DNA from: Ignavibacteria bacterium
GTDB lineage: Bacteria > Bacteroidota > Ignavibacteria > Ignavibacteriales > SURF-24
DNA: 64,000 nucleotides
Direction: 5' to 3'
Assembly (NCBI GenBank): GCA_025612375.1
Contig: JAAXKN010000002.1
Span: 1 to 64,000 of the forward strand
The notes under the pieces are model-generated. The model ran no database searches, was not told the DNA's origin, and was given only the letters and a program-made list of their open reading frames with translations. The position numbers and the translations under genes are program-made. Positions 1 through 64,000 of this stretch are shown in pieces. Positions within the stretch are counted from its first letter, which is position 1. Every line of letters starts with the position of its first letter.

Positions 1-257
1 CGCTGTCTTTAAGGGATATTCCTTTTTAACTATGACTACTACCTAAATAGTTACCAACGTTCGACGTTCAACGGGAAGACAAAACAGGGCGATGGGAAGG
101 AATTTTCCGTATGTTGGGTGATTTGGGGCAAGATTGATATTTAATGAATACAATGGGAGCGGCATATACGCAGAAACTTCTTTTGCCTTTATTCTTCATT
201 ATCTATATTGTATAATATCTTTAAAAATTACTTTATAAATAGAGATGAAGGATAAAA

Positions 258-1886
258 ATGGCGTTTAAACTAGAACGACTGAATAATTTCCACGGCAGAA
301 AAGGCCCCCTTTTACTTATAATAATGGATGGAATGGGACTTGGAAAGGATGCTGACAACAATGCAATCTATCTGGCCAAAACTCCCGTATTAGATAAACT
401 GATGACAATTCCTCTTAAAACAAAGCTAAAGGCGCACGGCCCGGCCGTCGGCATGCCTTCGGAAGACGATATGGGCAACAGCGAAGTCGGCCATAATGCA
501 CTGGGAGCAGGACGCGTATTTGCACAGGGAGCTGCCCTGGTAAACCTGGCTATTGAAAACGGTGCGATATTTAAGTCAAAGACCTGGAAAAAGATACTTG
601 AGATCGGTAAAAGCGGTCATACGGTTCATTTTATCGGGCTTCTTTCAGACGGGAATGTCCATTCGCACATCCGTCACCTTTTTGCGCTTCTGCACAACTG
701 CGAGGCCGAAGGCGTTAGAAAAGTGCGCGTGCATGCACTTTTAGACGGGCGCGACGTGGGCGAAAAATCGGCACTTACTTATGTCTACCCCACCGAAGAG
801 CTCTTAAAGAAGATATCCGGAGAAAACGGCTTCGACTATAAGATAGCCTCGGGCGGCGGCAGAATGAATGTTACAATGGACAGGTACAATGCCGACTGGT
901 CGATTGTAAAGCGCGGCTGGGAGGCACACGTGCACGGCGAGGGAAGAAAGTTCCCATCGGCTACAGAGGCCGTTACAGCTTTCTACAATGAAGACCCCAA
1001 GATGACTGACCAGTATATGGATTCGTTTGTGGTTGTGGATGAAAATGAGAAGCCTGTCGGGAAAATTGAAGACGGCGACGCGGTTGTGTTCTATAACTTC
1101 AGGGGCGACAGGGCAATTGAGATTTCAAAGGCATTTGAAGACAAGACGCTGGATACATTCGACCGCGGAAGAATTCCTGACGTATTTTATGCCGGAATGA
1201 TGGAGTATGATGGTGACCTTCATATACCATCGAACTTCCTTGTTTCACCGCCTGAAATCGAATGCACTGTAAGCGAATACCTCTGCGGCGAGAAAGTTAC
1301 AAGCTTTGCCATTTCGGAGACACAGAAGTTCGGTCACGTTACATATTTCTGGAACGGCAACCGTTCGGGCTACATTGACGAAATGCTTGAAAAATACCTG
1401 GAGATCCCATCCGACAGGATTACATTCGACAAGGCTCCATGGATGAAGGCCAATGAGATCACCGAAGAGACAATAAAGCTCTTAAGGACCGGGCAGTATA
1501 AGTTCGGGCGCCTTAATTTTGCCAACGGCGACATGGTAGGCCACACAGGCGACATGCAGGCCGCAATTACGGCTGTTGAGACTGTGGACAAATGCGTGGG
1601 CGAGCTCCTAAAGGTAGTGGAAGAGCTGCACGGCATTGCACTTGTAACAGCAGACCACGGCAACGCCGAGGAAATGTTTACGGTTAAAAACGGTGTAAAA
1701 ACGCCTAAAACCTCGCATACATTAAACCCCGTGCCGTTTATTATATTTGATCCTGAATACCAGGGAGAATATAAAATGGCAGAGGTCAAAAATGCGGGTC
1801 TCTCCAACGTGGCTTCAACTATATTGAACCTCCTAGGGTTTAAGAAAGTTGAAGAATACGATGAATCTTTGATTTCTGTTGATTAA
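258..1886 (+). CDS. gpmI: 2,3-bisphosphoglycerate-independent phosphoglycerate mutase
   Basis: Interconverts 3-phosphoglycerate and 2-phosphoglycerate in glycolysis and gluconeogenesis in the cytoplasm, using two metal ions (Mn or similar) and a phosphoserine intermediate. The 542-residue protein has the alkaline-phosphatase-superfamily layout: a metal Asp in MDGMG (D24), the phospho-acceptor serine in GNSEVGH (S75), and late metal ligands in TADHGNAEEM and KTSHTLNPVP. Length is close to the usual 510-550 of the family. The ATG follows GATGAAGGATAAAA, a usable ribosome site. It is a single-gene unit, with a hairpin terminator directly after the stop. Function is clear. Confidence 0.97.
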   Translation: MAFKLERLNNFHGRKGPLLLIIMDGMGLGKDADNNAIYLAKTPVLDKLMTIPLKTKLKAHGPAVGMPSEDDMGNSEVGHNALGAGRVFAQGAALVNLAIENGAIFKSKTWKKILEIGKSGHTVHFIGLLSDGNVHSHIRHLFALLHNCEAEGVRKVRVHALLDGRDVGEKSALTYVYPTEELLKKISGENGFDYKIASGGGRMNVTMDRYNADWSIVKRGWEAHVHGEGRKFPSATEAVTAFYNEDPKMTDQYMDSFVVVDENEKPVGKIEDGDAVVFYNFRGDRAIEISKAFEDKTLDTFDRGRIPDVFYAGMMEYDGDLHIPSNFLVSPPEIECTVSEYLCGEKVTSFAISETQKFGHVTYFWNGNRSGYIDEMLEKYLEIPSDRITFDKAPWMKANEITEETIKLLRTGQYKFGRLNFANGDMVGHTGDMQAAITAVETVDKCVGELLKVVEELHGIALVTADHGNAEEMFTVKNGVKTPKTSHTLNPVPFIIFDPEYQGEYKMAEVKNAGLSNVASTILNLLGFKKVEEYDESLISVD

Positions 1887-1896
1887 ATTCATAAAA

Positions 1897-1925
1897 AGGG
1901 CGGAGCAAATGAAGCGCTCCGCCCT
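1897..1925 (+). terminator. hairpin terminator after gpmI
   Basis: A perfect 10-bp inverted repeat, AGGGCGGAGC (1897-1906) and GCTCCGCCCT (1916-1925), with a 9-nt loop starts 11 bases after the gpmI stop. No clear T-run follows, so efficiency is uncertain. Confidence 0.7.
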
Positions 1926-2026
1926 GCTCTATCCGGGTGAAGCAATTTAACCTTGATTTTCACGCTTAATTTCTGAATTTTTTCGTTCAAAATTGCCACG
2001 ATTAATACTTGTTTGGAGTTAAATAA

Positions 2027-3076
2027 ATGCTTAAAAAAATGTTGCTTCCCGTCTTTCTGCTGGCCTTGTTCGTTACACAGGCGCATGCCCAGCTGAAAAT
2101 CGGTAAGTATGCCGGGGAATTTATGGCCATCGGTGTCGGGGGCAGGGCAAATGCAATGGGAGGAGCTTACGTAGCCGTGGCAAATGATGTTACGGCGGGC
2201 TACTGGAACCCTGCGGCTCTGGCAAGGATAGACTATCCCGAGATCTCGCTTATGTATTCGCAGAACTTCGGCAACCTGGTAAACTATAACTACGCCTCAG
2301 CGGCCATTCCCTACGGGGAGGATATGAGCTTCGGGCTTTCAATTATCCGCCTCGGGGTTGACGGCATTCCCGATACAAGGCAGGCTCTGGTAGATGACAA
2401 TAATAACAGCAATGTGATTTACAACATCTACAGCCCAAACGCTCACATTGACCCTTCGCGCGTAAAGGAATTCAGCAACGCCGACTGGGCATTTTATTTT
2501 ACCTTTGCCAAAAGGCACTCAGACAAGCTTTATTACGGTGCAAACGTTAAACTGATAAGGCGCGACCTTGCCGAATACAACGCTATGGGCATCGGATTCG
2601 ACGTGGGCCTTCTTTACCAGCCCACGAGCAGGCTTTCTCTGGGAGCAAACGTACAGGATATTACAACAACACTTGTTGCATGGAATACCGGTACAAACGA
2701 GCTTATTTCCCCGACAGCCAAAACGGGCGTTGCTTACACATTTGACTTTCTTTACGGAAAAGTTACCCCTGCAGCGGGTTTCGACATGAGGTTTGAGAAC
2801 CGCAGGTTTGCAAGCCAGATGAACGTGGGGCCTGTAAGCCTTGACTTCAGGGGAGGACTTGAGTACAGCTACAACGATGTAGTTGCAGTCCGTATGGGCT
2901 ACAACGACATAAAAGATTTTACCGTAGGCGCAGGCGTGCGTCTTCCAAAGCTCAGCATCGATTACTCATTCGCGCACTTCAGCGGTGCAAAGGATGATGC
3001 TCTGGGCGACTCGCACAAGATTTCTTTAATGCTTACGCTTGAATCCCCGAAGTTCTTAAGGGGAGCAAGTAAATAA
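2027..3076 (+). CDS. PorV/PorQ-family outer-membrane beta-barrel protein
   Basis: A 349-residue exported protein with a clear signal peptide (MLKKMLLPVFLLALF, cleavage likely after AHA). The start of the mature chain has the pattern of UPF0164/PorV-PorQ proteins: FMAIGVGGRANAMGGAYVA followed by DVTAGYWNPAAL. The rest alternates short amphipathic strands and turns, as in FadL-like barrels. PorV is a partner of the type IX secretion system in Bacteroidota, but the family has many paralogues with unknown roles, so a secretion role is not shown here. The gene for a small lipoprotein follows after 9 bases and is probably cotranscribed. No other type IX component is in the window. Confidence 0.85.
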   Translation: MLKKMLLPVFLLALFVTQAHAQLKIGKYAGEFMAIGVGGRANAMGGAYVAVANDVTAGYWNPAALARIDYPEISLMYSQNFGNLVNYNYASAAIPYGEDMSFGLSIIRLGVDGIPDTRQALVDDNNNSNVIYNIYSPNAHIDPSRVKEFSNADWAFYFTFAKRHSDKLYYGANVKLIRRDLAEYNAMGIGFDVGLLYQPTSRLSLGANVQDITTTLVAWNTGTNELISPTAKTGVAYTFDFLYGKVTPAAGFDMRFENRRFASQMNVGPVSLDFRGGLEYSYNDVVAVRMGYNDIKDFTVGAGVRLPKLSIDYSFAHFSGAKDDALGDSHKISLMLTLESPKFLRGASK

Positions 3077-3085
3077 TATCTTAAG

Positions 3086-3697
3086 ATGAAAAGACTTCCG
3101 GAAATATTAAAAATACTCTTCCGCCTAACTGTAATTCCGGCGGTCTTTTCATTTCCTTTTCTTCTTAATTCATGCGCTCCATCGCGGGTGGGAAGCGCAG
3201 TGTACCCCAATGCCGATTATCCACTTACAAACGATACCGTTTATTCAGCTTCAAGCGATCTTACTTTCCGCATCCCGAGGGGGTGGACGAGGGCGGAAAG
3301 TGGTGAAAATAAAACTTTAGACCTCTGGCTGATCAGAGACGATTTTTCCGCAACACTGAACCTGGTAGCGCTTAGTGCCGACAGCATTTTCAGGGCGCAG
3401 GCAGTTGAAGACTCGCTTTTATTTGCGCTTAACTACAGCCGCCAGCTGAAGATAAACAGGATGGGTGCGGGCTACAAGGCAGCGCGTGAGGATGAATTTT
3501 TTAATTTTAACCAGAAGAGGTTCGGCGCCTATGAATACGAAGGCACAGAAGGCCTACCGGTGAGGGTTGTAGTATTTACCTATAAGGGAAGGTATTTCGA
3601 GCTCTCGGCTGTACCCACGCAGAGCATAGGTCAGATAAAGGTGGACCCCAAAGATCTTTTCCGCGTGCAGCAGTCGCTGATTGCGACAATAAGGTAA
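3086..3697 (+). CDS. predicted lipoprotein of unknown function
   Basis: A 203-residue protein with an N-terminal hydrophobic segment (about residues 10-28) ending in a lipobox-like LLNSC, so it is probably lipid-modified at C30 and carried to the outer membrane. The mature part is mixed alpha/beta, with no catalytic motif I recognise. It lies 9 bases after the PorV-like gene, which suggests joint transcription and a shared envelope role, but this is inference. It ends before a 126-base gap that carries the upstream region of sppA. Confidence 0.7.
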   Translation: MKRLPEILKILFRLTVIPAVFSFPFLLNSCAPSRVGSAVYPNADYPLTNDTVYSASSDLTFRIPRGWTRAESGENKTLDLWLIRDDFSATLNLVALSADSIFRAQAVEDSLLFALNYSRQLKINRMGAGYKAAREDEFFNFNQKRFGAYEYEGTEGLPVRVVVFTYKGRYFELSAVPTQSIGQIKVDPKDLFRVQQSLIATIR

Positions 3698-3823
3698 CCT
3701 TACAGTTTTCACCTCCTTATATGTGGATTAAAATATAATTCGATAAATTTCCGGGATATATTATATTGTCTATACGTGTAATTTAAGGAAATATCGACCG
3801 GCATTTAGCCACGGGGAGGAGAA

Positions 3824-6277
3824 ATGAAATTTTTAAAAATTTTTGCTCTTTTGGTCTTATCTTCAGCCGCAGTTACGGCCCAGCAGCAGGCCCCAGGCGT
3901 ACAGGGCGCCAACACTCAGGGTTTTAATACATTTAACGTCGAGACCGATTTTCTGCTCACTTCGCCGGGCGCCATGCGCTACGGCCTTCTGGGCTACGAT
4001 AACCCGGCTATTTTAACATATATTGAAGGCCCAGAGCTCGAGTTCGACTGGTCGGATGAGCAAGGCCGCTGGAACGACTTTAAGCGCTACGGGCTTTTCG
4101 GCGCCATAAGAAATTTGGGGCTGGGAATGATACACAATAAAGTCGGTGACAACTCGGTTACAGATTACAGGGTTTCCTTAGGCTTCGGTAACAGGGCCTT
4201 CAGCCTGGGTTTGGGTTACGGCTGGTCGGGCGGGGACGTTGATCTTTTCGGGCGCTCAAAAATTATAAGGGGCGGAATGCTCATACGACCTTCCAGGTAT
4301 CTATCGCTTGGGGCCTCAGGAATTGTCTCCACCACTTATTCAACCAAGGAATTATATACTGAACTTGCAGCCCGCCCGCTTGGAAATGAATTTATAACGC
4401 TTTTTGCCGATATAGTCTTAAGGAATACTGAAATTATAAGAGGAAAGAAAGAAATCTGGAGCGCCGGGGCGGCCCTGGAAGTAATACCGGGCTTCAGGAT
4501 TACTGGCAGGTACTTCCAGACAAAAGCCTTCAGCGCAGGCCTGCAGCTTTCACTTGGAAACATAGGCTTTTCGGGGCAGGCGCACTATAACGACAACCAG
4601 GCGCATGCCTATAATACATACGGAATAAGGGTCGGGACATACGACAGGAATTTTTTCAGCTCACTTTTCCCTTCAAAAGATTACTTAAATGTTACGCTTA
4701 AAGGAGAGCTTAAGTACCAGCGCTACATGTTCTTTGATGAATCCAACACGCTTTATGACATAATAAGTCAGATAAACGCCGCAAAGACGGATCCCGGAAT
4801 TAAAGGTATTGCCTTAAATGCCACGGAGCTCCGGGTGCCGGGTGAAATGCTGTGGGAGCTGCGTGAAAGGCTTCTGGATTTCAGACGCTCAGGCAAGAAG
4901 GTGGTGATTTTCCTGGAGCGCCCGGATATGGCAGACTACTACTTTGCAAGCGCGGCAGACAAGATTGTTTTAGATCCTCTGGGAAACCTGGCTTTTCAGG
5001 GGCTTATTGCAGGAAGAACTTTTTATAAAGGTACACTGGATAAGTTAGGCATCGGCTTCGATGAGCTGAGGTTTTTCAAGTACAAGTCGGCCATGGAAAG
5101 CTTTTCGAGGGAGGATATGACGGAAGCCGACCGTGAGCAGAGGCAGAGGCTGATTGACGTTTATTACGACCTTATGCGAGACGGGATAAGCCGGGCGCGC
5201 GGGATATCCCCTGAAAAGGTGGACAGCATTGTAAATTATAAAGTTGTCCTCCTTCCCCGTGAAGCCATGGAACTGGGGCTTGTGGATACTCTGGACCGCT
5301 GGGAGAATTCAAGCGAGGTGATAAAGAAAATTGAAGGGACGAAAAGGCCGCTTGTCTCGGCAGGATCGCTTGAAAAATATAAGCTTCCGGATGACAACAA
5401 GTGGGGTGAGTTTGAAAGAATTGCAATAATCTATGCAATAGGGGCAACTTCGATGGACGGGGGAATTAACGCGCGCAAGCTTGTCAAGGACGTAGAAAGC
5501 GCCGCCGAAGACCCGCACGTAAAGGCTATAGTAATAAGGGTGGACTCCCCCGGCGGCGACGCAATGGCTTCGGACTATATTGCTGAGGCGATAAAGAAGT
5601 ACAAGAAGCAGAAGCCTGTTATTATTTCACAGGGCGCCGTTGCGGCATCGGGCGGGTATTGGCTTTCAATGTATGCCGATACCATCGTCTCGGCTCCTAA
5701 CACAATTACGGGCTCAATCGGTGTAATAGGCGCGTGGGTTTATAACGGGGGCTTATCGGAAAAGCTGGGCTTTACGACGGACTTTGTAAAAAGAGGCGAC
5801 CATGCGGATCTGGGCTTCGGGGCCTCGCTCCCCTTTATGGGCCTGGGACTTCCCGACAGGGCGCTGACGCCTGAGGAAAGAGGAAGAATTGAATACATTA
5901 TTAAAGACAGCTACGACCTGTTTATTACAAAAGTTGCCGAAGGAAGGCGCTTAAAGCCTGAGTACGTGGATTCAGTAGGGCAAGGACGTGTATGGATGGG
6001 TCCCGATGCCCTGAAGCTCCGTCTTGTGGACATAATAGGAGGCCTCAACGAGGCAATTAAGGTAGCAAAGGAAAGAGCGGGTATTGAGAAGGATAAGGAC
6101 ATAAGATTTATACAGTATCCGCAGATGCCTCTTTTTGACCTAAGTTTCTTAAGGCCCGGAATACTGGGATTCGGGGCAAAGGAAATGGAATTTGCGGATT
6201 ACATGAAGCTCATAATTGAGCATAACGGGCAGGCCATGCCGAGGCTTCCGGTAGAGGATCTGCACCTGATAAAATAA
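3824..6277 (+). CDS. sppA: SppA-type S49 peptidase with an N-terminal beta-barrel-like domain
   Basis: Membrane-associated serine protease of the 67K SppA type, which degrades leftover signal peptides. Two S49 domains occupy about residues 300-817. The catalytic dyad is visible: the Lys in FKYKSA (K421, like Lys209 of E. coli SppA) and the Ser in AASGGYW (S609, like Ser409). Ahead of these lies an extra region of about 260 residues (roughly 28-290) made of alternating short hydrophobic strands rich in Gly and aromatics (SLGLGYGW, GFSGQAHYN). This resembles an outer-membrane barrel of the PorV/OmpX kind rather than the single TM anchor of E. coli SppA. A Sec signal peptide (residues 1-19, ending VTAQ) precedes it. 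At 817 residues it is far longer than the usual 580-620. A strong GGGGAGGAG ribosome site supports the ATG. A hairpin follows the stop. Confidence 0.9.
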   Translation: MKFLKIFALLVLSSAAVTAQQQAPGVQGANTQGFNTFNVETDFLLTSPGAMRYGLLGYDNPAILTYIEGPELEFDWSDEQGRWNDFKRYGLFGAIRNLGLGMIHNKVGDNSVTDYRVSLGFGNRAFSLGLGYGWSGGDVDLFGRSKIIRGGMLIRPSRYLSLGASGIVSTTYSTKELYTELAARPLGNEFITLFADIVLRNTEIIRGKKEIWSAGAALEVIPGFRITGRYFQTKAFSAGLQLSLGNIGFSGQAHYNDNQAHAYNTYGIRVGTYDRNFFSSLFPSKDYLNVTLKGELKYQRYMFFDESNTLYDIISQINAAKTDPGIKGIALNATELRVPGEMLWELRERLLDFRRSGKKVVIFLERPDMADYYFASAADKIVLDPLGNLAFQGLIAGRTFYKGTLDKLGIGFDELRFFKYKSAMESFSREDMTEADREQRQRLIDVYYDLMRDGISRARGISPEKVDSIVNYKVVLLPREAMELGLVDTLDRWENSSEVIKKIEGTKRPLVSAGSLEKYKLPDDNKWGEFERIAIIYAIGATSMDGGINARKLVKDVESAAEDPHVKAIVIRVDSPGGDAMASDYIAEAIKKYKKQKPVIISQGAVAASGGYWLSMYADTIVSAPNTITGSIGVIGAWVYNGGLSEKLGFTTDFVKRGDHADLGFGASLPFMGLGLPDRALTPEERGRIEYIIKDSYDLFITKVAEGRRLKPEYVDSVGQGRVWMGPDALKLRLVDIIGGLNEAIKVAKERAGIEKDKDIRFIQYPQMPLFDLSFLRPGILGFGAKEMEFADYMKLIIEHNGQAMPRLPVEDLHLIK

Positions 6278-6285
6278 ATTCATGG

Positions 6286-6310
6286 GATGCCGGGAATCTT
6301 TCCCGGCATC
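6286..6310 (+). terminator. hairpin terminator after sppA
   Basis: Perfect 11-bp stem GATGCCGGGAA (6286-6296) / TTCCCGGCATC (6300-6310) with a 3-nt loop, just after the sppA stop. No T-run follows. Confidence 0.7.
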
Positions 6311-6379
6311 ATTCGTCTCCTTGTTAAATAATCCTCATTTTATTATTTTATCCGGCAATAAAGAACATCAGTCTAAATA

Positions 6380-7957
6380 ATGTATAAACCCGTAAAAAAA
6401 ATCGCGCTCATCTTAATTCTTGTAATACTTCTCCCCGTTGTATTCCTCTCTGTTTATGAGCTCTCAAGCGTGAATGAAAATGAAGGGCTGATAGAAGAGA
6501 CTTTTACTAATCAGCTGAACGCTATTCTCTTCAGCGTGAACCAGTACACCGAAGACGTTGCAAACGACTGGGTAAGCAGGATCAACTCTGGGCTCCTGGA
6601 AAAAGATCTGAAGCCGGAAAATTTCCAAAGCGCAGTTGAAAAGCTTCAGAGTGAAAATCCCATTAGCCTCATCTTTACGGCAGATGACATAACACTTAAC
6701 AATTTTTCAGTTTTAGGCAGCCTGAAGGATAAGCGCAATCTGGAAGAAGTAAAAGAAGGGCTTAAGAAAATACTGGGCGAAAACGGGCAGAAAATAAAAC
6801 GCCTTTATACGTATAAGCGCGGGGGATATACAAAAATTGAAGCCCTTTCAGGACTTCCGGGATATTTTACGGGACTCATGGTTTTTATTCCGGAGGGCAC
6901 AGAGGGGAAAATTGCAGGCATCGGAATCAGCGCCGAGGACTTTGTGCGCAATAAAATGGGGCCCAAACTTCAGGAGATCTCGGGCGGGAGGATGCTTATT
7001 TCTGTATATAAAGGAGAAAACACGCCGGTCTACAGGACGGATGCGGCATATAGGACTGAAGCCACGCAGAAGCGCCCCATATGGCTTCTTCCAGGCTACA
7101 GCCTGGGCATAGCGCTTAAAGGCGCCACAATTGAAGAACTCGTTTCCTACAGGTCCCGCTTAAGCCTTATACTTGTTATTTCAGTTAACGTACTTTTAAT
7201 TGCAGGCATATGGCTGGTATTTAGAAGCATAAAGAAAGAGATACGCCTGGCGCAGATTAAGTCGGACTTTGTTTCAAATGTTTCGCATGAATTAAGAACG
7301 CCGCTTGCCCTGATCAGCATGTTTTCGGAGACGCTTGAGATGGGGAGGGTGAAAACAGAAGAAAAGAAAAAAGAGTATTACGGCATAATAAGTCAGGAGG
7401 CAGGGCGCTTAAGCCGCATAGTAAATAAAATACTGAGCTTTTCGCAGATTGAAGCGGGAAGGAAAAAGTACAATCTGAAGGAAAGCGATCTTAACGGGGC
7501 GGTTCAGGAAGTTTTTAATACATATAAATTCCACATGAAAAATAACGGCTTCAGCTTTTCATTTGTGCCTAAGGAAGATCTGCCGCGGGTTATGCTGGAC
7601 TGTGAGGCCGTAAGTCAGGCTGTAATTAACCTGATTGATAACGCCGCCAAGTACAGCAGTGAGAAGAAAGTTGTTAAAGTTATTACGGGTAAAGATGAGG
7701 ATTATGTTTTTGCTGAAGTTATTGATGAAGGCATAGGTATTCCTCAGGAAGACCAGGAAAAGATATTTGAGAAATTCTTCCGCGTCTCAACGGGCGACGT
7801 ACATAACGTAAAGGGTACGGGGCTTGGTCTTACGCTGGTAAAGCACATAATGGAAGCGCACAAGGGAAAAGTAACGGTAAAAAGCCGCGTTGGTGAAGGA
7901 AGCACTTTCAGGCTCAGTTTTCCTATTACAGAACAAAATTTGAGGAAAATGGTATGA
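6380..7957 (+). CDS. membrane sensor histidine kinase
   Basis: First half of a two-component system. The 525-residue protein has one TM segment near residues 8-27, an extracytoplasmic sensor of about 230 residues with no recognised fold, a second TM near 260-280, then a DHp and ATPase core. The phospho-acceptor is H303 in VSHELRTP. N-box (NLIDNAAKY), G1 (DEGIGIP), F-box (EKFFRV) and G2 (GTGLGLTLV) motifs are all intact, so it should be active. The linker after TM2 is short, with no obvious HAMP domain. The stop overlaps the start of the response regulator by 4 bases (ATGA), so the two are translationally coupled. The PhoR/ResE-like core does not tell the signal. Confidence 0.93.
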   Translation: MYKPVKKIALILILVILLPVVFLSVYELSSVNENEGLIEETFTNQLNAILFSVNQYTEDVANDWVSRINSGLLEKDLKPENFQSAVEKLQSENPISLIFTADDITLNNFSVLGSLKDKRNLEEVKEGLKKILGENGQKIKRLYTYKRGGYTKIEALSGLPGYFTGLMVFIPEGTEGKIAGIGISAEDFVRNKMGPKLQEISGGRMLISVYKGENTPVYRTDAAYRTEATQKRPIWLLPGYSLGIALKGATIEELVSYRSRLSLILVISVNVLLIAGIWLVFRSIKKEIRLAQIKSDFVSNVSHELRTPLALISMFSETLEMGRVKTEEKKKEYYGIISQEAGRLSRIVNKILSFSQIEAGRKKYNLKESDLNGAVQEVFNTYKFHMKNNGFSFSFVPKEDLPRVMLDCEAVSQAVINLIDNAAKYSSEKKVVKVITGKDEDYVFAEVIDEGIGIPQEDQEKIFEKFFRVSTGDVHNVKGTGLGLTLVKHIMEAHKGKVTVKSRVGEGSTFRLSFPITEQNLRKMV

Positions 7958-8640
7958 CCAGAATTCTGATTGTTGAAGATGAAGCCCACATGAGGATGGG
8001 GCTTGCAGACAACCTTGAGTTTGAGGGCTACGAGGTGGATCAGGCAGAAGAAGGTATGGAGGGCTTAAAGAAGATACTTGAAAATGAGTACAGCCTGATC
8101 CTGCTGGACGTGATGCTTCCAAACATGTCGGGTTTTGAGATCTGCAAAAAAATCAGGACAAAGGGAATTTCAACGCCGCTAATCCTTCTTACGGCAAAGG
8201 GTGAAGAGATTGATAAAGTCAGAGGTCTTGAGATGGGGGCTGACGATTACATAACAAAGCCATTTAGTTTAATGGAGCTCCTTGCGCGTGTAAAAGCCGT
8301 ATTAAGAAGAGGCGGGATGAACTCTTCAGGAAAGACGTCCGCCATGGCAAAGATCGGGAGGCTTGAAGTTGACTTCCCTTCCTACAACGCCTTTTCGGAC
8401 GGCTGCCAGGTGCAGATGTCGCACAAGGAATTTGAGATATTAAAATATCTTTACGAGCACAAAAACAGGGTTGTCAGCCGCGACGACCTGTTAAAGAACA
8501 TATGGGGCTATGAAGAAAGGGTTACAACGCGTACGGTGGACAATTTCATTTTAAAGCTGCGTCAGAAGATAGAAGAAGATCACGAGCACCCGCAGGTGAT
8601 CCTGACTGTGCACGGAACGGGCTACAAATTGTTGGGGTAG
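7954..8640 (+). CDS. OmpR-family response regulator
   Basis: DNA-binding partner of the kinase encoded just upstream. The receiver covers about residues 1-120, with acidic pair EDE near the start, phospho-acceptor Asp in LLDVMLP, the Thr in LLTAKG and the Lys in ITKPF. A winged-helix output domain (about 130-228) ends in the typical TVHGTGYKLLG. Length (228) is normal for PhoB/OmpR. Its targets are not known. A pair of direct repeats lies upstream of the next gene (8798-8834), as such regulators often bind, but this is only suggestive. Confidence 0.95.
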   Translation: MTRILIVEDEAHMRMGLADNLEFEGYEVDQAEEGMEGLKKILENEYSLILLDVMLPNMSGFEICKKIRTKGISTPLILLTAKGEEIDKVRGLEMGADDYITKPFSLMELLARVKAVLRRGGMNSSGKTSAMAKIGRLEVDFPSYNAFSDGCQVQMSHKEFEILKYLYEHKNRVVSRDDLLKNIWGYEERVTTRTVDNFILKLRQKIEEDHEHPQVILTVHGTGYKLLG

Positions 8641-8668
8641 ATTTTCATTTATTTTGGGAATCTCCCAT

Positions 8669-8720
8669 CCACGAGCTAAAGCTCGTGGCTATTCAACTGA
8701 GAAAGTCCGCTGAAGCGGAC
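8669..8720. repeat. REP-like double palindrome
   Basis: Two adjacent dyads: CCACGAGCT-AA-AGCTCGTGG (8669-8688, 9-bp perfect stem) and GTCCGCT-GA-AGCGGAC (8705-8720, 7-bp stem). The first is followed by CTATTCA, as is the related palindrome at 45709-45728, so they belong to one dispersed family. The gap between the response regulator and the next gene holds little else except the direct repeats near 8800. Confidence 0.75.
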
Positions 8721-8797
8721 TCAAAAATGTTTTCTAAATAACCCCCGCTAAATTATTTTTGATTGAATAGCAATAATCCACTATTTCCCTGCCCTTG

Positions 8798-8834
8798 TGA
8801 CAATTTTTTACAAACCTTTACGGAACCATGACAA
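8798..8834 (+). promoter_or_regulatory. direct-repeat operator candidate
   Basis: TTTACAAACC (8807-8816) is followed at once by TTTACGGAACC (8817-8827), and the pair is flanked by two copies of TGACAA (8798-8803 and 8829-8834) 31 bases apart, about three helical turns. OmpR/PhoB regulators bind direct repeats with a 10-11-base period, and a gene for such a regulator ends 160 bases upstream. Speculative. Confidence 0.3.
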
Positions 8835-8915
8835 CTTGTTTCAGATTAAGGCCGTCTTAACTAGTAGATTACAGATAGAAAGATCAACTAATTAAACACT
8901 TTATGGAGGCCCGAA

Positions 8916-9371
8916 ATGAAACGCAATACTTTGAAACGCAGATTAGTGAAAAGCAGCAGTCTTTTAGCCGCAGCTTTACTGGTTATGATACTTTTAACTT
9001 CCACGAGCTCTTTTGCCCAGACAAATTCAGTCCCTGTTAAAGCTTTAGTTGTAAACAGGACTGCCATCGGCAATCTCATAATGGGAATAGAATCTGACAA
9101 CACAGGCTTAAGCAGAAGCTCCATCTATTATGCCGGGCTCTACAGGGTGCCTGAGGCAGTGAAACCTCTTCTGGAGAAGATGAGGTCGGAAAGCGACGCT
9201 TCGACAAAAATACTCATTGCTTTGGCACTTTTCAGAATAGGCGACCCTGAAGGAATGGATATGATAGAATCCCTTTCAGTAAAAGACCCGGATTCCAGGG
9301 TCAGAAGAATGTGCAGCGCAATATTTAATGAATATGTTTCTCCCGATTCACTGAACTATGTCGCTCGATAA
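8916..9371 (+). CDS. small exported HEAT-repeat-like protein
   Basis: A 151-residue protein with a long basic N-terminus and a signal peptide (hydrophobic stretch about 17-30, likely cut after SFA). The mature part is helical. Residues about 70-150 contain two helix pairs of HEAT/PBS type (VPEAVKPLLEKM, then TKILIALALFRIGDPEGMDMI). Such repeats mediate protein contacts. No enzyme motif is seen. GGAGGC lies 9 bases ahead of the ATG. Following a two-component system, it may be one of its targets, but nothing proves this. Confidence 0.7.
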   Translation: MKRNTLKRRLVKSSSLLAAALLVMILLTSTSSFAQTNSVPVKALVVNRTAIGNLIMGIESDNTGLSRSSIYYAGLYRVPEAVKPLLEKMRSESDASTKILIALALFRIGDPEGMDMIESLSVKDPDSRVRRMCSAIFNEYVSPDSLNYVAR

Positions 9372-9439
9372 CATGCGGGGAAAATAATTTTAATATAAAT
9401 AAAAGAATTATTTCCGGAATTATTATATTTTAAGCCTCT

Positions 9440-10483
9440 ATGATACAGAATAAATTAAAATTATTCGTAATTACGGCATCAGTCCTGACGATGTTAAGTC
9501 AAAATGCTTTCGGTCAGGAGAGCCAATGGAAGGCGTTCGGCCTTAAAGGGAAATGGAAGTTTTCCATAGGCGACGACAAAAAATGGGCGCGCCCTGACTT
9601 TAACGACAAAGCCTGGGAGGAGATCTATGCTCCGAGTCCCTGGGAGGACCAGGGTTTCCACGGTTACGACGGTTATGCCTGGTACAGGAAGCATTTTTAT
9701 TGCCCCGCATCAGTTAAAGGGAAATCGCTTTTACTCCAAATGGGCTTTATTGATGACGTGGACGAGATTTATATCAACGGGAAGCTTGTTGGCTCTACGG
9801 GCTCATTCCCACCGGAGTACCAGACGGCTTATGACGCTGAGAGAAGATATCCAGTGCCGGAAAGCATACTTAAGATTAGCGCCGATAACGTAATTGCCGT
9901 TCGCGTCTACGACGCGGAGCTTGGAGGGGGCATCATGTCGGGAGAGCTGGGGCTTTTTGTCCGGCAGTATCCCATCTGGCCAGATGTTGCGCTCGAAGGC
10001 TACTGGAAGTTCCGCACGGGCGACAGCCCTGAGTGGAAGAATAAGGATTTTCAGGACAACGCCTGGAATGAGATTGTTGTTCCAGCTTTCTGGGAAAACC
10101 AGGGCTACGCCAACTACGACGGCTTTGCATGGTACAGGAAAAAAGTTGTTATTCCCTCGTGGCTTAACGGCAAACAGCTGGTACTGATGCTGGGTAAAAT
10201 TGACGACAAGGATGAAGTTTATTTTAACGGGAGGCTCATCGGCCGCACGGGTGACCTGAGGGAAGAGTCGACAAATGACCGTGACTACCAGATGTTCCGC
10301 GGCTACTATATACCGAAGGATATTATTACAAATGGTAATAATACCATTGCCGTAAGGGTATACGACGGTTTCAGGGACGGGGGAATTTATCAGGGACCAA
10401 TCGGCATTACCACGCAGGAAAAGTACAACCAGATGTGGAGAAAACAAAAGAAACACAAGTCGTTCTGGGAGCTCTTCTTCTAA
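9440..10483 (+). CDS. exported protein of two tandem galactose-binding-like jelly-roll domains
   Basis: A 347-residue protein with a signal peptide (residues 1-25, ending NAFGQ). The mature chain consists of two copies of one domain, about residues 30-185 and 190-335. Each copy starts with a GxWKF..GD segment, then a Trp-rich part (AWEEI..P.PWE..QG), Y/F-AWYRK, a D-E-Y/I-NG-L-GxTG turn and IAVRVYD near its end. This is the sugar-binding (N-terminal GH2-like) jelly roll found in beta-galactosidases, beta-glucuronidases and sialate O-acetylesterases, but no catalytic domain is attached. The protein therefore probably binds carbohydrate or another wall or surface ligand outside the inner membrane. 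The ligand is unknown. A hairpin follows the stop. Confidence 0.8.
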   Translation: MIQNKLKLFVITASVLTMLSQNAFGQESQWKAFGLKGKWKFSIGDDKKWARPDFNDKAWEEIYAPSPWEDQGFHGYDGYAWYRKHFYCPASVKGKSLLLQMGFIDDVDEIYINGKLVGSTGSFPPEYQTAYDAERRYPVPESILKISADNVIAVRVYDAELGGGIMSGELGLFVRQYPIWPDVALEGYWKFRTGDSPEWKNKDFQDNAWNEIVVPAFWENQGYANYDGFAWYRKKVVIPSWLNGKQLVLMLGKIDDKDEVYFNGRLIGRTGDLREESTNDRDYQMFRGYYIPKDIITNGNNTIAVRVYDGFRDGGIYQGPIGITTQEKYNQMWRKQKKHKSFWELFF

Positions 10484-10506
10484 AGGGTGTAAAATAAGCC
10501 CTTTAG
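10480..10506 (+). terminator. weak hairpin after the jelly-roll gene
   Basis: CTAAAGGG (10480-10487) and CCCTTTAG (10499-10506) form an 8-bp stem with an 11-nt loop overlapping the stop codon. No good T-run follows. Confidence 0.45.
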
Positions 10507-10589
10507 TCCGGTTTGTCCATGTCCTTTTTTTTGCGTAAATTTCGTGGCATATTTTTGGAATGTTTGATTAGAGTTCTGGAAACTGGTAA

Positions 10590-11264
10590 ATGGATTTAAG
10601 CATAAAGGATGTTGCGAACCTTCTGATGCTTGAAAAAAAGGAAATTGAGAAGTTAGTTAAAAAGAAATTAATCCCTTCCCAAACAATTCAAGACAAGGTC
10701 CGTTTCAATAAGCAGGCCATTATAGAATGGGCGCTGCTAAACAATAAGCCTCTTAACCTGTCGGATTCTGCGCAGTTCAGCGAATTCAGATTCGACGGAT
10801 TATCTGCAATACTGGATGAGGAATCGTTCTACCCGAACTGCGGCTTTACCGAAGGCAACTACATCGAAGAGATGGTGCGCATGCTCAGGCTGAAGGAGGA
10901 CATCGACCGCAATGTGATTACCGAGCTTTTGATAAGCCGCGAAAAACTGATGTCTACGGCAATCGGAAACGGGATCTCTCTGCCCCATCCAAGAATACCA
11001 ATTATACTCGGACGCGAAAAACCGCTTGTCTGCTTTTTCTTTCCCGAAAAGCCCCTCAATATTGAATCTGTTGACGGCGAGGCTGTTCATACTCTCATAC
11101 TGCTTGTTTCGCAGACAATAAAACAGCACCTGTACATGCTGGCACATTTGAGCTACCTGCTTTCAAAAGAAGAATTCCGCCTGGCTCTTAAAGGCCGCAA
11201 GGCAGCAGGTGAGGTCTTAAGGCTGGTTTCTGAACTTGAAATGCAGAGAAATAAAGTTTCTTGA
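10590..11264 (+). CDS. excisionase-type HTH fused to a PTS EIIA (type 2) domain
   Basis: A 224-residue protein in two parts. Residues 1-60 look like a MerR/excisionase helix-turn-helix (SIKDVANLLMLEKKEIEKLVKK). Residues about 85-220 are a fructose/nitrogen-type EIIA domain with the phosphorylatable His in ISLPHPR, followed by the family's CFFFPEKPLNIESVDGE stretch. EIIA-Ntr proteins are regulatory phosphocarriers rather than sugar transporters, and no PTS permease, EI or HPr gene is present here. It sits 67 bases before the Ehr membrane complex in the same direction, so it may regulate that complex in response to phosphorylation state. The fusion is known from other genomes; its job here is inference. 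Confidence 0.85.
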   Translation: MDLSIKDVANLLMLEKKEIEKLVKKKLIPSQTIQDKVRFNKQAIIEWALLNNKPLNLSDSAQFSEFRFDGLSAILDEESFYPNCGFTEGNYIEEMVRMLRLKEDIDRNVITELLISREKLMSTAIGNGISLPHPRIPIILGREKPLVCFFFPEKPLNIESVDGEAVHTLILLVSQTIKQHLYMLAHLSYLLSKEEFRLALKGRKAAGEVLRLVSELEMQRNKVS

Positions 11265-11331
11265 TATTCAGCCCAAGGCATGCAGTTTTTCATTCTCGTG
11301 CTAACCGGACATATAGTTTAACAGGAATAAA

Positions 11332-13332
11332 ATGATTTTGAATTTATTTGCTATTGGACTCATAATCCAACTCCTGGGCGCATTAGTGCCCCTTTTTATT
11401 AAAGGCGACAAAAAGTTTTCGGCTTTAAGCCACTTTACGGCGCTTGCAGGCGTCGGGGTAAGCTTTATTGGAACGCTTGGCATGATGATCTTCCAAAACG
11501 CCGGAATTGTGGGCATCTTTGAAAGCCCTGCCTGGGGCGTTATAAGCCTCAGGTTCGACATGCTGGCGCTTTTCTTTACGGCTATAGTTCAGCTTTTAAG
11601 CATACCGGTCCTTGTCTACAGCTTCAGCTATCAGAAGCCTTATATTGAAGAGGGAAAAAGCATAAGGCTTCCGGTGTTCTCGTTTATTACGCTTACCATT
11701 TCGCTTCAGGTGCTTACAATTGCAAACCACGCAATACTGTTCCTGATATTCTGGGAGCTGATGGCGGTACTTTCATACATCAACATGATATTTGAAAACG
11801 AGAAGCCTGAGGTTCAGAAAGGAAGCTTTGTCTACTTTGTCGCAACACACGCCGCAACTTTTATTCTTTATGTCTTTTTCCTTATACTGCACGCCAGGAC
11901 AGGCTCGTGGAATTTCTCTGACTTTCACCTTACAAATGACGGCACCGCACTTTATTACGTCCTGTTTGCCCTTGGCTTTATCGGTTTCGGCATCAAGGCG
12001 GGCTTCATGCCGTTTCATTTCTGGCTTCCCAAAGCGCACCCGGTTGCACCTACTTACCTGAGCGCATTCTTGTCGGGCGTAATAATTAAGCTTGGTATCT
12101 ACGGCATCTTCAGGGTAGTGGAATTCTTAACTCCCAGTGATCCCTGGATCGGCTGGGCAGTTTTGGTAATAAGCCTTATAAGCGCCATTTTCGGCGTCTG
12201 GTATGCCCTGGCGCAGCACGACGTTAAGACTCTTTTGGCCTATCACTCAATTGAAAATATAGGCATTATAGGAATGGGTTTAGGCCTCGGCATTTTAGGC
12301 ATGTCTTACGGCAGCCAGACAGTTGCAGTACTCGGTTTTGCAGGAGCGCTTCTTCACACGCTTAACCATGCAATTTTCAAAAGCCAGCTTTTTATGGGTT
12401 CAGGCATAATTTACCAGAACCTGCATACAAGAAATATTGAAAAGATGGGGGGCATTGTGCATTACGCCCCGTGGCTTACGGCTTTCTTTTTAATTGGATC
12501 CGTTGCAATTTCAGGCATCCCGCCATTAAACGGTTTTATCTCGGAATTTATAATTTATAACGGGCTCTTCCAGTCCGGAAACCTTGCTCCTAACTACACG
12601 ATTTTTATGCTCATTGTTGTTGTGGGGCTTGCGCTTGTAGGCGGGCTTGCAGTTGCGTGCTTTACAAAGGTAAACTCAATTATGTTCCTGGGTTCAAAGA
12701 GAACTGATTTTAAGAAGTTTAATGTCTCTAAAGCCGAGTATTTCTCCATTGGGTTTCCTGCCCTTCTCTGCATTGCAATAGGGCTTTATCCCATGCCTGC
12801 CTTAAGGGTGGTCTCCGGGGTAATTGAAGGGCTTGGCCTCAAGGGCTTCAGCCTGGCGCATTATGGGGCGTCATTTAATATGCTGCCGGACTTTCTGCCG
12901 CTTACAATGATATTTGTGCTCCTTTTCGCCCTCATTGGAATATTCTACGGAATAAAGAAATTCCGCTCCTCAAGGGCTTCGGGAATAAGGGTTTCAAAAG
13001 CCTGGGGCTGCGCCTACGACGGGCTGACGGCAAGGATGCAGTACACTGCGTCTTCGTATGCTGACGAGCTTAATTCAATTCCGGCAAACATTCTTCTTAT
13101 CAAAGAGCACGCATTAGTCCCGCAGGATATATTCCCTGTAAGAGGCGCACACTTTGAATCGCATTCTGAAGATTACACGGAAAAGAAACTGGTAATGCCG
13201 GTTTACACAAGGATAATCGAAACATTCAAGAAAGCCGGGATATTAAACAGGCACGACATCAGGGTTTACATTGCATACATGCTCGTGGCTCTTATAGCAT
13301 ACTGCGTAATCGGATTTTTATGGAAATATTAA
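11332..13332 (+). CDS. hyfB: Hyf/Ehr complex antiporter-like subunit (HyfB type)
   Basis: A 666-residue membrane protein of the proton-conducting NuoL/M/N family, with about 16 hydrophobic segments. The central part has the conserved pattern of these subunits: a Lys in GFGIKAGFMPFHFWLPKAHPVAP, a Lys/His stretch in AQHDVKTLLAYHSIENIG, and a HTLNHAIFKS stretch with another Lys. These lie on the ion path of complex I relatives. The C-terminal tail (SKAWGCAYDGLTARMQY) is typical of HyfB/HycC. It opens a six-gene set (hyfB, C, E, F, G, I) with short gaps that encodes one membrane complex. Ion pumping is inferred from the family; H+ or Na+ cannot be told. Confidence 0.92.
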   Translation: MILNLFAIGLIIQLLGALVPLFIKGDKKFSALSHFTALAGVGVSFIGTLGMMIFQNAGIVGIFESPAWGVISLRFDMLALFFTAIVQLLSIPVLVYSFSYQKPYIEEGKSIRLPVFSFITLTISLQVLTIANHAILFLIFWELMAVLSYINMIFENEKPEVQKGSFVYFVATHAATFILYVFFLILHARTGSWNFSDFHLTNDGTALYYVLFALGFIGFGIKAGFMPFHFWLPKAHPVAPTYLSAFLSGVIIKLGIYGIFRVVEFLTPSDPWIGWAVLVISLISAIFGVWYALAQHDVKTLLAYHSIENIGIIGMGLGLGILGMSYGSQTVAVLGFAGALLHTLNHAIFKSQLFMGSGIIYQNLHTRNIEKMGGIVHYAPWLTAFFLIGSVAISGIPPLNGFISEFIIYNGLFQSGNLAPNYTIFMLIVVVGLALVGGLAVACFTKVNSIMFLGSKRTDFKKFNVSKAEYFSIGFPALLCIAIGLYPMPALRVVSGVIEGLGLKGFSLAHYGASFNMLPDFLPLTMIFVLLFALIGIFYGIKKFRSSRASGIRVSKAWGCAYDGLTARMQYTASSYADELNSIPANILLIKEHALVPQDIFPVRGAHFESHSEDYTEKKLVMPVYTRIIETFKKAGILNRHDIRVYIAYMLVALIAYCVIGFLWKY

Positions 13333-13346
13333 TAGCGTTATAAATA

Positions 13347-14267
13347 ATGGAAATACTCTCTAAAATACTTATTTACCTCATTTTCATCTTTGCGGCCCCT
13401 TTGTTTATAGGGATCGTGAATAAGCTGAAAGCCCGCTTAACCGGAAGGATAGGTCCTTCAATATTCCAGTCTTATTACGATCTAAGGCGCCTGATGAGAA
13501 AGGAAACAATTTACGCCACCTCGGCATCTTTTATCAGCCGCGTGTCTCCTGTAGTAAGCTTTGCAAGCATACTCTTTGCCGGGATGATTCTGCCTATAGG
13601 TTTTACGAGGCCACTGATCAGCTTTAACGGCGATTTGATACTTTTTGCCTATCTGTTGGGGTTATCCAGATTTTTCCAGATACTGGGAGCCATGGACATT
13701 GGAAGCTCATTTGAAGGCATGGGCGCGGCTCGTGAGGCAACATTTGCGGTCTTTGCCGAACCGATCTACTTTTTTACGCTTGGAAGCCTGGCATTCATAT
13801 TCGGGCAAACTTCTATGTATGAGATCTTTCACTCAATTACGCTTAACGATCCGTCGTTCCTCGTATTTATAGCTGTAGCCAGCATATCGGTTTTCTTCCT
13901 TATGATTACCGAGACCTCCAGAATGCCGGTAGATGACCCGAATACGCACCTGGAGCTTACGATGATACACGAAGTAATGATACTTGATAACTCGGGGCAG
14001 GACTTGTTTTTATACCAGTATTCAGCGTACCTGAAGATATTGATCTATGCGACTTTTACTTCAAACTTCTTTAATCCGTTTAATGCTCAGAACTATGCAT
14101 TAGGATTTTTTGTCTATCTGGCGGTAATGATGGCACTAATAGCCTGCCTGGTATGGGTTGAAACCATGCTCGGGCGTTTTAAGATGAAGAGTATCCCGCA
14201 GTACCTGCTTTTTGCGGCATCAATAGGAATTCTTAATCTTCTGATTTATTCATTCTTTAAGAGATAA
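13347..14267 (+). CDS. hyfC: Hyf/Ehr complex NuoH-like subunit (HyfC type)
   Basis: A 306-residue membrane protein of the NuoH/HycD/EchB family with eight or so TM segments. It anchors the soluble NiFe-like module to the membrane arm. Family marks include LTGRIGPSIFQSYYDL near residue 30, AAREATFAVFAEP near residue 130, and the loop TSRMPVDDPNTHLELTMIHE near 195, whose acidic residues are conserved in the ion/quinone-like path. It starts 14 bases after hyfB and is followed by hyfE after 10 bases, so it is part of the same operon. Confidence 0.93.
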   Translation: MEILSKILIYLIFIFAAPLFIGIVNKLKARLTGRIGPSIFQSYYDLRRLMRKETIYATSASFISRVSPVVSFASILFAGMILPIGFTRPLISFNGDLILFAYLLGLSRFFQILGAMDIGSSFEGMGAAREATFAVFAEPIYFFTLGSLAFIFGQTSMYEIFHSITLNDPSFLVFIAVASISVFFLMITETSRMPVDDPNTHLELTMIHEVMILDNSGQDLFLYQYSAYLKILIYATFTSNFFNPFNAQNYALGFFVYLAVMMALIACLVWVETMLGRFKMKSIPQYLLFAASIGILNLLIYSFFKR

Positions 14268-14277
14268 GTTTTACACA

Positions 14278-14913
14278 ATGGGAAATGTATTAAACATACT
14301 GTTTTGTCTGAGCCTTCTTTATCTTGCAACCACAACAAGGGTGACGGCGTATCTTAAAGTGTTTGTCCTGCAGAGCATACTCCTCTTTTTTATTGTCATG
14401 CTCCCTCTGTTAAACCACATATCTGTCTTTACGCTGCTGCTTCCCTTGACGATACTGGTTGTAAAAGCGATACTGATACCCTGGTACATAAGAAAAAAGA
14501 TCATCTACGAGCTGGAGATAAATACAACGATTGAGTCCAACATTCAGCAGTTCAATTTCCTTTTGCTTTCAGTCTTCTCGATGGTTGCTGTTTTTGTCTT
14601 CTGCAATATTATTACGAAAGACGCAGCTGTAGCCCCAATACCTTTTTCCGCCGCTTTCTCTAGCGTTGTAATAGGGCTTTACGTAATAATATTCAGGAAG
14701 AAACTGATTGTGCACGTAATAGGATTTCTTGTAATGGAAAACGGCATTTTCCTTCTGGGCATTGCCGTTGCAAGCGAGATGCCGTTTTTAATTGAGCTTG
14801 GGATGCTGCTGGATATTTTTGTAGTGGTATTCTTAATGGGAATTGCGATAAACAGGATTTCTTCGACCTTTGCCGCCGATGAAGTCTCGGCGCTGGACAA
14901 ACTGAAAAATTAA
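14278..14913 (+). CDS. hyfE: Hyf/Ehr complex HyfE-type membrane subunit
   Basis: A 211-residue hydrophobic protein with six or seven TM segments, related to HyfE. This subunit combines NuoK-like features with extra helices. The NuoK-like part is near residues 140-200 (VMENGIFLLGIAVASEMPFLIELGMLLDIF), where buried Glu residues match those of NuoK. It lies between hyfC and hyfF. A 66-base gap follows it with no clear signal; an ACCTTAACCTAAAC stretch there looks like chance. Confidence 0.88.
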   Translation: MGNVLNILFCLSLLYLATTTRVTAYLKVFVLQSILLFFIVMLPLLNHISVFTLLLPLTILVVKAILIPWYIRKKIIYELEINTTIESNIQQFNFLLLSVFSMVAVFVFCNIITKDAAVAPIPFSAAFSSVVIGLYVIIFRKKLIVHVIGFLVMENGIFLLGIAVASEMPFLIELGMLLDIFVVVFLMGIAINRISSTFAADEVSALDKLKN

Positions 14914-14979
14914 AAGAATAACCGGGTCAAGAATCCGTATGGATACTTAACCTTAACCTAAACATTAACATTTTTTAAG

Positions 14980-16434
14980 ATGCTCGTTTTAATTTACATA
15001 CTCATCCTACCGCTTTTAGCCGGAGGATTGTTTTTCATACCGGGAGGCAGGAAGCTGAAGTATCAGCTTTCGCTTATGGTTTCAATAATTCATCTTGTTA
15101 CCTCGTACCTGGTATTTACAGGCTTTGCCACGCCGGCAGATTCGCAGTGGTTCAGGTGGGATGCTTTTACAAAGCTTTTCCTACTGGTGCTTTCGCATAT
15201 TTACTTCTGGGTAATTCTGAACTCATGGCATTTTATAAACCAGTCTTCTACCTACAGCCCGGAAAAGTCGAGGAAAAGTTTCTTCAGCATGATGAACCTG
15301 TATCTTTTTGCAAATACCCTGGCTTTAGTGAGCAATCATCTGGGGCTTTACTGGGTGGCTCTGGAATCGACGACGCTTTGCGTGGCGCCGTTGATATACT
15401 ACTACCGCAATAAAGAGTCGCTGGAAGCCATGTGGAAATACCTGTTTTTGGTTTCAGTAGGTATTGCATTTGCTTTTATAGGGATACTATTTCTGGCGCT
15501 TTCGGCACAGGGAACGGATATATTTGAAAAGGGGCTTTTCTTAAACGATTTAATTGAAGGCTCCTCTAAGCTTAACCTCGTATGGCTGAAGGCGGGTTTT
15601 ATATTTATTTTTGCGGGCCTCAGCACAAAAGCCGGAATTGCACCTATGCATCCGGGTGAAGTTGACGCCCTAAGCAACTCCCCGAGCCCCGTTGCGGCAC
15701 TTGTTTCAGCATCCTTAAGCGAGACGGCCTTAATCGGAATTTTCCGCCTCCTGCAGATTACAGCCGGAACGCAGGTGCACCAGTTTGCGCAGGTGCTCAT
15801 GATTACAGGAGGCGTCGTCTCACTTCTTGTTGCCGTGGTTTTTATGTTCAGGGTAACGAACTTTAAGAGGATGATTGCCTATTCGAGTGTTGAGCACATA
15901 GGACTAATTGTTCTTGGGGCAGGCATCGGCGGCCCGGCGCTAATTGGCTCAATGCTCCACATGGTATACAACTCACTAAATAAAACCGCAATGTTTTTAA
16001 TGGCAGGCAACATTCACAGGGCATACAAGTCGCGTGAAGCCAAAGATGTAAAAGGCGTGCTTAAAAATATGAGGTGGACGGGAATACTTTTTATGCTGGC
16101 TTTCCTGGCTGTAGTTGCAATGCCTCCTTTCGGGCTATTCTTCAGCGAGCTTATGATATTCCGCGGGCTTATTGAAGCTGAGCGCTATGTGCTGCTTGCA
16201 GTAATTCTCTTTATACTTCTTTTCGTCTTTATAGGGATGAGCCGCCAGACATTTTCAATTTTATACGGGAAGACCGACACCTCTTCGGGCCAAAAGCCCG
16301 CGACGGATGAAAAATTCAATATATCTCACCTTTCGGCCATGGCACTGCTTCTTCTGCTGGCACTTTCAGGGCTTTTTATGCCGGGCAGTTTTATAGGTGT
16401 GATAAATCAAATTGCAGGAGAGCTTACAAGATGA
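14980..16434 (+). CDS. hyfF: Hyf/Ehr complex antiporter-like subunit (HyfF type)
   Basis: A 484-residue second proton-conducting transporter subunit of the NuoL/M/N family, with about 14 TM segments. Conserved stretches include LYWVALESTTL (Glu in TM5), AGLSTKAGIAPMHPGEVDALSNSPSPVAAL (Lys in TM7) and the FKRMIAYSSVEHIGLIVLG loop. Two different antiporter-like subunits (HyfB and HyfF) in one complex are usual for Hyf and Ehr and suggest more than one ion path. The stop overlaps the hyfG start by 4 bases (ATGA). Confidence 0.92.
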   Translation: MLVLIYILILPLLAGGLFFIPGGRKLKYQLSLMVSIIHLVTSYLVFTGFATPADSQWFRWDAFTKLFLLVLSHIYFWVILNSWHFINQSSTYSPEKSRKSFFSMMNLYLFANTLALVSNHLGLYWVALESTTLCVAPLIYYYRNKESLEAMWKYLFLVSVGIAFAFIGILFLALSAQGTDIFEKGLFLNDLIEGSSKLNLVWLKAGFIFIFAGLSTKAGIAPMHPGEVDALSNSPSPVAALVSASLSETALIGIFRLLQITAGTQVHQFAQVLMITGGVVSLLVAVVFMFRVTNFKRMIAYSSVEHIGLIVLGAGIGGPALIGSMLHMVYNSLNKTAMFLMAGNIHRAYKSREAKDVKGVLKNMRWTGILFMLAFLAVVAMPPFGLFFSELMIFRGLIEAERYVLLAVILFILLFVFIGMSRQTFSILYGKTDTSSGQKPATDEKFNISHLSAMALLLLLALSGLFMPGSFIGVINQIAGELTR

Positions 16435-17912
16435 AACGTTTAACCGTACAGAACCAGAGGCCTTTTGAACTCTCCCTGGTTCCTGAACTGACAGCTGCGG
16501 AATTTGAGGCAGAAGGAAGGCAGATTTTAAGCGAAGGAAGCCGCATGATGGGGCTTTTTGAAGTTGAAAAGACTTCAGGCGGCAAAAAAGTGCTTGCCGT
16601 TTTCGGCAACAATGAGACTTCGCAGATATACATCGTTAAATGTGTTTTTCCCAAAGAAGGTGAGCGCTTCAGGAGTTTTGCATATGAATTTCCAAACACA
16701 AACTATTTTGAATGCGAGCTGGCTGAAAACTCCGGTATTCTTCCGGAAGGGCACCCGTGGCTGCGTCCGGTAAGGAAGCAGAATACAATTTTGGGGAATA
16801 TTCCCTATCAGTTCTACAGGGTGGAAGGTGACGAGGTCCACGAGGTTGCAGTAGGCCCCGTACACGCGGGAGTAATTGAGCCGGGGCATTTCCGTTTTCA
16901 GTGCCACGGTGAGACGGTCTATCACCTGGAGATCAGTCTTGGCTATCAGCACAGGGGTATAGAGAAGCTCCTTCTAAAGGCTGATGACAACAAGCGCGCC
17001 CTGCTTGTTGAATCCATTGCAGGAGACACGGTCATAGGCCACAGCATGGCATATTCACTTGCCATGGAGGCTTTGTCCAAAACAGGCGTTTCATTAAGAG
17101 CAAGCGTAATCCGCTCCATAGCCGAGGAGCTGGAAAGAGTTGCAATGCACCTCTCCGGGCTTTCAGGAGTGGCAAACGACGTGGGTTTTGCAATAGGTGC
17201 TGCTGCATACGGGCGCTTAAGGACTCTCGTAATTAACAGCCTTCTTCTGATCTCGGGCTCCAGGTTCGGGCGCGGGCTTGTGCGTCCCGGAGGCGTAATG
17301 TATGACCTCACGGAAGGCGCGGTAAAGAAAATTACAGAAAACCTCCTCATAGTGCAGAAGGATATTGCAGAGATCAACGACTTTATGTTCAGCTCCACTT
17401 CTGTTATGACGCGTCTTGAGGCAACGGGTAAAGTCCACTACAAGTGGGCAAGTGAGGTAGGGATGGTTGGACCTGCTGCCAGGGCTTCAGGTGTAAAGAC
17501 CGACGTAAGGCAGGATTTCCCGTACGGAGCCTACCGCTATCATGCAACGCAGACCGTAACGCTGGACTCGGGTGACGTTTTTGCGCGCGCCCGGATCCGC
17601 TCGCTTGAAATTGAGGAGTCCCTTGGATTTATACTTGAAAGGTTTGTGGACATCCCGCAGGGTGAAATATTCTCTGAGGTGAAGGCTCTCAGGGAAAACA
17701 CGGGTGTCATATCCTTAAGCGAGGGGTGGCGAGGCGAAATAATGCACGCCATATTAACAGGTCCCGACGGGAAGATCTCCTCTTACAAGGTTAAGGATCC
17801 GTCATTTAACAACTGGTACGGCCTGGCTCTTTCGGTAAGGGGCGAGGGGATTTCAAATTTCCCGCTCTGCAACAAGAGCTTTGACCTGTCTTATTCAGGG
17901 CATGACCTCTGA
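16431..17912 (+). CDS. hyfG: NiFe-hydrogenase-like large subunit without Ni ligands (Ehr type, HyfG-like)
   Basis: A 493-residue fusion. Residues 1-140 match the NuoC-like domain, and about 150-493 the NuoD/hydrogenase large-subunit fold. The Ni-binding cysteines are absent. Where HyfG/HycE have RICGIC, this protein reads ESIAGDT (residues 194-200). Where they have DPCxxC near the C-terminus, it reads DPSFNNW (456-462). The only cysteines lie elsewhere and none forms a CxxC. The context HRGIEKL before the first site and FPLCNKSFDLSYSGHDL at the end match the Ehr group described as a link between group 4 hydrogenases and complex I. It therefore cannot hold a NiFe site, and no hyp or protease maturation genes occur here. 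The substrate is unknown. Confidence 0.93.
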   Translation: MKRLTVQNQRPFELSLVPELTAAEFEAEGRQILSEGSRMMGLFEVEKTSGGKKVLAVFGNNETSQIYIVKCVFPKEGERFRSFAYEFPNTNYFECELAENSGILPEGHPWLRPVRKQNTILGNIPYQFYRVEGDEVHEVAVGPVHAGVIEPGHFRFQCHGETVYHLEISLGYQHRGIEKLLLKADDNKRALLVESIAGDTVIGHSMAYSLAMEALSKTGVSLRASVIRSIAEELERVAMHLSGLSGVANDVGFAIGAAAYGRLRTLVINSLLLISGSRFGRGLVRPGGVMYDLTEGAVKKITENLLIVQKDIAEINDFMFSSTSVMTRLEATGKVHYKWASEVGMVGPAARASGVKTDVRQDFPYGAYRYHATQTVTLDSGDVFARARIRSLEIEESLGFILERFVDIPQGEIFSEVKALRENTGVISLSEGWRGEIMHAILTGPDGKISSYKVKDPSFNNWYGLALSVRGEGISNFPLCNKSFDLSYSGHDL

Positions 17913-17957
17913 TAAAGGACGGTTTAGAATAATTTTTAACATTTTACTTATAATTCT

Positions 17958-18707
17958 ATGTATAAAGGCTTAAAGATACGCCTGGCTCAGGGAGAGCCGG
18001 CGATAAAAGATTTACAGAAGGCCAGCCTGCCTGAATTGTTCAGGGGTATGCCGCAGATTGACGGGCAGAAGTTTACAGACGGCGGCAAAAAGTGCCTTGA
18101 GGCGTGCCCGACAGGCGCAATTTTACCTGACCCATTAAGAATAGACCTGGGGAAATGCACATTCTGCTCACTCTGCACCAAAGCCAATCCTGAAGGAGCA
18201 ATCAGTTTTACCTCTGAATACCACATGTCTTCATCGACGCGTGAAGGGCTCATAACAGACGGCAGTGTGAAGATGATAAGGCCGGAAATGGCATCTGAGA
18301 AGATAAGGAAGTATTTCGGGCGCTCACTCAAATTAAGGCAGGTTTCTACAGGCGGCTGCAACGGCTGCGAGCTGGAGCTAAACGCGCTGGGCAATGTGAA
18401 CTTTGACCTCGGGCGATACGGGATTGAATTTGCCGCCTCGCCGCGCCACGCTGACGGAATTGTAGTAACGGGCCCGGTATCAAAAGCCATGTCAAAGGCG
18501 CTTTATGAAACCTATGAGGCCGTTCCGAACCCTAAGATCATCATTCTTTTCGGGGTGTGCGCAATAAGCGGCGGCGTCTTCCAGGATTCTGAGGAGATTG
18601 ACCGCTCGTTCCTTAAGGACTTCAGGGCCGACCTTTACATTCCGGGATGTCCTCCCCACCCTTTGACATTCATCTCCGGGATAATGGACTGGCTGGACAG
18701 GAAGTAA
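17958..18707 (+). CDS. hyfI: ferredoxin-NuoB fusion, electron-transfer small subunit of the Ehr complex (HyfI-like)
   Basis: A 249-residue iron-sulfur protein. The N-terminal part (about 35-85) is a reduced ferredoxin domain: C46, C50, C67, C70 and C73 remain, enough for one 4Fe-4S cluster (C67, C70, C73 plus C50), while the second cluster is lost. The rest is a NuoB/HycG-like domain with all four proximal-cluster ligands: C134 and C137 in GGCNGCE, C201 in GVCAISGG and C231 in PGCPPHP. The spacing is of hydrogenase type, not the CC pair of NuoB. The ferredoxin domain may replace the separate HyfH/HycF subunit, which is missing. Electrons could thus still reach the Ni-less large subunit. Last gene of the operon; a terminator follows. 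Confidence 0.92.
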   Translation: MYKGLKIRLAQGEPAIKDLQKASLPELFRGMPQIDGQKFTDGGKKCLEACPTGAILPDPLRIDLGKCTFCSLCTKANPEGAISFTSEYHMSSSTREGLITDGSVKMIRPEMASEKIRKYFGRSLKLRQVSTGGCNGCELELNALGNVNFDLGRYGIEFAASPRHADGIVVTGPVSKAMSKALYETYEAVPNPKIIILFGVCAISGGVFQDSEEIDRSFLKDFRADLYIPGCPPHPLTFISGIMDWLDRK

Positions 18708-18730
18708 ACCTAAAAAAATCCTTTTAGCAG

Positions 18731-18759
18731 GGGCGGACTTTTGGATTTTAAGTCCGCCC
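18731..18759 (+). terminator. hairpin terminator after the Ehr operon
   Basis: Perfect 10-bp stem GGGCGGACTT (18731-18740) / AAGTCCGCCC (18750-18759) with a 9-nt loop, 24 bases after the stop of the small-subunit gene. No strong T-run follows, so it may be partial. Confidence 0.7.
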
Positions 18760-18880
18760 AATCTGTCCCAAAATCGAACACGTGGCTAATAATGACCAAG
18801 TGACAACTCACTTCAAATAAAATAAGGCCCAAAATCTTCCATTTTCGCACTTTTTTCCCTCTTTCAGCCCGAAAATCAGG

Positions 18881-18896
18881 TGGTATATTCTTTGCA
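18881..18896 (+). promoter_or_regulatory. sigma-54 promoter candidate of the flagellar operon
   Basis: TGGTATATTCTTTGCA matches the -24/-12 pattern TGGCAC-N5-TTGCA: the GG and GC doublets are exactly 10 bases apart, and TGG plus TTGCA are intact. It lies 28 bases ahead of the first gene of the motility block, a normal distance for a start site plus a short leader. Sigma-54 control of flagellar genes is known in many bacteria. No rpoN or activator gene is in this window. Confidence 0.6.
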
Positions 18897-18923
18897 CTTC
18901 TAAGCAAAAAATTACTAGATGAA

Positions 18924-19151
18924 ATGAATAAGATTATCGTACAAATAGGGTTATTGGTTTTTTTTATTTCAGTCATCTTTTTCGGACAAAAAGAAATGGC
19001 AATCCAGGATATTCTCGTGCGCTCCCTGGTCTTGTTCGCCGCCTCTACAATAATGCTTAGTGTTTTGTACCTGGTTTTTGTAAGGTCGATAAACAAGATG
19101 TCCGTTTCCAAAAGGAAAAGTTTTTCAGATAACATTGGCAGAGGACAGTAA
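18924..19151 (+). CDS. small two-TM membrane protein at the head of the flagellar operon
   Basis: A 75-residue protein with two hydrophobic segments (about 5-21 and 29-53) and a basic tail rich in Lys, Arg and Ser. I do not recognise the family. It starts 28 bases after the sigma-54 promoter candidate and stops 2 bases before fliA, so it is very likely cotranscribed with the motility genes and probably real in spite of its length. Its role is unknown. Confidence 0.6.
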   Translation: MNKIIVQIGLLVFFISVIFFGQKEMAIQDILVRSLVLFAASTIMLSVLYLVFVRSINKMSVSKRKSFSDNIGRGQ

Positions 19152-19153
19152 CT

Positions 19154-19780
19154 ATGAATACTGCGCTTTTATGGACCGAGTTTAAGCAGTCGCACAATTC
19201 TGATTTGAAGAAGCAGATCATGATGAACTATACGAATCTGGTTCATTATGTCATACACAATTCCAAGTTCATATCTTTGAACATTGTGGATGACAGGGAT
19301 TACTTTCAGTTTGGAATCGAGGGCTTAAGCGAAGCAATAGACAGGTTCGATCCTGAATACGGCACGAAATTCGAAACTTATGCAATACAGCGTATACGCG
19401 GAAAAATAATAGACGAGCTCAGGAAAATTCAGATCAAGCCGAGGAGTGCCAACGGTACAGACGGCGATACAACATATACGAACGTCTCACTGAATAACTC
19501 ATACGATGAGGAAGACGGTTATATGCTTTATGAAGTGATCCCGAATGAAGATGAATTACCCGATGAGACTCTGGACAAAAGTGAAGCTAAAGAACTGCTT
19601 ATAAACGCAATTAAAAAATTAGAAGAAAGGGACAGACTGGTATTAACTTTATACTATTACGAGAATTTGAATTACAAAGAGATTGCACAGGTTCTGAATA
19701 TTACGGTTTCGCGCGTTTCGCAGATACATTCTAAAATAATTCAGGAACTTAAACACAAGCTCGTAAGACAGTATGACTGA
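19154..19780 (+). CDS. fliA: flagellar sigma factor sigma-28 (FliA)
   Basis: RNA polymerase sigma factor for late flagellar genes. The 208 residues contain region 2 (YFQFGIEGLSEAIDRFDPEYGTKFETYAIQRIRGKIIDELRK in pieces, about 55-95) and region 4 (LEERDRLVLTLYYYENLNYKEIAQVLNITVSRVSQIHSK in pieces, about 155-195). The DPEYGTKFETYA-IRGKIIDELR pattern is typical of FliA/WhiG rather than of ECF factors. It is shorter than E. coli FliA (239), mainly in the linker. It overlaps the next gene by 8 bases. Being first in the cluster, it could start its own positive loop, but I saw no clear sigma-28 promoter in the window. Confidence 0.93.
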   Translation: MNTALLWTEFKQSHNSDLKKQIMMNYTNLVHYVIHNSKFISLNIVDDRDYFQFGIEGLSEAIDRFDPEYGTKFETYAIQRIRGKIIDELRKIQIKPRSANGTDGDTTYTNVSLNNSYDEEDGYMLYEVIPNEDELPDETLDKSEAKELLINAIKKLEERDRLVLTLYYYENLNYKEIAQVLNITVSRVSQIHSKIIQELKHKLVRQYD

Positions 19781-20651
19781 AACAACGCCGGAACTCCAGA
19801 AGAGAAAAGAAAAAAGCAAGTCGGTACTTGCGCAAGTCTATAACCTGCCTTCCATACCTCTGGTAATGATGGAAGTTACCAGACTTTTAAATAACCCTAA
19901 TACAAGCGCAATTGAGCTTGCAAAAGTCATCAGCCGCGACCAGGCGCTTGTTACGAAAATACTTACTGTGGCCAACAGTCCCTTATACGGGCTGCCCAGA
20001 AGAGTTTCTACGATTGATTTTGCCATTATCATTCTGGGCTTCGACCATATTAAAAATATAGTCATTGCCCTTTCAATGATGGAGGCCTTTAAGAATAAAA
20101 GCGATAAAAACCTGAACCAGAAGAATTACTGGACGCATTCAATACTGACTGCAAGCGCTGCAAAGAGGATAGCCGACGACCTGGGGTTTCATTTTACGGG
20201 AGAGGCCTTTACAGCAGGACTGCTGCACGACCTCGGCATACCGGTAATTCACAAGTATTTCAACAATGAATTTATTAAGATCCAGGAGCTTGCAGAAAAA
20301 GAAGACATGAGCTTCAAGGAAGCACAGCAGGAGACAATAGGCCTCGAGCACCAGCAGATTGGAAACCTCCTGGCGCAGAGGTGGAACCTCCCCCTTTCGC
20401 TCAGCGACGCCATACTGAACCATCACATGCCCTCACAGGCCGAACAGAATCAGCCCCTGGCGGCAATTGTACACCTGGCGGATTATATGACGGTAAAGCT
20501 TGCTACAGGGAGCTTCCTCTGGGATAAAAATTACGAACTGGACAGGTCAGTGATTGCAACTCTCAACCTGAGGGACGAGGAGTTCCTGGAAAACTTTATT
20601 AACCGTTATAAGGAGCCCTTCCTTAGTCAGGTAAACTCAATTCAGATATAA
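19773..20651 (+). CDS. HDOD-domain signalling protein, copy 1
   Basis: A 292-residue protein dominated by an HDOD domain (about 20-225), an HD-related helical fold without proven phosphodiesterase activity. Marks include LPSIPLVMMEVTRLL, VISRDQALVTKILTVANSPLYGLPR, FAIIILGF, GLLHDLGIPV, LEHQQIGNLLAQRW and LNHH. HDOD proteins often sit in chemotaxis, c-di-GMP or motility circuits. The next gene encodes a close paralogue of the same length, so the pair arose by tandem duplication. The start overlaps the fliA end by 8 bases. Confidence 0.9.
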   Translation: MTETTPELQKRKEKSKSVLAQVYNLPSIPLVMMEVTRLLNNPNTSAIELAKVISRDQALVTKILTVANSPLYGLPRRVSTIDFAIIILGFDHIKNIVIALSMMEAFKNKSDKNLNQKNYWTHSILTASAAKRIADDLGFHFTGEAFTAGLLHDLGIPVIHKYFNNEFIKIQELAEKEDMSFKEAQQETIGLEHQQIGNLLAQRWNLPLSLSDAILNHHMPSQAEQNQPLAAIVHLADYMTVKLATGSFLWDKNYELDRSVIATLNLRDEEFLENFINRYKEPFLSQVNSIQI

Positions 20652-20688
20652 GTCATAATTTTAACATAATAATAGCAGAACAAGAACA

Positions 20689-21567
20689 ATGGATATCGAA
20701 TTATTTAACAGGCAGGAAAAAAGAGAAAAAACAGAGCTGGTATTATCAAATGTTTATAATCTGCCAGCTATTCCCACGATCATGATGGAAATTTCACGCT
20801 TGCTGGAAAAACCTTCTACTACCACAGCAGAGCTTGCCAAGGTAATAGGCAGGGACCAGGGAATAGCTTCCAAAGTGCTGTCCATTGCAAATTCACCCCT
20901 TTACGGGCTCCCGAGAAAAGTCTCTACAATAGACTTTGCCATACTCATTATCGGTTACCAGGATATTAAAAATATTGTAACCGCGCTTTCAATGGTTGAG
21001 TCCTTTAAGAATAAGACCGATAAGAACTTAAACCAGAAGGATTTCTGGCTGCATTCAATTATGACCGGCCTTGCCTCAAAGAAGATGGCAGAGGATCTGG
21101 GTTACCGCTCGGGCTCTGAGGCTTTTGTTGCGGGCCTTATTCATGACCTCGGCATCCCGGTTATACATAAATATTTCCATACGAACTTTATTGTCATCTG
21201 CGAGAAGGTGACTACAAATAAAATAAGCTATATGGAAGCCGAATTTGACACCCTGGGCTTAAGCCACCAGGAAATAGGACGTTTTCTGGCTTCAAAGTGG
21301 AATCTTCCCCTGGCTTTATGCGACACGATACTTAATCATCATACTCCTTCGCTTGCGCAGGAGAACAGGACATTAACCTCACTTGTCCACCTTGCAGACT
21401 ATGCGACGCATAAGCTGAATGTTGGGCATTTTTACTGGGATGACGAATACACGCTCGACAGCTCGATACTGGAGACATTTAAGTTCAACGACATGGCACA
21501 GCTTGACAAGTTTATTCAGGGCTACAAGGACATTTTTGTCCAGGAAGCTAATACACTGAGGATTTAA
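20689..21567 (+). CDS. HDOD-domain signalling protein, copy 2
   Basis: A 292-residue paralogue of the gene before it, colinear from end to end: VYNLPAIPTIMMEISRLL, VIGRDQGIASKVLSIANSPLYGLPRK, GLIHDLGIPVIHKYF and LNHHTPS all align. The conserved core is almost identical while the N-terminus and the last 60 residues have diverged, so the copies may bind different partners. It is followed 2 bases later by the TTG start of a degenerate kinase. A role in flagellar regulation is inferred from place only. Confidence 0.9.
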   Translation: MDIELFNRQEKREKTELVLSNVYNLPAIPTIMMEISRLLEKPSTTTAELAKVIGRDQGIASKVLSIANSPLYGLPRKVSTIDFAILIIGYQDIKNIVTALSMVESFKNKTDKNLNQKDFWLHSIMTGLASKKMAEDLGYRSGSEAFVAGLIHDLGIPVIHKYFHTNFIVICEKVTTNKISYMEAEFDTLGLSHQEIGRFLASKWNLPLALCDTILNHHTPSLAQENRTLTSLVHLADYATHKLNVGHFYWDDEYTLDSSILETFKFNDMAQLDKFIQGYKDIFVQEANTLRI

Positions 21568-21569
21568 GT

Positions 21570-22889
21570 TTGAGACTTCTTAAGGACAATACACACAGAT
21601 ACGAGCCGTTTTTTACCTCTTTGCAGTTTACTTCGCGCTCTGGTGATGAGGAAAAACCTGTTCTGCCCCCGCTGGAAAGCCAGACGGATTCTCAGGCAGG
21701 GAGTCTCCTGGAAAAGTACCATCATATGGTGCAGAATATCATTGCCATGGAAAAGCAGATTTCCACCTCTGAGACTATTCAGGAGGTTTCCAGGACGCTG
21801 AAGCTTGCGCTTAAAAGGCTTGTTCCTCTGAAGAATGCAAATTTTTTCCTTTTCGATGAAACAAAATCGAGCCTCTTCCCTTTTGATAACGATGAGGATC
21901 AGGAATTTGTTTCCATGGTTAATAATGTCTATAAAGAAGGGATACTCGACTGGGTTTTTGAAAGCGGCAAGCCTACTGTTGTTCCTGAAGTCAATAACTA
22001 TACGGTTGCAGGGCCCAAATTAAACTATCTTTTTTTCCCCGTCATTGAAGACAGGCAGTGCAGGGGGATACTTGCCGTACTGACAACGCTTTCCAAGGAG
22101 AATTTCAATGAACTGGAAAGCCACACAATACAGATTATTTTAAGCGCATGCATAGCCCGCATGGATAAGCTTTTCTTAAGGGAAAAGCTGAATAAAACCT
22201 ACAATGAGCTCCAGACGTACCAGGCAAAGCTTTCTAATGATTTCAGGCTTTCTGCAATCGGGGAGCTTACAGAAGGGATTGTAGAAGACATCAAGTCTCC
22301 CCTTCAGGTTATTTTAAGCTATGCCGACTTCTTAAGCCGCGAGGAGTCTGACCAGAAGGCGGCCAATATTGTAAAAGAACAGGTTAAGAAGATCAACTTT
22401 GTCATAAACCGCCTTGTCAAGTTCTCGAGCCTGAATGAGGAAAAGGTGAAGGTCTACCCATGCGACCTTAATACGATCATAAGCGAATATTATAGCCTGG
22501 TTAAGTCGTCTCTGGAGAATGCAAACATCGAGTGCCTGCTAGATTTTGAAAACGACATACCGAGCGTTATAAGCCATCCGAGCTATATCTATCAGCTCTT
22601 AAGCAATGTAATAAGCATAATAAAAGCAAACAGCACCAAGGGCGGAGGAATAATAATCCAGACGAGGTATTATTCCGAAAGCATAGTGGTTAAGGTTATC
22701 AACACTGCACAGATCACTTCCTACAGCTCAAAGAGCCGGGAAGCTCTCATGCAGTCCCCAAATTTGAATTTTAAGATTATAGACAATATAATGAGAACTC
22801 ACGAAGGCACATTCAGTATAGAATCGTTCCAGAAGAACAGTTCGGTTATACAAATGAAATTTCCACTCAGGAGAAGAAAAATACAATGA
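21570..22889 (+). CDS. GAF-domain protein with a degenerate histidine-kinase module
   Basis: A 439-residue protein: a linker with coiled coil (about 45-75), a GAF domain (about 75-200), then a DHp/ATPase-like region. The DHp helix reads GIVEDIKSPLQ, so the phospho-acceptor His of the AHEIxNPL box is Glu (E239). In the ATPase part the Asn of the N-box is lost (LLSNVISIIKAN) and no DxGxG G1 box is found (VINTAQITSYSSK instead). It is therefore probably a pseudokinase that senses through GAF and acts by binding. The start is TTG, 2 bases after the HDOD stop, since the first ATG would remove 53 residues. It overlaps the next gene by 4 bases. Confidence 0.8.
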   Translation: MRLLKDNTHRYEPFFTSLQFTSRSGDEEKPVLPPLESQTDSQAGSLLEKYHHMVQNIIAMEKQISTSETIQEVSRTLKLALKRLVPLKNANFFLFDETKSSLFPFDNDEDQEFVSMVNNVYKEGILDWVFESGKPTVVPEVNNYTVAGPKLNYLFFPVIEDRQCRGILAVLTTLSKENFNELESHTIQIILSACIARMDKLFLREKLNKTYNELQTYQAKLSNDFRLSAIGELTEGIVEDIKSPLQVILSYADFLSREESDQKAANIVKEQVKKINFVINRLVKFSSLNEEKVKVYPCDLNTIISEYYSLVKSSLENANIECLLDFENDIPSVISHPSYIYQLLSNVISIIKANSTKGGGIIIQTRYYSESIVVKVINTAQITSYSSKSREALMQSPNLNFKIIDNIMRTHEGTFSIESFQKNSSVIQMKFPLRRRKIQ

Positions 22890-23557
22890 GAGGCCTTTTA
22901 GTTCCGGTAATTGCAGCCACAATGCTAAGCGCATCCACAGTTTCCTACGGGGAGCAGGATGCCAGGATAAACCTAAAGCAGATGGTTCAAAACCAGATCT
23001 CTCAGATAAGGGCCAGGGGGATTAAGCAGGAAGTGCCACAGGTTAACGGGAAAGCTCCTGTTCAGGAAAAAACTACTGCCGTTACGGAAAATATTGCGGG
23101 AAAGGAAAATGCAGGGATGGAAAATGCCTCATTAAGTGAGGCTAAGCCTTTAGCAGAAGATGCACACCAGAAGAACAGCGTAGTTTCTAAAGAAAAAGGG
23201 TCTCTTAAAAGCACCTCTTCAAAAAGCGGTGACAACCTTTTCCTGAAGGTTTTTGTGCTTGTTGACCTATCGCTTATGGCCGTGCTATTTGTCTACTGGA
23301 GAAGACGGAAGCTTAAGATAGGGATGGCTGAAAAGGCAAAATTCAAGAAAAACATTACAAAGTTAAGAAGTGAAGGCAGATTCCACCGCAGGGAAAAAAC
23401 CCAGTCGGATGAAGTAAGAAAAAGGCTTCAGCTTGACCCCATCCTGGAAGTTGAAGACGAGGCCGCAATACGCCGACATGCAAAAAAGCTTTCAGTCACC
23501 CCGGGAGAGCTAATGCTGGCCTCCAGGATCAGGTCGCTTGAAAAGGCGCATGAATGA
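22886..23557 (+). CDS. single-TM protein of unknown function in the flagellar operon
   Basis: A 223-residue protein with a possible signal peptide (1-22), a low-complexity Lys/Glu/Ser region (about 45-115), one TM segment (about 122-138) followed at once by RRRKLK, and a basic cytoplasmic tail of about 85 residues. The topology (exported N-terminus, one TM, basic tail) recalls FliO, but the sequence does not allow that call. It overlaps the genes on both sides by 4 bases, so it is clearly within the operon. Confidence 0.65.
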   Translation: MRGLLVPVIAATMLSASTVSYGEQDARINLKQMVQNQISQIRARGIKQEVPQVNGKAPVQEKTTAVTENIAGKENAGMENASLSEAKPLAEDAHQKNSVVSKEKGSLKSTSSKSGDNLFLKVFVLVDLSLMAVLFVYWRRRKLKIGMAEKAKFKKNITKLRSEGRFHRREKTQSDEVRKRLQLDPILEVEDEAAIRRHAKKLSVTPGELMLASRIRSLEKAHE

Positions 23558-24720
23558 TAGGCCAGGTTATTAATGTAACCGGAATTCAGCTTAACAGCCT
23601 TAAGGCACCGGATGCCGGGGCGACGCCGAAACTTCTGCCTGCGGAAAACTCGCTGGTGGAAGTTTCTGTTCTTGACAAGTCAAATGGAAACTACAAGCTC
23701 TTAATAGAAGGAAGTGTTTTTCAGTCGAAGCTGCCCGTAAGCCTGAACACAGGTGAGGCGCTTCTGGCAAAAGTTATAAGTGTAAATCCCTTTACACTTT
23801 CGCTCGACAAGATATTTACGGCAAAAATGCTGACTGAGGGTAACCTCGCATTAGTTCTTTCAAAGCTTGGCATAGCAGAAACTGAGGCCTCATCTAAAGT
23901 CCTCAAGGCCTTCTTAAAGGAAGAAAAGCCTTTAGTAAAGTCGAAATTAAAAAAAGTAATTGAGATGCTGGAGCATGAGGATGTAAAACTCTCTGAGGAG
24001 ATGTTAAGCCTGTTCATACAGATGATTCACATGGATGAAGGCAGGGGGGCATTCTCAAAAAAATCCTTTGTAAAAGTCTTCCAGTACCCCCTGGAAACCC
24101 TGTCCGGAGAGATATTGGACTCGGTTAAAAGGCTTAACAAGATGGGAATTCCTGAAGAAGTGCTCCTTGGGATAAACAAAGCTCTTGTGCTTGACGGGGA
24201 ATCTTTCAGCGCGCTTGAAGTAAAGGAGAAGTCGCAGTGTAAAGCCGGGGATATGCTGGATGAGCTTAATAGAGCAGGAAACATCGGTGAAAAAACCAGA
24301 CAGGAGATCTCGGGTTTAAGAGAAATCCTAATCAGGTTTAATATGCTGAGAGCCTGTTACATGAAGACGGGCGTTTACCCAGGGTTTATACTAATTAAAC
24401 CGGGTGATGAAATTGAAATGGCGGAATACAGGCTGGAAAGCGAGCCCGACGGCAAAGGACAGAAATCGTACAGGATAAAGCTCGATATGAATCCCGGTTT
24501 ACTCGGCAAAGTAGCCGTAAAGGGATTTCTTTCCGGGCAGAACATCAGTGCCGCTTTCGGTGCTTCAGAGGAAACAGTAAAAGAGCTTGAAGAAGAAAAA
24601 GAAAGTCTCCTTATGGCGCTTGGCAGGCTGAATCTCGTTCCGCGCTTAAATTTTGGAAATCAGTCCCAGGCATCTGAGGCTGCAGGCGTAAATGTGCGGC
24701 AGATAAATGTCAGAGTATAA
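23554..24720 (+). CDS. fliK: FliK-like flagellar hook-length control protein
   Basis: A 388-residue protein. The last 110 residues resemble the Flg_hook domain of FliK: YRIKLDMNPGLLGKVAVKGFLSGQNISAAF followed by an amphipathic helix (EETVKELEEEKESLLMALGRLNL), the usual strand-strand-helix plan. The N-terminal 280 residues are variable, as in FliK, and begin with an OB-like strand set (VNVTGIQLN, LVEVSVLD). FliK is secreted and measures hook length, switching export to filament proteins. The next gene is an FhlB-type protein, overlapping by 14 bases, and the FlhB partner relation supports the call. Confidence 0.7.
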   Translation: MIGQVINVTGIQLNSLKAPDAGATPKLLPAENSLVEVSVLDKSNGNYKLLIEGSVFQSKLPVSLNTGEALLAKVISVNPFTLSLDKIFTAKMLTEGNLALVLSKLGIAETEASSKVLKAFLKEEKPLVKSKLKKVIEMLEHEDVKLSEEMLSLFIQMIHMDEGRGAFSKKSFVKVFQYPLETLSGEILDSVKRLNKMGIPEEVLLGINKALVLDGESFSALEVKEKSQCKAGDMLDELNRAGNIGEKTRQEISGLREILIRFNMLRACYMKTGVYPGFILIKPGDEIEMAEYRLESEPDGKGQKSYRIKLDMNPGLLGKVAVKGFLSGQNISAAFGASEETVKELEEEKESLLMALGRLNLVPRLNFGNQSQASEAAGVNVRQINVRV

Positions 24721-24991
24721 ATCCAGATACATAAAAGGGGCCGTAGCCTTAGGCTATAACAGTGAGGAAGACGGGGCTCCAAGAGTAATTGCCAAAGGGC
24801 AGGGATTTCTGGCAGAAAAGATTGTAGAGGTTGCCAGGGAAAACAGGATTATGGTAGAGGAAGATCCTCTGCTTTTTGATTCTCTTTACAGGCTGGAAGT
24901 TGGCGATGAAATTCCGGCAAAGCTTTACCAGGTGGTAGCCGAAATTCTGGCTTATGTATATAAAATTAACAGGAAAAAACTTCAGGGGTAG
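24707..24991 (+). CDS. FhlB/YlqH-like homologue of the FlhB cytoplasmic domain
   Basis: A 94-residue soluble protein matching the C-terminal cytoplasmic domain of the export-gate protein FlhB without its membrane part: AVALGYNSEEDGAPRVIAKGQGFLAEKIVEVARENRIMVEEDP followed by LYRLEVGDEIPAKLYQVVAEILAYVY in sequence order. The NPTH autocleavage site of FlhB is not present. Such stand-alone proteins (YlqH, FhlB) occur in flagellated bacteria and affect substrate switching. It overlaps the FliK-like gene and precedes flgF by 3 bases. Confidence 0.85.
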   Translation: MSEYKSRYIKGAVALGYNSEEDGAPRVIAKGQGFLAEKIVEVARENRIMVEEDPLLFDSLYRLEVGDEIPAKLYQVVAEILAYVYKINRKKLQG

Positions 24992-24994
24992 TTT

Positions 24995-25705
24995 ATGATA
25001 AAAGGTATGTACTTTATTTCACAGAACCTGGGCTATAAAGAGAGGAATATGCAGATTGTAGCCAATAACCTGGCCAACATCAATACTACGGGTTATAAGC
25101 GCGAGATGCCCTTTGTGGAAATTATGTCCAGGATTGCTGATGCCCCGGTTAAGCAGCTGACAGACTATACGCAGGGGAACCTCATCCAGACTTCAAACAC
25201 GCTGGACATGGCAATTTCAGGCGACGGATACTTTGCGGTAAAAAACGACAGGGGCGGCGTTGAATATACGAGAAACGGCCGCTTCAGAATTTCGGATGAA
25301 GGATTTTTAGTCAATGAGGAAGGGCAGAAAGTAATGGGAAGAAGGGGTGAAATTGACCTTTCCGACTATACCTTCGAGCAGCAGCAGAACATTTCGGTTT
25401 CAAAGACCGGAGAAATTAAAGTAGGTGATACAGTTGTAGATGAGCTTTCAATATCAAGGCTGGACGACCCTTCAAAAATGCTGAGGCAGAACGGGCTTAA
25501 TTTTGCGGCTACCGAAGGCCCGGCTCCAGAGGCAGAGGTGGGAACGTATGAAATTCAGCAGGGATATCTTGAGGAGTCAAATACAAACGCAATCCTGGAG
25601 ATGCAGTCTATGATAGAGCTGGGCAAGGAATTTGAAACAGCCCAGAAAATGATGAACTACCTGGATGAATCTCTGGGTAAAGCTACTGAAATTGGAAAGG
25701 CCTAG
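24995..25705 (+). CDS. flgF: flagellar basal-body rod protein FlgF
   Basis: A 236-residue proximal/distal rod subunit exported by the flagellar machinery. The N-terminal rod motif is ANNLANINTTGYKRE (about residues 27-41), the mid part has DGYFAVKNDRGGVEYTRNGRF, and the C-terminal helix (SNTNAILEMQSMIELGKEFETAQKMM in pieces) is the second half of the coiled coil. FlgF rather than FlgG follows from its shorter length and position just before a second, longer rod gene. It is followed by a 90-base gap with an imperfect 25-bp duplication. Confidence 0.92.
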   Translation: MIKGMYFISQNLGYKERNMQIVANNLANINTTGYKREMPFVEIMSRIADAPVKQLTDYTQGNLIQTSNTLDMAISGDGYFAVKNDRGGVEYTRNGRFRISDEGFLVNEEGQKVMGRRGEIDLSDYTFEQQQNISVSKTGEIKVGDTVVDELSISRLDDPSKMLRQNGLNFAATEGPAPEAEVGTYEIQQGYLEESNTNAILEMQSMIELGKEFETAQKMMNYLDESLGKATEIGKA

Positions 25706-25754
25706 TGCCGGGAAAATTTAATGCCGGATAGGCCAGGCGCCGGGAAAGTTTAAT
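25698..25754. repeat. imperfect 25-bp direct repeat between flgF and flgG
   Basis: AGGCC-N4-GCCGGGAAAATTTAAT (25698-25722) recurs as AGGCC-N4-GCCGGGAAAGTTTAAT (25730-25754) with a 32-base period. The first copy overlaps the flgF stop. A further hairpin, TTGAGC-CAGG-GCTCAA (25763-25778), lies just ahead of the flgG ribosome site. Confidence 0.6.
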
Positions 25755-25795
25755 ATAAAGTTTTGAGCCAGGGCTCAAGAAAAGGAGAACGGAAT

Positions 25796-26593
25796 ATGTC
25801 AACAAGAGCATTAAGGACAGCAGCCTCGGGCATGTTTGCGCAGCAGGTTAATATTGAAACCATTTCCAACAACATTGCCAACATTAATACGACGGGATTC
25901 AAGAAGAACAAGGCCGAGTTCAAGGATATGATGTACCAGGAGGTTTCCATCAATCCACAGTTTACCGGAACCCAGACGATGAATGAAAAAACCAGCGTGC
26001 AGATACAGGTAGGTAACGGTGTTCAGCCGGCCTCGACGCAGAAGCTTTTTTCGCAGGGCGATTTGACTTCATCGGGCAATCCTTTGGACGTGGCGATCCA
26101 GGGAGAAGGGTTCTTCCAGGTAAGAAAGCCTGACGGCACGTTCGCCTATACGCGCGACGGGTCTTTTAAGGTTTCATCCAACGGCGCAATTGTTACTTCA
26201 AACGGTTACACGCTTGAGCCGGGTATTACGCTCAATGAGGATATATCTGAAATTACAATTGCCAAGGACGGAACCATTGAAGCCAGGCAGACCGATGGCA
26301 GCACCGTTTCACTTGGAAGCATTGAGCTGGTAAAATTTATGAATCCGGGCGGCCTTCTGCCGGTTGGAGACAACCTTTATGTTGAAACTCCTGCCTCAGG
26401 CACACCGCTTACGGGTGCACCGGCACAGGACGGGTTCGGGGAGCTGAACCAGGGATTTTTAGAAGCATCAAACGTTGACATTGTGGAAGAGATGATCTCG
26501 ATGATTACAGCCCAGAGGGCATACGAGATAAATTCCAAAACCGTAAAGACGGTTGAGGATATGATGACACAGGCTAACAACCTCAAACGTTAG
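25796..26593 (+). CDS. flgG: flagellar distal rod protein FlgG
   Basis: A 265-residue distal rod subunit. The start is the ATG at 25796, six bases after AGGAGA, because MSTRALRTAASGM is the usual FlgG N-terminus; an upstream in-frame TTG would add 11 unsupported residues. Rod motifs are SNNIANINTTGFKKNK (about 25-40), GEGFFQVRKPDGTFAYTRDGSF and the end ISMITAQRAYEINSKTVKTVEDMM in pieces. Length is right for FlgG (about 260). It is followed 16 bases later by flgA. Confidence 0.96.
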   Translation: MSTRALRTAASGMFAQQVNIETISNNIANINTTGFKKNKAEFKDMMYQEVSINPQFTGTQTMNEKTSVQIQVGNGVQPASTQKLFSQGDLTSSGNPLDVAIQGEGFFQVRKPDGTFAYTRDGSFKVSSNGAIVTSNGYTLEPGITLNEDISEITIAKDGTIEARQTDGSTVSLGSIELVKFMNPGGLLPVGDNLYVETPASGTPLTGAPAQDGFGELNQGFLEASNVDIVEEMISMITAQRAYEINSKTVKTVEDMMTQANNLKR

Positions 26594-26609
26594 GAGATAA
26601 AAAAATAAA

Positions 26610-27269
26610 ATGAAATTACTCTATCTTCTCATCCCTTTTGTTTTCACTCTTCAGGCCGGGGACAGCCTGAAAGAAGAAATTGGAAAGCTCTTAAGCAAAA
26701 AGCTTCAGGGCTATGAGAAGATTAGTTTTGAAATTACATCAAAGCCGCTTACGCCTATGGGTGAGGCAATAGTTATAGATACTGTAAAAGAGATTAAGGT
26801 CAGCGGCAGCACGGCTTACGTTCCTGTTGTTTTAGTAGGCAGGGATAAAAGAACCTCACAGTCGTTTGTAAGCCTGAAGTTAAGCCTTTATAAAAAGGTC
26901 CTCACAGCAAAGAAATTATTTGCTGCCGGCAGTGAGCTTAAGCCTGAGGACTTTGAGCTTAAGACGCTGGAGGTGGCAAAGCTGAGGGGCGTTCCTGTTT
27001 GTGAAGCTGGCGCCATTGAGCACATGAAGGCGAAGCTTACCATAAAAGAAGGTGAAGCCTTAATTCAGGAAAAGCTTCAGGCCATGCCTGTCGTTAAAAG
27101 AGGCGACAGTGTGACGGCCTTTGCAGTTAAAGGAAATGTGGAAATATCATTTGACGCGCAGGCGCGTCAGGATGGCAGTGTGGGGGAAGTGATCAGGATC
27201 ATGACTCCTGAGAAAAAGATTTTCAGGGCAAGGGTTATCGATCAATACAGTGTAAAAATTGCAGAGTAA
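26610..27269 (+). CDS. flgA: flagellar P-ring assembly chaperone FlgA
   Basis: A 219-residue periplasmic chaperone needed to assemble the FlgI P-ring. There is a signal peptide (residues 1-16) and a SAF-like domain from about residue 95 (LYKKVLTAKKLFAAGSELKPEDFELKTLEV in pieces, then IKEGEALIQEKLQAMPVVKRGDSVT). The end VGEVIRIMTPEKKIFRARVIDQYSVKI is the FlgA C-terminal strand set. Just upstream of flgH and flgI, its usual partners. Confidence 0.9.
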   Translation: MKLLYLLIPFVFTLQAGDSLKEEIGKLLSKKLQGYEKISFEITSKPLTPMGEAIVIDTVKEIKVSGSTAYVPVVLVGRDKRTSQSFVSLKLSLYKKVLTAKKLFAAGSELKPEDFELKTLEVAKLRGVPVCEAGAIEHMKAKLTIKEGEALIQEKLQAMPVVKRGDSVTAFAVKGNVEISFDAQARQDGSVGEVIRIMTPEKKIFRARVIDQYSVKIAE

Positions 27270-27273
27270 AATT

Positions 27274-27852
27274 ATGAAACGTTTATTATCGGTTGTGTGT
27301 GCAGTATTAAGCCTCTCTGCAGTGATATCTGCGCAGGACATGAGGCAGAATTCCTACTATTCACTCTTTGCCGATCAGAAGGCCAACAAGGTTGGCGATG
27401 CGGTTACAATAATTGTTGTTGAATCTTCTCAGGCATCCAACAATGCCGAGACACAGGCCGGACGGTCGACTGACGTAAGCTTTAACGGGAGTGCTGGTGC
27501 GGGGACGACAACTGTTCCCGAGGTAAAGCTGGGAATAGGGGCAAAGAACGATTTCAGCGGTTCGGGCTCGACCAAGACAACCGGGCTGATAAAGACAAAG
27601 ATTAGCGCTACAATTGATTCTGTTATGTCGAACGGCAACCTTTTGATAAGAGGAAGCAGGAAAATTGTAATTAACGGTGAAGAGCAGCTGGTTACGATCA
27701 AGGGCGTTGTAAGGGGTTCCGATATAATGGCGGACAACTCTGTGCTTTCATACAATATTTCGGAGGCGGTTATTACTTTTGAAGGAAACGGCCTCATAAA
27801 CGACAGCCAGAAGCCGGGCTGGCTTACAAAGTTTCTGCACTGGCTTTTTTAA
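27274..27852 (+). CDS. flgH: flagellar L-ring protein FlgH
   Basis: A 192-residue outer-membrane ring protein. I chose the ATG at 27274 (5 bases after the flgA stop) over an in-frame TTG at 27259 inside flgA, since MKRLLSVVCAVLS is a proper signal peptide. Typical marks are SLFADQKANKVGDAVTIIVVESSQASNNAET and, near the end, SYNISEAVITFEGNGLI. Unlike most FlgH proteins it lacks a lipobox: the signal peptide ends VISAQD with no Cys, so it is probably cut by signal peptidase I. Part of the flgA-flgH-flgI-flgJ order. Confidence 0.94.
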   Translation: MKRLLSVVCAVLSLSAVISAQDMRQNSYYSLFADQKANKVGDAVTIIVVESSQASNNAETQAGRSTDVSFNGSAGAGTTTVPEVKLGIGAKNDFSGSGSTKTTGLIKTKISATIDSVMSNGNLLIRGSRKIVINGEEQLVTIKGVVRGSDIMADNSVLSYNISEAVITFEGNGLINDSQKPGWLTKFLHWLF

Positions 27853-27902
27853 GCCCCGGGGCAAAAGATTATAAAACCTGAATAAATCTGTCTGGAATTA
27901 AA

Positions 27903-28997
27903 ATGAAAATTAAAAGTATAATCATTTTATCTTTGCTTCTTGCCTTTGAGACGCTGCATGCGCAGAGGATCAAGGATATTGCCTATTTCAAGGGTACAGG
28001 TTCGGAGCAGATACTGGGCTACGGGCTTGTTGTAGGCCTTCCGGGCTCGGGCGACACCTACCGCTCCAGCTTTACCATACAGTCGGTTTCAAGTATGCTG
28101 AAGAGGTTCGGAATTACGGTTCCGCAGACAGACATGAAGACCAGGAACGTGGCTGCCGTAATGGTTACGGCAAAGCTTAACGGGGGTCTTAAGGAAAAGG
28201 CTGAATTTGACGTTACGGTTGCATCCATGGGTGACGCAACAAGCCTTCAGGGAGGGGTTCTTCTTATGACGCCAATGTCGGCCCTGGACGGTAATGTATA
28301 TGCATTTGCGCAGGGTCCTATATCGGTTGGGGGATACGACGTCAACACGCCTTCAGGCGGAAGGGTCTCCAAGAACCACACGCTTACAGGCAGGATCCCG
28401 CGAGGCGGAATTCTGGAAAGAGCCGTATCTGTGAACAAAAATGCCGGGCAGACCGTAAGCATAATGCTGAGGGATCCGGACTTTACAACTTCAAACAACA
28501 TCGCCGCTGCAATTAACGGCAAGTCGGGAAGTGAAATTGCAAAGGCTCTTGATGCGGCCGAGATAACGGTTCAGGTGCCTCAGGACAAGCAGAACAACAT
28601 GGCGGCTTTTTTTGCCGAGATTGAATCGATACCCGTACAGAGCGACGTAACGGCAAAGGTAGTCTTAAATGAAAGAACGGGGACGGTTGTTGCAGGAAGC
28701 AATGTAAAGATACTCCCTGTTACGATTTCACACGGCAATCTGAGCATCAACATCCGTTCTTACCCGGTAGTCTCGCAGCCGGGGTCGTTTTCCAACGGAT
28801 CCACAATATTCTTTAATAATCTTGTACCTTACCAGCAGGAAGATTCAACCAAGGCTGTAGCCTTAAGCGGGGCGGCTACTGTACAGGAAGTGGCTGCGGC
28901 ACTCAATTCCCTTAAGGTAGCCCCAAGAGACATAATTGCCATTTTCCAGGCATTAAAGGAAGCAGGGGCACTTGTAGCAGAACTGGTAATAATGTAA
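27903..28997 (+). CDS. flgI: flagellar P-ring protein FlgI
   Basis: A 364-residue periplasmic ring protein around the rod. Signal peptide 1-20 (ending HAQ) is followed by the family pattern RIKDIAYFKGTGSEQILGYGLVVGLPGSGDT. Later marks are VTVASMGDATSLQGGVLLMTPM, NKNAGQTVSIMLRDPDFTT and, near the C-terminus, VAPRDIIAIFQALKEAGALVAELVIM. Length is normal. The 50-base gap before it holds no obvious signal beyond a weak ribosome site. Confidence 0.97.
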   Translation: MKIKSIIILSLLLAFETLHAQRIKDIAYFKGTGSEQILGYGLVVGLPGSGDTYRSSFTIQSVSSMLKRFGITVPQTDMKTRNVAAVMVTAKLNGGLKEKAEFDVTVASMGDATSLQGGVLLMTPMSALDGNVYAFAQGPISVGGYDVNTPSGGRVSKNHTLTGRIPRGGILERAVSVNKNAGQTVSIMLRDPDFTTSNNIAAAINGKSGSEIAKALDAAEITVQVPQDKQNNMAAFFAEIESIPVQSDVTAKVVLNERTGTVVAGSNVKILPVTISHGNLSINIRSYPVVSQPGSFSNGSTIFFNNLVPYQQEDSTKAVALSGAATVQEVAAALNSLKVAPRDIIAIFQALKEAGALVAELVIM

Positions 28998-29023
28998 CAA
29001 AAAACTCCAGGCTAAAGAGAACC

Positions 29024-29875
29024 ATGGACCTGAAAATAACAAACGATGAAAAACACATAAGCAAGACTCCGGAGATTACAAACAGGTATTCTCCCGCCGA
29101 GAAGGAAAAGCTTGCCAAAGCCTCGAGGGACTTTGAAAGCCTTCTTACTTCCATGATGCTTAAATCGATGACGAAAACCACCAGTGGGCTTTTCGGCGAT
29201 GAAAGCTATGGCGGCGATACGTTTGAAACTTTGTTTGAGGGTGAACTTTCTTCGTACATTTCAAAAAACCAGAGCCTTGGTGTTGCAGCAAAGCTTTATA
29301 AAAAGCTTACAGGGGAGGATCTTGAGACAGGTGCAGGGCTTCCCGTAAAAAAAGTTTCAGACCATAACGCCTCATCCAAAACCAACCCCACAGAGGATGG
29401 CAGTTCCGGAAGTGACGCAAAACCTATACACATAAAGGGTGCGAATAATAATCCTGCAGTTGAGCCTTCCCAAAGCTCCATGAACAGGATCGGCAAGCTT
29501 GATGAAGTCATTGAGCAGGCCTCAAAGGATTTCGGCGTGGATTCAAATATAATCCGTTCGGTTATCCTGGCCGAATCAGCCGGAAACGCAAAAGCGCGCT
29601 CTGTTTCGAATGCCAAAGGGCTAATGCAGCTCATGGACTCAACGGCAAGCTCCATGGGAGTTAAAAATGTATGGGATCCAAAAGAAAATATTTACGGCGG
29701 CACTAAATATTTGGCCGGATTGCTTCGACAATATAATGGGGAATTAAAGCTCGCTTTGGCGGCTTACAATGCGGGTCCCGGAAATGTTGAAAAGTATAAC
29801 GGGGTTCCTCCCTTTAACGAGACCAGAAACTATATATCCCGCGTCATGGGGTATTTAAAGCATCTAAACGGATAA
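29024..29875 (+). CDS. flgJ: FlgJ-like rod-binding protein fused to a lytic transglycosylase
   Basis: A 283-residue fusion. Residues about 20-95 are the rod-binding N-domain of FlgJ (KLAKASRDFESLLTSMMLKSM, then SLGVAAKLYKKL). A low-complexity linker rich in Ser, Asn and Pro (about 105-150) leads to an SLT-type lytic transglycosylase (about 160-283) with catalytic Glu in ILAESAGNAKA, then GLMQLMDSTA and ALAAYNAGPGNV. Classical FlgJ of enterobacteria carries a glucosaminidase instead; an SLT domain here does the same job of opening peptidoglycan for the rod by another chemistry. No signal peptide, in line with export through the flagellar channel. Confidence 0.92.
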   Translation: MDLKITNDEKHISKTPEITNRYSPAEKEKLAKASRDFESLLTSMMLKSMTKTTSGLFGDESYGGDTFETLFEGELSSYISKNQSLGVAAKLYKKLTGEDLETGAGLPVKKVSDHNASSKTNPTEDGSSGSDAKPIHIKGANNNPAVEPSQSSMNRIGKLDEVIEQASKDFGVDSNIIRSVILAESAGNAKARSVSNAKGLMQLMDSTASSMGVKNVWDPKENIYGGTKYLAGLLRQYNGELKLALAAYNAGPGNVEKYNGVPPFNETRNYISRVMGYLKHLNG

Positions 29876-29877
29876 AA

Positions 29878-30330
29878 ATGGAAGTAAAAGAGCTTACAAC
29901 ATCACTGGTGAATCAGAAAAACAACCTCACCTCGTTGCTTGACGCTGCCCTGCAGAAGCAGAGGGCACTCGTAAATTTCGATTACGCGGGACTTGAGGAA
30001 TCGATTGTAAAAGAGGAAAAAGCCCTGTCTTTTGTTACAGAAGGGGAAAAAGGAAGAATTAAAGTACTTTCAGAGCTGTATAAAAGACATTCAATTTCAA
30101 ACAAGACATTCAAGCTTTCCGAGTTCGTGGAAAATACGAAGGGAATGCTGGACATAAGATCGCAGAAGCAGATTGCCCTGACTGAAAAGGAATTAAGGGA
30201 GCTGATTACGAGAGTATCGATGGTAAATCAGCAGAACAAATTCCTGATTGAAAATTCAAGGGCGTTTATAAAAGACACTGTGAGCGCAATACTTAATGCC
30301 CGCAGGTCGTTACTGGATAAAAAAGTTTAA
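29878..30330 (+). CDS. flgN: FlgN-family chaperone
   Basis: A 150-residue, almost fully helical protein placed directly before flgK and flgL, the position expected of FlgN, the export chaperone of the hook-filament junction proteins. The sequence (NNLTSLLDAALQKQRALVNFDYAGLEESIVKEEKAL in order) matches the FlgN plan of long heptad helices, which is weakly conserved. It starts 2 bases after the flgJ stop. Confidence 0.8.
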   Translation: MEVKELTTSLVNQKNNLTSLLDAALQKQRALVNFDYAGLEESIVKEEKALSFVTEGEKGRIKVLSELYKRHSISNKTFKLSEFVENTKGMLDIRSQKQIALTEKELRELITRVSMVNQQNKFLIENSRAFIKDTVSAILNARRSLLDKKV

Positions 30331-30349
30331 TCAATAAAAATTAAAGAAA

Positions 30350-31693
30350 ATGGGCCTTTCAAGGATATTTGACATCTCAAGCCGCAGCCTCGGGGTTTAC
30401 CAGAGAGCACTCGACGTTACCTCGCATAACGTGGCTAATGCGAACAGTCCCGACTATGCCAGGCAGAGGGTTGTCTTCGGAAGCGAGCGTTCTGAGACAA
30501 CAACAAACGGGAGTTTTGGTGCAGGCGTTAAAATTGATGACATCGCCAGGATTAAAGACAACCTGACGGACGTTCAGGTCAGGACCTATAACCAGAAGTT
30601 TGCCGACGTTGACAAGCGCTCGGAGGTCCTGGGGCAGGTGGAAACCCTGTTTTCTGAACCTTCAGACCTGGGATTGTCAAATTTAATATCTTCTTTTTAC
30701 AGCTCATGGGACGAGCTGGCCTCAACGCCTAACTCTACCCCGCTAAGGAACAGCGTTCTTCAGGCAACTGACAGCCTCAGCAGTAAAATTAAGAGCATTT
30801 ATGATGGTGTAGGGCTTTTAAGGAGCGACCTGAACGGACAGGTAACTGAAAAAGTTGAGGAAGTAAACTCTACAATTCAGGAGATCCAGAGCTTAAACCG
30901 TCAGATAAAATCGGCCAAAGTTGCAAACCAGTCGGCTAATGATCTTTTTGACAGGCGCGACAAGGCAATAGACGCCTTAAGCAAGCTGGTTAACATAAAC
31001 TCTCATACTGATGACCAGGGTTCGGTGAGCATTTCCATCGGCGGCGTCTTTGCCGTGGATGAATACAGTTCCACCAAGTTTAAGGCAGCCAACGTAAACG
31101 GGAAACTTTCGCTTACAACTGATGACGGGAGTACCACGGCGCAGCTTTCCGGCGGGGAGATCTATGCGAGCATGGACCTCTATAACAATCAGCTTTCCAG
31201 CTATCAGGACAGTGTCAACACAATAGCCCGGAATATAATGGATTCTGTAAATTCCGTGCACCGTACAGGCTACGGGCTTAACGGTGCCCCTCAGGGTGAC
31301 TTCTTTACCGGGTATTCCGAAGGTGTCCTCAGCTTTACTCATGACACGAATGCCATTGCAGCTTCAGGTGCCCTGGGAAATGACGGCAATTCGGACAAGG
31401 CGGTTGAAATTGCAAAGCTTGCAGACAACTGGAAAATAGGCGGAAAGACCATAAGCGAATACTACAATTCTTTCATCAGCGGCATAGGCACAGAGAAGAA
31501 ATTAAACGAGCAGAGCTCAGAGTCAAATCAGCTTGTCTTAGACCAGCTGAATAATCAGAAGGCCTCGTACTCCGGAGTCTCAATTGACGAGGAGATGACA
31601 AACGTCATAAAATTCCAGAAGTCATACGACGCTTCTGCAAAGCTCATTAAAATTGCCGATGAAATGCTTGAGACTTTATTAAACATGGTATAA
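30350..31693 (+). CDS. flgK: flagellar hook-associated protein 1 (FlgK)
   Basis: A 447-residue hook-filament junction protein. The N-terminal part has SLGVYQRALDVTSHNVANANSPDYARQRVVF (rod/hook-type motif), helical D1 with LSNLISSFYSSWDELASTPNSTPLRNSVL, and the C-terminal coiled coil NQKASYSGVSIDEEMTNVIKFQKSYDASAKLIKIADEMLETLLNM. It is short for FlgK (usually 450-650), with a reduced central domain. flgL follows after 2 bases. Confidence 0.95.
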   Translation: MGLSRIFDISSRSLGVYQRALDVTSHNVANANSPDYARQRVVFGSERSETTTNGSFGAGVKIDDIARIKDNLTDVQVRTYNQKFADVDKRSEVLGQVETLFSEPSDLGLSNLISSFYSSWDELASTPNSTPLRNSVLQATDSLSSKIKSIYDGVGLLRSDLNGQVTEKVEEVNSTIQEIQSLNRQIKSAKVANQSANDLFDRRDKAIDALSKLVNINSHTDDQGSVSISIGGVFAVDEYSSTKFKAANVNGKLSLTTDDGSTTAQLSGGEIYASMDLYNNQLSSYQDSVNTIARNIMDSVNSVHRTGYGLNGAPQGDFFTGYSEGVLSFTHDTNAIAASGALGNDGNSDKAVEIAKLADNWKIGGKTISEYYNSFISGIGTEKKLNEQSSESNQLVLDQLNNQKASYSGVSIDEEMTNVIKFQKSYDASAKLIKIADEMLETLLNMV

Positions 31694-31695
31694 AA

Positions 31696-32610
31696 ATGAG
31701 AATTTCAGATTCAATACTCTCAGCCAACTATCTGGCCTCTCTTAATAAGAATAAGGAGCAGGTCTCGGAACTTCAGACGCAGATAGCCTCGGGTTCAAAG
31801 ATCAACAAGCCCTCGGATTCTCCGAGCGGGATCTCCCGGGTCTTAAGGCTGCAGGAGCAGCTGCAGAGCGGTGAAACCTATACAAAAAATATTGAAGACA
31901 GCCAGGCTTTCATGCAGACCACAGCTACTGTTCTGGAAGGGATGCAGAATGAAGTTCAGGATACACTTGTTCTGTTTACTAATGCCATCAACCCTGTAAA
32001 TGTTACGAACTATGAGTCTTACGCCAAGCAGATAGACCAGACGATGACTACGCTGATGGATCTTGCCAACAGTGAATTTAACGGCAAATACCTCTTCGGG
32101 GGAACCGATTTTTCGTCAAAACCTTACGGCTTAAACGGGACACGGGTTGAACAGAACGTTGCCTCCACGGCTGGTCAGCAGAAAACCAGGATCAGCAAGT
32201 ACATGGAAATGACAGCCAACATTCCCGGTGCCGACCTCTTCGGAACGCTCCCTGTATCAACTGATCCGGCAGGCGGCACATACAATGATATTTTTAACAC
32301 GCTGCAGCGCGTAAAAAACAGTTTTCAAAGCGGCACGGCTCCCTCGGACAGTGATGTTAGCGCCGTAAAAGCGTTTCAGGACAGCCTTGCCAAGCAGCTT
32401 ACAACCGCAGGAGACACAATAAACCGTCTTAGTTCGACGCACGAGCTTACGGACAGCCAGCAGCTTGAATTAAAGGGGCTGCTTTCGAAGGAAAAGGATG
32501 TGGACGCGGCCGGGGCTGTAATTGACCTGCAGAACAGGCAGTATTACCTTGAGCTTTCCTATAAAATGTCGTCAATGATTTTACCCAAGTCTCTTCTGGA
32601 TTACATGTAA
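31696..32610 (+). CDS. flgL: flagellar hook-associated protein 3 (FlgL)
   Basis: A 304-residue flagellin-like junction protein. The N-terminus reads MRISDSILSANYLASLNKNKEQVSELQTQIASGSKINKPSDSPSGISRVLRLQ in order, the flagellin N-domain pattern, and the end (ELSYKMSSMILPKSLLDYM) the C-domain helix. A mid stretch LMDLANSEFNGKYLFGGTDFSSKPY is typical of FlgL. The stop and the motA ATG share one base (TAATG), a translational coupling. Confidence 0.94.
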   Translation: MRISDSILSANYLASLNKNKEQVSELQTQIASGSKINKPSDSPSGISRVLRLQEQLQSGETYTKNIEDSQAFMQTTATVLEGMQNEVQDTLVLFTNAINPVNVTNYESYAKQIDQTMTTLMDLANSEFNGKYLFGGTDFSSKPYGLNGTRVEQNVASTAGQQKTRISKYMEMTANIPGADLFGTLPVSTDPAGGTYNDIFNTLQRVKNSFQSGTAPSDSDVSAVKAFQDSLAKQLTTAGDTINRLSSTHELTDSQQLELKGLLSKEKDVDAAGAVIDLQNRQYYLELSYKMSSMILPKSLLDYM

Positions 32611-33389
32611 TGCTGAAAAAACTGGGAGGAATAAACGGACTGATACTCGGGGTACTCTCGATTTTTGGGGCTTTCTTAATTGAAGGAGGCTCCATGAAGG
32701 CGCTTTTCCTTCTGCCCCCGCTTATTGTTGTATTCGGCGGGACTTTTGCTTCCGTAATAATAGGTTTCGGGTTTGACAGGTTCAGTAAGATTTTTTCTCT
32801 GGGCAGGCTGGCTTATTTTCCTCCGGAGTATGACGTAAAGGGACTGATCTTAAATTTTATAGAGTTTTCAATCATCTGCAGAAAAGAAGGGCTCCTTTCA
32901 CTGGAGCACCAGCTGGAGAAACTTGAGTCGCCTTACACCAGAAAAATGGTACGCCTGCTTGTAGACGGGACGGATGCCGAGAGCCTTCAGAACATAGCCT
33001 ACGCGGAAACGAAAGCCATGCAGGAAAGGCATTTGTCAAATATATTTATTTTTACTAAAATGGGTGGTTATGCTCCCACTATGGGAATACTGGGAACTGT
33101 AATGGGACTAGTTATGACGCTGGCGCAGGCGGGCGGCGATCCGAACAGCCTAATACACAACATTGCCTCGGCATTCATAGCCACGTTATGGGGAGTTTTA
33201 AGTGCGAATCTTATCTGGTTACCAATTGGTGATAAATTAAAGCAATGTCATTTAGAAGAAAAACATATGATGGAGATATCATTGGAGGGAGTGCTGGCTC
33301 TTCAGAGCGGCGATATACCCTCGGTGGTGAAAGCCAGACTTATAAGCATGCTTCCCCAAAAAGAGCAGGAAAAAATCCTCGCCAGTTAG
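32610..33389 (+). CDS. motA: flagellar stator protein MotA, first pair
   Basis: A 259-residue inner-membrane stator subunit with four TM segments (about 5-25, 30-52, 150-170, 180-203). Family marks are LPPLIVVFGGTFASVIIGF, the cytoplasmic RRxL-type loop (YTRKMVRLLVDGTD) and APTMGILGTVMGLVMTLAQAGGDPNSLIHNIASAFIATLWGVLSANLIWLP in order. It forms the ion channel with the next gene's product. A second, divergent motA lies at 35438, so the operon carries two stator sets. The last 145 bases overlap the only conventional motB reading frame start. Confidence 0.93.
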   Translation: MLKKLGGINGLILGVLSIFGAFLIEGGSMKALFLLPPLIVVFGGTFASVIIGFGFDRFSKIFSLGRLAYFPPEYDVKGLILNFIEFSIICRKEGLLSLEHQLEKLESPYTRKMVRLLVDGTDAESLQNIAYAETKAMQERHLSNIFIFTKMGGYAPTMGILGTVMGLVMTLAQAGGDPNSLIHNIASAFIATLWGVLSANLIWLPIGDKLKQCHLEEKHMMEISLEGVLALQSGDIPSVVKARLISMLPQKEQEKILAS

Positions 33390-34063
33390 AAGAAGGCGAA
33401 TCCCTGTTCCAGGAAGAGGGCGATAAGGACAGATATCTTATAACTTATGCCGACCTGATTACACTTCTGCTTGGGCTGTTTATAATTCTTTATGCTATTT
33501 CGAATGTAGATACTCTTAAATATCAGAAACTGATGAAAGCCGTAGGCAGCGCTTTCGGCATGCAGAATGATGCGGCGCCAACCGGCAAGTTCGGCATAAA
33601 GGCTCCCCAGCAGCATTCTGCCGGAAACCTGAAAAACAGCCTGCAGAATCTGGTTGATGAAAACAATCTAAATAACTCCATAAGGCTGGAAGAAAACGAA
33701 AGGGGTATAATCATTCACATTCTGGATGACATTCTTTTCCCTTCCGGAACGGCCGAGTTAAATGACAGTTCACGCGTAATTTTAATGAAAATAGCCTCGC
33801 TCCTGAAGAATCTGCCGAATGATATCAGGGTTGAAGGGCATACTGATAACATTCCTATCAGTTCGCCTTCATATCCTTCTAACTGGCACCTGTCGGTAAG
33901 CAGGGCCTTAAATACGGCATATTACCTGATTAACAAGCAGGACCTATCGCCCGACAAGGTATCGATTGTGGGGTATTCGGAGTACCGGCCTGTAACAACG
34001 AATACCACATTTGAGGGCAGGCGGAGCAACAGGCGTGTAGATATTGTAATATTAAACAAATAA
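33245..34063 (+). CDS. motB: flagellar stator protein MotB, first pair; start uncertain
   Basis: A MotB-type protein with one TM segment carrying the ion-binding Asp in TYADLITLLLGLFIILYA (D70 if counted from 33245) and a C-terminal OmpA-like peptidoglycan-binding domain (about 140-270: IRVEGHTDNIPI, LSVSRALNTAYYL, RRSNRRVDIVI). The reading frame is -1 relative to motA. The only ATG, GTG or TTG ahead of the TM is the ATG at 33245, deep in motA and without a ribosome site, giving about 70 residues before the Asp against 25-35 in most MotB. The first 40 or so residues are therefore doubtful. A rare start such as CTG at 33404, a frameshift in the CCCCAAAAA run (33354-33362), or an assembly error are alternatives. 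Confidence 0.8.
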   Translation: MSFRRKTYDGDIIGGSAGSSERRYTLGGESQTYKHASPKRAGKNPRQLEEGESLFQEEGDKDRYLITYADLITLLLGLFIILYAISNVDTLKYQKLMKAVGSAFGMQNDAAPTGKFGIKAPQQHSAGNLKNSLQNLVDENNLNNSIRLEENERGIIIHILDDILFPSGTAELNDSSRVILMKIASLLKNLPNDIRVEGHTDNIPISSPSYPSNWHLSVSRALNTAYYLINKQDLSPDKVSIVGYSEYRPVTTNTTFEGRRSNRRVDIVILNK

Positions 34064-34072
34064 AGTAAGAAG

Positions 34073-34456
34073 ATGAAAATTAATACGAATCAATTTGGTG
34101 AAGTTGAGTTTGACGAATCTATGATTATCCATTTCAAGGATGGGATCCTTGGATTTGAGAGCTATAAGAAATATCTCTTGATCAATTCCGGCTCGGAGCT
34201 GTTTTTGTGGCTTACTTCAATTGATGAGCCGGAACTCGTCTTCCCTCTCTTTTCGACGCGTGTATTGATGGAAGAATACCCCGGGCCGGAGGGATTTGAG
34301 GCCTTCGGCATAGTAAAACTCGACCCCGACCCCCTCAAAATTACAGTTAACATGAAAGCCCCGGTATACATAAACCAGGACGAAAAATCGGGATTTCAGA
34401 AGATTTTAGATGAAGATGAGCTTCCTATTGATTATATTCTGTTCAAAGAAAATTAG
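34073..34456 (+). CDS. fliW: flagellar assembly factor FliW
   Basis: A 127-residue protein that binds CsrA and flagellin and so couples flagellin level to translation. The pattern IHFKDGILGFESYKKYLLI, LWLTSIDEPELVFPL, KLDPDPLKITVNMKAPVYIN is typical. It is directly followed by csrA, the standard pairing for this three-part switch. No flagellin gene lies in the window. Confidence 0.95.
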   Translation: MKINTNQFGEVEFDESMIIHFKDGILGFESYKKYLLINSGSELFLWLTSIDEPELVFPLFSTRVLMEEYPGPEGFEAFGIVKLDPDPLKITVNMKAPVYINQDEKSGFQKILDEDELPIDYILFKEN

Positions 34457-34467
34457 GTGGATGAGCA

Positions 34468-34710
34468 ATGTTAATTTTAACCAGAAAATTGAATGAAGAG
34501 ATCAGGATCAATGGTGATATTGTAGTGAAAATTGTTGCGCTTTCTGACACACAGGTCAAAATCGGAATTGACGCTCCGGGCGAGGTAAAAATCCTGCGCG
34601 GCGAAGTATATGAGAAAGTACGCGATTATGCCATCGAGGCATCACAGAAGAGTAAAGAAAAGCTTTCTGTAGATTTGACAAAACTAAGAGTTAATAAAGT
34701 TAAAAAGTAA
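34468..34710 (+). CDS. csrA: RNA-binding translational regulator CsrA
   Basis: An 80-residue CsrA. Strand 1 begins MLILTRKLNEEIRINGDIVVKIVAL, the core has KIGIDAPGEVKILRGEVYEKV, and the tail is extended and basic (KLRVNKVKK). CsrA binds GGA-containing hairpins in mRNA leaders, and in FliW-containing bacteria it mainly represses flagellin translation. The ATG lies 11 bases after the fliW stop with GGTGG upstream. It overlaps the next gene by one base. Confidence 0.96.
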   Translation: MLILTRKLNEEIRINGDIVVKIVALSDTQVKIGIDAPGEVKILRGEVYEKVRDYAIEASQKSKEKLSVDLTKLRVNKVKK

Positions 34711-35438
34711 TGGAACAGCAAACAGATAGAATAAGAATTCTGGTAGTTGATGATTCGGATGTTATACGTCACGCACTGAAGACATTCTTTGAAGATTACA
34801 ATCTTGAAGTGCTTACCTGCACAGACGGCCTGGAAGGACTTCAAAAAGCAGCGGAATTTAAGCCGAACCTGATTTTTCTCGATCTTATGATGCCTAACTT
34901 CGACGGGCTCAAGATGCTTCAGGTAATTAAAGTTCTGGATAACTTAAGGCACATTCCGATTATTGTCATCAGTGCAAATACAGACAGGCGCAATGTGCTG
35001 GCTGCAGTTGAAGCAGGAGCTGAAAGGGTACTTTCAAAGCCATTGCAGAAAGAGATGATAATTAAGTATGTAAATGAGATTCTGGGCAGTGAAACCCTCT
35101 CAAAATCAAAAAAGAAGAAAATAATCTCTGAAAATGAGAAGTCCGACATACAAAAGAGCCTGGTGAGATTTTTCCTGAGCAGCTTTCCCGATAAAAAGAA
35201 AAGGATTGAAGAATCCCTTAATGCAAAAAACAAAGACATGCTTAAAATGGTAGTGCACGAGATAAGGGGAAACGGGGGTACAATAGGCTATCAGTCGCTT
35301 ACAGCCTTAAGCGGCGAAGTGGAGGATAAGCTTGCACAGGGGGAATCCGACTGGTCATTCATAAAGCTCAAGTGCGGACAGATCTTTTCCATGGTCAAAG
35401 AAATTGAAAACATCAACATGTCGCAGGATAAAAAGTAA
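34710..35438 (+). CDS. response regulator with a C-terminal HPt-like domain
   Basis: A 242-residue protein. Residues 1-125 are a receiver with phospho-acceptor Asp in LIFLDLMMPNF, Ser in VISAN and Lys in LSKPLQ. After a Lys-rich linker, about 145-235 form a helical bundle with MVVHEIRGNGGTIGYQSL, which matches the HPt core HxxKG...G(A)xxL. The protein could thus take phosphate on its Asp and relay through its own His, or be a phosphate sink. It lies between csrA and the second motAB pair. Confidence 0.8.
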   Translation: MEQQTDRIRILVVDDSDVIRHALKTFFEDYNLEVLTCTDGLEGLQKAAEFKPNLIFLDLMMPNFDGLKMLQVIKVLDNLRHIPIIVISANTDRRNVLAAVEAGAERVLSKPLQKEMIIKYVNEILGSETLSKSKKKKIISENEKSDIQKSLVRFFLSSFPDKKKRIEESLNAKNKDMLKMVVHEIRGNGGTIGYQSLTALSGEVEDKLAQGESDWSFIKLKCGQIFSMVKEIENINMSQDKK

Positions 35439-36295
35439 TGTTCGTTATTATCGGTTTTGTTGTGGTGCTGGTTTCAGTTCTGGTTGGCTTTACAGTTGCA
35501 GGCGGGCAGATTCCGCTTCTGATTCAGCCCGCAGAATTTCTTGTTATCGGCGGTGCAGCCCTGGGAAGTGTTCTTATTACGGCTCCCCTGGCTCTCATCA
35601 AAAAAATTATTGCCGCAATCCCTTCTGCAATCAGCTTTAAGGGTTACAGCAAGGAAGATTACCTGGAACTGTTAAAGAGCTTCAACGATCTTTTTCTTGT
35701 TGCACAAAGAGACGGCCTTATTGCAATTGAAAAGCACATTGAAAAGCCGGAGGAAAGTGACATACTTTCACGCAACAAGAGATTTATTAACGATAAATTT
35801 GCAAAGAGCTACTTCTGCGATACAATGAAGGTCATGCTCTCAGGCGGCGTGCCGCCGCATGAGATTGAAGCCCTGCTGGACACGGAAATTGAAACCTATG
35901 AAATGGAAGAAAAGCCTGTTGCAGGTGTTTTAAGCAAGACAGGCGACGCCCTTCCGGGACTTGGAATTGTGGCCGCAGTGCTTGGAATTATCGTTACCAT
36001 GGGTGCCATCAGCGACGGGGCAGAAACAGTGGGGCACCACGTAGCCTCGGCTCTGGTAGGTACATTCCTCGGCGTACTCATGGCATACGGTTTTGTAGGT
36101 CCTTTAGCCTCAAATATTGAGCACAACCTGGAACATAAAATAAGGTATCTGGAGACAATCAAAGCCTGTATAGTGGCTTATGCAAAGGGTAACCCCCCTA
36201 TTATTGCAGTTGAAATTGCACGCAGGACCATATTTACCGACGAACGCCCTTCTTTCAGCGAACTGGAAAACTATATCAGAGGAAAAAAAGAATAA
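35438..36295 (+). CDS. motA: flagellar stator protein MotA, second pair
   Basis: A 285-residue four-TM stator subunit, of the longer E. coli-like MotA type: MFVIIGFVVVLVSVLVGFTVAGGQIPLLIQPAEFLVIGGAALGSVL in order, then EKPVAGVLSKTGDALPGLGIVAAVLGIIVTMGAISDGAETVGHHVASALVGTFLGVLMAYGFVGPLA and a PFSELENYIRGKKE-like end. Quite different from the first MotA, so this is not a recent duplicate. The motB partner starts 3 bases later. Confidence 0.96.
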   Translation: MFVIIGFVVVLVSVLVGFTVAGGQIPLLIQPAEFLVIGGAALGSVLITAPLALIKKIIAAIPSAISFKGYSKEDYLELLKSFNDLFLVAQRDGLIAIEKHIEKPEESDILSRNKRFINDKFAKSYFCDTMKVMLSGGVPPHEIEALLDTEIETYEMEEKPVAGVLSKTGDALPGLGIVAAVLGIIVTMGAISDGAETVGHHVASALVGTFLGVLMAYGFVGPLASNIEHNLEHKIRYLETIKACIVAYAKGNPPIIAVEIARRTIFTDERPSFSELENYIRGKKE

Positions 36296-36298
36296 CAT

Positions 36299-37072
36299 AT
36301 GGGTCTTGAAGAGGGGCAGGGTCCCATAATAATCCAGAAAAAGAAAAAATCTCATGAAGGCCACCACGGCGGAGCCTGGAAGGTAGCCTATGCGGATTTC
36401 GTGACGGCCATGATGGCCCTCTTTATAGTGCTCTGGATTTTAGGTCAGAGCGAACAGGTAAAGCAGTCGGTTTCAAGCTACTTCAAGGATCCCGTAGGTT
36501 TCAGCAATAAAAAAGGAAAGTTTATCTTAGACGGCAAGGGCCCTTCGCCCGTGAGCCTCAAAGTGCAGTCGGAAATGGCAGCCAAGGAGGTGGAAAAGGA
36601 GAGGCTGAACCGCATGGGGCAGGCCCTTTACAACGAGATGTCGCAGGCCCCGGAATTCAAGGACCTGGTTGACCAGGTGAAAATTGAATTTATAGATGAA
36701 GGGATGAGAATTGAGATCATGGAATCCTTCAACGACATATTCTTTGAGATAGGCACCTCGGAGCTGAAGCCAAAAGCGCTTTCGATAATAAAGAAAATAG
36801 GGGCTGAAGTGTCCAAGCTCCCGAACAAGATTGTAATTGAGGGACATACAGACTCACGTCCATACAGCGGAAACGGCGTAGGATACACAAATTTTGAACT
36901 TAGCGCTGAAAGGGCCAATTCAGCCAGGCGTGCCCTTACATCGGCAGGCGTAAGACAGGAACAGATTGACGAGGTACGCGGCTACGCCGACAAACGCCTC
37001 AGGGACAAGGAAAACCCACTTGACGTAATTAACCGAAGAATAAGCATCATCGTTAAATATTCAGGGAAATAA
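36299..37072 (+). CDS. motB: flagellar stator protein MotB, second pair
   Basis: A 257-residue MotB. The N-terminus has a short basic cytoplasmic part (IIIQKKKKSHEGHHGG) and the TM with the ion-binding Asp in WKVAYADFVTAMMALFIVLWIL. The plug region SYFKDPVGF follows, and the C-terminal OmpA-like domain carries VIEGHTDSRPY and NRRISIIV. This is the classical MotB layout, in contrast to the first pair with its odd start. One base separates it from the next regulator gene. Confidence 0.96.
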   Translation: MGLEEGQGPIIIQKKKKSHEGHHGGAWKVAYADFVTAMMALFIVLWILGQSEQVKQSVSSYFKDPVGFSNKKGKFILDGKGPSPVSLKVQSEMAAKEVEKERLNRMGQALYNEMSQAPEFKDLVDQVKIEFIDEGMRIEIMESFNDIFFEIGTSELKPKALSIIKKIGAEVSKLPNKIVIEGHTDSRPYSGNGVGYTNFELSAERANSARRALTSAGVRQEQIDEVRGYADKRLRDKENPLDVINRRISIIVKYSGK

Positions 37073-37073
37073 A

Positions 37074-37469
37074 ATGGAAAAGAATATCATTATTGTTGAA
37101 GACGATCCATTTACACAGGAATTCTACAAGTACCTTTTCTCCAAAACAAAATATAAGACCACTACCATTGAAGATGGTGACCTGCTTATTGAAAAGATCA
37201 AAGAGGATAACGTCTGCCTCATCATTATGGATATCAACCTTAAAAATACCTATATGAACGGGGAGAAAGTAGACGGCGTTATACTTTCCCGCTTTATCAA
37301 GCAAAACGAGCAGTTTTCCGGAATTCCTATACTTCTGGTTACGGCATACCAAAAAAATGTCGGGCCAAATAACTACTTTGAAGAGAGTCTGGCAGATGAT
37401 TATATTGTAAAACCGATAATTGATTATAATGATTTGTTGAATAAAGTTAACAAAATGATAGTGGACTAG
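37074..37469 (+). CDS. single-domain response regulator
   Basis: A 131-residue CheY-like receiver alone: EDDPFTQEF acidic pair, phospho-acceptor Asp in LIIMDINLKN, Thr in LLVTAYQ and Lys in YIVKPI. No output domain, so it must act by binding. An insert of a few residues after the Asp (NTYMNGEKVDG) lengthens the usual loop. It lies directly after motB with stop-to-ATG spacing of zero to the next gene, so all three belong together. Confidence 0.9.
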   Translation: MEKNIIIVEDDPFTQEFYKYLFSKTKYKTTTIEDGDLLIEKIKEDNVCLIIMDINLKNTYMNGEKVDGVILSRFIKQNEQFSGIPILLVTAYQKNVGPNNYFEESLADDYIVKPIIDYNDLLNKVNKMIVD

Positions 37470-38132
37470 ATGGATAAGGATAAGATACTAATAGTAGAGG
37501 ACGAGGAAGATACCAGATTTATTCTGGAACGCCTCCTGAGCAAGAATAACTATGAGGTGAAGACTGCCAATAACGGGCAGGAGGCGCTGGAGCTATTGGA
37601 CAGCTATATGCCGAAGGTAGTTGTAGCGGACTGGACCATGCCTGTAATGGACGGTATTGAGCTTTGCAATATTATCAAGAAAAACGATAAATATAAGCTG
37701 ATTTATTTCATTCTTCTTACGGCAAGGGCATCTCTGAAGGACAGGGTGACGGGGCTGGACATCGGGGCCGACGACTTTCTTGTAAAGCCTATTGAGAACC
37801 AGGAGCTTCTGGCCCGGATACGTTCCGGCATAAGAATTCATAACCTTCAGAATGAACTGAAAAGCATTGAGCATAATAAGGCTTTGGTGGAAATGGCATG
37901 TACGATAGGCCATCAGATAAATAACCCCTTAAGCAGCCTTATCATGTCGCTTAAAAGCCTTGAGGCCGAGATGGAGACGGCTAAAATGAAAAAGCCTGAC
38001 GAGGACTTCTATGTTATAAATGAATCGATTGAAAGGATAAAGAAGTTCGTACAGGCCCTGATCAACCTTGAAAATCCGGAAATAGTAAGCTACACGCCGG
38101 ACAGCAAAATGCTCAAAATAAACTCCAAATAA
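37470..38132 (+). CDS. receiver fused to a DHp (HisKA-like) domain without an ATPase domain
   Basis: A 220-residue protein. Residues 1-122 are a receiver (VEDEEDTRF, Asp in VVVADWTMPVMDG, Thr in LLTARA, Lys in LVKPIE). A helical linker leads to a DHp pair with MACTIGHQINNPLSSLIMSL, a regular H-box with His, and a second helix (YVINESIERIKKFVQALINL). The catalytic ATPase domain is absent; the protein stops 20 residues later. The His could therefore only gain phosphate from another kinase or from its own receiver, or act as a phosphatase-like dimer. Last gene of the motility block. Confidence 0.85.
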   Translation: MDKDKILIVEDEEDTRFILERLLSKNNYEVKTANNGQEALELLDSYMPKVVVADWTMPVMDGIELCNIIKKNDKYKLIYFILLTARASLKDRVTGLDIGADDFLVKPIENQELLARIRSGIRIHNLQNELKSIEHNKALVEMACTIGHQINNPLSSLIMSLKSLEAEMETAKMKKPDEDFYVINESIERIKKFVQALINLENPEIVSYTPDSKMLKINSK

Positions 38133-38147
38133 ATATTCCTCTTTGTT

Positions 38148-38219
38148 GAACTAGTCTATTTCCTTAAGGAATTTCCCGGCTTCGGCTGAAGGATAATTTG
38201 TTTCGAAATAGACTAGTTC
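38148..38219. repeat. 15-bp perfect inverted repeat at the convergent gene ends
   Basis: GAACTAGTCTATTTC (38148-38162) is repeated inverted as GAAATAGACTAGTTC (38205-38219), with 42 bases between. One arm covers the stop codon of the DUF6599-like gene, the other lies in its last codons. Located between the end of the flagellar block and that convergent gene, it could act as a bidirectional terminator. Confidence 0.7.
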
Positions 38220-39023
38220 ATCATCCCCGGTCTTCCTCATTGCCTTAAGAATCCCGTTTTTGCTTACAGATAATAGAGCTTCGGGAAGGTTCTTAAAACC
38301 TGCTTTTTCGTGAAAGTCCTTCATATCCACGGCTGAGGAAAACTTAATCTTTGCGATATAAGCGTAGCCTGAAGAGGTTTCAATGGGAAGAATGTACATG
38401 GAAAAATTCCCGTAGCGGTCGAACTGATCGCTCCAGGCGGGAAACCCATTCTGGACTCCGAGCTTCCCGTGGAAGAGTTTCAGTTCACCCCTATAAGGCT
38501 GAAAAATGTCTTTCTGAAAAAGCATGGGAATTTCAATTGAATCCTGTGCGATTTTACCTGTAATTATCCTTACCAGCTCCTTGGAAAGGAAGATTTCTTC
38601 ATTTGTCCCGTTATCGTTTATTGCCGAGATGTAGTACCTGTCGCGTGCAGCCACTGTCTGGTAATTTGAAATGCAGTTAAAGCCCGGAAGAGAGTCTGCA
38701 GGAGAGCACTTAAAGCGTGAGATTGAAAAGATACCGAATGAGGCCTGCGGGTCCTTCATCCTGTATACTTCAAGCTTAAAGTGATGATTTTTATAATTTA
38801 CTTCCTGGAGGCGGAGCCTGGAGAATCCGTATTCCAGGTAAACGTCGGCACCACCGTCTATATAGCCCCAGAGAGACTTTCCGTCGAAGTAGTCGTTTCT
38901 GAGGATTTCTCCTGACGGTAAATCCTGAGGGTTGATGCCGGGCATTTCATCAGTCTGGCAGAAAGCAGGAGCTGATGCTGCCAGAAACAACAGAATAAAA
39001 GCAATAAAAACTTTCTTTTTCAA
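38151..39023 (-). CDS. exported DUF6599-like protein
   Basis: A 290-residue protein with a signal peptide (1-22, ending AFCQ). The mature start has SLWGYIDGGADVYLEYGF, which I associate with the DUF6599 family of unknown function, followed by a mixed alpha/beta body (KLEVYRMKDPQASFGIFSISRF). No catalytic motif is evident. It follows the Tat-exported DUF362 gene by 9 bases on the same strand, and the two are likely cotranscribed. Confidence 0.75.
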   Translation of the reverse strand: MKKKVFIAFILLFLAASAPAFCQTDEMPGINPQDLPSGEILRNDYFDGKSLWGYIDGGADVYLEYGFSRLRLQEVNYKNHHFKLEVYRMKDPQASFGIFSISRFKCSPADSLPGFNCISNYQTVAARDRYYISAINDNGTNEEIFLSKELVRIITGKIAQDSIEIPMLFQKDIFQPYRGELKLFHGKLGVQNGFPAWSDQFDRYGNFSMYILPIETSSGYAYIAKIKFSSAVDMKDFHEKAGFKNLPEALLSVSKNGILKAMRKTGDDELVYFETNYPSAEAGKFLKEID

Positions 39024-39032
39024 ACTAATCCC

Positions 39033-40184
39033 TTAAATTGTAATTTTTTCAAGCTGAATCCGTTCAAGTTCAGCCGTTCCCAGGCCAAGGTTCTGCGCAA
39101 GATCCATATATTTGCGGGCAGCCGGGTAGTCGGCCTTCTGGATTTTCTCCTCGATTCTTTTCTTCAGGACAATTTCATAGCCAATTCTGTCCAGGGCAAC
39201 GGGGTCCGTTGAGAAAAGAATGGTTTTATAATCAGCAAAAAACTGCGGTTTAGCCTCGGGGCCACCCTGGAAGCAGCCTTTTATACCGTCTGCAATATTA
39301 AGAACGACTTTGTCCCTTAAGGGCGGAAAAGCACAAACCTCGGCGCAGGTCTCGGCCCAGAGCTCTTTATGGAGCCTTGAGGTATTGGAGATACTTCCGA
39401 AGGCGAGATTTTTCATGGCAAGTGTAACCGAAGCCCCGGCATTTTTAAGAATCGGGATATTTATAATTTTATCCACCTGCTGGGTTACGATTTTTGTAAA
39501 ATAGGAGTACTTACCCTCGTTTGTCATATAAGGGATAGTCTCAGCGTCGTACTTTTCCTCCACGTCGGCCCAGTAGTACCAGTTTTTGTCTATCATATCT
39601 TCGCTATAGAGTTTTCCGTTTGCGTCGTAGTAGCTTCCCTGTTTATCCTTAAACTCTGTAGCTTTAATGCTGACTCCGGGGAAATTAGCCTCAGTAAAGC
39701 CTGCCTGTTCCAGGTCCGGCATTCTTCTATCCCAGATGACAATATTTTTCTTAGGTATGCCCGCTTCCTCAAGCTGGTTAATTACACTTTTTACCACTTC
39801 AGTGCTTGTTGAAAGCAGTGCGCCGCCGATCGGGTTTACCTTGAGGCCTATGATGTCACTTTTTTTGACGAACATTTGCCAGGCCGATGGGATGTCGGAC
39901 TTTCCGGTAAGCTTAAGGATACCCTGTCGCAGCATTTCATCTGCGGCATTAAAATCGATCTTGTTATTTGCGATGCACTTATCGTGTAAGACCTGTACGA
40001 CTTTGCCGGGCAGGCGGCCGGGCATTGAAAATTCTGTCCTTGGGTATTTCATTGCATCAGCGATATTGGTCAGAGGTTTTTCCAAAAGAACTGACTTTGG
40101 GAAAATATCCTTCAGGAGGACGGGAGAGAGTGCTGTTCCCAGGCCTCCAAGAGTAAGGAGCTTAAAAAATTTGCGGCGGTTCAT
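39033..40184 (-). CDS. Tat-exported DUF362 protein
   Basis: A 383-residue protein starting at the ATG at 40184; an upstream in-frame codon would add 15 residues before the twin-arginine signal. The signal is MNRRKFFKLLTLGGLGTAL. The body matches DUF362: SDIIGLKVNPIGGALLSTSTEVVKSVINQLEEAGIPKKNIVIWDR in order, NIPILKNAGASVTLAMKNLAFGSISNTSRLH and LFSTDPVALDRIGYEI. Some DUF362 proteins carry ferredoxin domains; this one has no Cys cluster. A folded, cofactor-bearing role outside the membrane is suggested by the Tat signal. It is followed by the DUF6599-like gene. Confidence 0.88.
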   Translation of the reverse strand: MNRRKFFKLLTLGGLGTALSPVLLKDIFPKSVLLEKPLTNIADAMKYPRTEFSMPGRLPGKVVQVLHDKCIANNKIDFNAADEMLRQGILKLTGKSDIPSAWQMFVKKSDIIGLKVNPIGGALLSTSTEVVKSVINQLEEAGIPKKNIVIWDRRMPDLEQAGFTEANFPGVSIKATEFKDKQGSYYDANGKLYSEDMIDKNWYYWADVEEKYDAETIPYMTNEGKYSYFTKIVTQQVDKIINIPILKNAGASVTLAMKNLAFGSISNTSRLHKELWAETCAEVCAFPPLRDKVVLNIADGIKGCFQGGPEAKPQFFADYKTILFSTDPVALDRIGYEIVLKKRIEEKIQKADYPAARKYMDLAQNLGLGTAELERIQLEKITI

Positions 40185-40403
40185 TTGTCTGATCTCTATA
40201 AATGTGAGTAAATTGCTGAGAAGGAACAAATAATTAAAAATTAAAAATTAAAAAGTGAAGACAAAATGAATATGATCAATAAAGGATTTTCTTTGTAATT
40301 AAATTTAGTTATTAAAACTAAAAATTGCATAAATTTGTTAAATATTTAACTTAAAACTTACAATTCAAAACTTAAAACTTCTCCAGAGAGAAAGGGATGA
40401 GCT

Positions 40404-40970
40404 ATGGCAAAAGAGCAATACCGCAGGCCTACAAAAGAGGAGGTTCAGGCGGCAGTAAATAAAAAGGTGCCGGATATAATTGCGCCCGGCCTGAAGGTTC
40501 TCTTCTGCGGCATTAATCCCGGGTTGTATACGGCTGCCGTGGGGCATCACTTTGCGCGGCCGGGCAACCGTTTCTGGCCGGTAGTGCATCTGTCGGGTTT
40601 TTCGGAAAGGCTTCTATCCCCTTTTGAGGAAAGGGAGCTGCTGAAAAACGGCTACGGCATTACAAACGTGGTTGAGCGTGCAACCGCAGCAGCAGATGAA
40701 TTAAGCCGTGAAGAATATATTGAAGGGGGAAAGGTTTTAGAGGGCAAGCTTCTTCAGTATAAACCTGAATATATAGCAATACTTGGAGTAGGGGCATACA
40801 GGACAGCCTTTAACGTGCCCGATGCCAGAACAGGACTGCAGGAAAAGAAGATCGGCAGCACACGCGTCTGGGTATTACCCAGCCCCAGCGGCCTGAACGC
40901 CCATTACCAGAAAAGTGAGCTTGTGGAACTGTTCAGGCAGCTTTACCTTGCAGTTCACGCCAGGGGTTAA
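40404..40970 (+). CDS. mug: mismatch-specific uracil/thymine-DNA glycosylase
   Basis: A 188-residue base-excision repair enzyme of the Mug/TDG branch of the uracil-DNA glycosylase superfamily, which removes U or ethenocytosine opposite G. Marks: VLFCGINPGLYTA (motif 1, with the catalytic Asn of GINPG), HHFARPGNRFWPV (substrate pocket), GYGITNVVERAT, and LPSPSGLNAHY (motif 2). Length is close to E. coli Mug (168). The gap before it (40185-40403) is very AT-rich with a TTAAAAA tandem at 40233-40254, shared with the divergent DUF362 gene. Confidence 0.93.
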   Translation: MAKEQYRRPTKEEVQAAVNKKVPDIIAPGLKVLFCGINPGLYTAAVGHHFARPGNRFWPVVHLSGFSERLLSPFEERELLKNGYGITNVVERATAAADELSREEYIEGGKVLEGKLLQYKPEYIAILGVGAYRTAFNVPDARTGLQEKKIGSTRVWVLPSPSGLNAHYQKSELVELFRQLYLAVHARG

Positions 40971-40999
40971 ACAGAGGCTCTGCATTAAATTTAAGGCTT

Positions 41000-41728
41000 T
41001 TAAAAAGGCACCCCGAAACTTCCCTCGCCGGTTTTACCGGGCTCAGGGGGCATAACTGGTTTATCAAGTATTTTGGATTTCTGGTATTCGCGGTAGAACC
41101 TGGGGTATTTTGCCTTAATTGAATCCACCAGGCGGTCCAGTGTACCCTGCAGAAACTCATGCGCATTTATAAAAAGTCTGTCGTGTTCTTTTTTCCAGTT
41201 GTTTTTCTCGATTAATGTGCTGCCCGGTCCCTCAGCTGCATAGCCGAAGTTATCCATTGCGTCTTCGCATTCGACAAAAATTTCATGATAGATGCCGAAA
41301 GGATTAGGCGCCTGAAGGTATTTCCGGGCGTGTTCTAAAATCCGGCTGCTCTTAAACAAGAGAATATGGTCGCTCTGGTTTTCAAGGTTATCCTCATCTA
41401 CAGACGATTCTGATATCAGCTCATTGTTTTCAGTCATGACGCCATATGTACTGACTGCTGTGGCGAGCCTGCACGTAAATTTTATCAGGCGGGCTCTTGT
41501 GTCTTTATACATGCCTGAAATTTTATTAACGTAACCTTCGAATGTATCCAGTGCCTGGACAAAAGTTGGAAGTGACTGAACAATATCTGTATTGGTGCAA
41601 AGCGTGAATTTAACATTATTCAGCATCCGGAATTCATCTTTAAAGCATTCCGGGATAGGGCCATTAGGTTCATCATTCCTTTCCGTCTTCTCAGTTGCGG
41701 GTGCTGAGATAAAAAATCTTTCAGGCAT
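41000..41728 (-). CDS. helical protein of unknown function
   Basis: A 242-residue protein. I use the ATG at 41728 because AAAGAGGAAACG stands just ahead; the frame runs 26 codons further up. The first 30 residues are polar (ISAPATEKTERNDEPN), the rest is largely helical with no TM or signal, and the end is Pro/Gly-rich (KPVMPPEPGKTGEGSFG). I do not recognise a family. It converges on mug and lies 99 bases after the PRC-barrel gene on the same strand. Confidence 0.55.
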   Translation of the reverse strand: MPERFFISAPATEKTERNDEPNGPIPECFKDEFRMLNNVKFTLCTNTDIVQSLPTFVQALDTFEGYVNKISGMYKDTRARLIKFTCRLATAVSTYGVMTENNELISESSVDEDNLENQSDHILLFKSSRILEHARKYLQAPNPFGIYHEIFVECEDAMDNFGYAAEGPGSTLIEKNNWKKEHDRLFINAHEFLQGTLDRLVDSIKAKYPRFYREYQKSKILDKPVMPPEPGKTGEGSFGVPF

Positions 41729-41827
41729 CGTTTCCTCTTTAATTTTTTGGTTATAAAATCCCCTCTTAATTGCATTTAAGACTGCCTCATTGGCCCGAAG
41801 TAACAATTGCCGGCAGTGTTCTTTCTC

Positions 41828-42553
41828 TCAGGCTGTGTAATACTTCATCAGTTCTTCCTTAAACTTTGCGTCCTTAAGGCTGGCCGGGTGAAATTCCGGG
41901 CTGTTTTTAATTTTCTCCTTAGGAATTCCGATATAGATAGACTGCGCTTCGGCGTCGACCTTTGAGATGAGGATAACAGGGATAAGGACTTTTTTCCCTC
42001 CCGGGAGCCAGTTTCTTAAGTTTACGCACAAATATTTGACCTTCCAGTTTGAGTCATCAAAGAGAAGGTCCTCCACGTGACCGATTTCCCCGTCCACAGC
42101 ATGGAGCCTGAAACCCGTAACTTCCCATGAACTTCTCAAGTGAGGGTCGTAATGTTCTTCGTCGTGTCTAAAGATTCCGTCTTTACTTAGTTCGGATTCA
42201 GAGACAACGTCGGAGTAAAAGCTCTCGCTTGTTTCAAAGAAATTGGGCCATCCGTATTCATTAACGAGATAGGCGTTACGGTGGACTTTGATTTTTTTAG
42301 TAGAAATGTCGGGGCTCTGTTCAATTTGTTCTTTAGTAAGAACGACCGGGAAGATTTTCTTCTCCGGGTCGGGCTGAAGGAGGTCCTGCGGTTCCAGCAG
42401 AACAAACTTGCCATATAGCCAATGCCCGATGTCGGCGATCAGGTATTGAACAAACCAGTCGGAATCGCTGAAATAAAATTCATAGACCTTACCCATCTGC
42501 CCGTCTGCAGCGAGGATGTCGTATCCTTCCAGTTCTTTTACGCTATGTAACAT
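41828..42553 (-). CDS. tandem PRC-barrel protein
   Basis: A 241-residue protein with two PRC-barrel-like halves: LEGYDILAADGQMGKVYEFYFSDSDWFVQYLIADIG in order (residues 7-43) and VTGFRLHAVDGEIGHVEDLLFDDSNWKVKYLCVNLR in order (about 145-182). Each has the GxxxDxxFDDxxWxVxYLVVD pattern of the small beta barrel, seen in photosynthetic reaction-centre H subunits and RimM. In single-gene form these proteins are mostly uncharacterised and linked to stress. The start has a strong GGAGGGCAGC site. Confidence 0.88.
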   Translation of the reverse strand: MLHSVKELEGYDILAADGQMGKVYEFYFSDSDWFVQYLIADIGHWLYGKFVLLEPQDLLQPDPEKKIFPVVLTKEQIEQSPDISTKKIKVHRNAYLVNEYGWPNFFETSESFYSDVVSESELSKDGIFRHDEEHYDPHLRSSWEVTGFRLHAVDGEIGHVEDLLFDDSNWKVKYLCVNLRNWLPGGKKVLIPVILISKVDAEAQSIYIGIPKEKIKNSPEFHPASLKDAKFKEELMKYYTA

Positions 42554-42914
42554 GCTGCCCTCCTTGAAGAATTAGCTATTTTGATTCTGCTCACCTGGAG
42601 CATTTAAATATATTCAGCTTAAAATGAGCCGGCATGAAAAGGAGTAAGTGGTATATCTACCAGGGAAAGTAATAACTGGGATAAAATACCGGGACTTTCC
42701 CATTAAATGTAAGGGCATTGATATTGTGTGTAAAGTTTAACCAAGATAGATATAATTTGCAAGGGATTATGATGTCTCCATTTCCAAAGACAATTACGGA
42801 TAAATTGACAAAATTATGCGTGATTTCACTCACTATTGGCCAGGGAATATGCTTGTTGCAAGTAAAGAGGGGATTTGATATGTTAAGTCTGAAACTGTGT
42901 GGAGTAAACTTTTT
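42554..42914. other. 361-base intergenic region between divergent genes
   Basis: It must hold the promoters of the PRC-barrel gene and of the nucleoside hydrolase. The only structure I see is an inverted repeat GGGAAAGT (42663-42670) / ACTTTCCC (42694-42701) around a smaller TGGTATATCTACCA dyad just ahead. A 66-codon frame at 42718-42918 overlaps the next gene's start, lacks a ribosome site and is not credible. Confidence 0.5.
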
Positions 42915-43919
42915 ATGAGAGTTATTTCAGCTTTTCTTCTGGTTTTGATCTTATCAGGAATTGCCCTGCCGCAGGGAAATGTGCCTCTTAAAAGGCAGAA
43001 GGTTATTATTGACTGCGACCTGGGAGGCGATATTGACGACGCTTTTGCCCTGGCACTCATGTTTTCAAGTCCTGAGTTTGAGATCATGGGGCTTGTTATG
43101 GAAAACGGGCAGACGGATAAAAGAGCGCAGATTGCCTGCAAGATGCTTTATATGATTCATAAGGAAGAGATACCTGTTGTTGTGGGGCGCGAGACCCCGA
43201 TGGTTGTAGGGCGGGATACGGGTAAAAGCATCTATAACGACCAGTTCTACTGGGCTGAAGGCTTTAAGGCTCTGAAGCCGATTGAAAAATCTGCACCCGA
43301 CTTTATAATTGAAACTCTCAGGAAGTATCCCCATGAAGTTATACTATTCACACTTGCACCATTATCAAACATTGCCGACGTAATAAAAAAAGACCCTGAA
43401 GCCTTAAGGCTTGCAAAGCACATCTATTCCATGCTGGGATCTTACTATATGGGTTACGACGGGGGCCCAAAGACTGATGCCGAGTGGAACGTCTATGCGG
43501 ATATCGAGGCGGCAAAAATGTACATGAAAAATGCTCCCGAAAAAGACGGCTCAAACCTCACGCTTGCGGGACTTGATATTACTACAACAGTAAGACTGCC
43601 GAAGGAATATATGACAAGGCTCCTTATGCGGCAGTCCCCTCTTACAAACGCCATAACAGGACTTTATTCCCTCTGGGGAGACGGCAATCCGACGCTTTTT
43701 GACGCCGTTGCAGTATCCATGGCGATCTGGCCTGATCTTTTTACCACGCGCGCGGCATCCATATCCATTACAGATAAAGGTTATACGGTGGTAAACGATG
43801 GGAGCGCGCCCAACTCTTCAATAGGCATTTCAATAAATAAAGATGAATTTATTAAACGCATGATTGATCGCCTGTTAAGGCAGGATCTTGGTTCAAACCG
43901 TAATGGAAGGAATATGTGA
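42915..43919 (+). CDS. exported inosine-uridine-type nucleoside hydrolase
   Basis: A 334-residue protein of the IUNH family, which cleaves the N-glycosidic bond of ribonucleosides. I start at ATG 42915, because MRVISAFLLVLILSGIALPQG is a signal peptide; the frame is open 6 codons higher. The Ca-binding signature is IIDCDLGGDIDDAFALALM (D at about 32, 34, 39, 40), and later marks are LFTLAPLSNIADVI, GSYYMGYDG, EWNVYADIEAAKMYM and LFDAVAVSMAIWPDLF. Export suggests salvage of nucleosides from outside. The 3' gap carries REP-like palindromes. Confidence 0.9.
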   Translation: MRVISAFLLVLILSGIALPQGNVPLKRQKVIIDCDLGGDIDDAFALALMFSSPEFEIMGLVMENGQTDKRAQIACKMLYMIHKEEIPVVVGRETPMVVGRDTGKSIYNDQFYWAEGFKALKPIEKSAPDFIIETLRKYPHEVILFTLAPLSNIADVIKKDPEALRLAKHIYSMLGSYYMGYDGGPKTDAEWNVYADIEAAKMYMKNAPEKDGSNLTLAGLDITTTVRLPKEYMTRLLMRQSPLTNAITGLYSLWGDGNPTLFDAVAVSMAIWPDLFTTRAASISITDKGYTVVNDGSAPNSSIGISINKDEFIKRMIDRLLRQDLGSNRNGRNM

Positions 43920-43927
43920 TGAATATG

Positions 43928-44102
43928 GAACCACTACGTGGTTCTGAAATTATTTTTTCATATTTGCTACAAATAGGTATCCGCTAACGCGGATAGAAAA
44001 TGTGGCGGTTTTTCAATTTGCGTACCGCGATAGCGGTTCCATATTTGTAGAAAAATGGATTCCAAGCCAATTCAGAACCGCGTAGTGGTTCTATATTTGT
44101 AG
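43928..44102. repeat. cluster of four REP-like palindromes
   Basis: Four dyads occur in the gap after the nucleoside hydrolase: GAACCAC-TAC-GTGGTTC (43928-43944), TATCCGC-TAAC-GCGGATA (43978-43995), ACCGC-GATA-GCGGT (44024-44037) and GAACCGC-GTA-GTGGTTC (44075-44091, one G-T pair). The last two are each followed by ATATTTGTAG. The block has no coding capacity. Confidence 0.7.
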
Positions 44103-44178
44103 GGGAAAATTCTTCCATCTTTGGAATCAGTTAATAGAAATTAGTATTTTTGTGGCCGGAATTAAACAATAAAGTTGA

Positions 44179-44856
44179 ATGAAACCTCTTTTGGAGCATG
44201 AGCCTTTTATAAACATTCATACTCACAGGGATAACTGCGGCTCAGGTGAACTGTCCTTAATCAATATCTTTGCCGAGGAGTTTGAGTCTTACGCTCTGAA
44301 AGAAAGCTGCTTTTACACTGTGGGCCTGCATCCATGGCATATGATGAAAACAGACAGGGAAAAGGCAATTGGAAATGTGAAGAAAGCTTCTATGTATCCC
44401 ATGGTTAAGGCAATAGGAGAGGCGGGGCTGGACCGTGCAATTGACGTCTCATGGGAAGTCCAGACGGAAGTTTTCATAAGGCACCTGGAGATTGCAGAGA
44501 CTGTACAAAAGCCCGTAATGATACACTGTGTAAGAGCTTTTTCTGATATAATTGCACTTAAGAAGAAATATAAATTCAGTACTCCCTGGATCATACACGG
44601 CTATAACAGTAATCTTCAGACCGCAGGCCAGCTTTTGAAATACGGATGCTATCTGTCTTTCGGAAAGTTTCTCTTCAACACTAATTCCAAAGTGCCGGAG
44701 GTGTTTCCTCAGGTTCCAATGGACCGCTTCTTTCTGGAATGCGACGACTCGGATCTAAGCATTGAAAATGTTTATGAAAGAGCCTCGGCACTTAAAAATG
44801 TAAGTCTGGGCACCTTAAAGCGCCAGATGAAAGAAAATTTCTTAAAACTGTTTTAG
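44179..44856 (+). CDS. TatD-family metal-dependent hydrolase
   Basis: A 225-residue amidohydrolase-fold protein. Visible ligands are HTH in FINIHTHRDN, Glu in AIGEAGLDRAID, His in VMIHCVRAF and His in WIIHGYNSN, plus Asp in FLECDDSD. TatD proteins are 3'-5' exonucleases or DNA-repair nucleases; this one is shorter than E. coli TatD (260) and of the group often found beside TcdA. The tcdA ATG follows the stop without a gap. Confidence 0.88.
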   Translation: MKPLLEHEPFINIHTHRDNCGSGELSLINIFAEEFESYALKESCFYTVGLHPWHMMKTDREKAIGNVKKASMYPMVKAIGEAGLDRAIDVSWEVQTEVFIRHLEIAETVQKPVMIHCVRAFSDIIALKKKYKFSTPWIIHGYNSNLQTAGQLLKYGCYLSFGKFLFNTNSKVPEVFPQVPMDRFFLECDDSDLSIENVYERASALKNVSLGTLKRQMKENFLKLF

Positions 44857-45639
44857 ATGGAGAATATGGAAAATACCGCCTGGATGTCGAGGACCGAACT
44901 CTTAGTTGGAAAAGAAAAACTTATAAACTTAATAAATTCGCACGTGCTCGTAATGGGTTTAGGTGGCGTGGGCTCCTATGCCGCTGAACTCCTCTGCCGC
45001 GCGGGTGTGGGAGAGCTTACAATTGTTGATGGCGACAAGGTTGAATTAAGCAACCGCAACCGTCAGCTTCCCGCACTTAACAGCACTTTGGGCAAACGTA
45101 AGGCCGAGGTGGTTTCGATGAGGCTACTGGATATAAATCCCGATCTGAAGCTGAACGTGATAACGAGCTATATTGAAGACAAGGATATGGAAGCGCTTCT
45201 TAAAAGTAAAAAATTTGACTACGTTGTTGACGCAATTGACACGCTTTCGCCAAAGGTCAATTTAATTTATCAGTGCATGATGAATAACATTCCCGTTGTA
45301 AGCTCCATGGGCGCAGGAGCGAAGTTTGATCCATCGCTTGTAAGTGTTGCCGACGTATCGAAATCCTACAACTGCACGCTTGCCCGGAAGCTGAGAAAAA
45401 GGCTCTATAAGCTTGGGGTTTACAAAGGCTTTAAGGTGGTGTTTTCTTCTGAAGAGATCGTTAAAGAGTCGGTTATTATAGATGAGCAGAGGAACAAGAA
45501 GTCGACCGTTGGTACGATATCATACATGCCGCCCGTCTTCGGGTGTTTCTGTGCATCGGTTGTTTTGAGGGATCTTCTGGGTGCGGATAGTAAGGCACAG
45601 GGGCTGAATCCGCCAGAGACGGCATTCTCCGAAAACTAG
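44857..45639 (+). CDS. tcdA: tRNA threonylcarbamoyladenosine dehydratase (TcdA/CsdL)
   Basis: A 260-residue E1-like enzyme that turns t6A37 of tRNA into the cyclic ct6A using ATP. The nucleotide-binding stretch VLVMGLGGVGSYAAELLCRAGVGELTIVDGDKVELSNRNRQLPAL in order is clear, as is the later VVDAIDTLSPKVNLI and the end YMPPVFGCFCASVVL. The start could be at 44857 or at the next ATG 9 bases on. It follows the TatD gene directly, a frequent pairing. Confidence 0.93.
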   Translation: MENMENTAWMSRTELLVGKEKLINLINSHVLVMGLGGVGSYAAELLCRAGVGELTIVDGDKVELSNRNRQLPALNSTLGKRKAEVVSMRLLDINPDLKLNVITSYIEDKDMEALLKSKKFDYVVDAIDTLSPKVNLIYQCMMNNIPVVSSMGAGAKFDPSLVSVADVSKSYNCTLARKLRKRLYKLGVYKGFKVVFSSEEIVKESVIIDEQRNKKSTVGTISYMPPVFGCFCASVVLRDLLGADSKAQGLNPPETAFSEN

Positions 45640-45675
45640 TTTGCTGGTTTTGTGTTTTGGCCCTGCGCGGATCTG

Positions 45676-45773
45676 GGGCTAAAGCCCGAATATTTTTTTA
45701 GCTCTTTTCCACGACCTAAAGGTCGTGGCTATTCAGGTCGTGGCTATTCAGGTCGTGGCTATTCAGGTCGTGG
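45676..45773. repeat. REP-like palindromes plus a 15-bp tandem repeat
   Basis: GGGCT-AA-AGCCC (45676-45687), then CCACGACCT-AA-AGGTCGTGG (45709-45728), then three exact 15-bp copies of CTATTCAGGTCGTGG (45729-45773) made from the palindrome's right half and its CTATTCA tail. The dyad is of the same family as the one at 8669-8688. Lies between the convergent ends of tcdA and the radical SAM gene. Confidence 0.8.
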
Positions 45774-45789
45774 CTAGTCATGTCGGAGT

Positions 45790-47946
45790 TCAGACGAACA
45801 ATAATATATTGTCCCGCAGTTCTTGCCAGACTTCGGTTTTTGCAAACTCATTGAATGCCTCTTCACCGTTGGGGAAAGAGGCCTTTAGCTGGCCGAATGT
45901 AACGCCTTCTGTTGAATTAATATCGGCTTTCAGTGCAGCCTCTTTTAGCCAGGCGGCTGTCCTATGGTCAAGATTCCATTCGGCTGCAACCGAGTTGCCG
46001 TGAACCGTTACTACCATCTCCCCTTTCCCAAGTTTTTTTATTACGGGGCTTGAGCCTGTCCAGAGGGCACGCCTTTTGCCGTCGGGCATGTACATGTCTA
46101 AAGTGTCGTGAATGAAATTCTTGACGAGCGATTTATCAACGGTGCTTTTGGGCACGCGGAACTCAAACCACTTTGTTACATCCCAGTCGAGCCCGATGCC
46201 GTGCATATAGTTGTAAAGCGCCTTGCTTAACCCGCCTGAGAATATACTGTGGTCAATTCCAGAGAGGTCCTTATAGCCGAGGTCGTTATTTGCAAACGGG
46301 TTTTCTTTGGATGAAGTCACCTCAACGTTAAACTTTTCAGGAGTCAAAGCAATGGGGCTGTGTGCTGTTAATGAAAACTGGTGCCAGAAGCCCGACTGGA
46401 AGAGGTTATGCTTTATGAACTGGCGCACCAGTTCGAGGCTGTTAATAATTTCCTGTGCGGTTTCCGTGGGAAATCCGTACATAAGGTAAGCATGCACCAT
46501 AATGCCCGAATCCCTGAAGCCGCGGCATACCCGGGCTACCTGGCTTAAGGTGACGCCCTTATTTATGAGACTAAGGAGCCTGTCGTCTGCAACTTCAAGC
46601 CCTCCGCTTACGGCAATGCATCCCGAGAGAGCCATGAGGCGAGCCAGGTCCTCCGTAAAAGCTTTCTCAAAGCGGATGTTTCCCCACCAGCTTACGGCAA
46701 GATTCCGCCTAAGGATTTCGAGCGATACCTCTTTTAGGAGTGCCGGGGGTGCGGCTTCATCTGTAAAATGGAAGGCTGTTCTGCCCGTCTGGCTGATCAT
46801 GTCTTCCATCCAGTCGACAATTGTTACGGCTCTGGCCGGGGAATATCTTTTTATATAGTCGAGGGATATGTCGCAGAAAGTACATTTATGCCAGTAGCAC
46901 CCGTGGGCCGCGGTGAGTTTGTTCCAGTAGCCGTCGGACCATATCCTGTGCATCGGGTTAAGCATTTCTGTAACAGGGATGTACTTTGAGGCATCAATAC
47001 CCTCAAGTGACGGAGGGAACATATCCTCATGGCTGAGGTTTTTCTCAGGAGCGTCATCCTTGAAGGTGAGCTTCCCGTTTTCTCTTAAAAGTGTGCGGAC
47101 AAACGAAGAACTCTCGCCCCGGAGGCTTTTTATGATATTTAATAAAGGGAGCTCCCCGTCGTCATAGGTTATATAGTCCGCAAAGTCAAATATCCTTTCA
47201 TCCCTGAGCGTTCTGAGCTCAGTATTGACGTAGCCCCCGCCAAAGATAATTTTGATTTTGGGGTAACGGGATTTTATAAATTTTGCCGAGACCAGGGCTC
47301 CAAGCAAGTTGCCGGGGAAAGGAATTGTAAAGCCCACAACGTCAGGCCCATAGGCCTCAATTTCTTTTTTAAGCTCTTCAATAATCATTTCTTCAATTAA
47401 ATTCATGGGGCGCTTTAATTCATTTAAGAGGGGATCAAAGTGCGGGGGGCTCTGCGCTATTTTTTCCGCGTAGCGGCTAAGGCGGAAGTGCGGCGTTATA
47501 GTCCTGCTTATTATGTCCGTGATGTCGTCGATTAAAAGTGAAGAGTAATACTTTGCCTTATCCTGCAGGCTGAAATATCCGAAGGCGCCTTTTTCATCCG
47601 TTTCCCTTGAGAATGCCTCCCCCTGCGGCAGGAATCCGTCCTGAACGATTCTATAAGCAAGGTTGGGATTTTTCCCCTGTAGGAAATTTATCACCGGATC
47701 TATCGTGCTTACATATTTATTGCGGAGAGCCAGTGCCCTTTTAACCACGTCATCTTCACTTCCAGCAATGCAGGAGAATATCCTTTCCAGTCCCGGCCTG
47801 GAAAATAACTTCAGGGCTGAGGTGAGGGAAAGGTCAAACGTCCTGGCCTCAATCCCCCGTGACCTTAAGAATCCCGAAAGCTGCGGTGCAGAGGGATAAG
47901 GGGTATTGATCTGTGAAAAAGGGGGAATTATGAGTAAAACTTTCAT
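45790..47946 (-). CDS. B12-binding radical SAM protein with CX4CX2C motif
   Basis: A 718-residue protein beginning at ATG 47946 (a TTG 4 codons up is unlikely). Residues about 1-280 include a cobalamin-binding-like Rossmann region (PSAPQLSGFLRSRGIEARTFDLSLT; VVGFTIPFPGNLLGALVSAKFIK; IIFGGGYVNTEL). The radical SAM core follows, with cluster ligands in HGCYWHKCTFCD: C350, C355 and C358. The spacing is CX4CX2C in place of the usual CX3CX2C. Later marks are GNIRFEKAF, ISGGLEVADDRLL-like text (AVSGGLEVADDRLL) and MYGFPTETAQEIINSL. The last 200 residues are a family-specific tail. Substrate unknown. No precursor peptide or partner is next to it. Confidence 0.85.
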   Translation of the reverse strand: MKVLLIIPPFSQINTPYPSAPQLSGFLRSRGIEARTFDLSLTSALKLFSRPGLERIFSCIAGSEDDVVKRALALRNKYVSTIDPVINFLQGKNPNLAYRIVQDGFLPQGEAFSRETDEKGAFGYFSLQDKAKYYSSLLIDDITDIISRTITPHFRLSRYAEKIAQSPPHFDPLLNELKRPMNLIEEMIIEELKKEIEAYGPDVVGFTIPFPGNLLGALVSAKFIKSRYPKIKIIFGGGYVNTELRTLRDERIFDFADYITYDDGELPLLNIIKSLRGESSSFVRTLLRENGKLTFKDDAPEKNLSHEDMFPPSLEGIDASKYIPVTEMLNPMHRIWSDGYWNKLTAAHGCYWHKCTFCDISLDYIKRYSPARAVTIVDWMEDMISQTGRTAFHFTDEAAPPALLKEVSLEILRRNLAVSWWGNIRFEKAFTEDLARLMALSGCIAVSGGLEVADDRLLSLINKGVTLSQVARVCRGFRDSGIMVHAYLMYGFPTETAQEIINSLELVRQFIKHNLFQSGFWHQFSLTAHSPIALTPEKFNVEVTSSKENPFANNDLGYKDLSGIDHSIFSGGLSKALYNYMHGIGLDWDVTKWFEFRVPKSTVDKSLVKNFIHDTLDMYMPDGKRRALWTGSSPVIKKLGKGEMVVTVHGNSVAAEWNLDHRTAAWLKEAALKADINSTEGVTFGQLKASFPNGEEAFNEFAKTEVWQELRDNILLFV

Positions 47947-48181
47947 TAAATATCTCAAAGCAATTTTAAGGAAAAACTTCAGGAAAAACTATGAATAATA
48001 AAGTTTTCAATCAAGGAATAAGCGTTTTCTGTAAGCAAAGTACTTACAGTAAATTCAGAAAATACCCTATGTTTTATTTGTTTTGAGGGGTTTAATTTTG
48101 ATTAAGTGCAGAAAGAATGGAAATGGTATTGTGCATGTGTTCTAATATAAATTTTATTTCAAATTAATATTAGAGAAACTT

Positions 48182-48871
48182 ATGAACGATATTGAAAAGA
48201 AAAAGTATGGTATGTATGAAGACGTACTGAATCTGCTGACAAGAAATATAGATCTTTCTTTGGGGCTTGGGCCGGCAGCTTTTCTGATGACAAGGCTGCG
48301 CAGGGTTATGGATGAGATTGAGCAGACAGATAAAGACGCATCGTCAATTGTTCTGGATGCAGCTGCTGAAAACGCGGCAGGAAGAGACGGTTTGATAGCT
48401 GACCTGGCAGCGGTTTCTTCGGCGCTTTTTAATTTTTCCAGGCAGTCGGGCAACGTGGAATTAAGGGACAGGACAAGGTATAACCAAAGCTATCTTATGC
48501 GTTTATCGGACTTAGAGCTGTTAAATAAAGCCGAAGCTCTCCGGATGCTGGCACTGAAATATGTAGCTGAAATAAGGCGCATGGGCATTACGCCGAACAC
48601 AATTCACAACCTGGGCTTAAAGATAGAGTATTTCAGGAGGTCGCTGGAAAAAAGGGTATTAAATTCAGGCGCTGTTTTAGAGAACCGCCAGATGTCTGAA
48701 CTTTTTTCAATTGCAGACGGGATCCTTGAAAGTACGGATAAGCTTATAGATCCGCTTTCGGGTGATTTTGAAGAGTTTTATGAGAAATATGTTTATTTAA
48801 GGGACTTTGAAAACCAGGATGGCCGGAAAGCCTTATGGGGTTTAGAGGAGGATGAGAGGGCGAATAATTAA
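48182..48871 (+). CDS. helical protein of unknown function
   Basis: A 229-residue protein, predicted largely helical and soluble, with no signal or TM. Charged helices (NDIEKKKYGMYEDVLNLLTRN, RRVMDEIEQTDKDASSIV) and an acidic C-terminus. I cannot assign a family. It has its own upstream gap of about 235 bases, very AT-rich, shared with the divergent radical SAM gene, and ends at a good bidirectional terminator. Confidence 0.55.
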   Translation: MNDIEKKKYGMYEDVLNLLTRNIDLSLGLGPAAFLMTRLRRVMDEIEQTDKDASSIVLDAAAENAAGRDGLIADLAAVSSALFNFSRQSGNVELRDRTRYNQSYLMRLSDLELLNKAEALRMLALKYVAEIRRMGITPNTIHNLGLKIEYFRRSLEKRVLNSGAVLENRQMSELFSIADGILESTDKLIDPLSGDFEEFYEKYVYLRDFENQDGRKALWGLEEDERANN

Positions 48872-48900
48872 TTGAATAAGGGCAATTCAATTAAATAAGG

Positions 48901-48926
48901 AAAGGGCAAAGTAAGCTTTGCCCTTT
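48901..48926. terminator. bidirectional terminator
   Basis: AAAGGGCAAAG (48901-48911) / CTTTGCCCTTT (48916-48926), an 11-bp stem with a 4-nt loop, T-run on the plus strand and a run of T on the minus strand as well. Serves the convergent genes on both sides. Confidence 0.85.
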
Positions 48927-48950
48927 TCCCGTTTAATGCGTGAGTATGCA

Positions 48951-49679
48951 TTATTTTGTCTTGTTCATTTTCCAGTCTTCCAGGTCTTTTATCTGGCTTT
49001 CATTTTCACTGATCATCTTTTTTGCCATTTTTATCAGTTCGCTGTCTTTCCCCTTATCCAGATATTCATTTGCCATATCGATTGCGTGCTGATGATGAAT
49101 TACCATCATTGAGGCATAATCCTCATCCTGGTTGCCTGTCATTTCCATGTTCTGCATTTTATCCATCATTTTTTGCTGCGATGATCCGGTCATATCCTGC
49201 ATGTCTTTTCTCTTCTGCATCGAGGTATCGTTCATCTGTCCGGTTCTCATGCCTGTTTGTGACTGGTCGGTTTTGACAAATTTCTGCAGGTCCTGAATTT
49301 CATTTGTCTGGTCTTTAATCACCTTTTCTGCCATTGAAATTATTTTCTGGTCCTTGCCTTTGTTGACTTCCTCCTCGGACATTCTGACAGCGCCCTTGTG
49401 GTGCTGGATCATCATTGCGGCAAAATCCTGGTCCGGGTCCCCGGTCTTCTGAATGTTCATCATGCTGTCGCGCATCTCTCCCATCATGGCTTTCATATCG
49501 CCATGGGACTGCATGCCGCTCTGGTTCTGGTGTATCATACCGGTATCTGCCGGCATATCCTTATTCATCTGATCTTTCTCCTGAAGAGAAAGGCTGAAGG
49601 CGGCATAGCTTTGGGTGCCCGCAGCAAACAATAAGCCTGCAATCATAACAACGGTAAAAAGTAACCATCTTCCTGACAT
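48951..49679 (-). CDS. exported protein with two DUF305 domains
   Basis: A 242-residue protein; ATG at 49679 preceded by GGAGGAAGAG. A signal peptide (residues 1-26) is followed by a Met/Gln-rich segment and two DUF305 (ferritin-like four-helix) units: FAAMMIQHHKGAVRMSEEEVNKG and YASMMVIHHQHAIDMANEYLDKG. The HH pairs and many Met residues (MQNMEMTG, MRDSMMN) suggest a metal role, and DUF305 proteins often sit beside copper-resistance genes, but none is here. The NRAMP-related transporter gene is divergent from it, which fits a metal theme. Convergent with the unknown gene before it. Confidence 0.88.
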   Translation of the reverse strand: MSGRWLLFTVVMIAGLLFAAGTQSYAAFSLSLQEKDQMNKDMPADTGMIHQNQSGMQSHGDMKAMMGEMRDSMMNIQKTGDPDQDFAAMMIQHHKGAVRMSEEEVNKGKDQKIISMAEKVIKDQTNEIQDLQKFVKTDQSQTGMRTGQMNDTSMQKRKDMQDMTGSSQQKMMDKMQNMEMTGNQDEDYASMMVIHHQHAIDMANEYLDKGKDSELIKMAKKMISENESQIKDLEDWKMNKTK

Positions 49680-49819
49680 ATCTCTTCCTCCTAATGTTTT
49701 ATAAGTCATGCAAAAATAGGATAATAGCATTAGCGCCAAATGTCAATGCATTAACTAAAGCATGTGGTAAAGAAGATGAGTGCTGCCGGATGTGAATACT
49801 TTTCTTCACTTAAATTGTG

Positions 49820-49851
49820 AGGTTATTTTGATATAATGAATAGGATAACCT
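49820..49851 (+). promoter_or_regulatory. inverted repeat over a -10-like box ahead of the NRAMP-related gene
   Basis: AGGTTAT (49820-49826) and ATAACCT (49845-49851), a 7-bp dyad, bracket TATAAT (49832-49837). It ends 12 bases ahead of the ATG at 49864, so it fits an operator that blocks RNA polymerase. The binding factor is unknown. Confidence 0.4.
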
Positions 49852-49863
49852 GAAAAGAACCTT

Positions 49864-51174
49864 ATGAATAAAGAAACAGAATTTATTAACGGCATTAGTA
49901 CAAAAACCTCACCGGGAAACCCCTTTAAGAATTTCTTAAAGAGGCTGGGCCCCGGAGTTATTACCGGAGCATCGGATGACGATCCGAGTGCAATAGCCAC
50001 ATTCTCGCAGGCGGGAGCGCATTTCAGTTTTAATCTGCTCTGGACGGTTCTTTATACATATCCCCTTAAGAGCGCAACGCAGGAGATCTCGGCCAGGATA
50101 GGGCGCGTTACGGGGCGGGGGCTGGCAGGCAATATGCTGAGGTATTATCCTCCGTGGATCAGCATAATAATAACTTCTTTAATGATCATTGCAAACGTTA
50201 TAAATATCGGCGCCGACATTGCGGCCATGGGAAGCGCAATGAATCTTCTGATCGGCGGGCCTGAGATAATCTACTCCATATTACTTGCCGCGCTTTCGCT
50301 GGTGCTGCAGGTATTTATTCCATATACAAAATATGTAAAGATACTCAAGTGGCTCTCACTTGCCCTGTTTTCCTATATGTTTACGGCGTTTATTGTGGAC
50401 GTTGACTGGAAAATGGCACTAACGGCAACGGTTGTTCCTGAGCTCAGGTGGGACACAAAATTCCTGGGTGCCGTTGTTGCCGTACTTGGGGCAACAATAA
50501 GTCCTTATCTTTTTTTCTGGCAGGCAAGCCAGGAGACCGAGGAGGTGAACACCACGCCTGAAGAGGAGCCTCTTAAGGTTGCCCCCCGTCAGGCGCCGGA
50601 GCAGATGAAAAGAATAAAAATTGATACGTACCTGGGCATGGCGTTTTCGAACATAATTATTTTCTTCATCATTGTAACTACGGCAATGACGCTTAACACG
50701 CAGGGGATAACAGAAGTAAACAGCGCCGCTGAGGCAGCCGGAGCGTTAAAGCCCCTGGCAGGGCGCTTTGCTTCCCTTCTTTTCAGCGCCGGGATAATAG
50801 GAACGGGAATGCTTGCAATACCGATACTGGGAGGCTCATCGGCATATGCAATCGGCGAACTTTTCAAGTGGCCCGTGGGGCTGGAGCAGAAGCCTTTCCG
50901 CGCGGTTAACTTTTACCTGGTGCTCAGCGTGGCCACGCTTCTGGGGCTGGCCCTGAACTTTACGCCAATAAACCCTATTCAGGCACTAATCTGGGCCGCC
51001 ACAATAAACGGGCTTATTGCGGCTCCGGTAATGATAATAATGATGCTTATGTCATCAAACAGAATGGTTATGGGGAGGTTCATTATTCCTGCGGGGCTCA
51101 GGATTGGGGGGTGGGTTTCTGTTGCACTAATGACGCTTGCGGCACTGGGGCTTATTTATTCGTGGGTGGTGTAA
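49864..51174 (+). CDS. NRAMP-related divalent cation transporter
   Basis: A 436-residue inner-membrane protein with about 11 TM segments in the LeuT-like NRAMP fold. The TM1 motif, DPGN in MntH and Nramp, reads DDPSA here (D40-S42), and in TM6 the MPH ligand motif reads ISPYLFFWQ, so the sulfur-bearing Met and the His are both gone. These changes are the ones reported for NRAMP-related Mg transporters (NRMT) and related groups, so Mn/Fe transport should not be assumed. Soft-metal ligands are replaced by oxygen ligands. Own terminator at the end. Confidence 0.88.
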   Translation: MNKETEFINGISTKTSPGNPFKNFLKRLGPGVITGASDDDPSAIATFSQAGAHFSFNLLWTVLYTYPLKSATQEISARIGRVTGRGLAGNMLRYYPPWISIIITSLMIIANVINIGADIAAMGSAMNLLIGGPEIIYSILLAALSLVLQVFIPYTKYVKILKWLSLALFSYMFTAFIVDVDWKMALTATVVPELRWDTKFLGAVVAVLGATISPYLFFWQASQETEEVNTTPEEEPLKVAPRQAPEQMKRIKIDTYLGMAFSNIIIFFIIVTTAMTLNTQGITEVNSAAEAAGALKPLAGRFASLLFSAGIIGTGMLAIPILGGSSAYAIGELFKWPVGLEQKPFRAVNFYLVLSVATLLGLALNFTPINPIQALIWAATINGLIAAPVMIIMMLMSSNRMVMGRFIIPAGLRIGGWVSVALMTLAALGLIYSWVV

Positions 51175-51185
51175 GGTAAGCCCAT

Positions 51186-51219
51186 AAAAAAAGCTCCTTA
51201 AACTAAGGAGCTTTTTTTT
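51186..51219. terminator. bidirectional terminator
   Basis: GCTCCTTA (51193-51200) / TAAGGAGC (51204-51211) with a 3-nt loop, flanked by an A-run on the left and eight T on the right, so it works in both directions for the convergent transporter and kinase genes. Confidence 0.93.
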
Positions 51220-51221
51220 GT

Positions 51222-52430
51222 TCAGGTGTTCTTCCGCAGAATGATCTTAAAGGTTGTGCCTTCAGGCCCCGTATGCTTTACATAAATCTTGCCCTTGTGG
51301 TAATCTTCAACTATTCTTTTCGAAAGGCTTAAGCCAAGTCCCCAGCCGCGTCTTTTCGTGCTGTAGCCCGGGCGGAATATGTCTTTTTTCCTTTTAGGGT
51401 CTATGCCTTTACCTGTGTCCTTTACGTCTATTTCGGCGTTCTTGTGGGTTTCGGAAACATAAAATGTTATGCCTCCCTTTTTCCCCTCAATTGCGTCCAG
51501 GGCATTTTTAATCAGGTTTTCAAGCACCCATTCAAAGAGTTCGGGGCTCAGCCTTGCGCACACGTTTTCATTCCCCTCGATTTTCAGCTGAACGCTTTTG
51601 CCGATCTGGGGGAGGCGGCGTTCAAAATACTTTGTCGTCCTTTCGATCACTTCGTAGAGGTTGGCTTCCTTAAGTTCCGGATTAGATCCGATCTTGGAGA
51701 AGCGCTGTGTGATCTTGTTCAGGCGGGCAAGGTCGTTGTTGATTTCTTCGGAGATGTCCAGAACCTTATCGGGGTTATTGTGGCTTAGCTTCAGGATTTC
51801 GCTCCAGCCCATGAGGCTTGAAATGGGAGTGCCAAGCTGATGGGCTGTTTCCTTGGCCATGCCGACCCAGATGTTGCTCTGCTCATTCCGTTTAATATAG
51901 CTGAAGCTGATATATCCGATAATGATGAACATTGCGGCAAAGAGTATCTGAAGGTAAGGATAGTTCCTGAGCTGGTTTATAAGGTCGGAGTCGCCGTAGT
52001 GGATCTTGCCGAAAATGATCGAATCGTTGTATTTAATTACGATAGGGGGATTTATGGCATCCATTTCATTTATCTTTTTATAAAGGAACTCCTCCTGTTC
52101 GGCCGGGGTCTTTGTAGAATCGAGCGTGAGGTTGCGGTAGCCGGACTTATTCTTCAGGTTTACCTTGTCCTGTGTATCGGTCAGTATAATCGGGAAATCG
52201 ATCGGCTTTATTACATTTTCAAAAATGAAGGTGAGGTTAGTGGAAGTATCCTCCGTATTGGCAAGATACTCCAGGCTCTTTGCATAAAGCTCCACAATCT
52301 GCTTTTCCTTCTGCTGAAGCTTTTCTACGATCATGCGCGTATAGAAAACAGTGCCGAAGGCAATTACCAAAGCTATGGCAAGCAGTATGATTTTGATGTT
52401 TCTGGTTCCGGGGCCGCCCGACATTTTCAT
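51222..52430 (-). CDS. membrane sensor histidine kinase
   Basis: A 402-residue kinase with TM1 near 10-28, an extracytoplasmic sensor of about 125 residues, TM2 near 150-170 and no HAMP. The H-box is GMAKETAHQLGTPISSLMGW, and the ATPase motifs N (ENLIKNALDAIEGK), G1 (VKDTGKGI), F (IFRPGYSTK) and G2 (GWGLGLSLSKRI) are intact. No response regulator lies next to it: it is downstream of and overlaps by 4 bases an amidase gene. An orphan kinase perhaps sensing the cell wall, by neighbourhood only. Confidence 0.93.
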   Translation of the reverse strand: MKMSGGPGTRNIKIILLAIALVIAFGTVFYTRMIVEKLQQKEKQIVELYAKSLEYLANTEDTSTNLTFIFENVIKPIDFPIILTDTQDKVNLKNKSGYRNLTLDSTKTPAEQEEFLYKKINEMDAINPPIVIKYNDSIIFGKIHYGDSDLINQLRNYPYLQILFAAMFIIIGYISFSYIKRNEQSNIWVGMAKETAHQLGTPISSLMGWSEILKLSHNNPDKVLDISEEINNDLARLNKITQRFSKIGSNPELKEANLYEVIERTTKYFERRLPQIGKSVQLKIEGNENVCARLSPELFEWVLENLIKNALDAIEGKKGGITFYVSETHKNAEIDVKDTGKGIDPKRKKDIFRPGYSTKRRGWGLGLSLSKRIVEDYHKGKIYVKHTGPEGTTFKIILRKNT

Positions 52431-54283
52431 TCGCTGTATTCCTTATAAAAGCTATCCAGTGCATCCAGGACCGAGCGGGCTATCTTTTTCTGGAAGTCGT
52501 CCGTCTTAAGAAGCCTTTCCTGTTCAGGAACGATCATAAATGCAGGTTCAATTAGTAATGAAATTGATTCCGGGATACGGGACATATAAAGGTTATCCCA
52601 GTAAAGTCCGAAATCCTTCAGCTTAATATTCTTAAGCAGGTTTTTGTGTATCATTTTTGCAAGCGGAAGCGCCTGCGGATAATAATAGTAAACCGAACTG
52701 CCGTTATGAACTAAAGGATCCACCCCCTGCGGCACGGCATTATTGTGCATGCTTATTGATACTTCAGGATCAAGGGAGTTAACCACGGCTTTTCTTTGCG
52801 TTAAGGGGAGGCTTTCCCCCTGTTTATGCGTCATGTAAACCACGGCTCCTTTATCCTCCAGCATTTCTTTTAACTTCAAGGAAATTTCGTAATTAACGTC
52901 TTTTTCCTTTATACCCCTGGGTCCTACGGCCCCGTATTCGGGCGTATGGCCGGGATCAATTGATATAACACGCCCTTTAAGCTGATTGTTCCGGAATATT
53001 GAGGCGCTGATTTTCTTTGCCGGCTTATTAACTTTAAGTTTCAGAATGCTTCCGTCGTATTCGGGTTTATAGCCCCAGTGAGTCTTCTGATTCAAGAATA
53101 TTTCAACCTTAAGGACGCCGTCAGAAGGCTGAGAATGCTTGATTTCCTTTATAAAATCGCACTTTTTGTCGTAAAACACCCAATCGATCTCGGACCTTAC
53201 GTTATAGAGCGTCACTTCAAGCCTCTGAGGGCTGGTGTATTCTGTTACGTTAAAGGGTACACGTTCACTAAGGCTGAATTCCACTGACGTACAGCGCTCA
53301 GAATCTTTGGTTCTTATGATCGGTATTGAGCTCTGGGGCACCTTGCCGCCCGGAATGTAATTAACTGAATTTTCAGGAATATAAACAGATTCGCCCTGGG
53401 AAAGTTTTGCCCTCAGCCAGCGGCCCTCTTTGCCGGTAACTTCAAGCCTGGTGCCTGCGTGGAGAAAAAGCTTATATCCGGCAGCAGGGGCATATCTTCC
53501 GACAACGAGGTTGGGATCGGGCTTAATTTCCACTATAGGGTGCATGGCGCTGTTTAAGGTTGAAACCGTGCCTGAAGGGCTCCAGTTAAGAGTTCCGAGC
53601 TTAGGGTGGACAAGCGTAACTGTAATTTTTGCGTTACTGAGCGTCCTGTCGGCAGAAAAGTGCCCTTCATAGACGCCTTTTATTGTGTCGCCCTTCGTTT
53701 CCAGGCCGTCTCCGAAGACAGCTTCACCCCAGTAGTAAGAGTTAACGAAGCGGGTTTCCTCCATGGGGAATTTCTCCTGACCCTCTCCCACGGTAAAATA
53801 AGCCTTGCAGTTTGGGGTAGCTTTTATACGGACGTTTACGTTTTCCCCCTTTCCAATCCAAAGGGTATCCGAAGGGGTATTTGTCCATTCTGTGTCCACC
53901 GAGAGGGAGTCCTCGCCGGAAGTCCTGAAGGGGAGCTTAACGGTATAGGTCCTGTTAATTATTTTCGAGTCCTTGCCTGAAGTTATTTTAACTTCAATTT
54001 TGCCTTTATTAAAGCCCGAGCTATCCTTCTGATTTAAGAGAACGATGGGGGCGTAGACCAAGAAGGCGCCGTCCTCATCCACAGAAGCCGCGGCCCCGTT
54101 TACAGTTACGCGGGAGTTAGCGGGTGTGACGATGCCCGTAAAGTAGAAGGGTCTTCCGTTTAATTCCAAAACGCGGTTTGTATCGGGGAATGACATTTTA
54201 ATGGAGATCTTGCCATTATCCCGGGCCAGTACAAAATTAAAAGCGAGCAGGAATGAAAAAGAGAGAATGAGAAATTTTTTCAC
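52427..54283 (-). CDS. N-acetylmuramoyl-L-alanine amidase (Amidase_3)
   Basis: A 618-residue exported amidase that cuts the bond between MurNAc and L-Ala in peptidoglycan. GTG start with signal peptide 1-20. Residues about 25-430 hold beta-rich domains (an SH3-like part near GRYAPAAGYKLFLHAGTRLEVTGKEGRW in pieces, and AMIN-like stretches). The catalytic domain (about 435-610) shows Zn ligands His in SIDPGHTPE, Glu in EKDVNYEI and His in ISMHNNA, and catalytic Glu in LIEPAF. It is much longer than E. coli AmiC (417). Overlaps the downstream kinase gene by 4 bases. Confidence 0.93.
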   Translation of the reverse strand: MKKFLILSFSFLLAFNFVLARDNGKISIKMSFPDTNRVLELNGRPFYFTGIVTPANSRVTVNGAAASVDEDGAFLVYAPIVLLNQKDSSGFNKGKIEVKITSGKDSKIINRTYTVKLPFRTSGEDSLSVDTEWTNTPSDTLWIGKGENVNVRIKATPNCKAYFTVGEGQEKFPMEETRFVNSYYWGEAVFGDGLETKGDTIKGVYEGHFSADRTLSNAKITVTLVHPKLGTLNWSPSGTVSTLNSAMHPIVEIKPDPNLVVGRYAPAAGYKLFLHAGTRLEVTGKEGRWLRAKLSQGESVYIPENSVNYIPGGKVPQSSIPIIRTKDSERCTSVEFSLSERVPFNVTEYTSPQRLEVTLYNVRSEIDWVFYDKKCDFIKEIKHSQPSDGVLKVEIFLNQKTHWGYKPEYDGSILKLKVNKPAKKISASIFRNNQLKGRVISIDPGHTPEYGAVGPRGIKEKDVNYEISLKLKEMLEDKGAVVYMTHKQGESLPLTQRKAVVNSLDPEVSISMHNNAVPQGVDPLVHNGSSVYYYYPQALPLAKMIHKNLLKNIKLKDFGLYWDNLYMSRIPESISLLIEPAFMIVPEQERLLKTDDFQKKIARSVLDALDSFYKEYSE

Positions 54284-54435
54284 AGATGATATTCCTTGAA
54301 TTTACATGAGTTATGGGGAAGATGAATGTGCCCGAACGGGGCAAATCCTGAAATAAATACGGATGTTAATATGCGGGAATTATTTGAAAAAATAAACAGG
54401 AACATGCCGCGGCTCGGGGGCGGGGGTGGAAATGA

Positions 54436-54462
54436 AAAATGCCCCGGGGTGCGGGGCATTTT
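54436..54462 (-). terminator. terminator of purA
   Basis: AAAATGCCCCG (54436-54446) / CGGGGCATTTT (54452-54462), an 11-bp stem with a 5-nt loop, followed by a T-run when read on the minus strand, 28 bases after the purA stop. Confidence 0.85.
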
Positions 54463-54489
54463 ATGAACTAATATTTGGAATAACTCTGC

Positions 54490-55758
54490 TTAGAGAACTA
54501 TTGTCTGTGCACGCTTGGCGCCGACGGAAATGAGGCTGATCTTAAAGCCGCAGTAGCTCGATATAAATTCCAGGTAATCCTTTGTGGCCTTCGGGAGGTC
54601 ATTGTAGGTCCTGGCCTGTGATATATCGCTCTTCCAGCCCGGAAGGGTCTCATAAACGGGCTTAATGCAGTCGAGCTGGTCAACGTCATTCGGGAAAGCT
54701 TTCAGCATTTTACCCTTGTACTCATAGCCAACGCAGACCTTAATTTCGTCGAAGCTGCTTAAGACGTCGAGCTTTGTAATTGCGGCCGAGTCAATTCCGT
54801 TTACCATGGTGGAATATTTGACCAGAAAAGCGTCAAACCAGCCGCAGCGCCTCGGGCGTCCTGTTGTAGCGCCGAATTCAGCGCCGATTTTCCTTAATTT
54901 CTCGCCGTCTTCGTCCAGAAGTTCTGTTGGGAAAGGCCCTAAGCCCACTCTGGTAGTATAAGCCTTGACAATTCCTATTACTGAATCGATCTTTGTAGGC
55001 GGAATTCCTGTTCCTGTACATGCACCTCCTGAAGTCGGACTTGAGGATGTTACGTATGGATAGGTCCCGTGGTCGATATCAAGCAGGGCTCCCTGGGCGC
55101 CTTCCAAAAGGACAGACTTTCCTTCTGCAATGGCATTATTTAAGAAAACCGGGGTGTCTTTTACGTATTTATCTATTCTCTTGTCGAATTCCATATATTC
55201 GGCAATAATGGCCTCAACGTCCAGTTCCTTGTGATCATAAACCTTTTTTAGAAGGTTATTTTTCTCAGCCAGGTTTTCCCTGATTTTTCTCTCAAGTATA
55301 TCTTTATTTAAGAGGTCAACAATTCTGATCCCTTTTCTTGCATACTTATCTATATAGCAGGGTCCAATGCCGCGGCCTGTAGTTCCAATTTTATTCTGTC
55401 CGCTTTCGCTTATTGAATCCAGAAGCTTATGGTACGGCATGATAAGATGTGCGTTATGGCTGATAAAAAGGCGCCCGTCTATTTTTATGTTATTTTTTTC
55501 AAGAAAGCTGATTTCGTCCAAAAGGGCCTGCGGATCAACTACGACGCCGTTACCAATTACGCAGGTTACGTCTTCCCTTAAAATTCCTGACGGGATAAGG
55601 TGAAGAATGAACTGCCTGTCACCGATTTCCACGGTGTGTCCTGCATTGGCTCCGCCCTGATACCTGGCCACAACCTCGTACTTTTCGCTCAGTATATCTA
55701 CAACTTTGCCCTTGCCCTCATCGCCCCACTGGCTGCCGACTAAAATTGACACACTCAT
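54490..55758 (-). CDS. purA: adenylosuccinate synthetase
   Basis: Makes adenylosuccinate from IMP, Asp and GTP, the first step from IMP to AMP. The 422 residues show the GTP loop GSQWGDEGKGKVVD at the N-terminus, GNGVVVDP, GTTGRGIGPCYIDK, GAQGALLDIDHGTYPYVTSSSPTSGGACTGTG and the late TGRPRRCGWFDA loop. All catalytic residues seem present. Length is normal. Single gene between terminators. Confidence 0.98.
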   Translation of the reverse strand: MSVSILVGSQWGDEGKGKVVDILSEKYEVVARYQGGANAGHTVEIGDRQFILHLIPSGILREDVTCVIGNGVVVDPQALLDEISFLEKNNIKIDGRLFISHNAHLIMPYHKLLDSISESGQNKIGTTGRGIGPCYIDKYARKGIRIVDLLNKDILERKIRENLAEKNNLLKKVYDHKELDVEAIIAEYMEFDKRIDKYVKDTPVFLNNAIAEGKSVLLEGAQGALLDIDHGTYPYVTSSSPTSGGACTGTGIPPTKIDSVIGIVKAYTTRVGLGPFPTELLDEDGEKLRKIGAEFGATTGRPRRCGWFDAFLVKYSTMVNGIDSAAITKLDVLSSFDEIKVCVGYEYKGKMLKAFPNDVDQLDCIKPVYETLPGWKSDISQARTYNDLPKATKDYLEFISSYCGFKISLISVGAKRAQTIVL

Positions 55759-55797
55759 TTTAACTCCTGTTTCACTCCTAAATTATATGCATAAAAA

Positions 55798-55822
55798 AAC
55801 TCCGAATGAGCTATCCGGAGTT
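55798..55822 (-). terminator. terminator of the STAS gene
   Basis: AACTCCG (55798-55804) / CGGAGTT (55816-55822) with an 11-nt loop; on the minus strand a run of T follows. It lies 41 bases after the STAS gene stop and just upstream of purA. Confidence 0.8.
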
Positions 55823-55863
55823 CACAAAAATACTCAAAATGTAATAATTCTATCGCCAGAAGA

Positions 55864-56205
55864 CTACTTGCTATAGCTCTTTACGGCTTCCTCAACAGAA
55901 TCATAATTTTCAAAGATAGTTACCAGCTTTGTAATCATGAGCAGGCTGTAGATCTTTTCAGTAGCATTTGCCAGGACCATGTTACCGCCGGCATTCTTCA
56001 TTGTGGTATAACCACTAATAAGCATTCCAAGACCGGAACTGTTCATAAACTTAACTTCGGACAGATCAATAATTACATGCAGCTTCTTTTCTTCAACCAG
56101 TTTGTGCAGAATATCGCTCAGTTCAGCAGCTTCGGGTCCGCCCATAACGTTGCCCTTCAGCTCTACAACTACTGCTCCGTACTGTTCGTTGGTTTTGATT
56201 TTCAT
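55864..56205 (-). CDS. STAS-domain anti-anti-sigma factor, copy 1
   Basis: A 113-residue SpoIIAA/RsbV-like protein. The phosphorylatable Ser is in VKFMNSSGLGMLISGY, and the VVVELKGNVMGGPEAAELS start is typical. When unphosphorylated such proteins bind RsbW-type kinases and free the sigma factor. It stands apart from the second STAS gene at 60616, with which it shares length and motif but not sequence detail. Reads in the opposite direction to the sigma factor gene, across a 260-base AT-rich gap. Confidence 0.93.
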   Translation of the reverse strand: MKIKTNEQYGAVVVELKGNVMGGPEAAELSDILHKLVEEKKLHVIIDLSEVKFMNSSGLGMLISGYTTMKNAGGNMVLANATEKIYSLLMITKLVTIFENYDSVEEAVKSYSK

Positions 56206-56433
56206 GAATGCTCCTATTTATTAACTGATTAAATTTACTCTATTAGGCCAATTTTTGCAAGCAAATTAAAAGATTTTGTTGTTATTTTTATAGAATTCAG
56301 ATAATTTTTGGCTGAACAATAAAAAAAATAGCTGCGGGAAATTTTTCACATTATTTATTGGATAAATTTCTTAGTTTTAAGCAGCAGGTTTCTTTCAGGG
56401 GGCCGGAGGAGGTACGGGGTATTCTGTCTCAAC

Positions 56434-56461
56434 GGAACAATAATTAATAAGTAGCGTCTAA
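56434..56461 (+). promoter_or_regulatory. ECF-type promoter candidate (autoregulation)
   Basis: GGAAC (56434-56438) and CGTCTAA (56455-56461), separated by 16 bases, match the common ECF -35/-10 spacing GGAAC-N16-CGTC. It lies directly ahead of an ECF sigma gene, which often regulates itself. The start site would fall at or within a few bases of the ATG at 56466, implying a nearly leaderless mRNA, so the match could also be chance. Confidence 0.4.
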
Positions 56462-56465
56462 ATTA

Positions 56466-57065
56466 ATGGATTTAACAAAAGATGAAGTCGGCCTGAGTCA
56501 CGGTTCAGCATCAAATACAGATGATGACTTTGCGCTGATAAAAAGATTTATTGACGGGGATGAATCCTCCTTCAGGGTGCTGGTTTTAAGGCATAAGGAC
56601 AAGGTGCGGAATCTTGTGTTTCTGACCGTGGGCAACCGTGAGATGGTGGACGATATCTCGCAGGACGTATTTATTACTGTTTTTAACAAGCTGAAAAGTT
56701 TCCGCTTTGAGTCGCAGTTTACAACCTGGCTTTACAGGATTACCGTGAACAAGTGCAAGGATCAGCTGAGAAAACAGCGCATCAGGAGCATTTTTGTTCC
56801 GATGAAGGATACCGAAGAGGAATTAGGCGGCATGAGGCATGAAGCCGAGTACGTGGATACTACGGAGATTGTGCAGCAGGCCATACAAAAGCTGCCTGAA
56901 AAGCTGAGGGTGCCTCTTCTCATGAGGGAAATTGACGGCCAGAGCTATAAGGAAATTGCCGATTCTTTGGGATGTGAAGTGGGAACCATTAAGTCCAGGA
57001 TCTTCAGAGCAAGAGAAAGCTTAAAATATCTGCTGCAGCCTTTTGAACGTGATTTGATGATATAA
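56466..57065 (+). CDS. ECF-type RNA polymerase sigma factor
   Basis: A 199-residue sigma-70 family protein with region 2 (about 25-95: DFALIKRFIDGDESSFRVLVLRHKDKVRNLVFLTVGNREMVDDISQDVF in order) and region 4 (about 130-190: IQKLPEKLRVPLLMREIDGQSYKEIADSLGCEVGTIKSRIFRARESLK in order). It lacks region 3, as ECF factors do. The next gene encodes a membrane-anchored protein that might be its regulator. In this island the STAS/RsbW/SpoIIE proteins could control it or another sigma factor. Confidence 0.93.
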   Translation: MDLTKDEVGLSHGSASNTDDDFALIKRFIDGDESSFRVLVLRHKDKVRNLVFLTVGNREMVDDISQDVFITVFNKLKSFRFESQFTTWLYRITVNKCKDQLRKQRIRSIFVPMKDTEEELGGMRHEAEYVDTTEIVQQAIQKLPEKLRVPLLMREIDGQSYKEIADSLGCEVGTIKSRIFRARESLKYLLQPFERDLMI

Positions 57066-57175
57066 GATTTTTTTTGTTGTTTTCCTTCCTCTGTTCTGAT
57101 TTATCTTTCTTTTTTCTGAAGACTTCTGCTTAAAAAAAGTGTTCCCTTATTATTCTTCCATTATGAAAGCTGACT

Positions 57176-58495
57176 ATGGCAAAACAGAGCAAATATAATC
57201 TAAGAGGAATACTTTTCTCCAAAAAAGCCATGTCCCTGGCGGGTCTGATGGCACTTACAATTGCGCTTACGTTTTATTTTAAGGTAAATAAATTCCAGGA
57301 TTTTTTTGAGGCGCAGAAAGGGAGCCTCTTAAGCTTTTACACCAAAAGCCTGAAGCCGCTTTTCTTAGGCCGTGAGGTCACAAACGAGGACATATTTAAC
57401 TTTGCTTTTTATCATGAACTTCCACTCGACCGCCAGAACCGGCAGTATCTGCAGCTGGGAGTAGACACTTTGGGCAAGCAGTACGTGGAGTTCAGGGATG
57501 TTTCAGCGGTTCAGAAGACCAATAACCTGGAGGCATTCAGCAAAAACATGGAGCTGAACCCCCGGCAGCGCCATCAGATGGATTCTATTCTCAGTTCATA
57601 CGGTGAAAAGATTAAGTCGCAGATACTTGTAAACGAGAACAATACAGTTGCCATAAATGAAAACCTCTGGAATCTTAACAAGGCCCTCTTAGCCGACCTG
57701 TTCATGTTTGCCTCAAAGGCCAACAGGGCGAAATTCAAAGAGATGGGTCCTTCCATGGCGGAGTTTACGGACAACCCGCAGCTCTCCCGGATGGTATCGG
57801 AGGTTAAGGAAGCTGACGTCAACCGTTTTATTTTCGTTACAAAAGACTCAATCTTCTCGCACGACTATAAATTTGACATGGAGCAGTACAGGAAGGATGC
57901 AAAGCAGTCGAAGCGTGATGCCGCGGAGACAGACAAGGACATCAAACTGCAGATGAAGTTTGAAAAAGACTACGCGAAGAACATGAAGAAAAACTCAAAG
58001 AAGCTTCCAGACAGGCAGTTTATGATCTACATGGATTCGACGCGTTTCCGCATCAGGGTGCCTGAAGTCCCCCCGGTTACTCCTGAAATCCCGGACATGG
58101 AAGAGATTGCAAAGCAGATTGAAATGGCCACAAGGCAGCTGAAACATTTTAATATAAAGATGAGACCTCCTGTTGTTCCCAACGGAAGGCACAGTAAGAC
58201 GCCTCAGGTGCCTGATGTGCCGGCGGAGGATAAAGAGGAAGCCACAGACTATTTTGAACTGAATATTGATCTGCCGGACGTGGATTCAATTATTGAAGAA
58301 AGCCTGAAAAAAAGCGGATTTAATGAGGACGGGATTAAAAAACTCCGCCGGCATCCGGATTCGCCTTCGTACGTGCAGGGAGGGCTTGACAGCCTTAAGC
58401 GCCTGGAGCTAAGGGAAAGCATGAAGAAAGTAAGGGAAGAGCTTAAAAAACTTAAAAAAGTGAACAAACAAAAAACGGAAAACAGAGAGCCTTAA
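57176..58495 (+). CDS. membrane-anchored protein of unknown function downstream of the ECF gene
   Basis: A 439-residue protein: short basic N-terminus, one TM segment (about 18-36), then a large, mainly polar part on the far side of the membrane, rich in Lys, Asp and Glu with several heptad-like helices and a Pro-rich section (VPEVPPVTPEIPDMEE, about 285-302). No zinc-binding anti-sigma motif (HxxxCxxC) is seen, so a ZAS-type anti-sigma factor is not supported, though the position after an ECF gene would suit one. I do not recognise the family. Confidence 0.6.
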   Translation: MAKQSKYNLRGILFSKKAMSLAGLMALTIALTFYFKVNKFQDFFEAQKGSLLSFYTKSLKPLFLGREVTNEDIFNFAFYHELPLDRQNRQYLQLGVDTLGKQYVEFRDVSAVQKTNNLEAFSKNMELNPRQRHQMDSILSSYGEKIKSQILVNENNTVAINENLWNLNKALLADLFMFASKANRAKFKEMGPSMAEFTDNPQLSRMVSEVKEADVNRFIFVTKDSIFSHDYKFDMEQYRKDAKQSKRDAAETDKDIKLQMKFEKDYAKNMKKNSKKLPDRQFMIYMDSTRFRIRVPEVPPVTPEIPDMEEIAKQIEMATRQLKHFNIKMRPPVVPNGRHSKTPQVPDVPAEDKEEATDYFELNIDLPDVDSIIEESLKKSGFNEDGIKKLRRHPDSPSYVQGGLDSLKRLELRESMKKVREELKKLKKVNKQKTENREP

Positions 58496-58499
58496 ATAA

Positions 58500-60590
58500 A
58501 TGCAAAATACACTCGCAAATAATGTAATTATAAAGAAACTGTTCCACTGGAGCAGCCAGCGCAAGCTGCAGAACGCAATGACACTGGCGGCTGTTCTGTT
58601 CCTCTTCAGGCTGGTTTTTCCTGATAACCTCAGCTACAGTCCGCTTTTTGTATGTCTGAGTGAAATCCTTGTAATTCTGACCTTTTACTTCAGCACGCTC
58701 TATGCCGGTGATTTTATTCAGGAGAAGAAGCTTTCGCCATTATCTATAATATTGAATGCCGGAATATTAAACGCGCTTATATTTTTTGTGCTCTCTGTGA
58801 TCTCCCCGGTCTTTAATGAGATCTTCGGGCAGAATGGCGGCGGCAGCTTTATATATTCAATTGCTGCAATTTTTCTTGCATTCCTTTTTATTGTTGCAAT
58901 GGCCTATAATTTTTCTGTTTTCAGGATGCTGTTCTTCCTGAAGCAGAAGCGCAACCCTTCATTCTACTTTAATACAATGGCGGGGTTTCTTGCTGCTACC
59001 TCCTTTGCCAGCACAATATCGTTTCTGCACGTTGAGTTTGCGGACTTCAAGACCGCTCTTATGATAGTTTCCATACTTTTAATTGCGCTTAATTCAATCA
59101 GGACATCATGGATTGCATTTCTTACCAAAAAGGAAAAGATGTATCTGCTCATTATTTCAGTTGTGCTTTCAATCCTCTTCGGCGTCAATATAGGCCTCAG
59201 CAATTCAGGCAGCCTGTTCGTTACGCAGGCTCTTACGGAGTTTTCACCCGCGCTTCATGAGTTCCTTGTGCTCATGATGACATACGGATGCATATATTTC
59301 AGCGTTGTATTCTTTACAACACTTTTCCACATGCCGACAGCTGAAGCCTTCGACCGCAAGGCTCAGGAGGTCTCATCGCTCATGGATTTAAGCCGCCTGA
59401 TGACGCAGGTATTTGACTTTAAGGAGCTGGCTGAGACCGTAACGGATATTACAATAAAGGTATGCAACAGCGACTCGGCCTGGCTGGTCTCGGGCGAGAA
59501 CGGCGAGCTTAATTTGAACGCGGTTAAAAACATAGGCTACGTTGAGGCCGATAAAATTACCTCTACCTTAAGCCGGAAGTACGGGCTTAAGAATATAAAA
59601 AATGTTAAAACAATTTCACTCGATCAGCTGAAGCATAAAGATCCTTCCACAGAGGAGTTCAGTACGGACTTCCGCCTTCTGGCGGTTTCCCCCTTAAAAG
59701 TGCACGATGAGGTAAACGGGTACCTTATTGCCGCCAGGAAAAGCGAAGACCCCTTTGACGACGACGACCAGAAGTCGATTGGGGCATTTGCAGATTATGC
59801 CGCCGTTGCAATTGAAAACGCAAAGCTCCTGGCTGAAAGCCTGGAAAAGGAAAGGATGGAAAAAGAGCTGGACGTGGCGCGTGAAATACAGTATAAGATT
59901 CTGCCGGACAAGACCCCCGAGCTTGAAAATATGAAGGTTTCGGCTCTTTTTGTCCCGGCCTTTGAAGTCGGGGGCGACTACTACGATTTCTTCAGGCTTA
60001 CGGGCGACCGTCTGGGTTTTGTTATAGCCGACGTTTCGGGAAAAGGGATTCCCGCGGCTTTTATAATGGCGGAGGTTAAGGGCATTTTTGAGTCTCTGGC
60101 AAGGCTCATAGACAGTCCCAAAGAGGTGCTTGTAAAAGCCAATCAGGTCTTAAGGCACAGCCTGGATAAGAAGAGTTTTGTAACGGTTGAATACGGAATA
60201 ATAGATACAAAAACCGGGACCCTATTTTTCTCGAGGGCCGGGCATTCACCGGTTCTTCTTGTAAGAAACGGTACGATTGAGGAACTTAAGCCGTGCGGAA
60301 TGGGCCTGGGGCTTGATTTCTCGCCTAATTTTGCAAATTCACTTGAAGAAGTTGAGATTAAATTAAAAGAAAATGATATATTGCTGCTCTATACAGACGG
60401 AATTCCTGAATCGAAGAACGCATTTCTGGAAGATTTCGGCTATGAAAGGTTTAATAAAGTCATTCTTGAGAACCTGGATGCTCCGATAGATCTGATCTCA
60501 AAGAGGATCATGAAGGAAGTTGCCGTATTCTCTCAGGGAAAACCGCAGCATGATGATATAACTCTGGTAATTTTTAAGTGGACAAAATAA
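58500..60590 (+). CDS. multi-TM GAF-SpoIIE phosphatase
   Basis: A 696-residue protein. Residues about 20-270 contain eight or so TM segments, about 290-450 a GAF domain (MDLSRLMTQVFDFKELAETVTDI, LLAVSPLKVHDEVNGYLIAAR), about 455-485 a coiled linker (EKERMEKELDVAREIQYKILPD) and 490-696 a PP2C-type SpoIIE phosphatase with GGDYYDFF, ADVSGKGIPAAFIMAEVKGIF, LFFSRAGHSPVLLVR and YTDGIPESKNA. It should dephosphorylate a STAS protein and so release a sigma factor. The STAS gene at 60616 follows after 25 bases. Confidence 0.93.
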   Translation: MQNTLANNVIIKKLFHWSSQRKLQNAMTLAAVLFLFRLVFPDNLSYSPLFVCLSEILVILTFYFSTLYAGDFIQEKKLSPLSIILNAGILNALIFFVLSVISPVFNEIFGQNGGGSFIYSIAAIFLAFLFIVAMAYNFSVFRMLFFLKQKRNPSFYFNTMAGFLAATSFASTISFLHVEFADFKTALMIVSILLIALNSIRTSWIAFLTKKEKMYLLIISVVLSILFGVNIGLSNSGSLFVTQALTEFSPALHEFLVLMMTYGCIYFSVVFFTTLFHMPTAEAFDRKAQEVSSLMDLSRLMTQVFDFKELAETVTDITIKVCNSDSAWLVSGENGELNLNAVKNIGYVEADKITSTLSRKYGLKNIKNVKTISLDQLKHKDPSTEEFSTDFRLLAVSPLKVHDEVNGYLIAARKSEDPFDDDDQKSIGAFADYAAVAIENAKLLAESLEKERMEKELDVAREIQYKILPDKTPELENMKVSALFVPAFEVGGDYYDFFRLTGDRLGFVIADVSGKGIPAAFIMAEVKGIFESLARLIDSPKEVLVKANQVLRHSLDKKSFVTVEYGIIDTKTGTLFFSRAGHSPVLLVRNGTIEELKPCGMGLGLDFSPNFANSLEEVEIKLKENDILLLYTDGIPESKNAFLEDFGYERFNKVILENLDAPIDLISKRIMKEVAVFSQGKPQHDDITLVIFKWTK

Positions 60591-60615
60591 AACTAAATAA
60601 ATCGGGAGAGGTTGA

Positions 60616-60969
60616 ATGGTAGATTTTAATGTGGAGACGCGCGAAAACAGTCATGTAAATGTCGTCAATTTGCATGGCTATCTCGATGCACACACAGCAC
60701 CTGAACTGGAGGATGTTTTCACAAAACTAATAGATAATAAAAGATACAAAGTTGTCGTGAACTTTGAAGATCTTGCTTACATAAGCAGTGCCGGACTCGG
60801 CGTTTTTATGGCATACGTCGAGACCATGCGGGAGAATGACGGGGACATTAAATTTTCAAATATGAGCCCGAAGATCTACAACATTTTTGACTTACTGGGT
60901 TTTCCGCTGTTGTACGAGTTCTACAGAGATGAAAAAGAGGCCGTTCAAAAGTTCAACGAGAAGAGTTAA
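60616..60969 (+). CDS. STAS-domain anti-anti-sigma factor, copy 2
   Basis: A 117-residue RsbV/SpoIIAA-like protein with the phospho-Ser region LAYISSAGLGVFMAY and N-terminal VVNLHGYLDAHTAPELEDVF. It stands between a SpoIIE phosphatase and an RsbW-like kinase, the minimal set for partner switching. GGGAGAGG precedes the ATG by 7 bases. It ends 2 bases before the TTG of the next gene. Confidence 0.94.
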   Translation: MVDFNVETRENSHVNVVNLHGYLDAHTAPELEDVFTKLIDNKRYKVVVNFEDLAYISSAGLGVFMAYVETMRENDGDIKFSNMSPKIYNIFDLLGFPLLYEFYRDEKEAVQKFNEKS

Positions 60970-60971
60970 TA

Positions 60972-61403
60972 TTGAAAACTGCAAATAAATTATTCGAAAA
61001 AGAGCTGGTTGTCAAAAGTACTACCGATAACCTGGCGCTGATAAGAGACTTCACGAAGTCCGCGGCGCAGAAGTGCGGTTTTACAGAGGAGACTATAGAC
61101 AAGATAGCGCTGGCAGTAGACGAGGCCTGCACAAATGTGATAAAGCATGCCTACAAGTATTCCCCCGAAGGCGATATCATTGTCAATATTAACATCAACC
61201 ACAATAAAATGACCGTCTCCATTACCGATCATGGCACTAACTTCGATCCGTCGCTGGTTCCCGAGCCTGACGTAAAGAAGTACTACCGCCAGCATAAGAT
61301 CGGCGGCCTGGGAATCTATCTGATGCGGAAGCTGATGGATGAGGTGAATTTCAGTTCAGTTGCGGGCAGTAAAAATCAGGTCGTCCTAGTTAAATACTTT
61401 TAA
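60972..61403 (+). CDS. RsbW/SpoIIAB-like anti-sigma serine kinase
   Basis: A 143-residue HATPase-type protein: ALAVDEACTNVIKHAY (N-box), SITDHGTNFDPS (G1-like) and GLGIYLMRKLMDEV (G2). Such kinases phosphorylate STAS partners and bind sigma factors. The start is TTG at 60972, since no ATG is near the N-terminus. Its sigma partner is not proven; the ECF factor nearby is a candidate, but RsbW proteins usually bind sigma-B/F types. Confidence 0.93.
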   Translation: MKTANKLFEKELVVKSTTDNLALIRDFTKSAAQKCGFTEETIDKIALAVDEACTNVIKHAYKYSPEGDIIVNININHNKMTVSITDHGTNFDPSLVPEPDVKKYYRQHKIGGLGIYLMRKLMDEVNFSSVAGSKNQVVLVKYF

Positions 61404-61415
61404 GAAAGTACACGA

Positions 61416-63098
61416 ATGAACAGTTATGACATAGATGGAGCAAAAAGAAATCTTTCTGCTTTGGTAGATTTCAGTAATTTCATTAATTCAAGCCTGGATT
61501 TGAAATTTATCTTAAGCAATCTTCTTCTTACCTGCTTCGGTAAATTCCATACAACGAAGGGGCTTGTAGCCCTTGTAGATGAAGACAATAAGCTGAGGGT
61601 AAAGGCCTTCAAGGGTTTTACGCAGGCAATGGCCGATGAATTCCCCGATGCTCTTCTTTGCGGTGAATGCTTTACTTCCAAAGGCCTTGAGGCATTCTGT
61701 GAAAAATTCCACATTGCATATTCCCAGAATATAGTCTGCTCACAGGGAGTGAAAGGCGCCATCTTCTTAGGCGAGCGCCTGAATAAAAAAGAATACTCCC
61801 CGGATGACAAAGAGTTTGTAGGCACACTGGTTAATATTGCCGCTACGGCAATTGAGAACTCGACTTTTGTTGAAAAGCTGAAGGACTTAAACCGCAGCCT
61901 CGATTCCAAGGTAAGCATGCTTTCCTCGCTTTTTGAACTTAGCAAGGAGTTCTCGGGCATATTTGACCCTTCGAGGGTTGGAAAACTCCTGGTTTACTCT
62001 GTAATAGGGCAGCTTCTGGTATCAAACTACGCCGTTGTGCTCTGCAGTCCTGAAGGTCTGCAGGTTCTGGAGGCCAATTTCCCAAAGAAGCTTCTTGAAA
62101 CGCTTAAAGTCTGCAATGCTAATGAAGTGACAAGCGCCTTAAGGAAATCTGAATTTACAGAAGAGCTTCTGCCGCTTGCCACGCTTGGCGTTGAGCTGAT
62201 CATTCCGATGCAGATACAGGGGGAGACCAAGGGGCTCATACTTCTGGGCAAGCGCTTTAACAAGGAAGAGTTTAAGGAGTCTGACATAGAATTTATTTAT
62301 GCCACGGGAAGCCTTGCCATAATATCCATTGAAAACGCGAAGCTTTTTAAGGAGGCTCTGGAAAAGCAGAGGATGGAAGAGGACCTGGAAATTGCGCGCG
62401 ACATACAGAAAAACCTTTTCCCGCAGAAGATACCCAAACTTAAGAGCTTTGAAATCTCAGCCATAAACGTTTCCTCCAAACAGGTTGGCGGCGACTACTA
62501 CGATGTAATTAAACTTGCGGAGAATGACTATCTTATTGCAATTGGCGACGTATCGGGTAAAGGCGTTCCGGCCGCGCTGCTAATGGCTAACCTGCAGGCT
62601 TTCTTAAAGTCCATCTGCCGCCAGGGGCTTGAGCTTAACAAGGCCACAGACATGATCAACGACCTCATCTCGGAAAACACGGCCATGGGCAACTTTATTA
62701 CTTTTTTCTGGGGTGTGCTTAATGATGAAACAAAAAGCCTGACTTATGTTAATGCCGGGCATAACCCTCCTTTACTTGTGCGCAACGGAGAGATAAGGAA
62801 ACTGACAAAGGGAGGAATGATACTTGGGGTCTTAAAGACCGTGGTTCCTTACATCTCCGAGACAGTAAGCCTTGAGGCCGGGGACACACTGATACTTTTT
62901 ACCGACGGCGTAACAGAAGCTATGAATAAGAACATGGAAGAGTTTACAGATGAAAAACTGGAGCATCTGGCAGCAGGATTGAAAAATGAAACTGCAGGAG
63001 AGATACTGCAGAAAATAAGGGCTGAAGTTGAAACGTTTGTCAACGGGGCAAACCAGTCCGACGATATAACACTTTTGACCGTAAAGGTAAAACCGTAA
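61416..63098 (+). CDS. tandem-GAF SpoIIE phosphatase
   Basis: A 560-residue soluble protein with two GAF domains (about 20-155 and 170-310), a coiled linker (EKQRMEEDLEIARDIQKNLFPQK, about 318-340) and a SpoIIE-type PP2C phosphatase (about 350-560): GGDYYDVIKL, GDVSGKGVPAALLMANLQAFL, LTYVNAGHNPPLLVR, LFTDGVTEAMN and QSDDITLLTVKV. Without TM segments, it is a cytosolic counterpart of the first phosphatase, so two inputs may act on one STAS pool. The next gene starts 12 bases later. Confidence 0.94.
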   Translation: MNSYDIDGAKRNLSALVDFSNFINSSLDLKFILSNLLLTCFGKFHTTKGLVALVDEDNKLRVKAFKGFTQAMADEFPDALLCGECFTSKGLEAFCEKFHIAYSQNIVCSQGVKGAIFLGERLNKKEYSPDDKEFVGTLVNIAATAIENSTFVEKLKDLNRSLDSKVSMLSSLFELSKEFSGIFDPSRVGKLLVYSVIGQLLVSNYAVVLCSPEGLQVLEANFPKKLLETLKVCNANEVTSALRKSEFTEELLPLATLGVELIIPMQIQGETKGLILLGKRFNKEEFKESDIEFIYATGSLAIISIENAKLFKEALEKQRMEEDLEIARDIQKNLFPQKIPKLKSFEISAINVSSKQVGGDYYDVIKLAENDYLIAIGDVSGKGVPAALLMANLQAFLKSICRQGLELNKATDMINDLISENTAMGNFITFFWGVLNDETKSLTYVNAGHNPPLLVRNGEIRKLTKGGMILGVLKTVVPYISETVSLEAGDTLILFTDGVTEAMNKNMEEFTDEKLEHLAAGLKNETAGEILQKIRAEVETFVNGANQSDDITLLTVKVKP

Positions 63099-63110
63099 AG
63101 GCAATAACCG

Positions 63111-64000
63111 ATGAAAAATATAAAAGCTTTCATTCAGAAATACAGGCAGAAACTCATCATTTTCTCTACTGTTGTGCTGGCCATAATAGGGGTTACCAAC
63201 CTGTACTATAATCTGAAGATAAATCCCATATCAAATGACGAATGCCTCTGGGTTCCCCATATAGAGGGGCAGGATACACTCATCTATTTTGACAAGGTGA
63301 AAAATGGCGGCGTGGCCTGGAATGCCGGAATCAGAAACGGCGACCGCCTGATTGCAATTAATAACGTAAAGCTTACTAATGTAATGCTCGCCTCGCTCAC
63401 GCTGAACAAATTTCATGAAGGGGAATATGCGCCTTATACTTATGAGAGAAAGGGAGAGAAATTTAATACAACAGTATATGTAAAGAAACTGATAAATTTC
63501 AGCAATCTGGGTTTTAACCTGCTCGGCATAATCTGGCTTTTTGTGGGTTTTGTTGTTATTATGGCAAAACCGAACGGCTACGTTCAGCGCCTGTTCTACA
63601 GGGTGGGCGTACTCTTTGTGCTTTCGTTTACCTATACTTTTCTTTCCTCTGAAAATATACCCAACTCGCTGAGGAATGCGGCTTTGGTGCCGGCAATTAT
63701 AGATTTTGTCTGGACATTTTCGGCCTATCTGCTTCCCTTTATGATTATATACTTTTTCTGGCATTTCCCGAAGCCCTTTAAGGGTGTGGATAAGGTCTGG
63801 GTCCGCCGCATGTTCTTTATAATTCCGGGGATCTTCTTTGTCATATCTTATATATACAGGGTTTTCTTTGTTTACATACCGGGTACGACAGAAAATTACA
63901 AGTACGTCATGCTGTCGGTAAGTCTACTGATAGGGGTGGGGCTTTTGTCCGGGCTTATTTCTCTTATTGTAAGCTACAAACGCCTGAAGACAAGAAGCGA
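63111..64000 (+). CDS. PDZ-domain multi-TM protein, cut by the window end
   Basis: An open frame from ATG 63111 without stop to the end, 296 codons. TM1 lies about 14-32, then an extracytoplasmic PDZ-like domain (about 55-115: NGGVAWNAGIRNGDRLIAINNVKL), followed by at least five TM segments (from about 130: NLLGIIWLFVGFVVIM; VLFVLSFTYTFL; FMIIYFFWHFP). The missing C-terminus may carry a SpoIIE or kinase module, as in the neighbouring phosphatase genes, but the sequence does not show it. Starts 12 bases after the second phosphatase, so it belongs to the same unit. Confidence 0.8.
   Translation, partial: MKNIKAFIQKYRQKLIIFSTVVLAIIGVTNLYYNLKINPISNDECLWVPHIEGQDTLIYFDKVKNGGVAWNAGIRNGDRLIAINNVKLTNVMLASLTLNKFHEGEYAPYTYERKGEKFNTTVYVKKLINFSNLGFNLLGIIWLFVGFVVIMAKPNGYVQRLFYRVGVLFVLSFTYTFLSSENIPNSLRNAALVPAIIDFVWTFSAYLLPFMIIYFFWHFPKPFKGVDKVWVRRMFFIIPGIFFVISYIYRVFFVYIPGTTENYKYVMLSVSLLIGVGLLSGLISLIVSYKRLKTRS

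Follow-up and report, generated by a model that had tools for sequence, protein, structure and literature searches.

Within the 64,000-nt stretch of an Ignavibacteria bacterium genome analysed here (contig JAAXKN010000002.1; hereafter the window), six intact open reading frames run in one direction on the forward strand, from 11332 to 18707. Domain matches identify them, in order, as hyfB-, hyfC-, hyfE-, hyfF-, hyfG- and hyfI-type genes (Table 1), bearing out the preliminary description of six co-directional hyf-like genes. That description placed the start of the set at 10590, which is instead the start of a separate gene, overlooked in the first reading, encoding an HTH domain fused to a PTS EIIA domain. 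Three of the membrane subunits also match hydrogenase 4 families: hyfB matches the NCBIfam family hydrogenase 4 subunit B (4.7e-148) without reaching the equivalog cutoff, hyfE matches NF008556, hydrogenase 4 membrane subunit (4.3e-13), and hyfF matches NF005044, hydrogenase 4 subunit F (1.3e-79), again short of the cutoff. Promoter-like sites around the locus occur at the level of shuffled sequence, and terminator-like sites barely exceed it.

Table 1 Coordinates of genes and motifs at the Ehr locus of the window
Feature	Position	Strand	Evidence or remark
HTH_17 + PTS_EIIA_2 fusion, 224 aa	10590..11264	+	Pfam PF12728, PF00359
Codon of EIIA His133 (LPHPR), predicted phosphorylation site	10986..10988	+	Invariant in 48 aligned copies
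hyfB / ehrA, NuoL/M/Mrp-type antiporter subunit, 666 aa	11332..13332	+	PF00361 1.9e-51
hyfC / ehrB, NuoH-like membrane anchor, 306 aa	13347..14267	+	PF00146 5.6e-34; aligned with HyfC, HycD, NuoH
hyfE / ehrC, NuoK-like subunit with N-terminal extension, 211 aa	14278..14913	+	PF00420
hyfF / ehrD, second antiporter-like subunit, 484 aa	14980..16434	+	PF00361 1e-41
hyfG / ehrL, Ni-less large subunit (NuoC-like + NuoD/HycE-like), 493 aa	16431..17912	+	PF00346 1.6e-34
Codon of EhrL Glu150, counterpart of the MbhL E21 proton-relay Glu	16878..16880	+	Alignment
ESIAGDT, EhrL residues 194-200, in place of first Ni motif (D/E)R(I/V)CGIC	17010..17030	+	Alignment
DPSFNNW, EhrL residues 456-462, conserved Ehr motif, not a Ni motif	17796..17816	+	Alignment
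FDLSYSGHDL, EhrL residues 484-493, counterpart of LDPCYSCTDR	17880..17909	+	Alignment
hyfI / ehrS, small subunit (249 aa), fusion of a NuoB/HycG-like domain with a ferredoxin domain at the N terminus	17958..18707	+	PF01058 1.2e-26, PF00037 2.4e-5
EhrS ferredoxin-domain cysteines	18093..18188	+	Inner (N6b-type) complete, outer (N6a-type) lost
EhrS CNGC (C134, C137), hydrogenase-type proximal-cluster ligands	18357..18368	+	
EhrS C201 codon, proximal-cluster ligand	18558..18560	+	
EhrS C231 codon, proximal-cluster ligand	18648..18650	+	

Of 61 testable Ehr (energy-converting hydrogenase-related) loci, 41 have the HTH–EIIA gene immediately upstream of hyfB and 6 more have it within the cluster; this recurrent linkage led us to reject a chance neighbour. 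All seven full-length copies in a Bacteroidota sample are located within 8 kb of ehrL and only in Ehr-positive genomes. The phosphorylatable histidine is present in every aligned copy (Table 1), also in A2, and the same genome carries EI and HPr genes. From this pattern of linkage and conservation, we propose that HTH–EIIA is a dedicated regulator of the Ehr operon. Among the literature matches listed, we found no paper tying PTS IIA or EIIANtr to a hydrogenase or to Ehr, and the association, which is Ehr-specific in Bacteroidota, is new as far as we have checked. Among the unassigned families flanking 80 Ehr loci, a response-regulator type is the most frequent (10 loci), followed by a SulP-like transporter (7 loci).

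Loss of the nickel site in the large subunit

The closest solved chain to EhrL, by sequence and by fold (AF2 pLDDT 90, TMq 0.88), is E. coli HycE. Alignment of EhrL with HycE, NuoD and Ehr proteins, a check suggested at the outset, revealed Ni-ligand loss together with hydrogenase-type residues at E150 and R434. Using HMMER, ESIAGDT was paired with DRVCGIC of HycE (7z0s_E), in agreement with the initial reading that it stands in for RICGIC. DPSFNNW had been taken for the counterpart of DPCxxC; we rejected it as the second Ni motif, as it pairs with AATYANW of HycE. The real counterpart, FDLSYSG (484–490), is C-terminal and belongs to the final 11 residues of EhrL, SFDLSYSGHDL, which align to SLDPCYSCTDR of HycE. 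S487 and G490 stand where the second-motif cysteines should be, and the loss of both motifs holds despite the misplacement. Positions 197, 200, 487 and 490 are thus A, T, S and G, with none of the four Ni cysteines present, and the protein stops at the mature C terminus, with no protease extension.

A CxxC hidden in another frame, or restored by a corrected sequence, had been named as grounds for overturning this reading. No CxxC occurs in the ehrL frame, and the two other forward frames contain a single CxxC, which arose by chance in a frame interrupted by 32 stops. A frameshift or sequencing error was rejected because independent relatives at 83, 68, 47 and 46% identity carry identical residues.

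The full set of four Ni cysteines occurs in none of 95 EhrL relatives, and 87 have none at all. By contrast, D199, N481, K482, S483, S487, Y488, G490 and D492 are invariant (95/95). With pocket residues located via alignment and not from a structure of the complex, position 150 is Glu in 94 of 95 Ehr proteins and in every [NiFe] reference but Gly in NuoD, and R434, the RGE arginine, is Arg in Ehr and [NiFe] enzymes but Lys in NuoD. These features bear on the possibility that the complex is a ferredoxin:menaquinone oxidoreductase, resembling complex I without its NADH module, that takes quinone into the cavity vacated by NiFe and pumps protons. It shares the complex I architecture and keeps H174, the equivalent of Nqo4 H38, in 91 of 95 Ehr proteins; however, this residue is not diagnostic because [NiFe] enzymes also have that histidine, and the quinone tyrosine of NuoD (Nqo4 Y87) is replaced by Gly198, as in hydrogenases.

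In a phylogenetic tree, EhrL joins Ehr proteins from Geobacteraceae and roughly a dozen other phyla in a single clade that is separate from both [NiFe] hydrogenases and NuoD. The Ehr clade comprises 38 rows, including Geobacteraceae (SH-aLRT 100), with a weakly supported position relative to HycE and NuoD (69). Ehr is a described, widespread family whose reaction is not known in the literature. The single clade, the missing Ni ligands, the absence of HypD and the literature description uphold the Ehr assignment made initially: the complex is a member of this known group, descended from hydrogen-making enzymes, in which the nickel site has been lost.

Iron–sulfur clusters, pump subunits and selection

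EhrS residues C134, C137, C201 and C231 align with the four HycG cysteines that ligate the proximal cluster, and a single ferredoxin cluster, the inner one, is complete (C50, C67, C70 and C73), both as first described. From the outer cluster only C46 is left, with F, G and N at residues 39, 43 and 77. The outer cluster has been lost repeatedly in Ehr, including at this locus, an observation that is likewise new as far as we have checked, and both ferredoxin-type clusters are gone from some Gemmatimonadota and Omnitrophota EhrS, so that ferredoxin entry via that domain cannot apply to every member. The proximal motif CNGC has hydrogenase-type CxxC spacing, as opposed to the adjacent CC of NuoB, and aligns gap-free to MbhJ and HycG. 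This motif separates the complex from an MBS-like sulfane or polysulfide reductase reacting directly at the proximal cluster, which we regard as very unlikely. MBS is a solved Ni-less relative in which a soluble substrate is reduced in the vacated cavity; its proximal motif is 3 residues shorter, leaving three cysteines, and it has no counterpart of the MbhL E21 glutamate (PMC7684303). The window Ehr presents the opposite arrangement, with an undeleted CxxC, four proximal cysteines, the Glu and His kept and no Ni cysteine.

The pump residues E, K, K and E are conserved in hyfB, as are the TM5 Glu, TM7 Lys and TM12 Glu in hyfF. The TM8 lysine of hyfF is replaced by Glu, which speaks against a pump model. 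From the intact pump residues, redox-coupled ion translocation is predicted. All six genes have dN/dS values of 0.05–0.11. An invariant replacement pocket, a dN/dS of about 0.1 and intact pump residues mark the locus, judged by its sequence, as a genuine and actively maintained membrane complex, not a relic. For Geobacter KN400, Ehr was claimed to be nonfunctional, without a NiFe centre and accumulating mutations (PMC13194489), and the lost outer FeS cluster in the window would fit such decay. That a decaying hydrogenase lies here is nonetheless scarcely credible given six intact genes under purifying selection, replacement motifs invariant across at least a dozen phyla, and a conserved gene order and dedicated regulator. 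These data argue against the published view of Ehr as simply non-functional.

Genome context and the candidate reaction

Family searches of the source genome (100% complete), including the hyp maturation genes proposed for inspection, detected no HypD, which is also missing in 7 of 14 good-quality Ehr-positive genomes. Sister genomes G002 and G004 encode a separate true group 4 [NiFe] hydrogenase with both CxxC motifs. The comparison across phyla makes hydrogen unlikely as the common Ehr substrate.

The same searches identified three pyruvate/2-oxoacid:ferredoxin oxidoreductases (POR), three complex I sets and MenD; quinone is therefore available in this organism, which favours a menaquinone acceptor. 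Nevertheless, MenD and MqnA/D are both missing in 13 of 20 other Ehr-positive genomes with the same pocket, among them the seven Melainabacteria and four spirochaetes surveyed. The 20 genomes were a chosen set, mostly MAGs whose completeness is not stated, and were scored for menaquinone genes alone, with scavenging possible. Likewise, no quinone pathway was found in Riflemargulisbacteria that carry Ehr (PMC6349859). Because 13 of the 20 genomes are without both menaquinone pathways, quinone appears unlikely as the family-wide acceptor, and we consider a quinone reductase rather improbable for this complex as well. The preliminary description fairly called donor and acceptor unknown, but the range can be narrowed: quinone is unlikely as the acceptor across the family, and the complex keeps hydrogenase-type delivery of protons and electrons.

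Electrons might instead be supplied by a formate dehydrogenase (FDH), as hypothesized for Riflemargulisbacteria (PMC6349859) and suggested for Geobacter, in which Ehr subunits are more abundant on formate (PMC7894505). Of the formate and ferredoxin partners proposed for a search, reduced ferredoxin would be available from the three POR. For formate, the search returned one FdhA/NasC-type Mo enzyme on a different contig, which falls under the Fdh-alpha cutoff (517 versus 666 bits) and matches NasC too. No FDH lies near the window locus, and none of the families recurring around 80 Ehr loci is an FDH, so we rejected FDH as a conserved neighbour. A formate-linked Ehr, which would also leave the product side without explanation, is improbable.

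We favour, with a probability of about 0.42, an electron-fed ion pump on the group 4 hydrogenase plan that is nickel-free, reduces a small non-quinone molecule and is controlled by HTH–EIIA. Electrons from a low-potential donor, most likely ferredoxin reduced by the three POR, would enter EhrS through the one cluster left in its ferredoxin domain and move on to the fully Cys-ligated proximal cluster, which adjoins the vacated NiFe cavity of EhrL. In this cavity, a small and probably polar molecule would be reduced, with protons delivered via the retained hydrogenase-type E150 and the substrate gripped by R434 and the invariant Ni-ligand replacements D199, N481, K482, S483, S487, Y488 and D492. 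The released energy would power ion transport via hyfC and hyfE and via two antiporter subunits, hyfF and hyfB. HTH–EIIA may set expression, its DNA-binding domain reading the cell's PEP-dependent phosphorylation state.

A broader and more doubtful reading is that Ehr constitutes a distinct energy-converting class, defined by invariant cavity residues, a small polar substrate and the old proton relay, independent of quinone and nickel and linked by HTH–EIIA to PEP-dependent phosphotransfer signalling. If true, it would add a third type of solution to those of hydrogenase and complex I/MBS. Ehr is spread over at least a dozen phyla, with one locus in M. tuberculosis, and the precise pocket signature offers a handle on its reaction. 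The retained proton route argues for proton-coupled chemistry, quinone-free organisms provide a setting for testing the pump, and the HTH–EIIA regulon would reveal when Ehr is used.

Comparison with known systems

MBS of Pyrococcus furiosus likewise descends from group 4 enzymes, contains no Ni and has a vacated cavity, but two of its Ni cysteines remain, its proximal cluster is held by three Cys, and equivalents of E21 and H38 are missing (PMC7684303). The window Ehr has none of the four Ni cysteines, and its proximal motif is not shortened. Complex I (NuoCD, NuoB, NuoH/L/M/N) shares a homologous core, pump residues and, as in Ehr, no NiFe site. Unlike complex I, Ehr has no NADH module and no Tyr87 equivalent, G198 occupying that position; its E150 and R434 are hydrogenase-type, and CNGC takes the place of adjacent CC.

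E. coli formate hydrogenlyase and hydrogenase 4 (HycE and HyfG; group 4a [NiFe]) provide the closest solved structure in sequence and fold. A fused NuoC-like domain, the proton-relay Glu, the RGE Arg and the CxxC proximal motif are common to these enzymes and the window Ehr. EhrL differs from HycE and HyfG in having no Ni cysteines and no protease extension, in a genome without HypD, which sets it apart from group 4 [NiFe] hydrogenases; moreover, the HycF and HycG functions are fused in EhrS.

The window complex agrees with Ehr in its subunit set encoded in one cluster, the absence of Ni–Fe CxxC pairs and its tree placement. Ehr of Geobacter (GSU0739-0745) and M. tuberculosis (Rv0082-0087) are likewise without Ni ligands and have the same subunit plan. 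Geobacteraceae loci form one clade with the window Ehr and have gene order in common with it, whereas Geobacter-type loci (for example, L107) carry two hyfB-type subunits, compared with one here. Relative to these Ehr, the window locus is distinguished by the lost outer ferredoxin cluster and by its HTH–EIIA regulator; the M. tuberculosis locus has a regulator of the ArsR type.

The Ehr gene cluster and its placement

Sequence comparison established Ehr, the energy-converting hydrogenase-related complex, as a conserved, selected Ni-less complex that retains hydrogenase-type proton and electron delivery; its pump residues are intact, and a gene for an EIIA regulator is linked to it. The window lies on contig C2 of a 5.2 Mb genome (completeness estimate 100%), with Bacteroidota/Ignavibacteriales MAGs as its closest named relatives. 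Six ORFs, all of them intact, occupy the + strand at 11332-18707. The preliminary description had counted the six hyf-like genes correctly but started them at 10590, which belongs to an HTH_17 and PTS_EIIA_2 fusion gene (HTH-EIIA).

Ehr genes and the adjoining HTH-EIIA gene, with the databases used for typing
Feature	Coordinates	Strand	Basis
HTH_17 + PTS_EIIA_2 fusion	10590-11264		Pfam
hyfB type	11332-13332	+	Pfam, NCBIfam
hyfC type	13347-14267	+	Pfam, NCBIfam
hyfE type	14278-14913	+	Pfam, NCBIfam
hyfF type	14980-16434	+	Pfam, NCBIfam
hyfG type (EhrL)	16431-17912	+	Pfam, NCBIfam
hyfI type (EhrS)	17958-18707	+	Pfam, NCBIfam

Elsewhere in the window, a tandem pair of GH2-type sugar-binding domains with no catalytic domain (9440-10483) keeps its placement upstream of Ehr only within the genus. 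On the - strand, DUF6599 lies beside a DUF362 protein directly downstream of a flagellar gene run (38151-40229), and a 722-aa radical-SAM protein (45790-47958) resembles PhpK P-methyltransferase and RiPP C-methyltransferase, well under family cutoffs.

In a phylogeny of 49 large subunits, all Ehr, including those of Geobacteraceae, formed one group (SH-aLRT 100), confirming that the complex is a member of Ehr, a kind already described. NuoD likewise formed one group (support 100), while the choice between HycE/HyfG and NuoD as nearer kin of Ehr was weakly resolved (support 69). The AlphaFold2 model of EhrL (pLDDT 90.2) was nearest in fold to HycE (E 1.0e-30, TMq 0.88), followed by complex I NuoCD (1.9e-25). 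The window's genome holds three additional NuoD loci (contigs C1, C7 and C23; L029-L031); that on C7 is an 11-subunit type complex I, whose same-genus copy (L032) runs contiguously from nuoA to nuoN without nuoEFG.

A second Ehr subtype (L044, L045, L085b) ends in (I/V)NKSFNLSYSGNDR. One verrucomicrobial locus (L085:4252-19934) carries two tandem Ehr clusters, the second of this other subtype (C-terminus VNKSFNLSYSGNDR). A Phycisphaerales genome has, next to its Ehr cluster, another hydrogenase-like one that is divergent and comprises hyfI, hyfC and hyfG types at 26-37% identity (L092:17800-21291, - strand). Large and small subunits occur without membrane genes close by at L114:10001-12282 and L083:3-3283; L083 also has an HTH-EIIA gene immediately 5' of hyfG, and two hyfB-like genes and a SulP-like transporter ~4-9 kb downstream (7060-12371).

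Nickel site of EhrL

EhrL was aligned with HMMER to HycE (7z0s_E, 3.7e-40) and MbhL (6cfw_L). Residues 194-205, ESIAGDTVIGHS, are the counterpart of HycE DRVCGICGFAHS, and SFDLSYSGHDL (483-493), at the C-terminal end of the protein, that of SLDPCYSCTDR. The loss of both Ni-ligand motifs, as previously proposed, therefore stands, but DPSFNNW is not the second site: it sits 28 residues before SFDLSYSGHDL and aligns to AATYANW of HycE. When 95 EhrL proteins, a few of them duplicate records, were aligned with MAFFT, the ligand columns read A/C/S, T/S, S and G; none of the 95 has all four Ni cysteines, and 87 have no Cys at any ligand column.

The EhrL C-terminus coincides with that of processed hydrogenases, so a maturation protease would be unneeded, judging from the alignment. 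A search for hyp maturation genes, proposed earlier, found no HypD in the window's genome; HypD is also missing from 7/14 good-quality Ehr+ genomes, and Ehr is therefore independent of Ni-Fe cofactor assembly. Two sister genomes of the same family have HypD as well as a true group 4 [NiFe] enzyme, distinct from Ehr, in which both CxxC pairs are present.

Selection, regulation and electron flow

Ehr has been called nonfunctional and under relaxed selection (PMC13194489). Against this, G198, D199, N481, K482, S483, S487, Y488, G490 and D492 are invariant in 95/95 EhrL, which according to their record titles come from a dozen or more phyla, and dN/dS of the six genes against a same-genus genome is 0.046-0.108. 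HyfB keeps the equivalents of NuoM E144, K234, K265 and E407, where hyfF has E, K, E and E. Fixed residues, low dN/dS and antiporter residues speak against Ehr being a relic, at least family-wide.

Searched for with an HMM, HTH-EIIA adjoins the first hyfB in 41 of the 61 loci with sufficient upstream sequence; in a further six (L076, L085, L096, L104, L106, L124) it overlaps the cluster or sits within it. Its phosphoacceptor His is present in 48/48 aligned copies. Among 248 genomes of the phylum, 11 of them Ehr+, the full-length gene occurred in seven, all Ehr+ (P = 3e-11, hypergeometric test) and each within 8 kb of ehrL; in the remaining 76 matching genomes the match was to the EIIA domain only, wholly or nearly so. 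Several Melainabacteria and Geobacteraceae Ehr loci have no HTH-EIIA gene close by, so it is not a universal partner. EI and HPr genes lie side by side in the window's genome. We infer that HTH-EIIA acts on the Ehr operon as a transcription factor whose activity is set by phosphorylation. EIIA-Ntr acts directly on K+ transport, and by analogy HTH-EIIA could possibly control pump activity directly.

As first described, EhrS keeps one ferredoxin cluster: C50, C67, C70 and C73, which form the inner, N6b-type cluster adjoining the proximal cluster, the outer, N6a-type cluster being lost (NuoI numbering). The outer cluster is incomplete in 26/89 EhrS and the inner in 6/89, with 11 and 2 changes, respectively, by parsimony on a quick tree. 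Both clusters are present in G001, a relative from the same genus, so the window lost its outer one recently. Neither is complete in some Gemmatimonadota and Omnitrophota; at L050, L051, L077, L100 and L116, from these phyla, both are gone and the proximal-cluster cysteines stay. A search of the window's genome for formate or ferredoxin partners yielded as candidate donors three POR-family ferredoxin oxidoreductases and, encoded on a different contig, a single Mo enzyme of FdhA/NasC type that scores under the Fdh-alpha cutoff. By eye, a heterodisulfide-reductase-like/MvhD/FeS oxidoreductase cluster lies ~10 kb downstream of Ehr in sister genome G004 (L027, 12474-19541), a possible electron partner seen in this single instance.

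Quinone genes were surveyed in 20 additional Ehr+ genomes, picked for breadth and weighted to lineages possibly without quinones; the genes scored were MenD and MqnA/D, mostly in MAGs of unstated completeness. MenD exceeded the cutoff in three (two Omnitrophota, one Bacteroidota) and MqnA/D occurred in four, leaving 13/20 with neither (all seven Melainabacteria, four spirochaetes, one elusimicrobium, one kiritimatiellid). Pocket residues are common to those of the 13 present in the EhrL alignment. Riflemargulisbacteria show the same quinone-pathway lack (PMC6349859); MenD is encoded in the genome of the window (439.6 bits). Quinone would thus not be the common acceptor of Ehr, unless it is scavenged or the substrate varies by lineage. 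Ferredoxin would feed electrons into Ehr, a small non-quinone molecule would be reduced with them, and this reduction would power ion export. The interest of the window data is that they make the question of the Ehr reaction testable.

Comparison with hydrogenase, MBS and complex I

Features separating hydrogenase, MBS (the Ni-less sulfane sulfur reductase of Pyrococcus furiosus) and complex I have been listed, with MbhL E21 key to proton reduction (PMC7684303). EhrL E150 aligns with E21; this column holds Glu in 94/95 Ehr and 4/4 [NiFe] references, but Gly in every examined NuoD. The R434 column is Arg in Ehr and [NiFe], in contrast to Lys in NuoD, and the column of complex I Nqo4 Y87 is Gly in Ehr. 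The proximal motif CNGC of EhrS has hydrogenase spacing and aligns without gaps to MbhJ and HycG, so the MBS-type shortening is missing. The alignment with HycE, NuoD and Ehr proteins called for in the preliminary description thus shows that EhrL has lost the metal and kept the second sphere and proton route of a hydrogenase.
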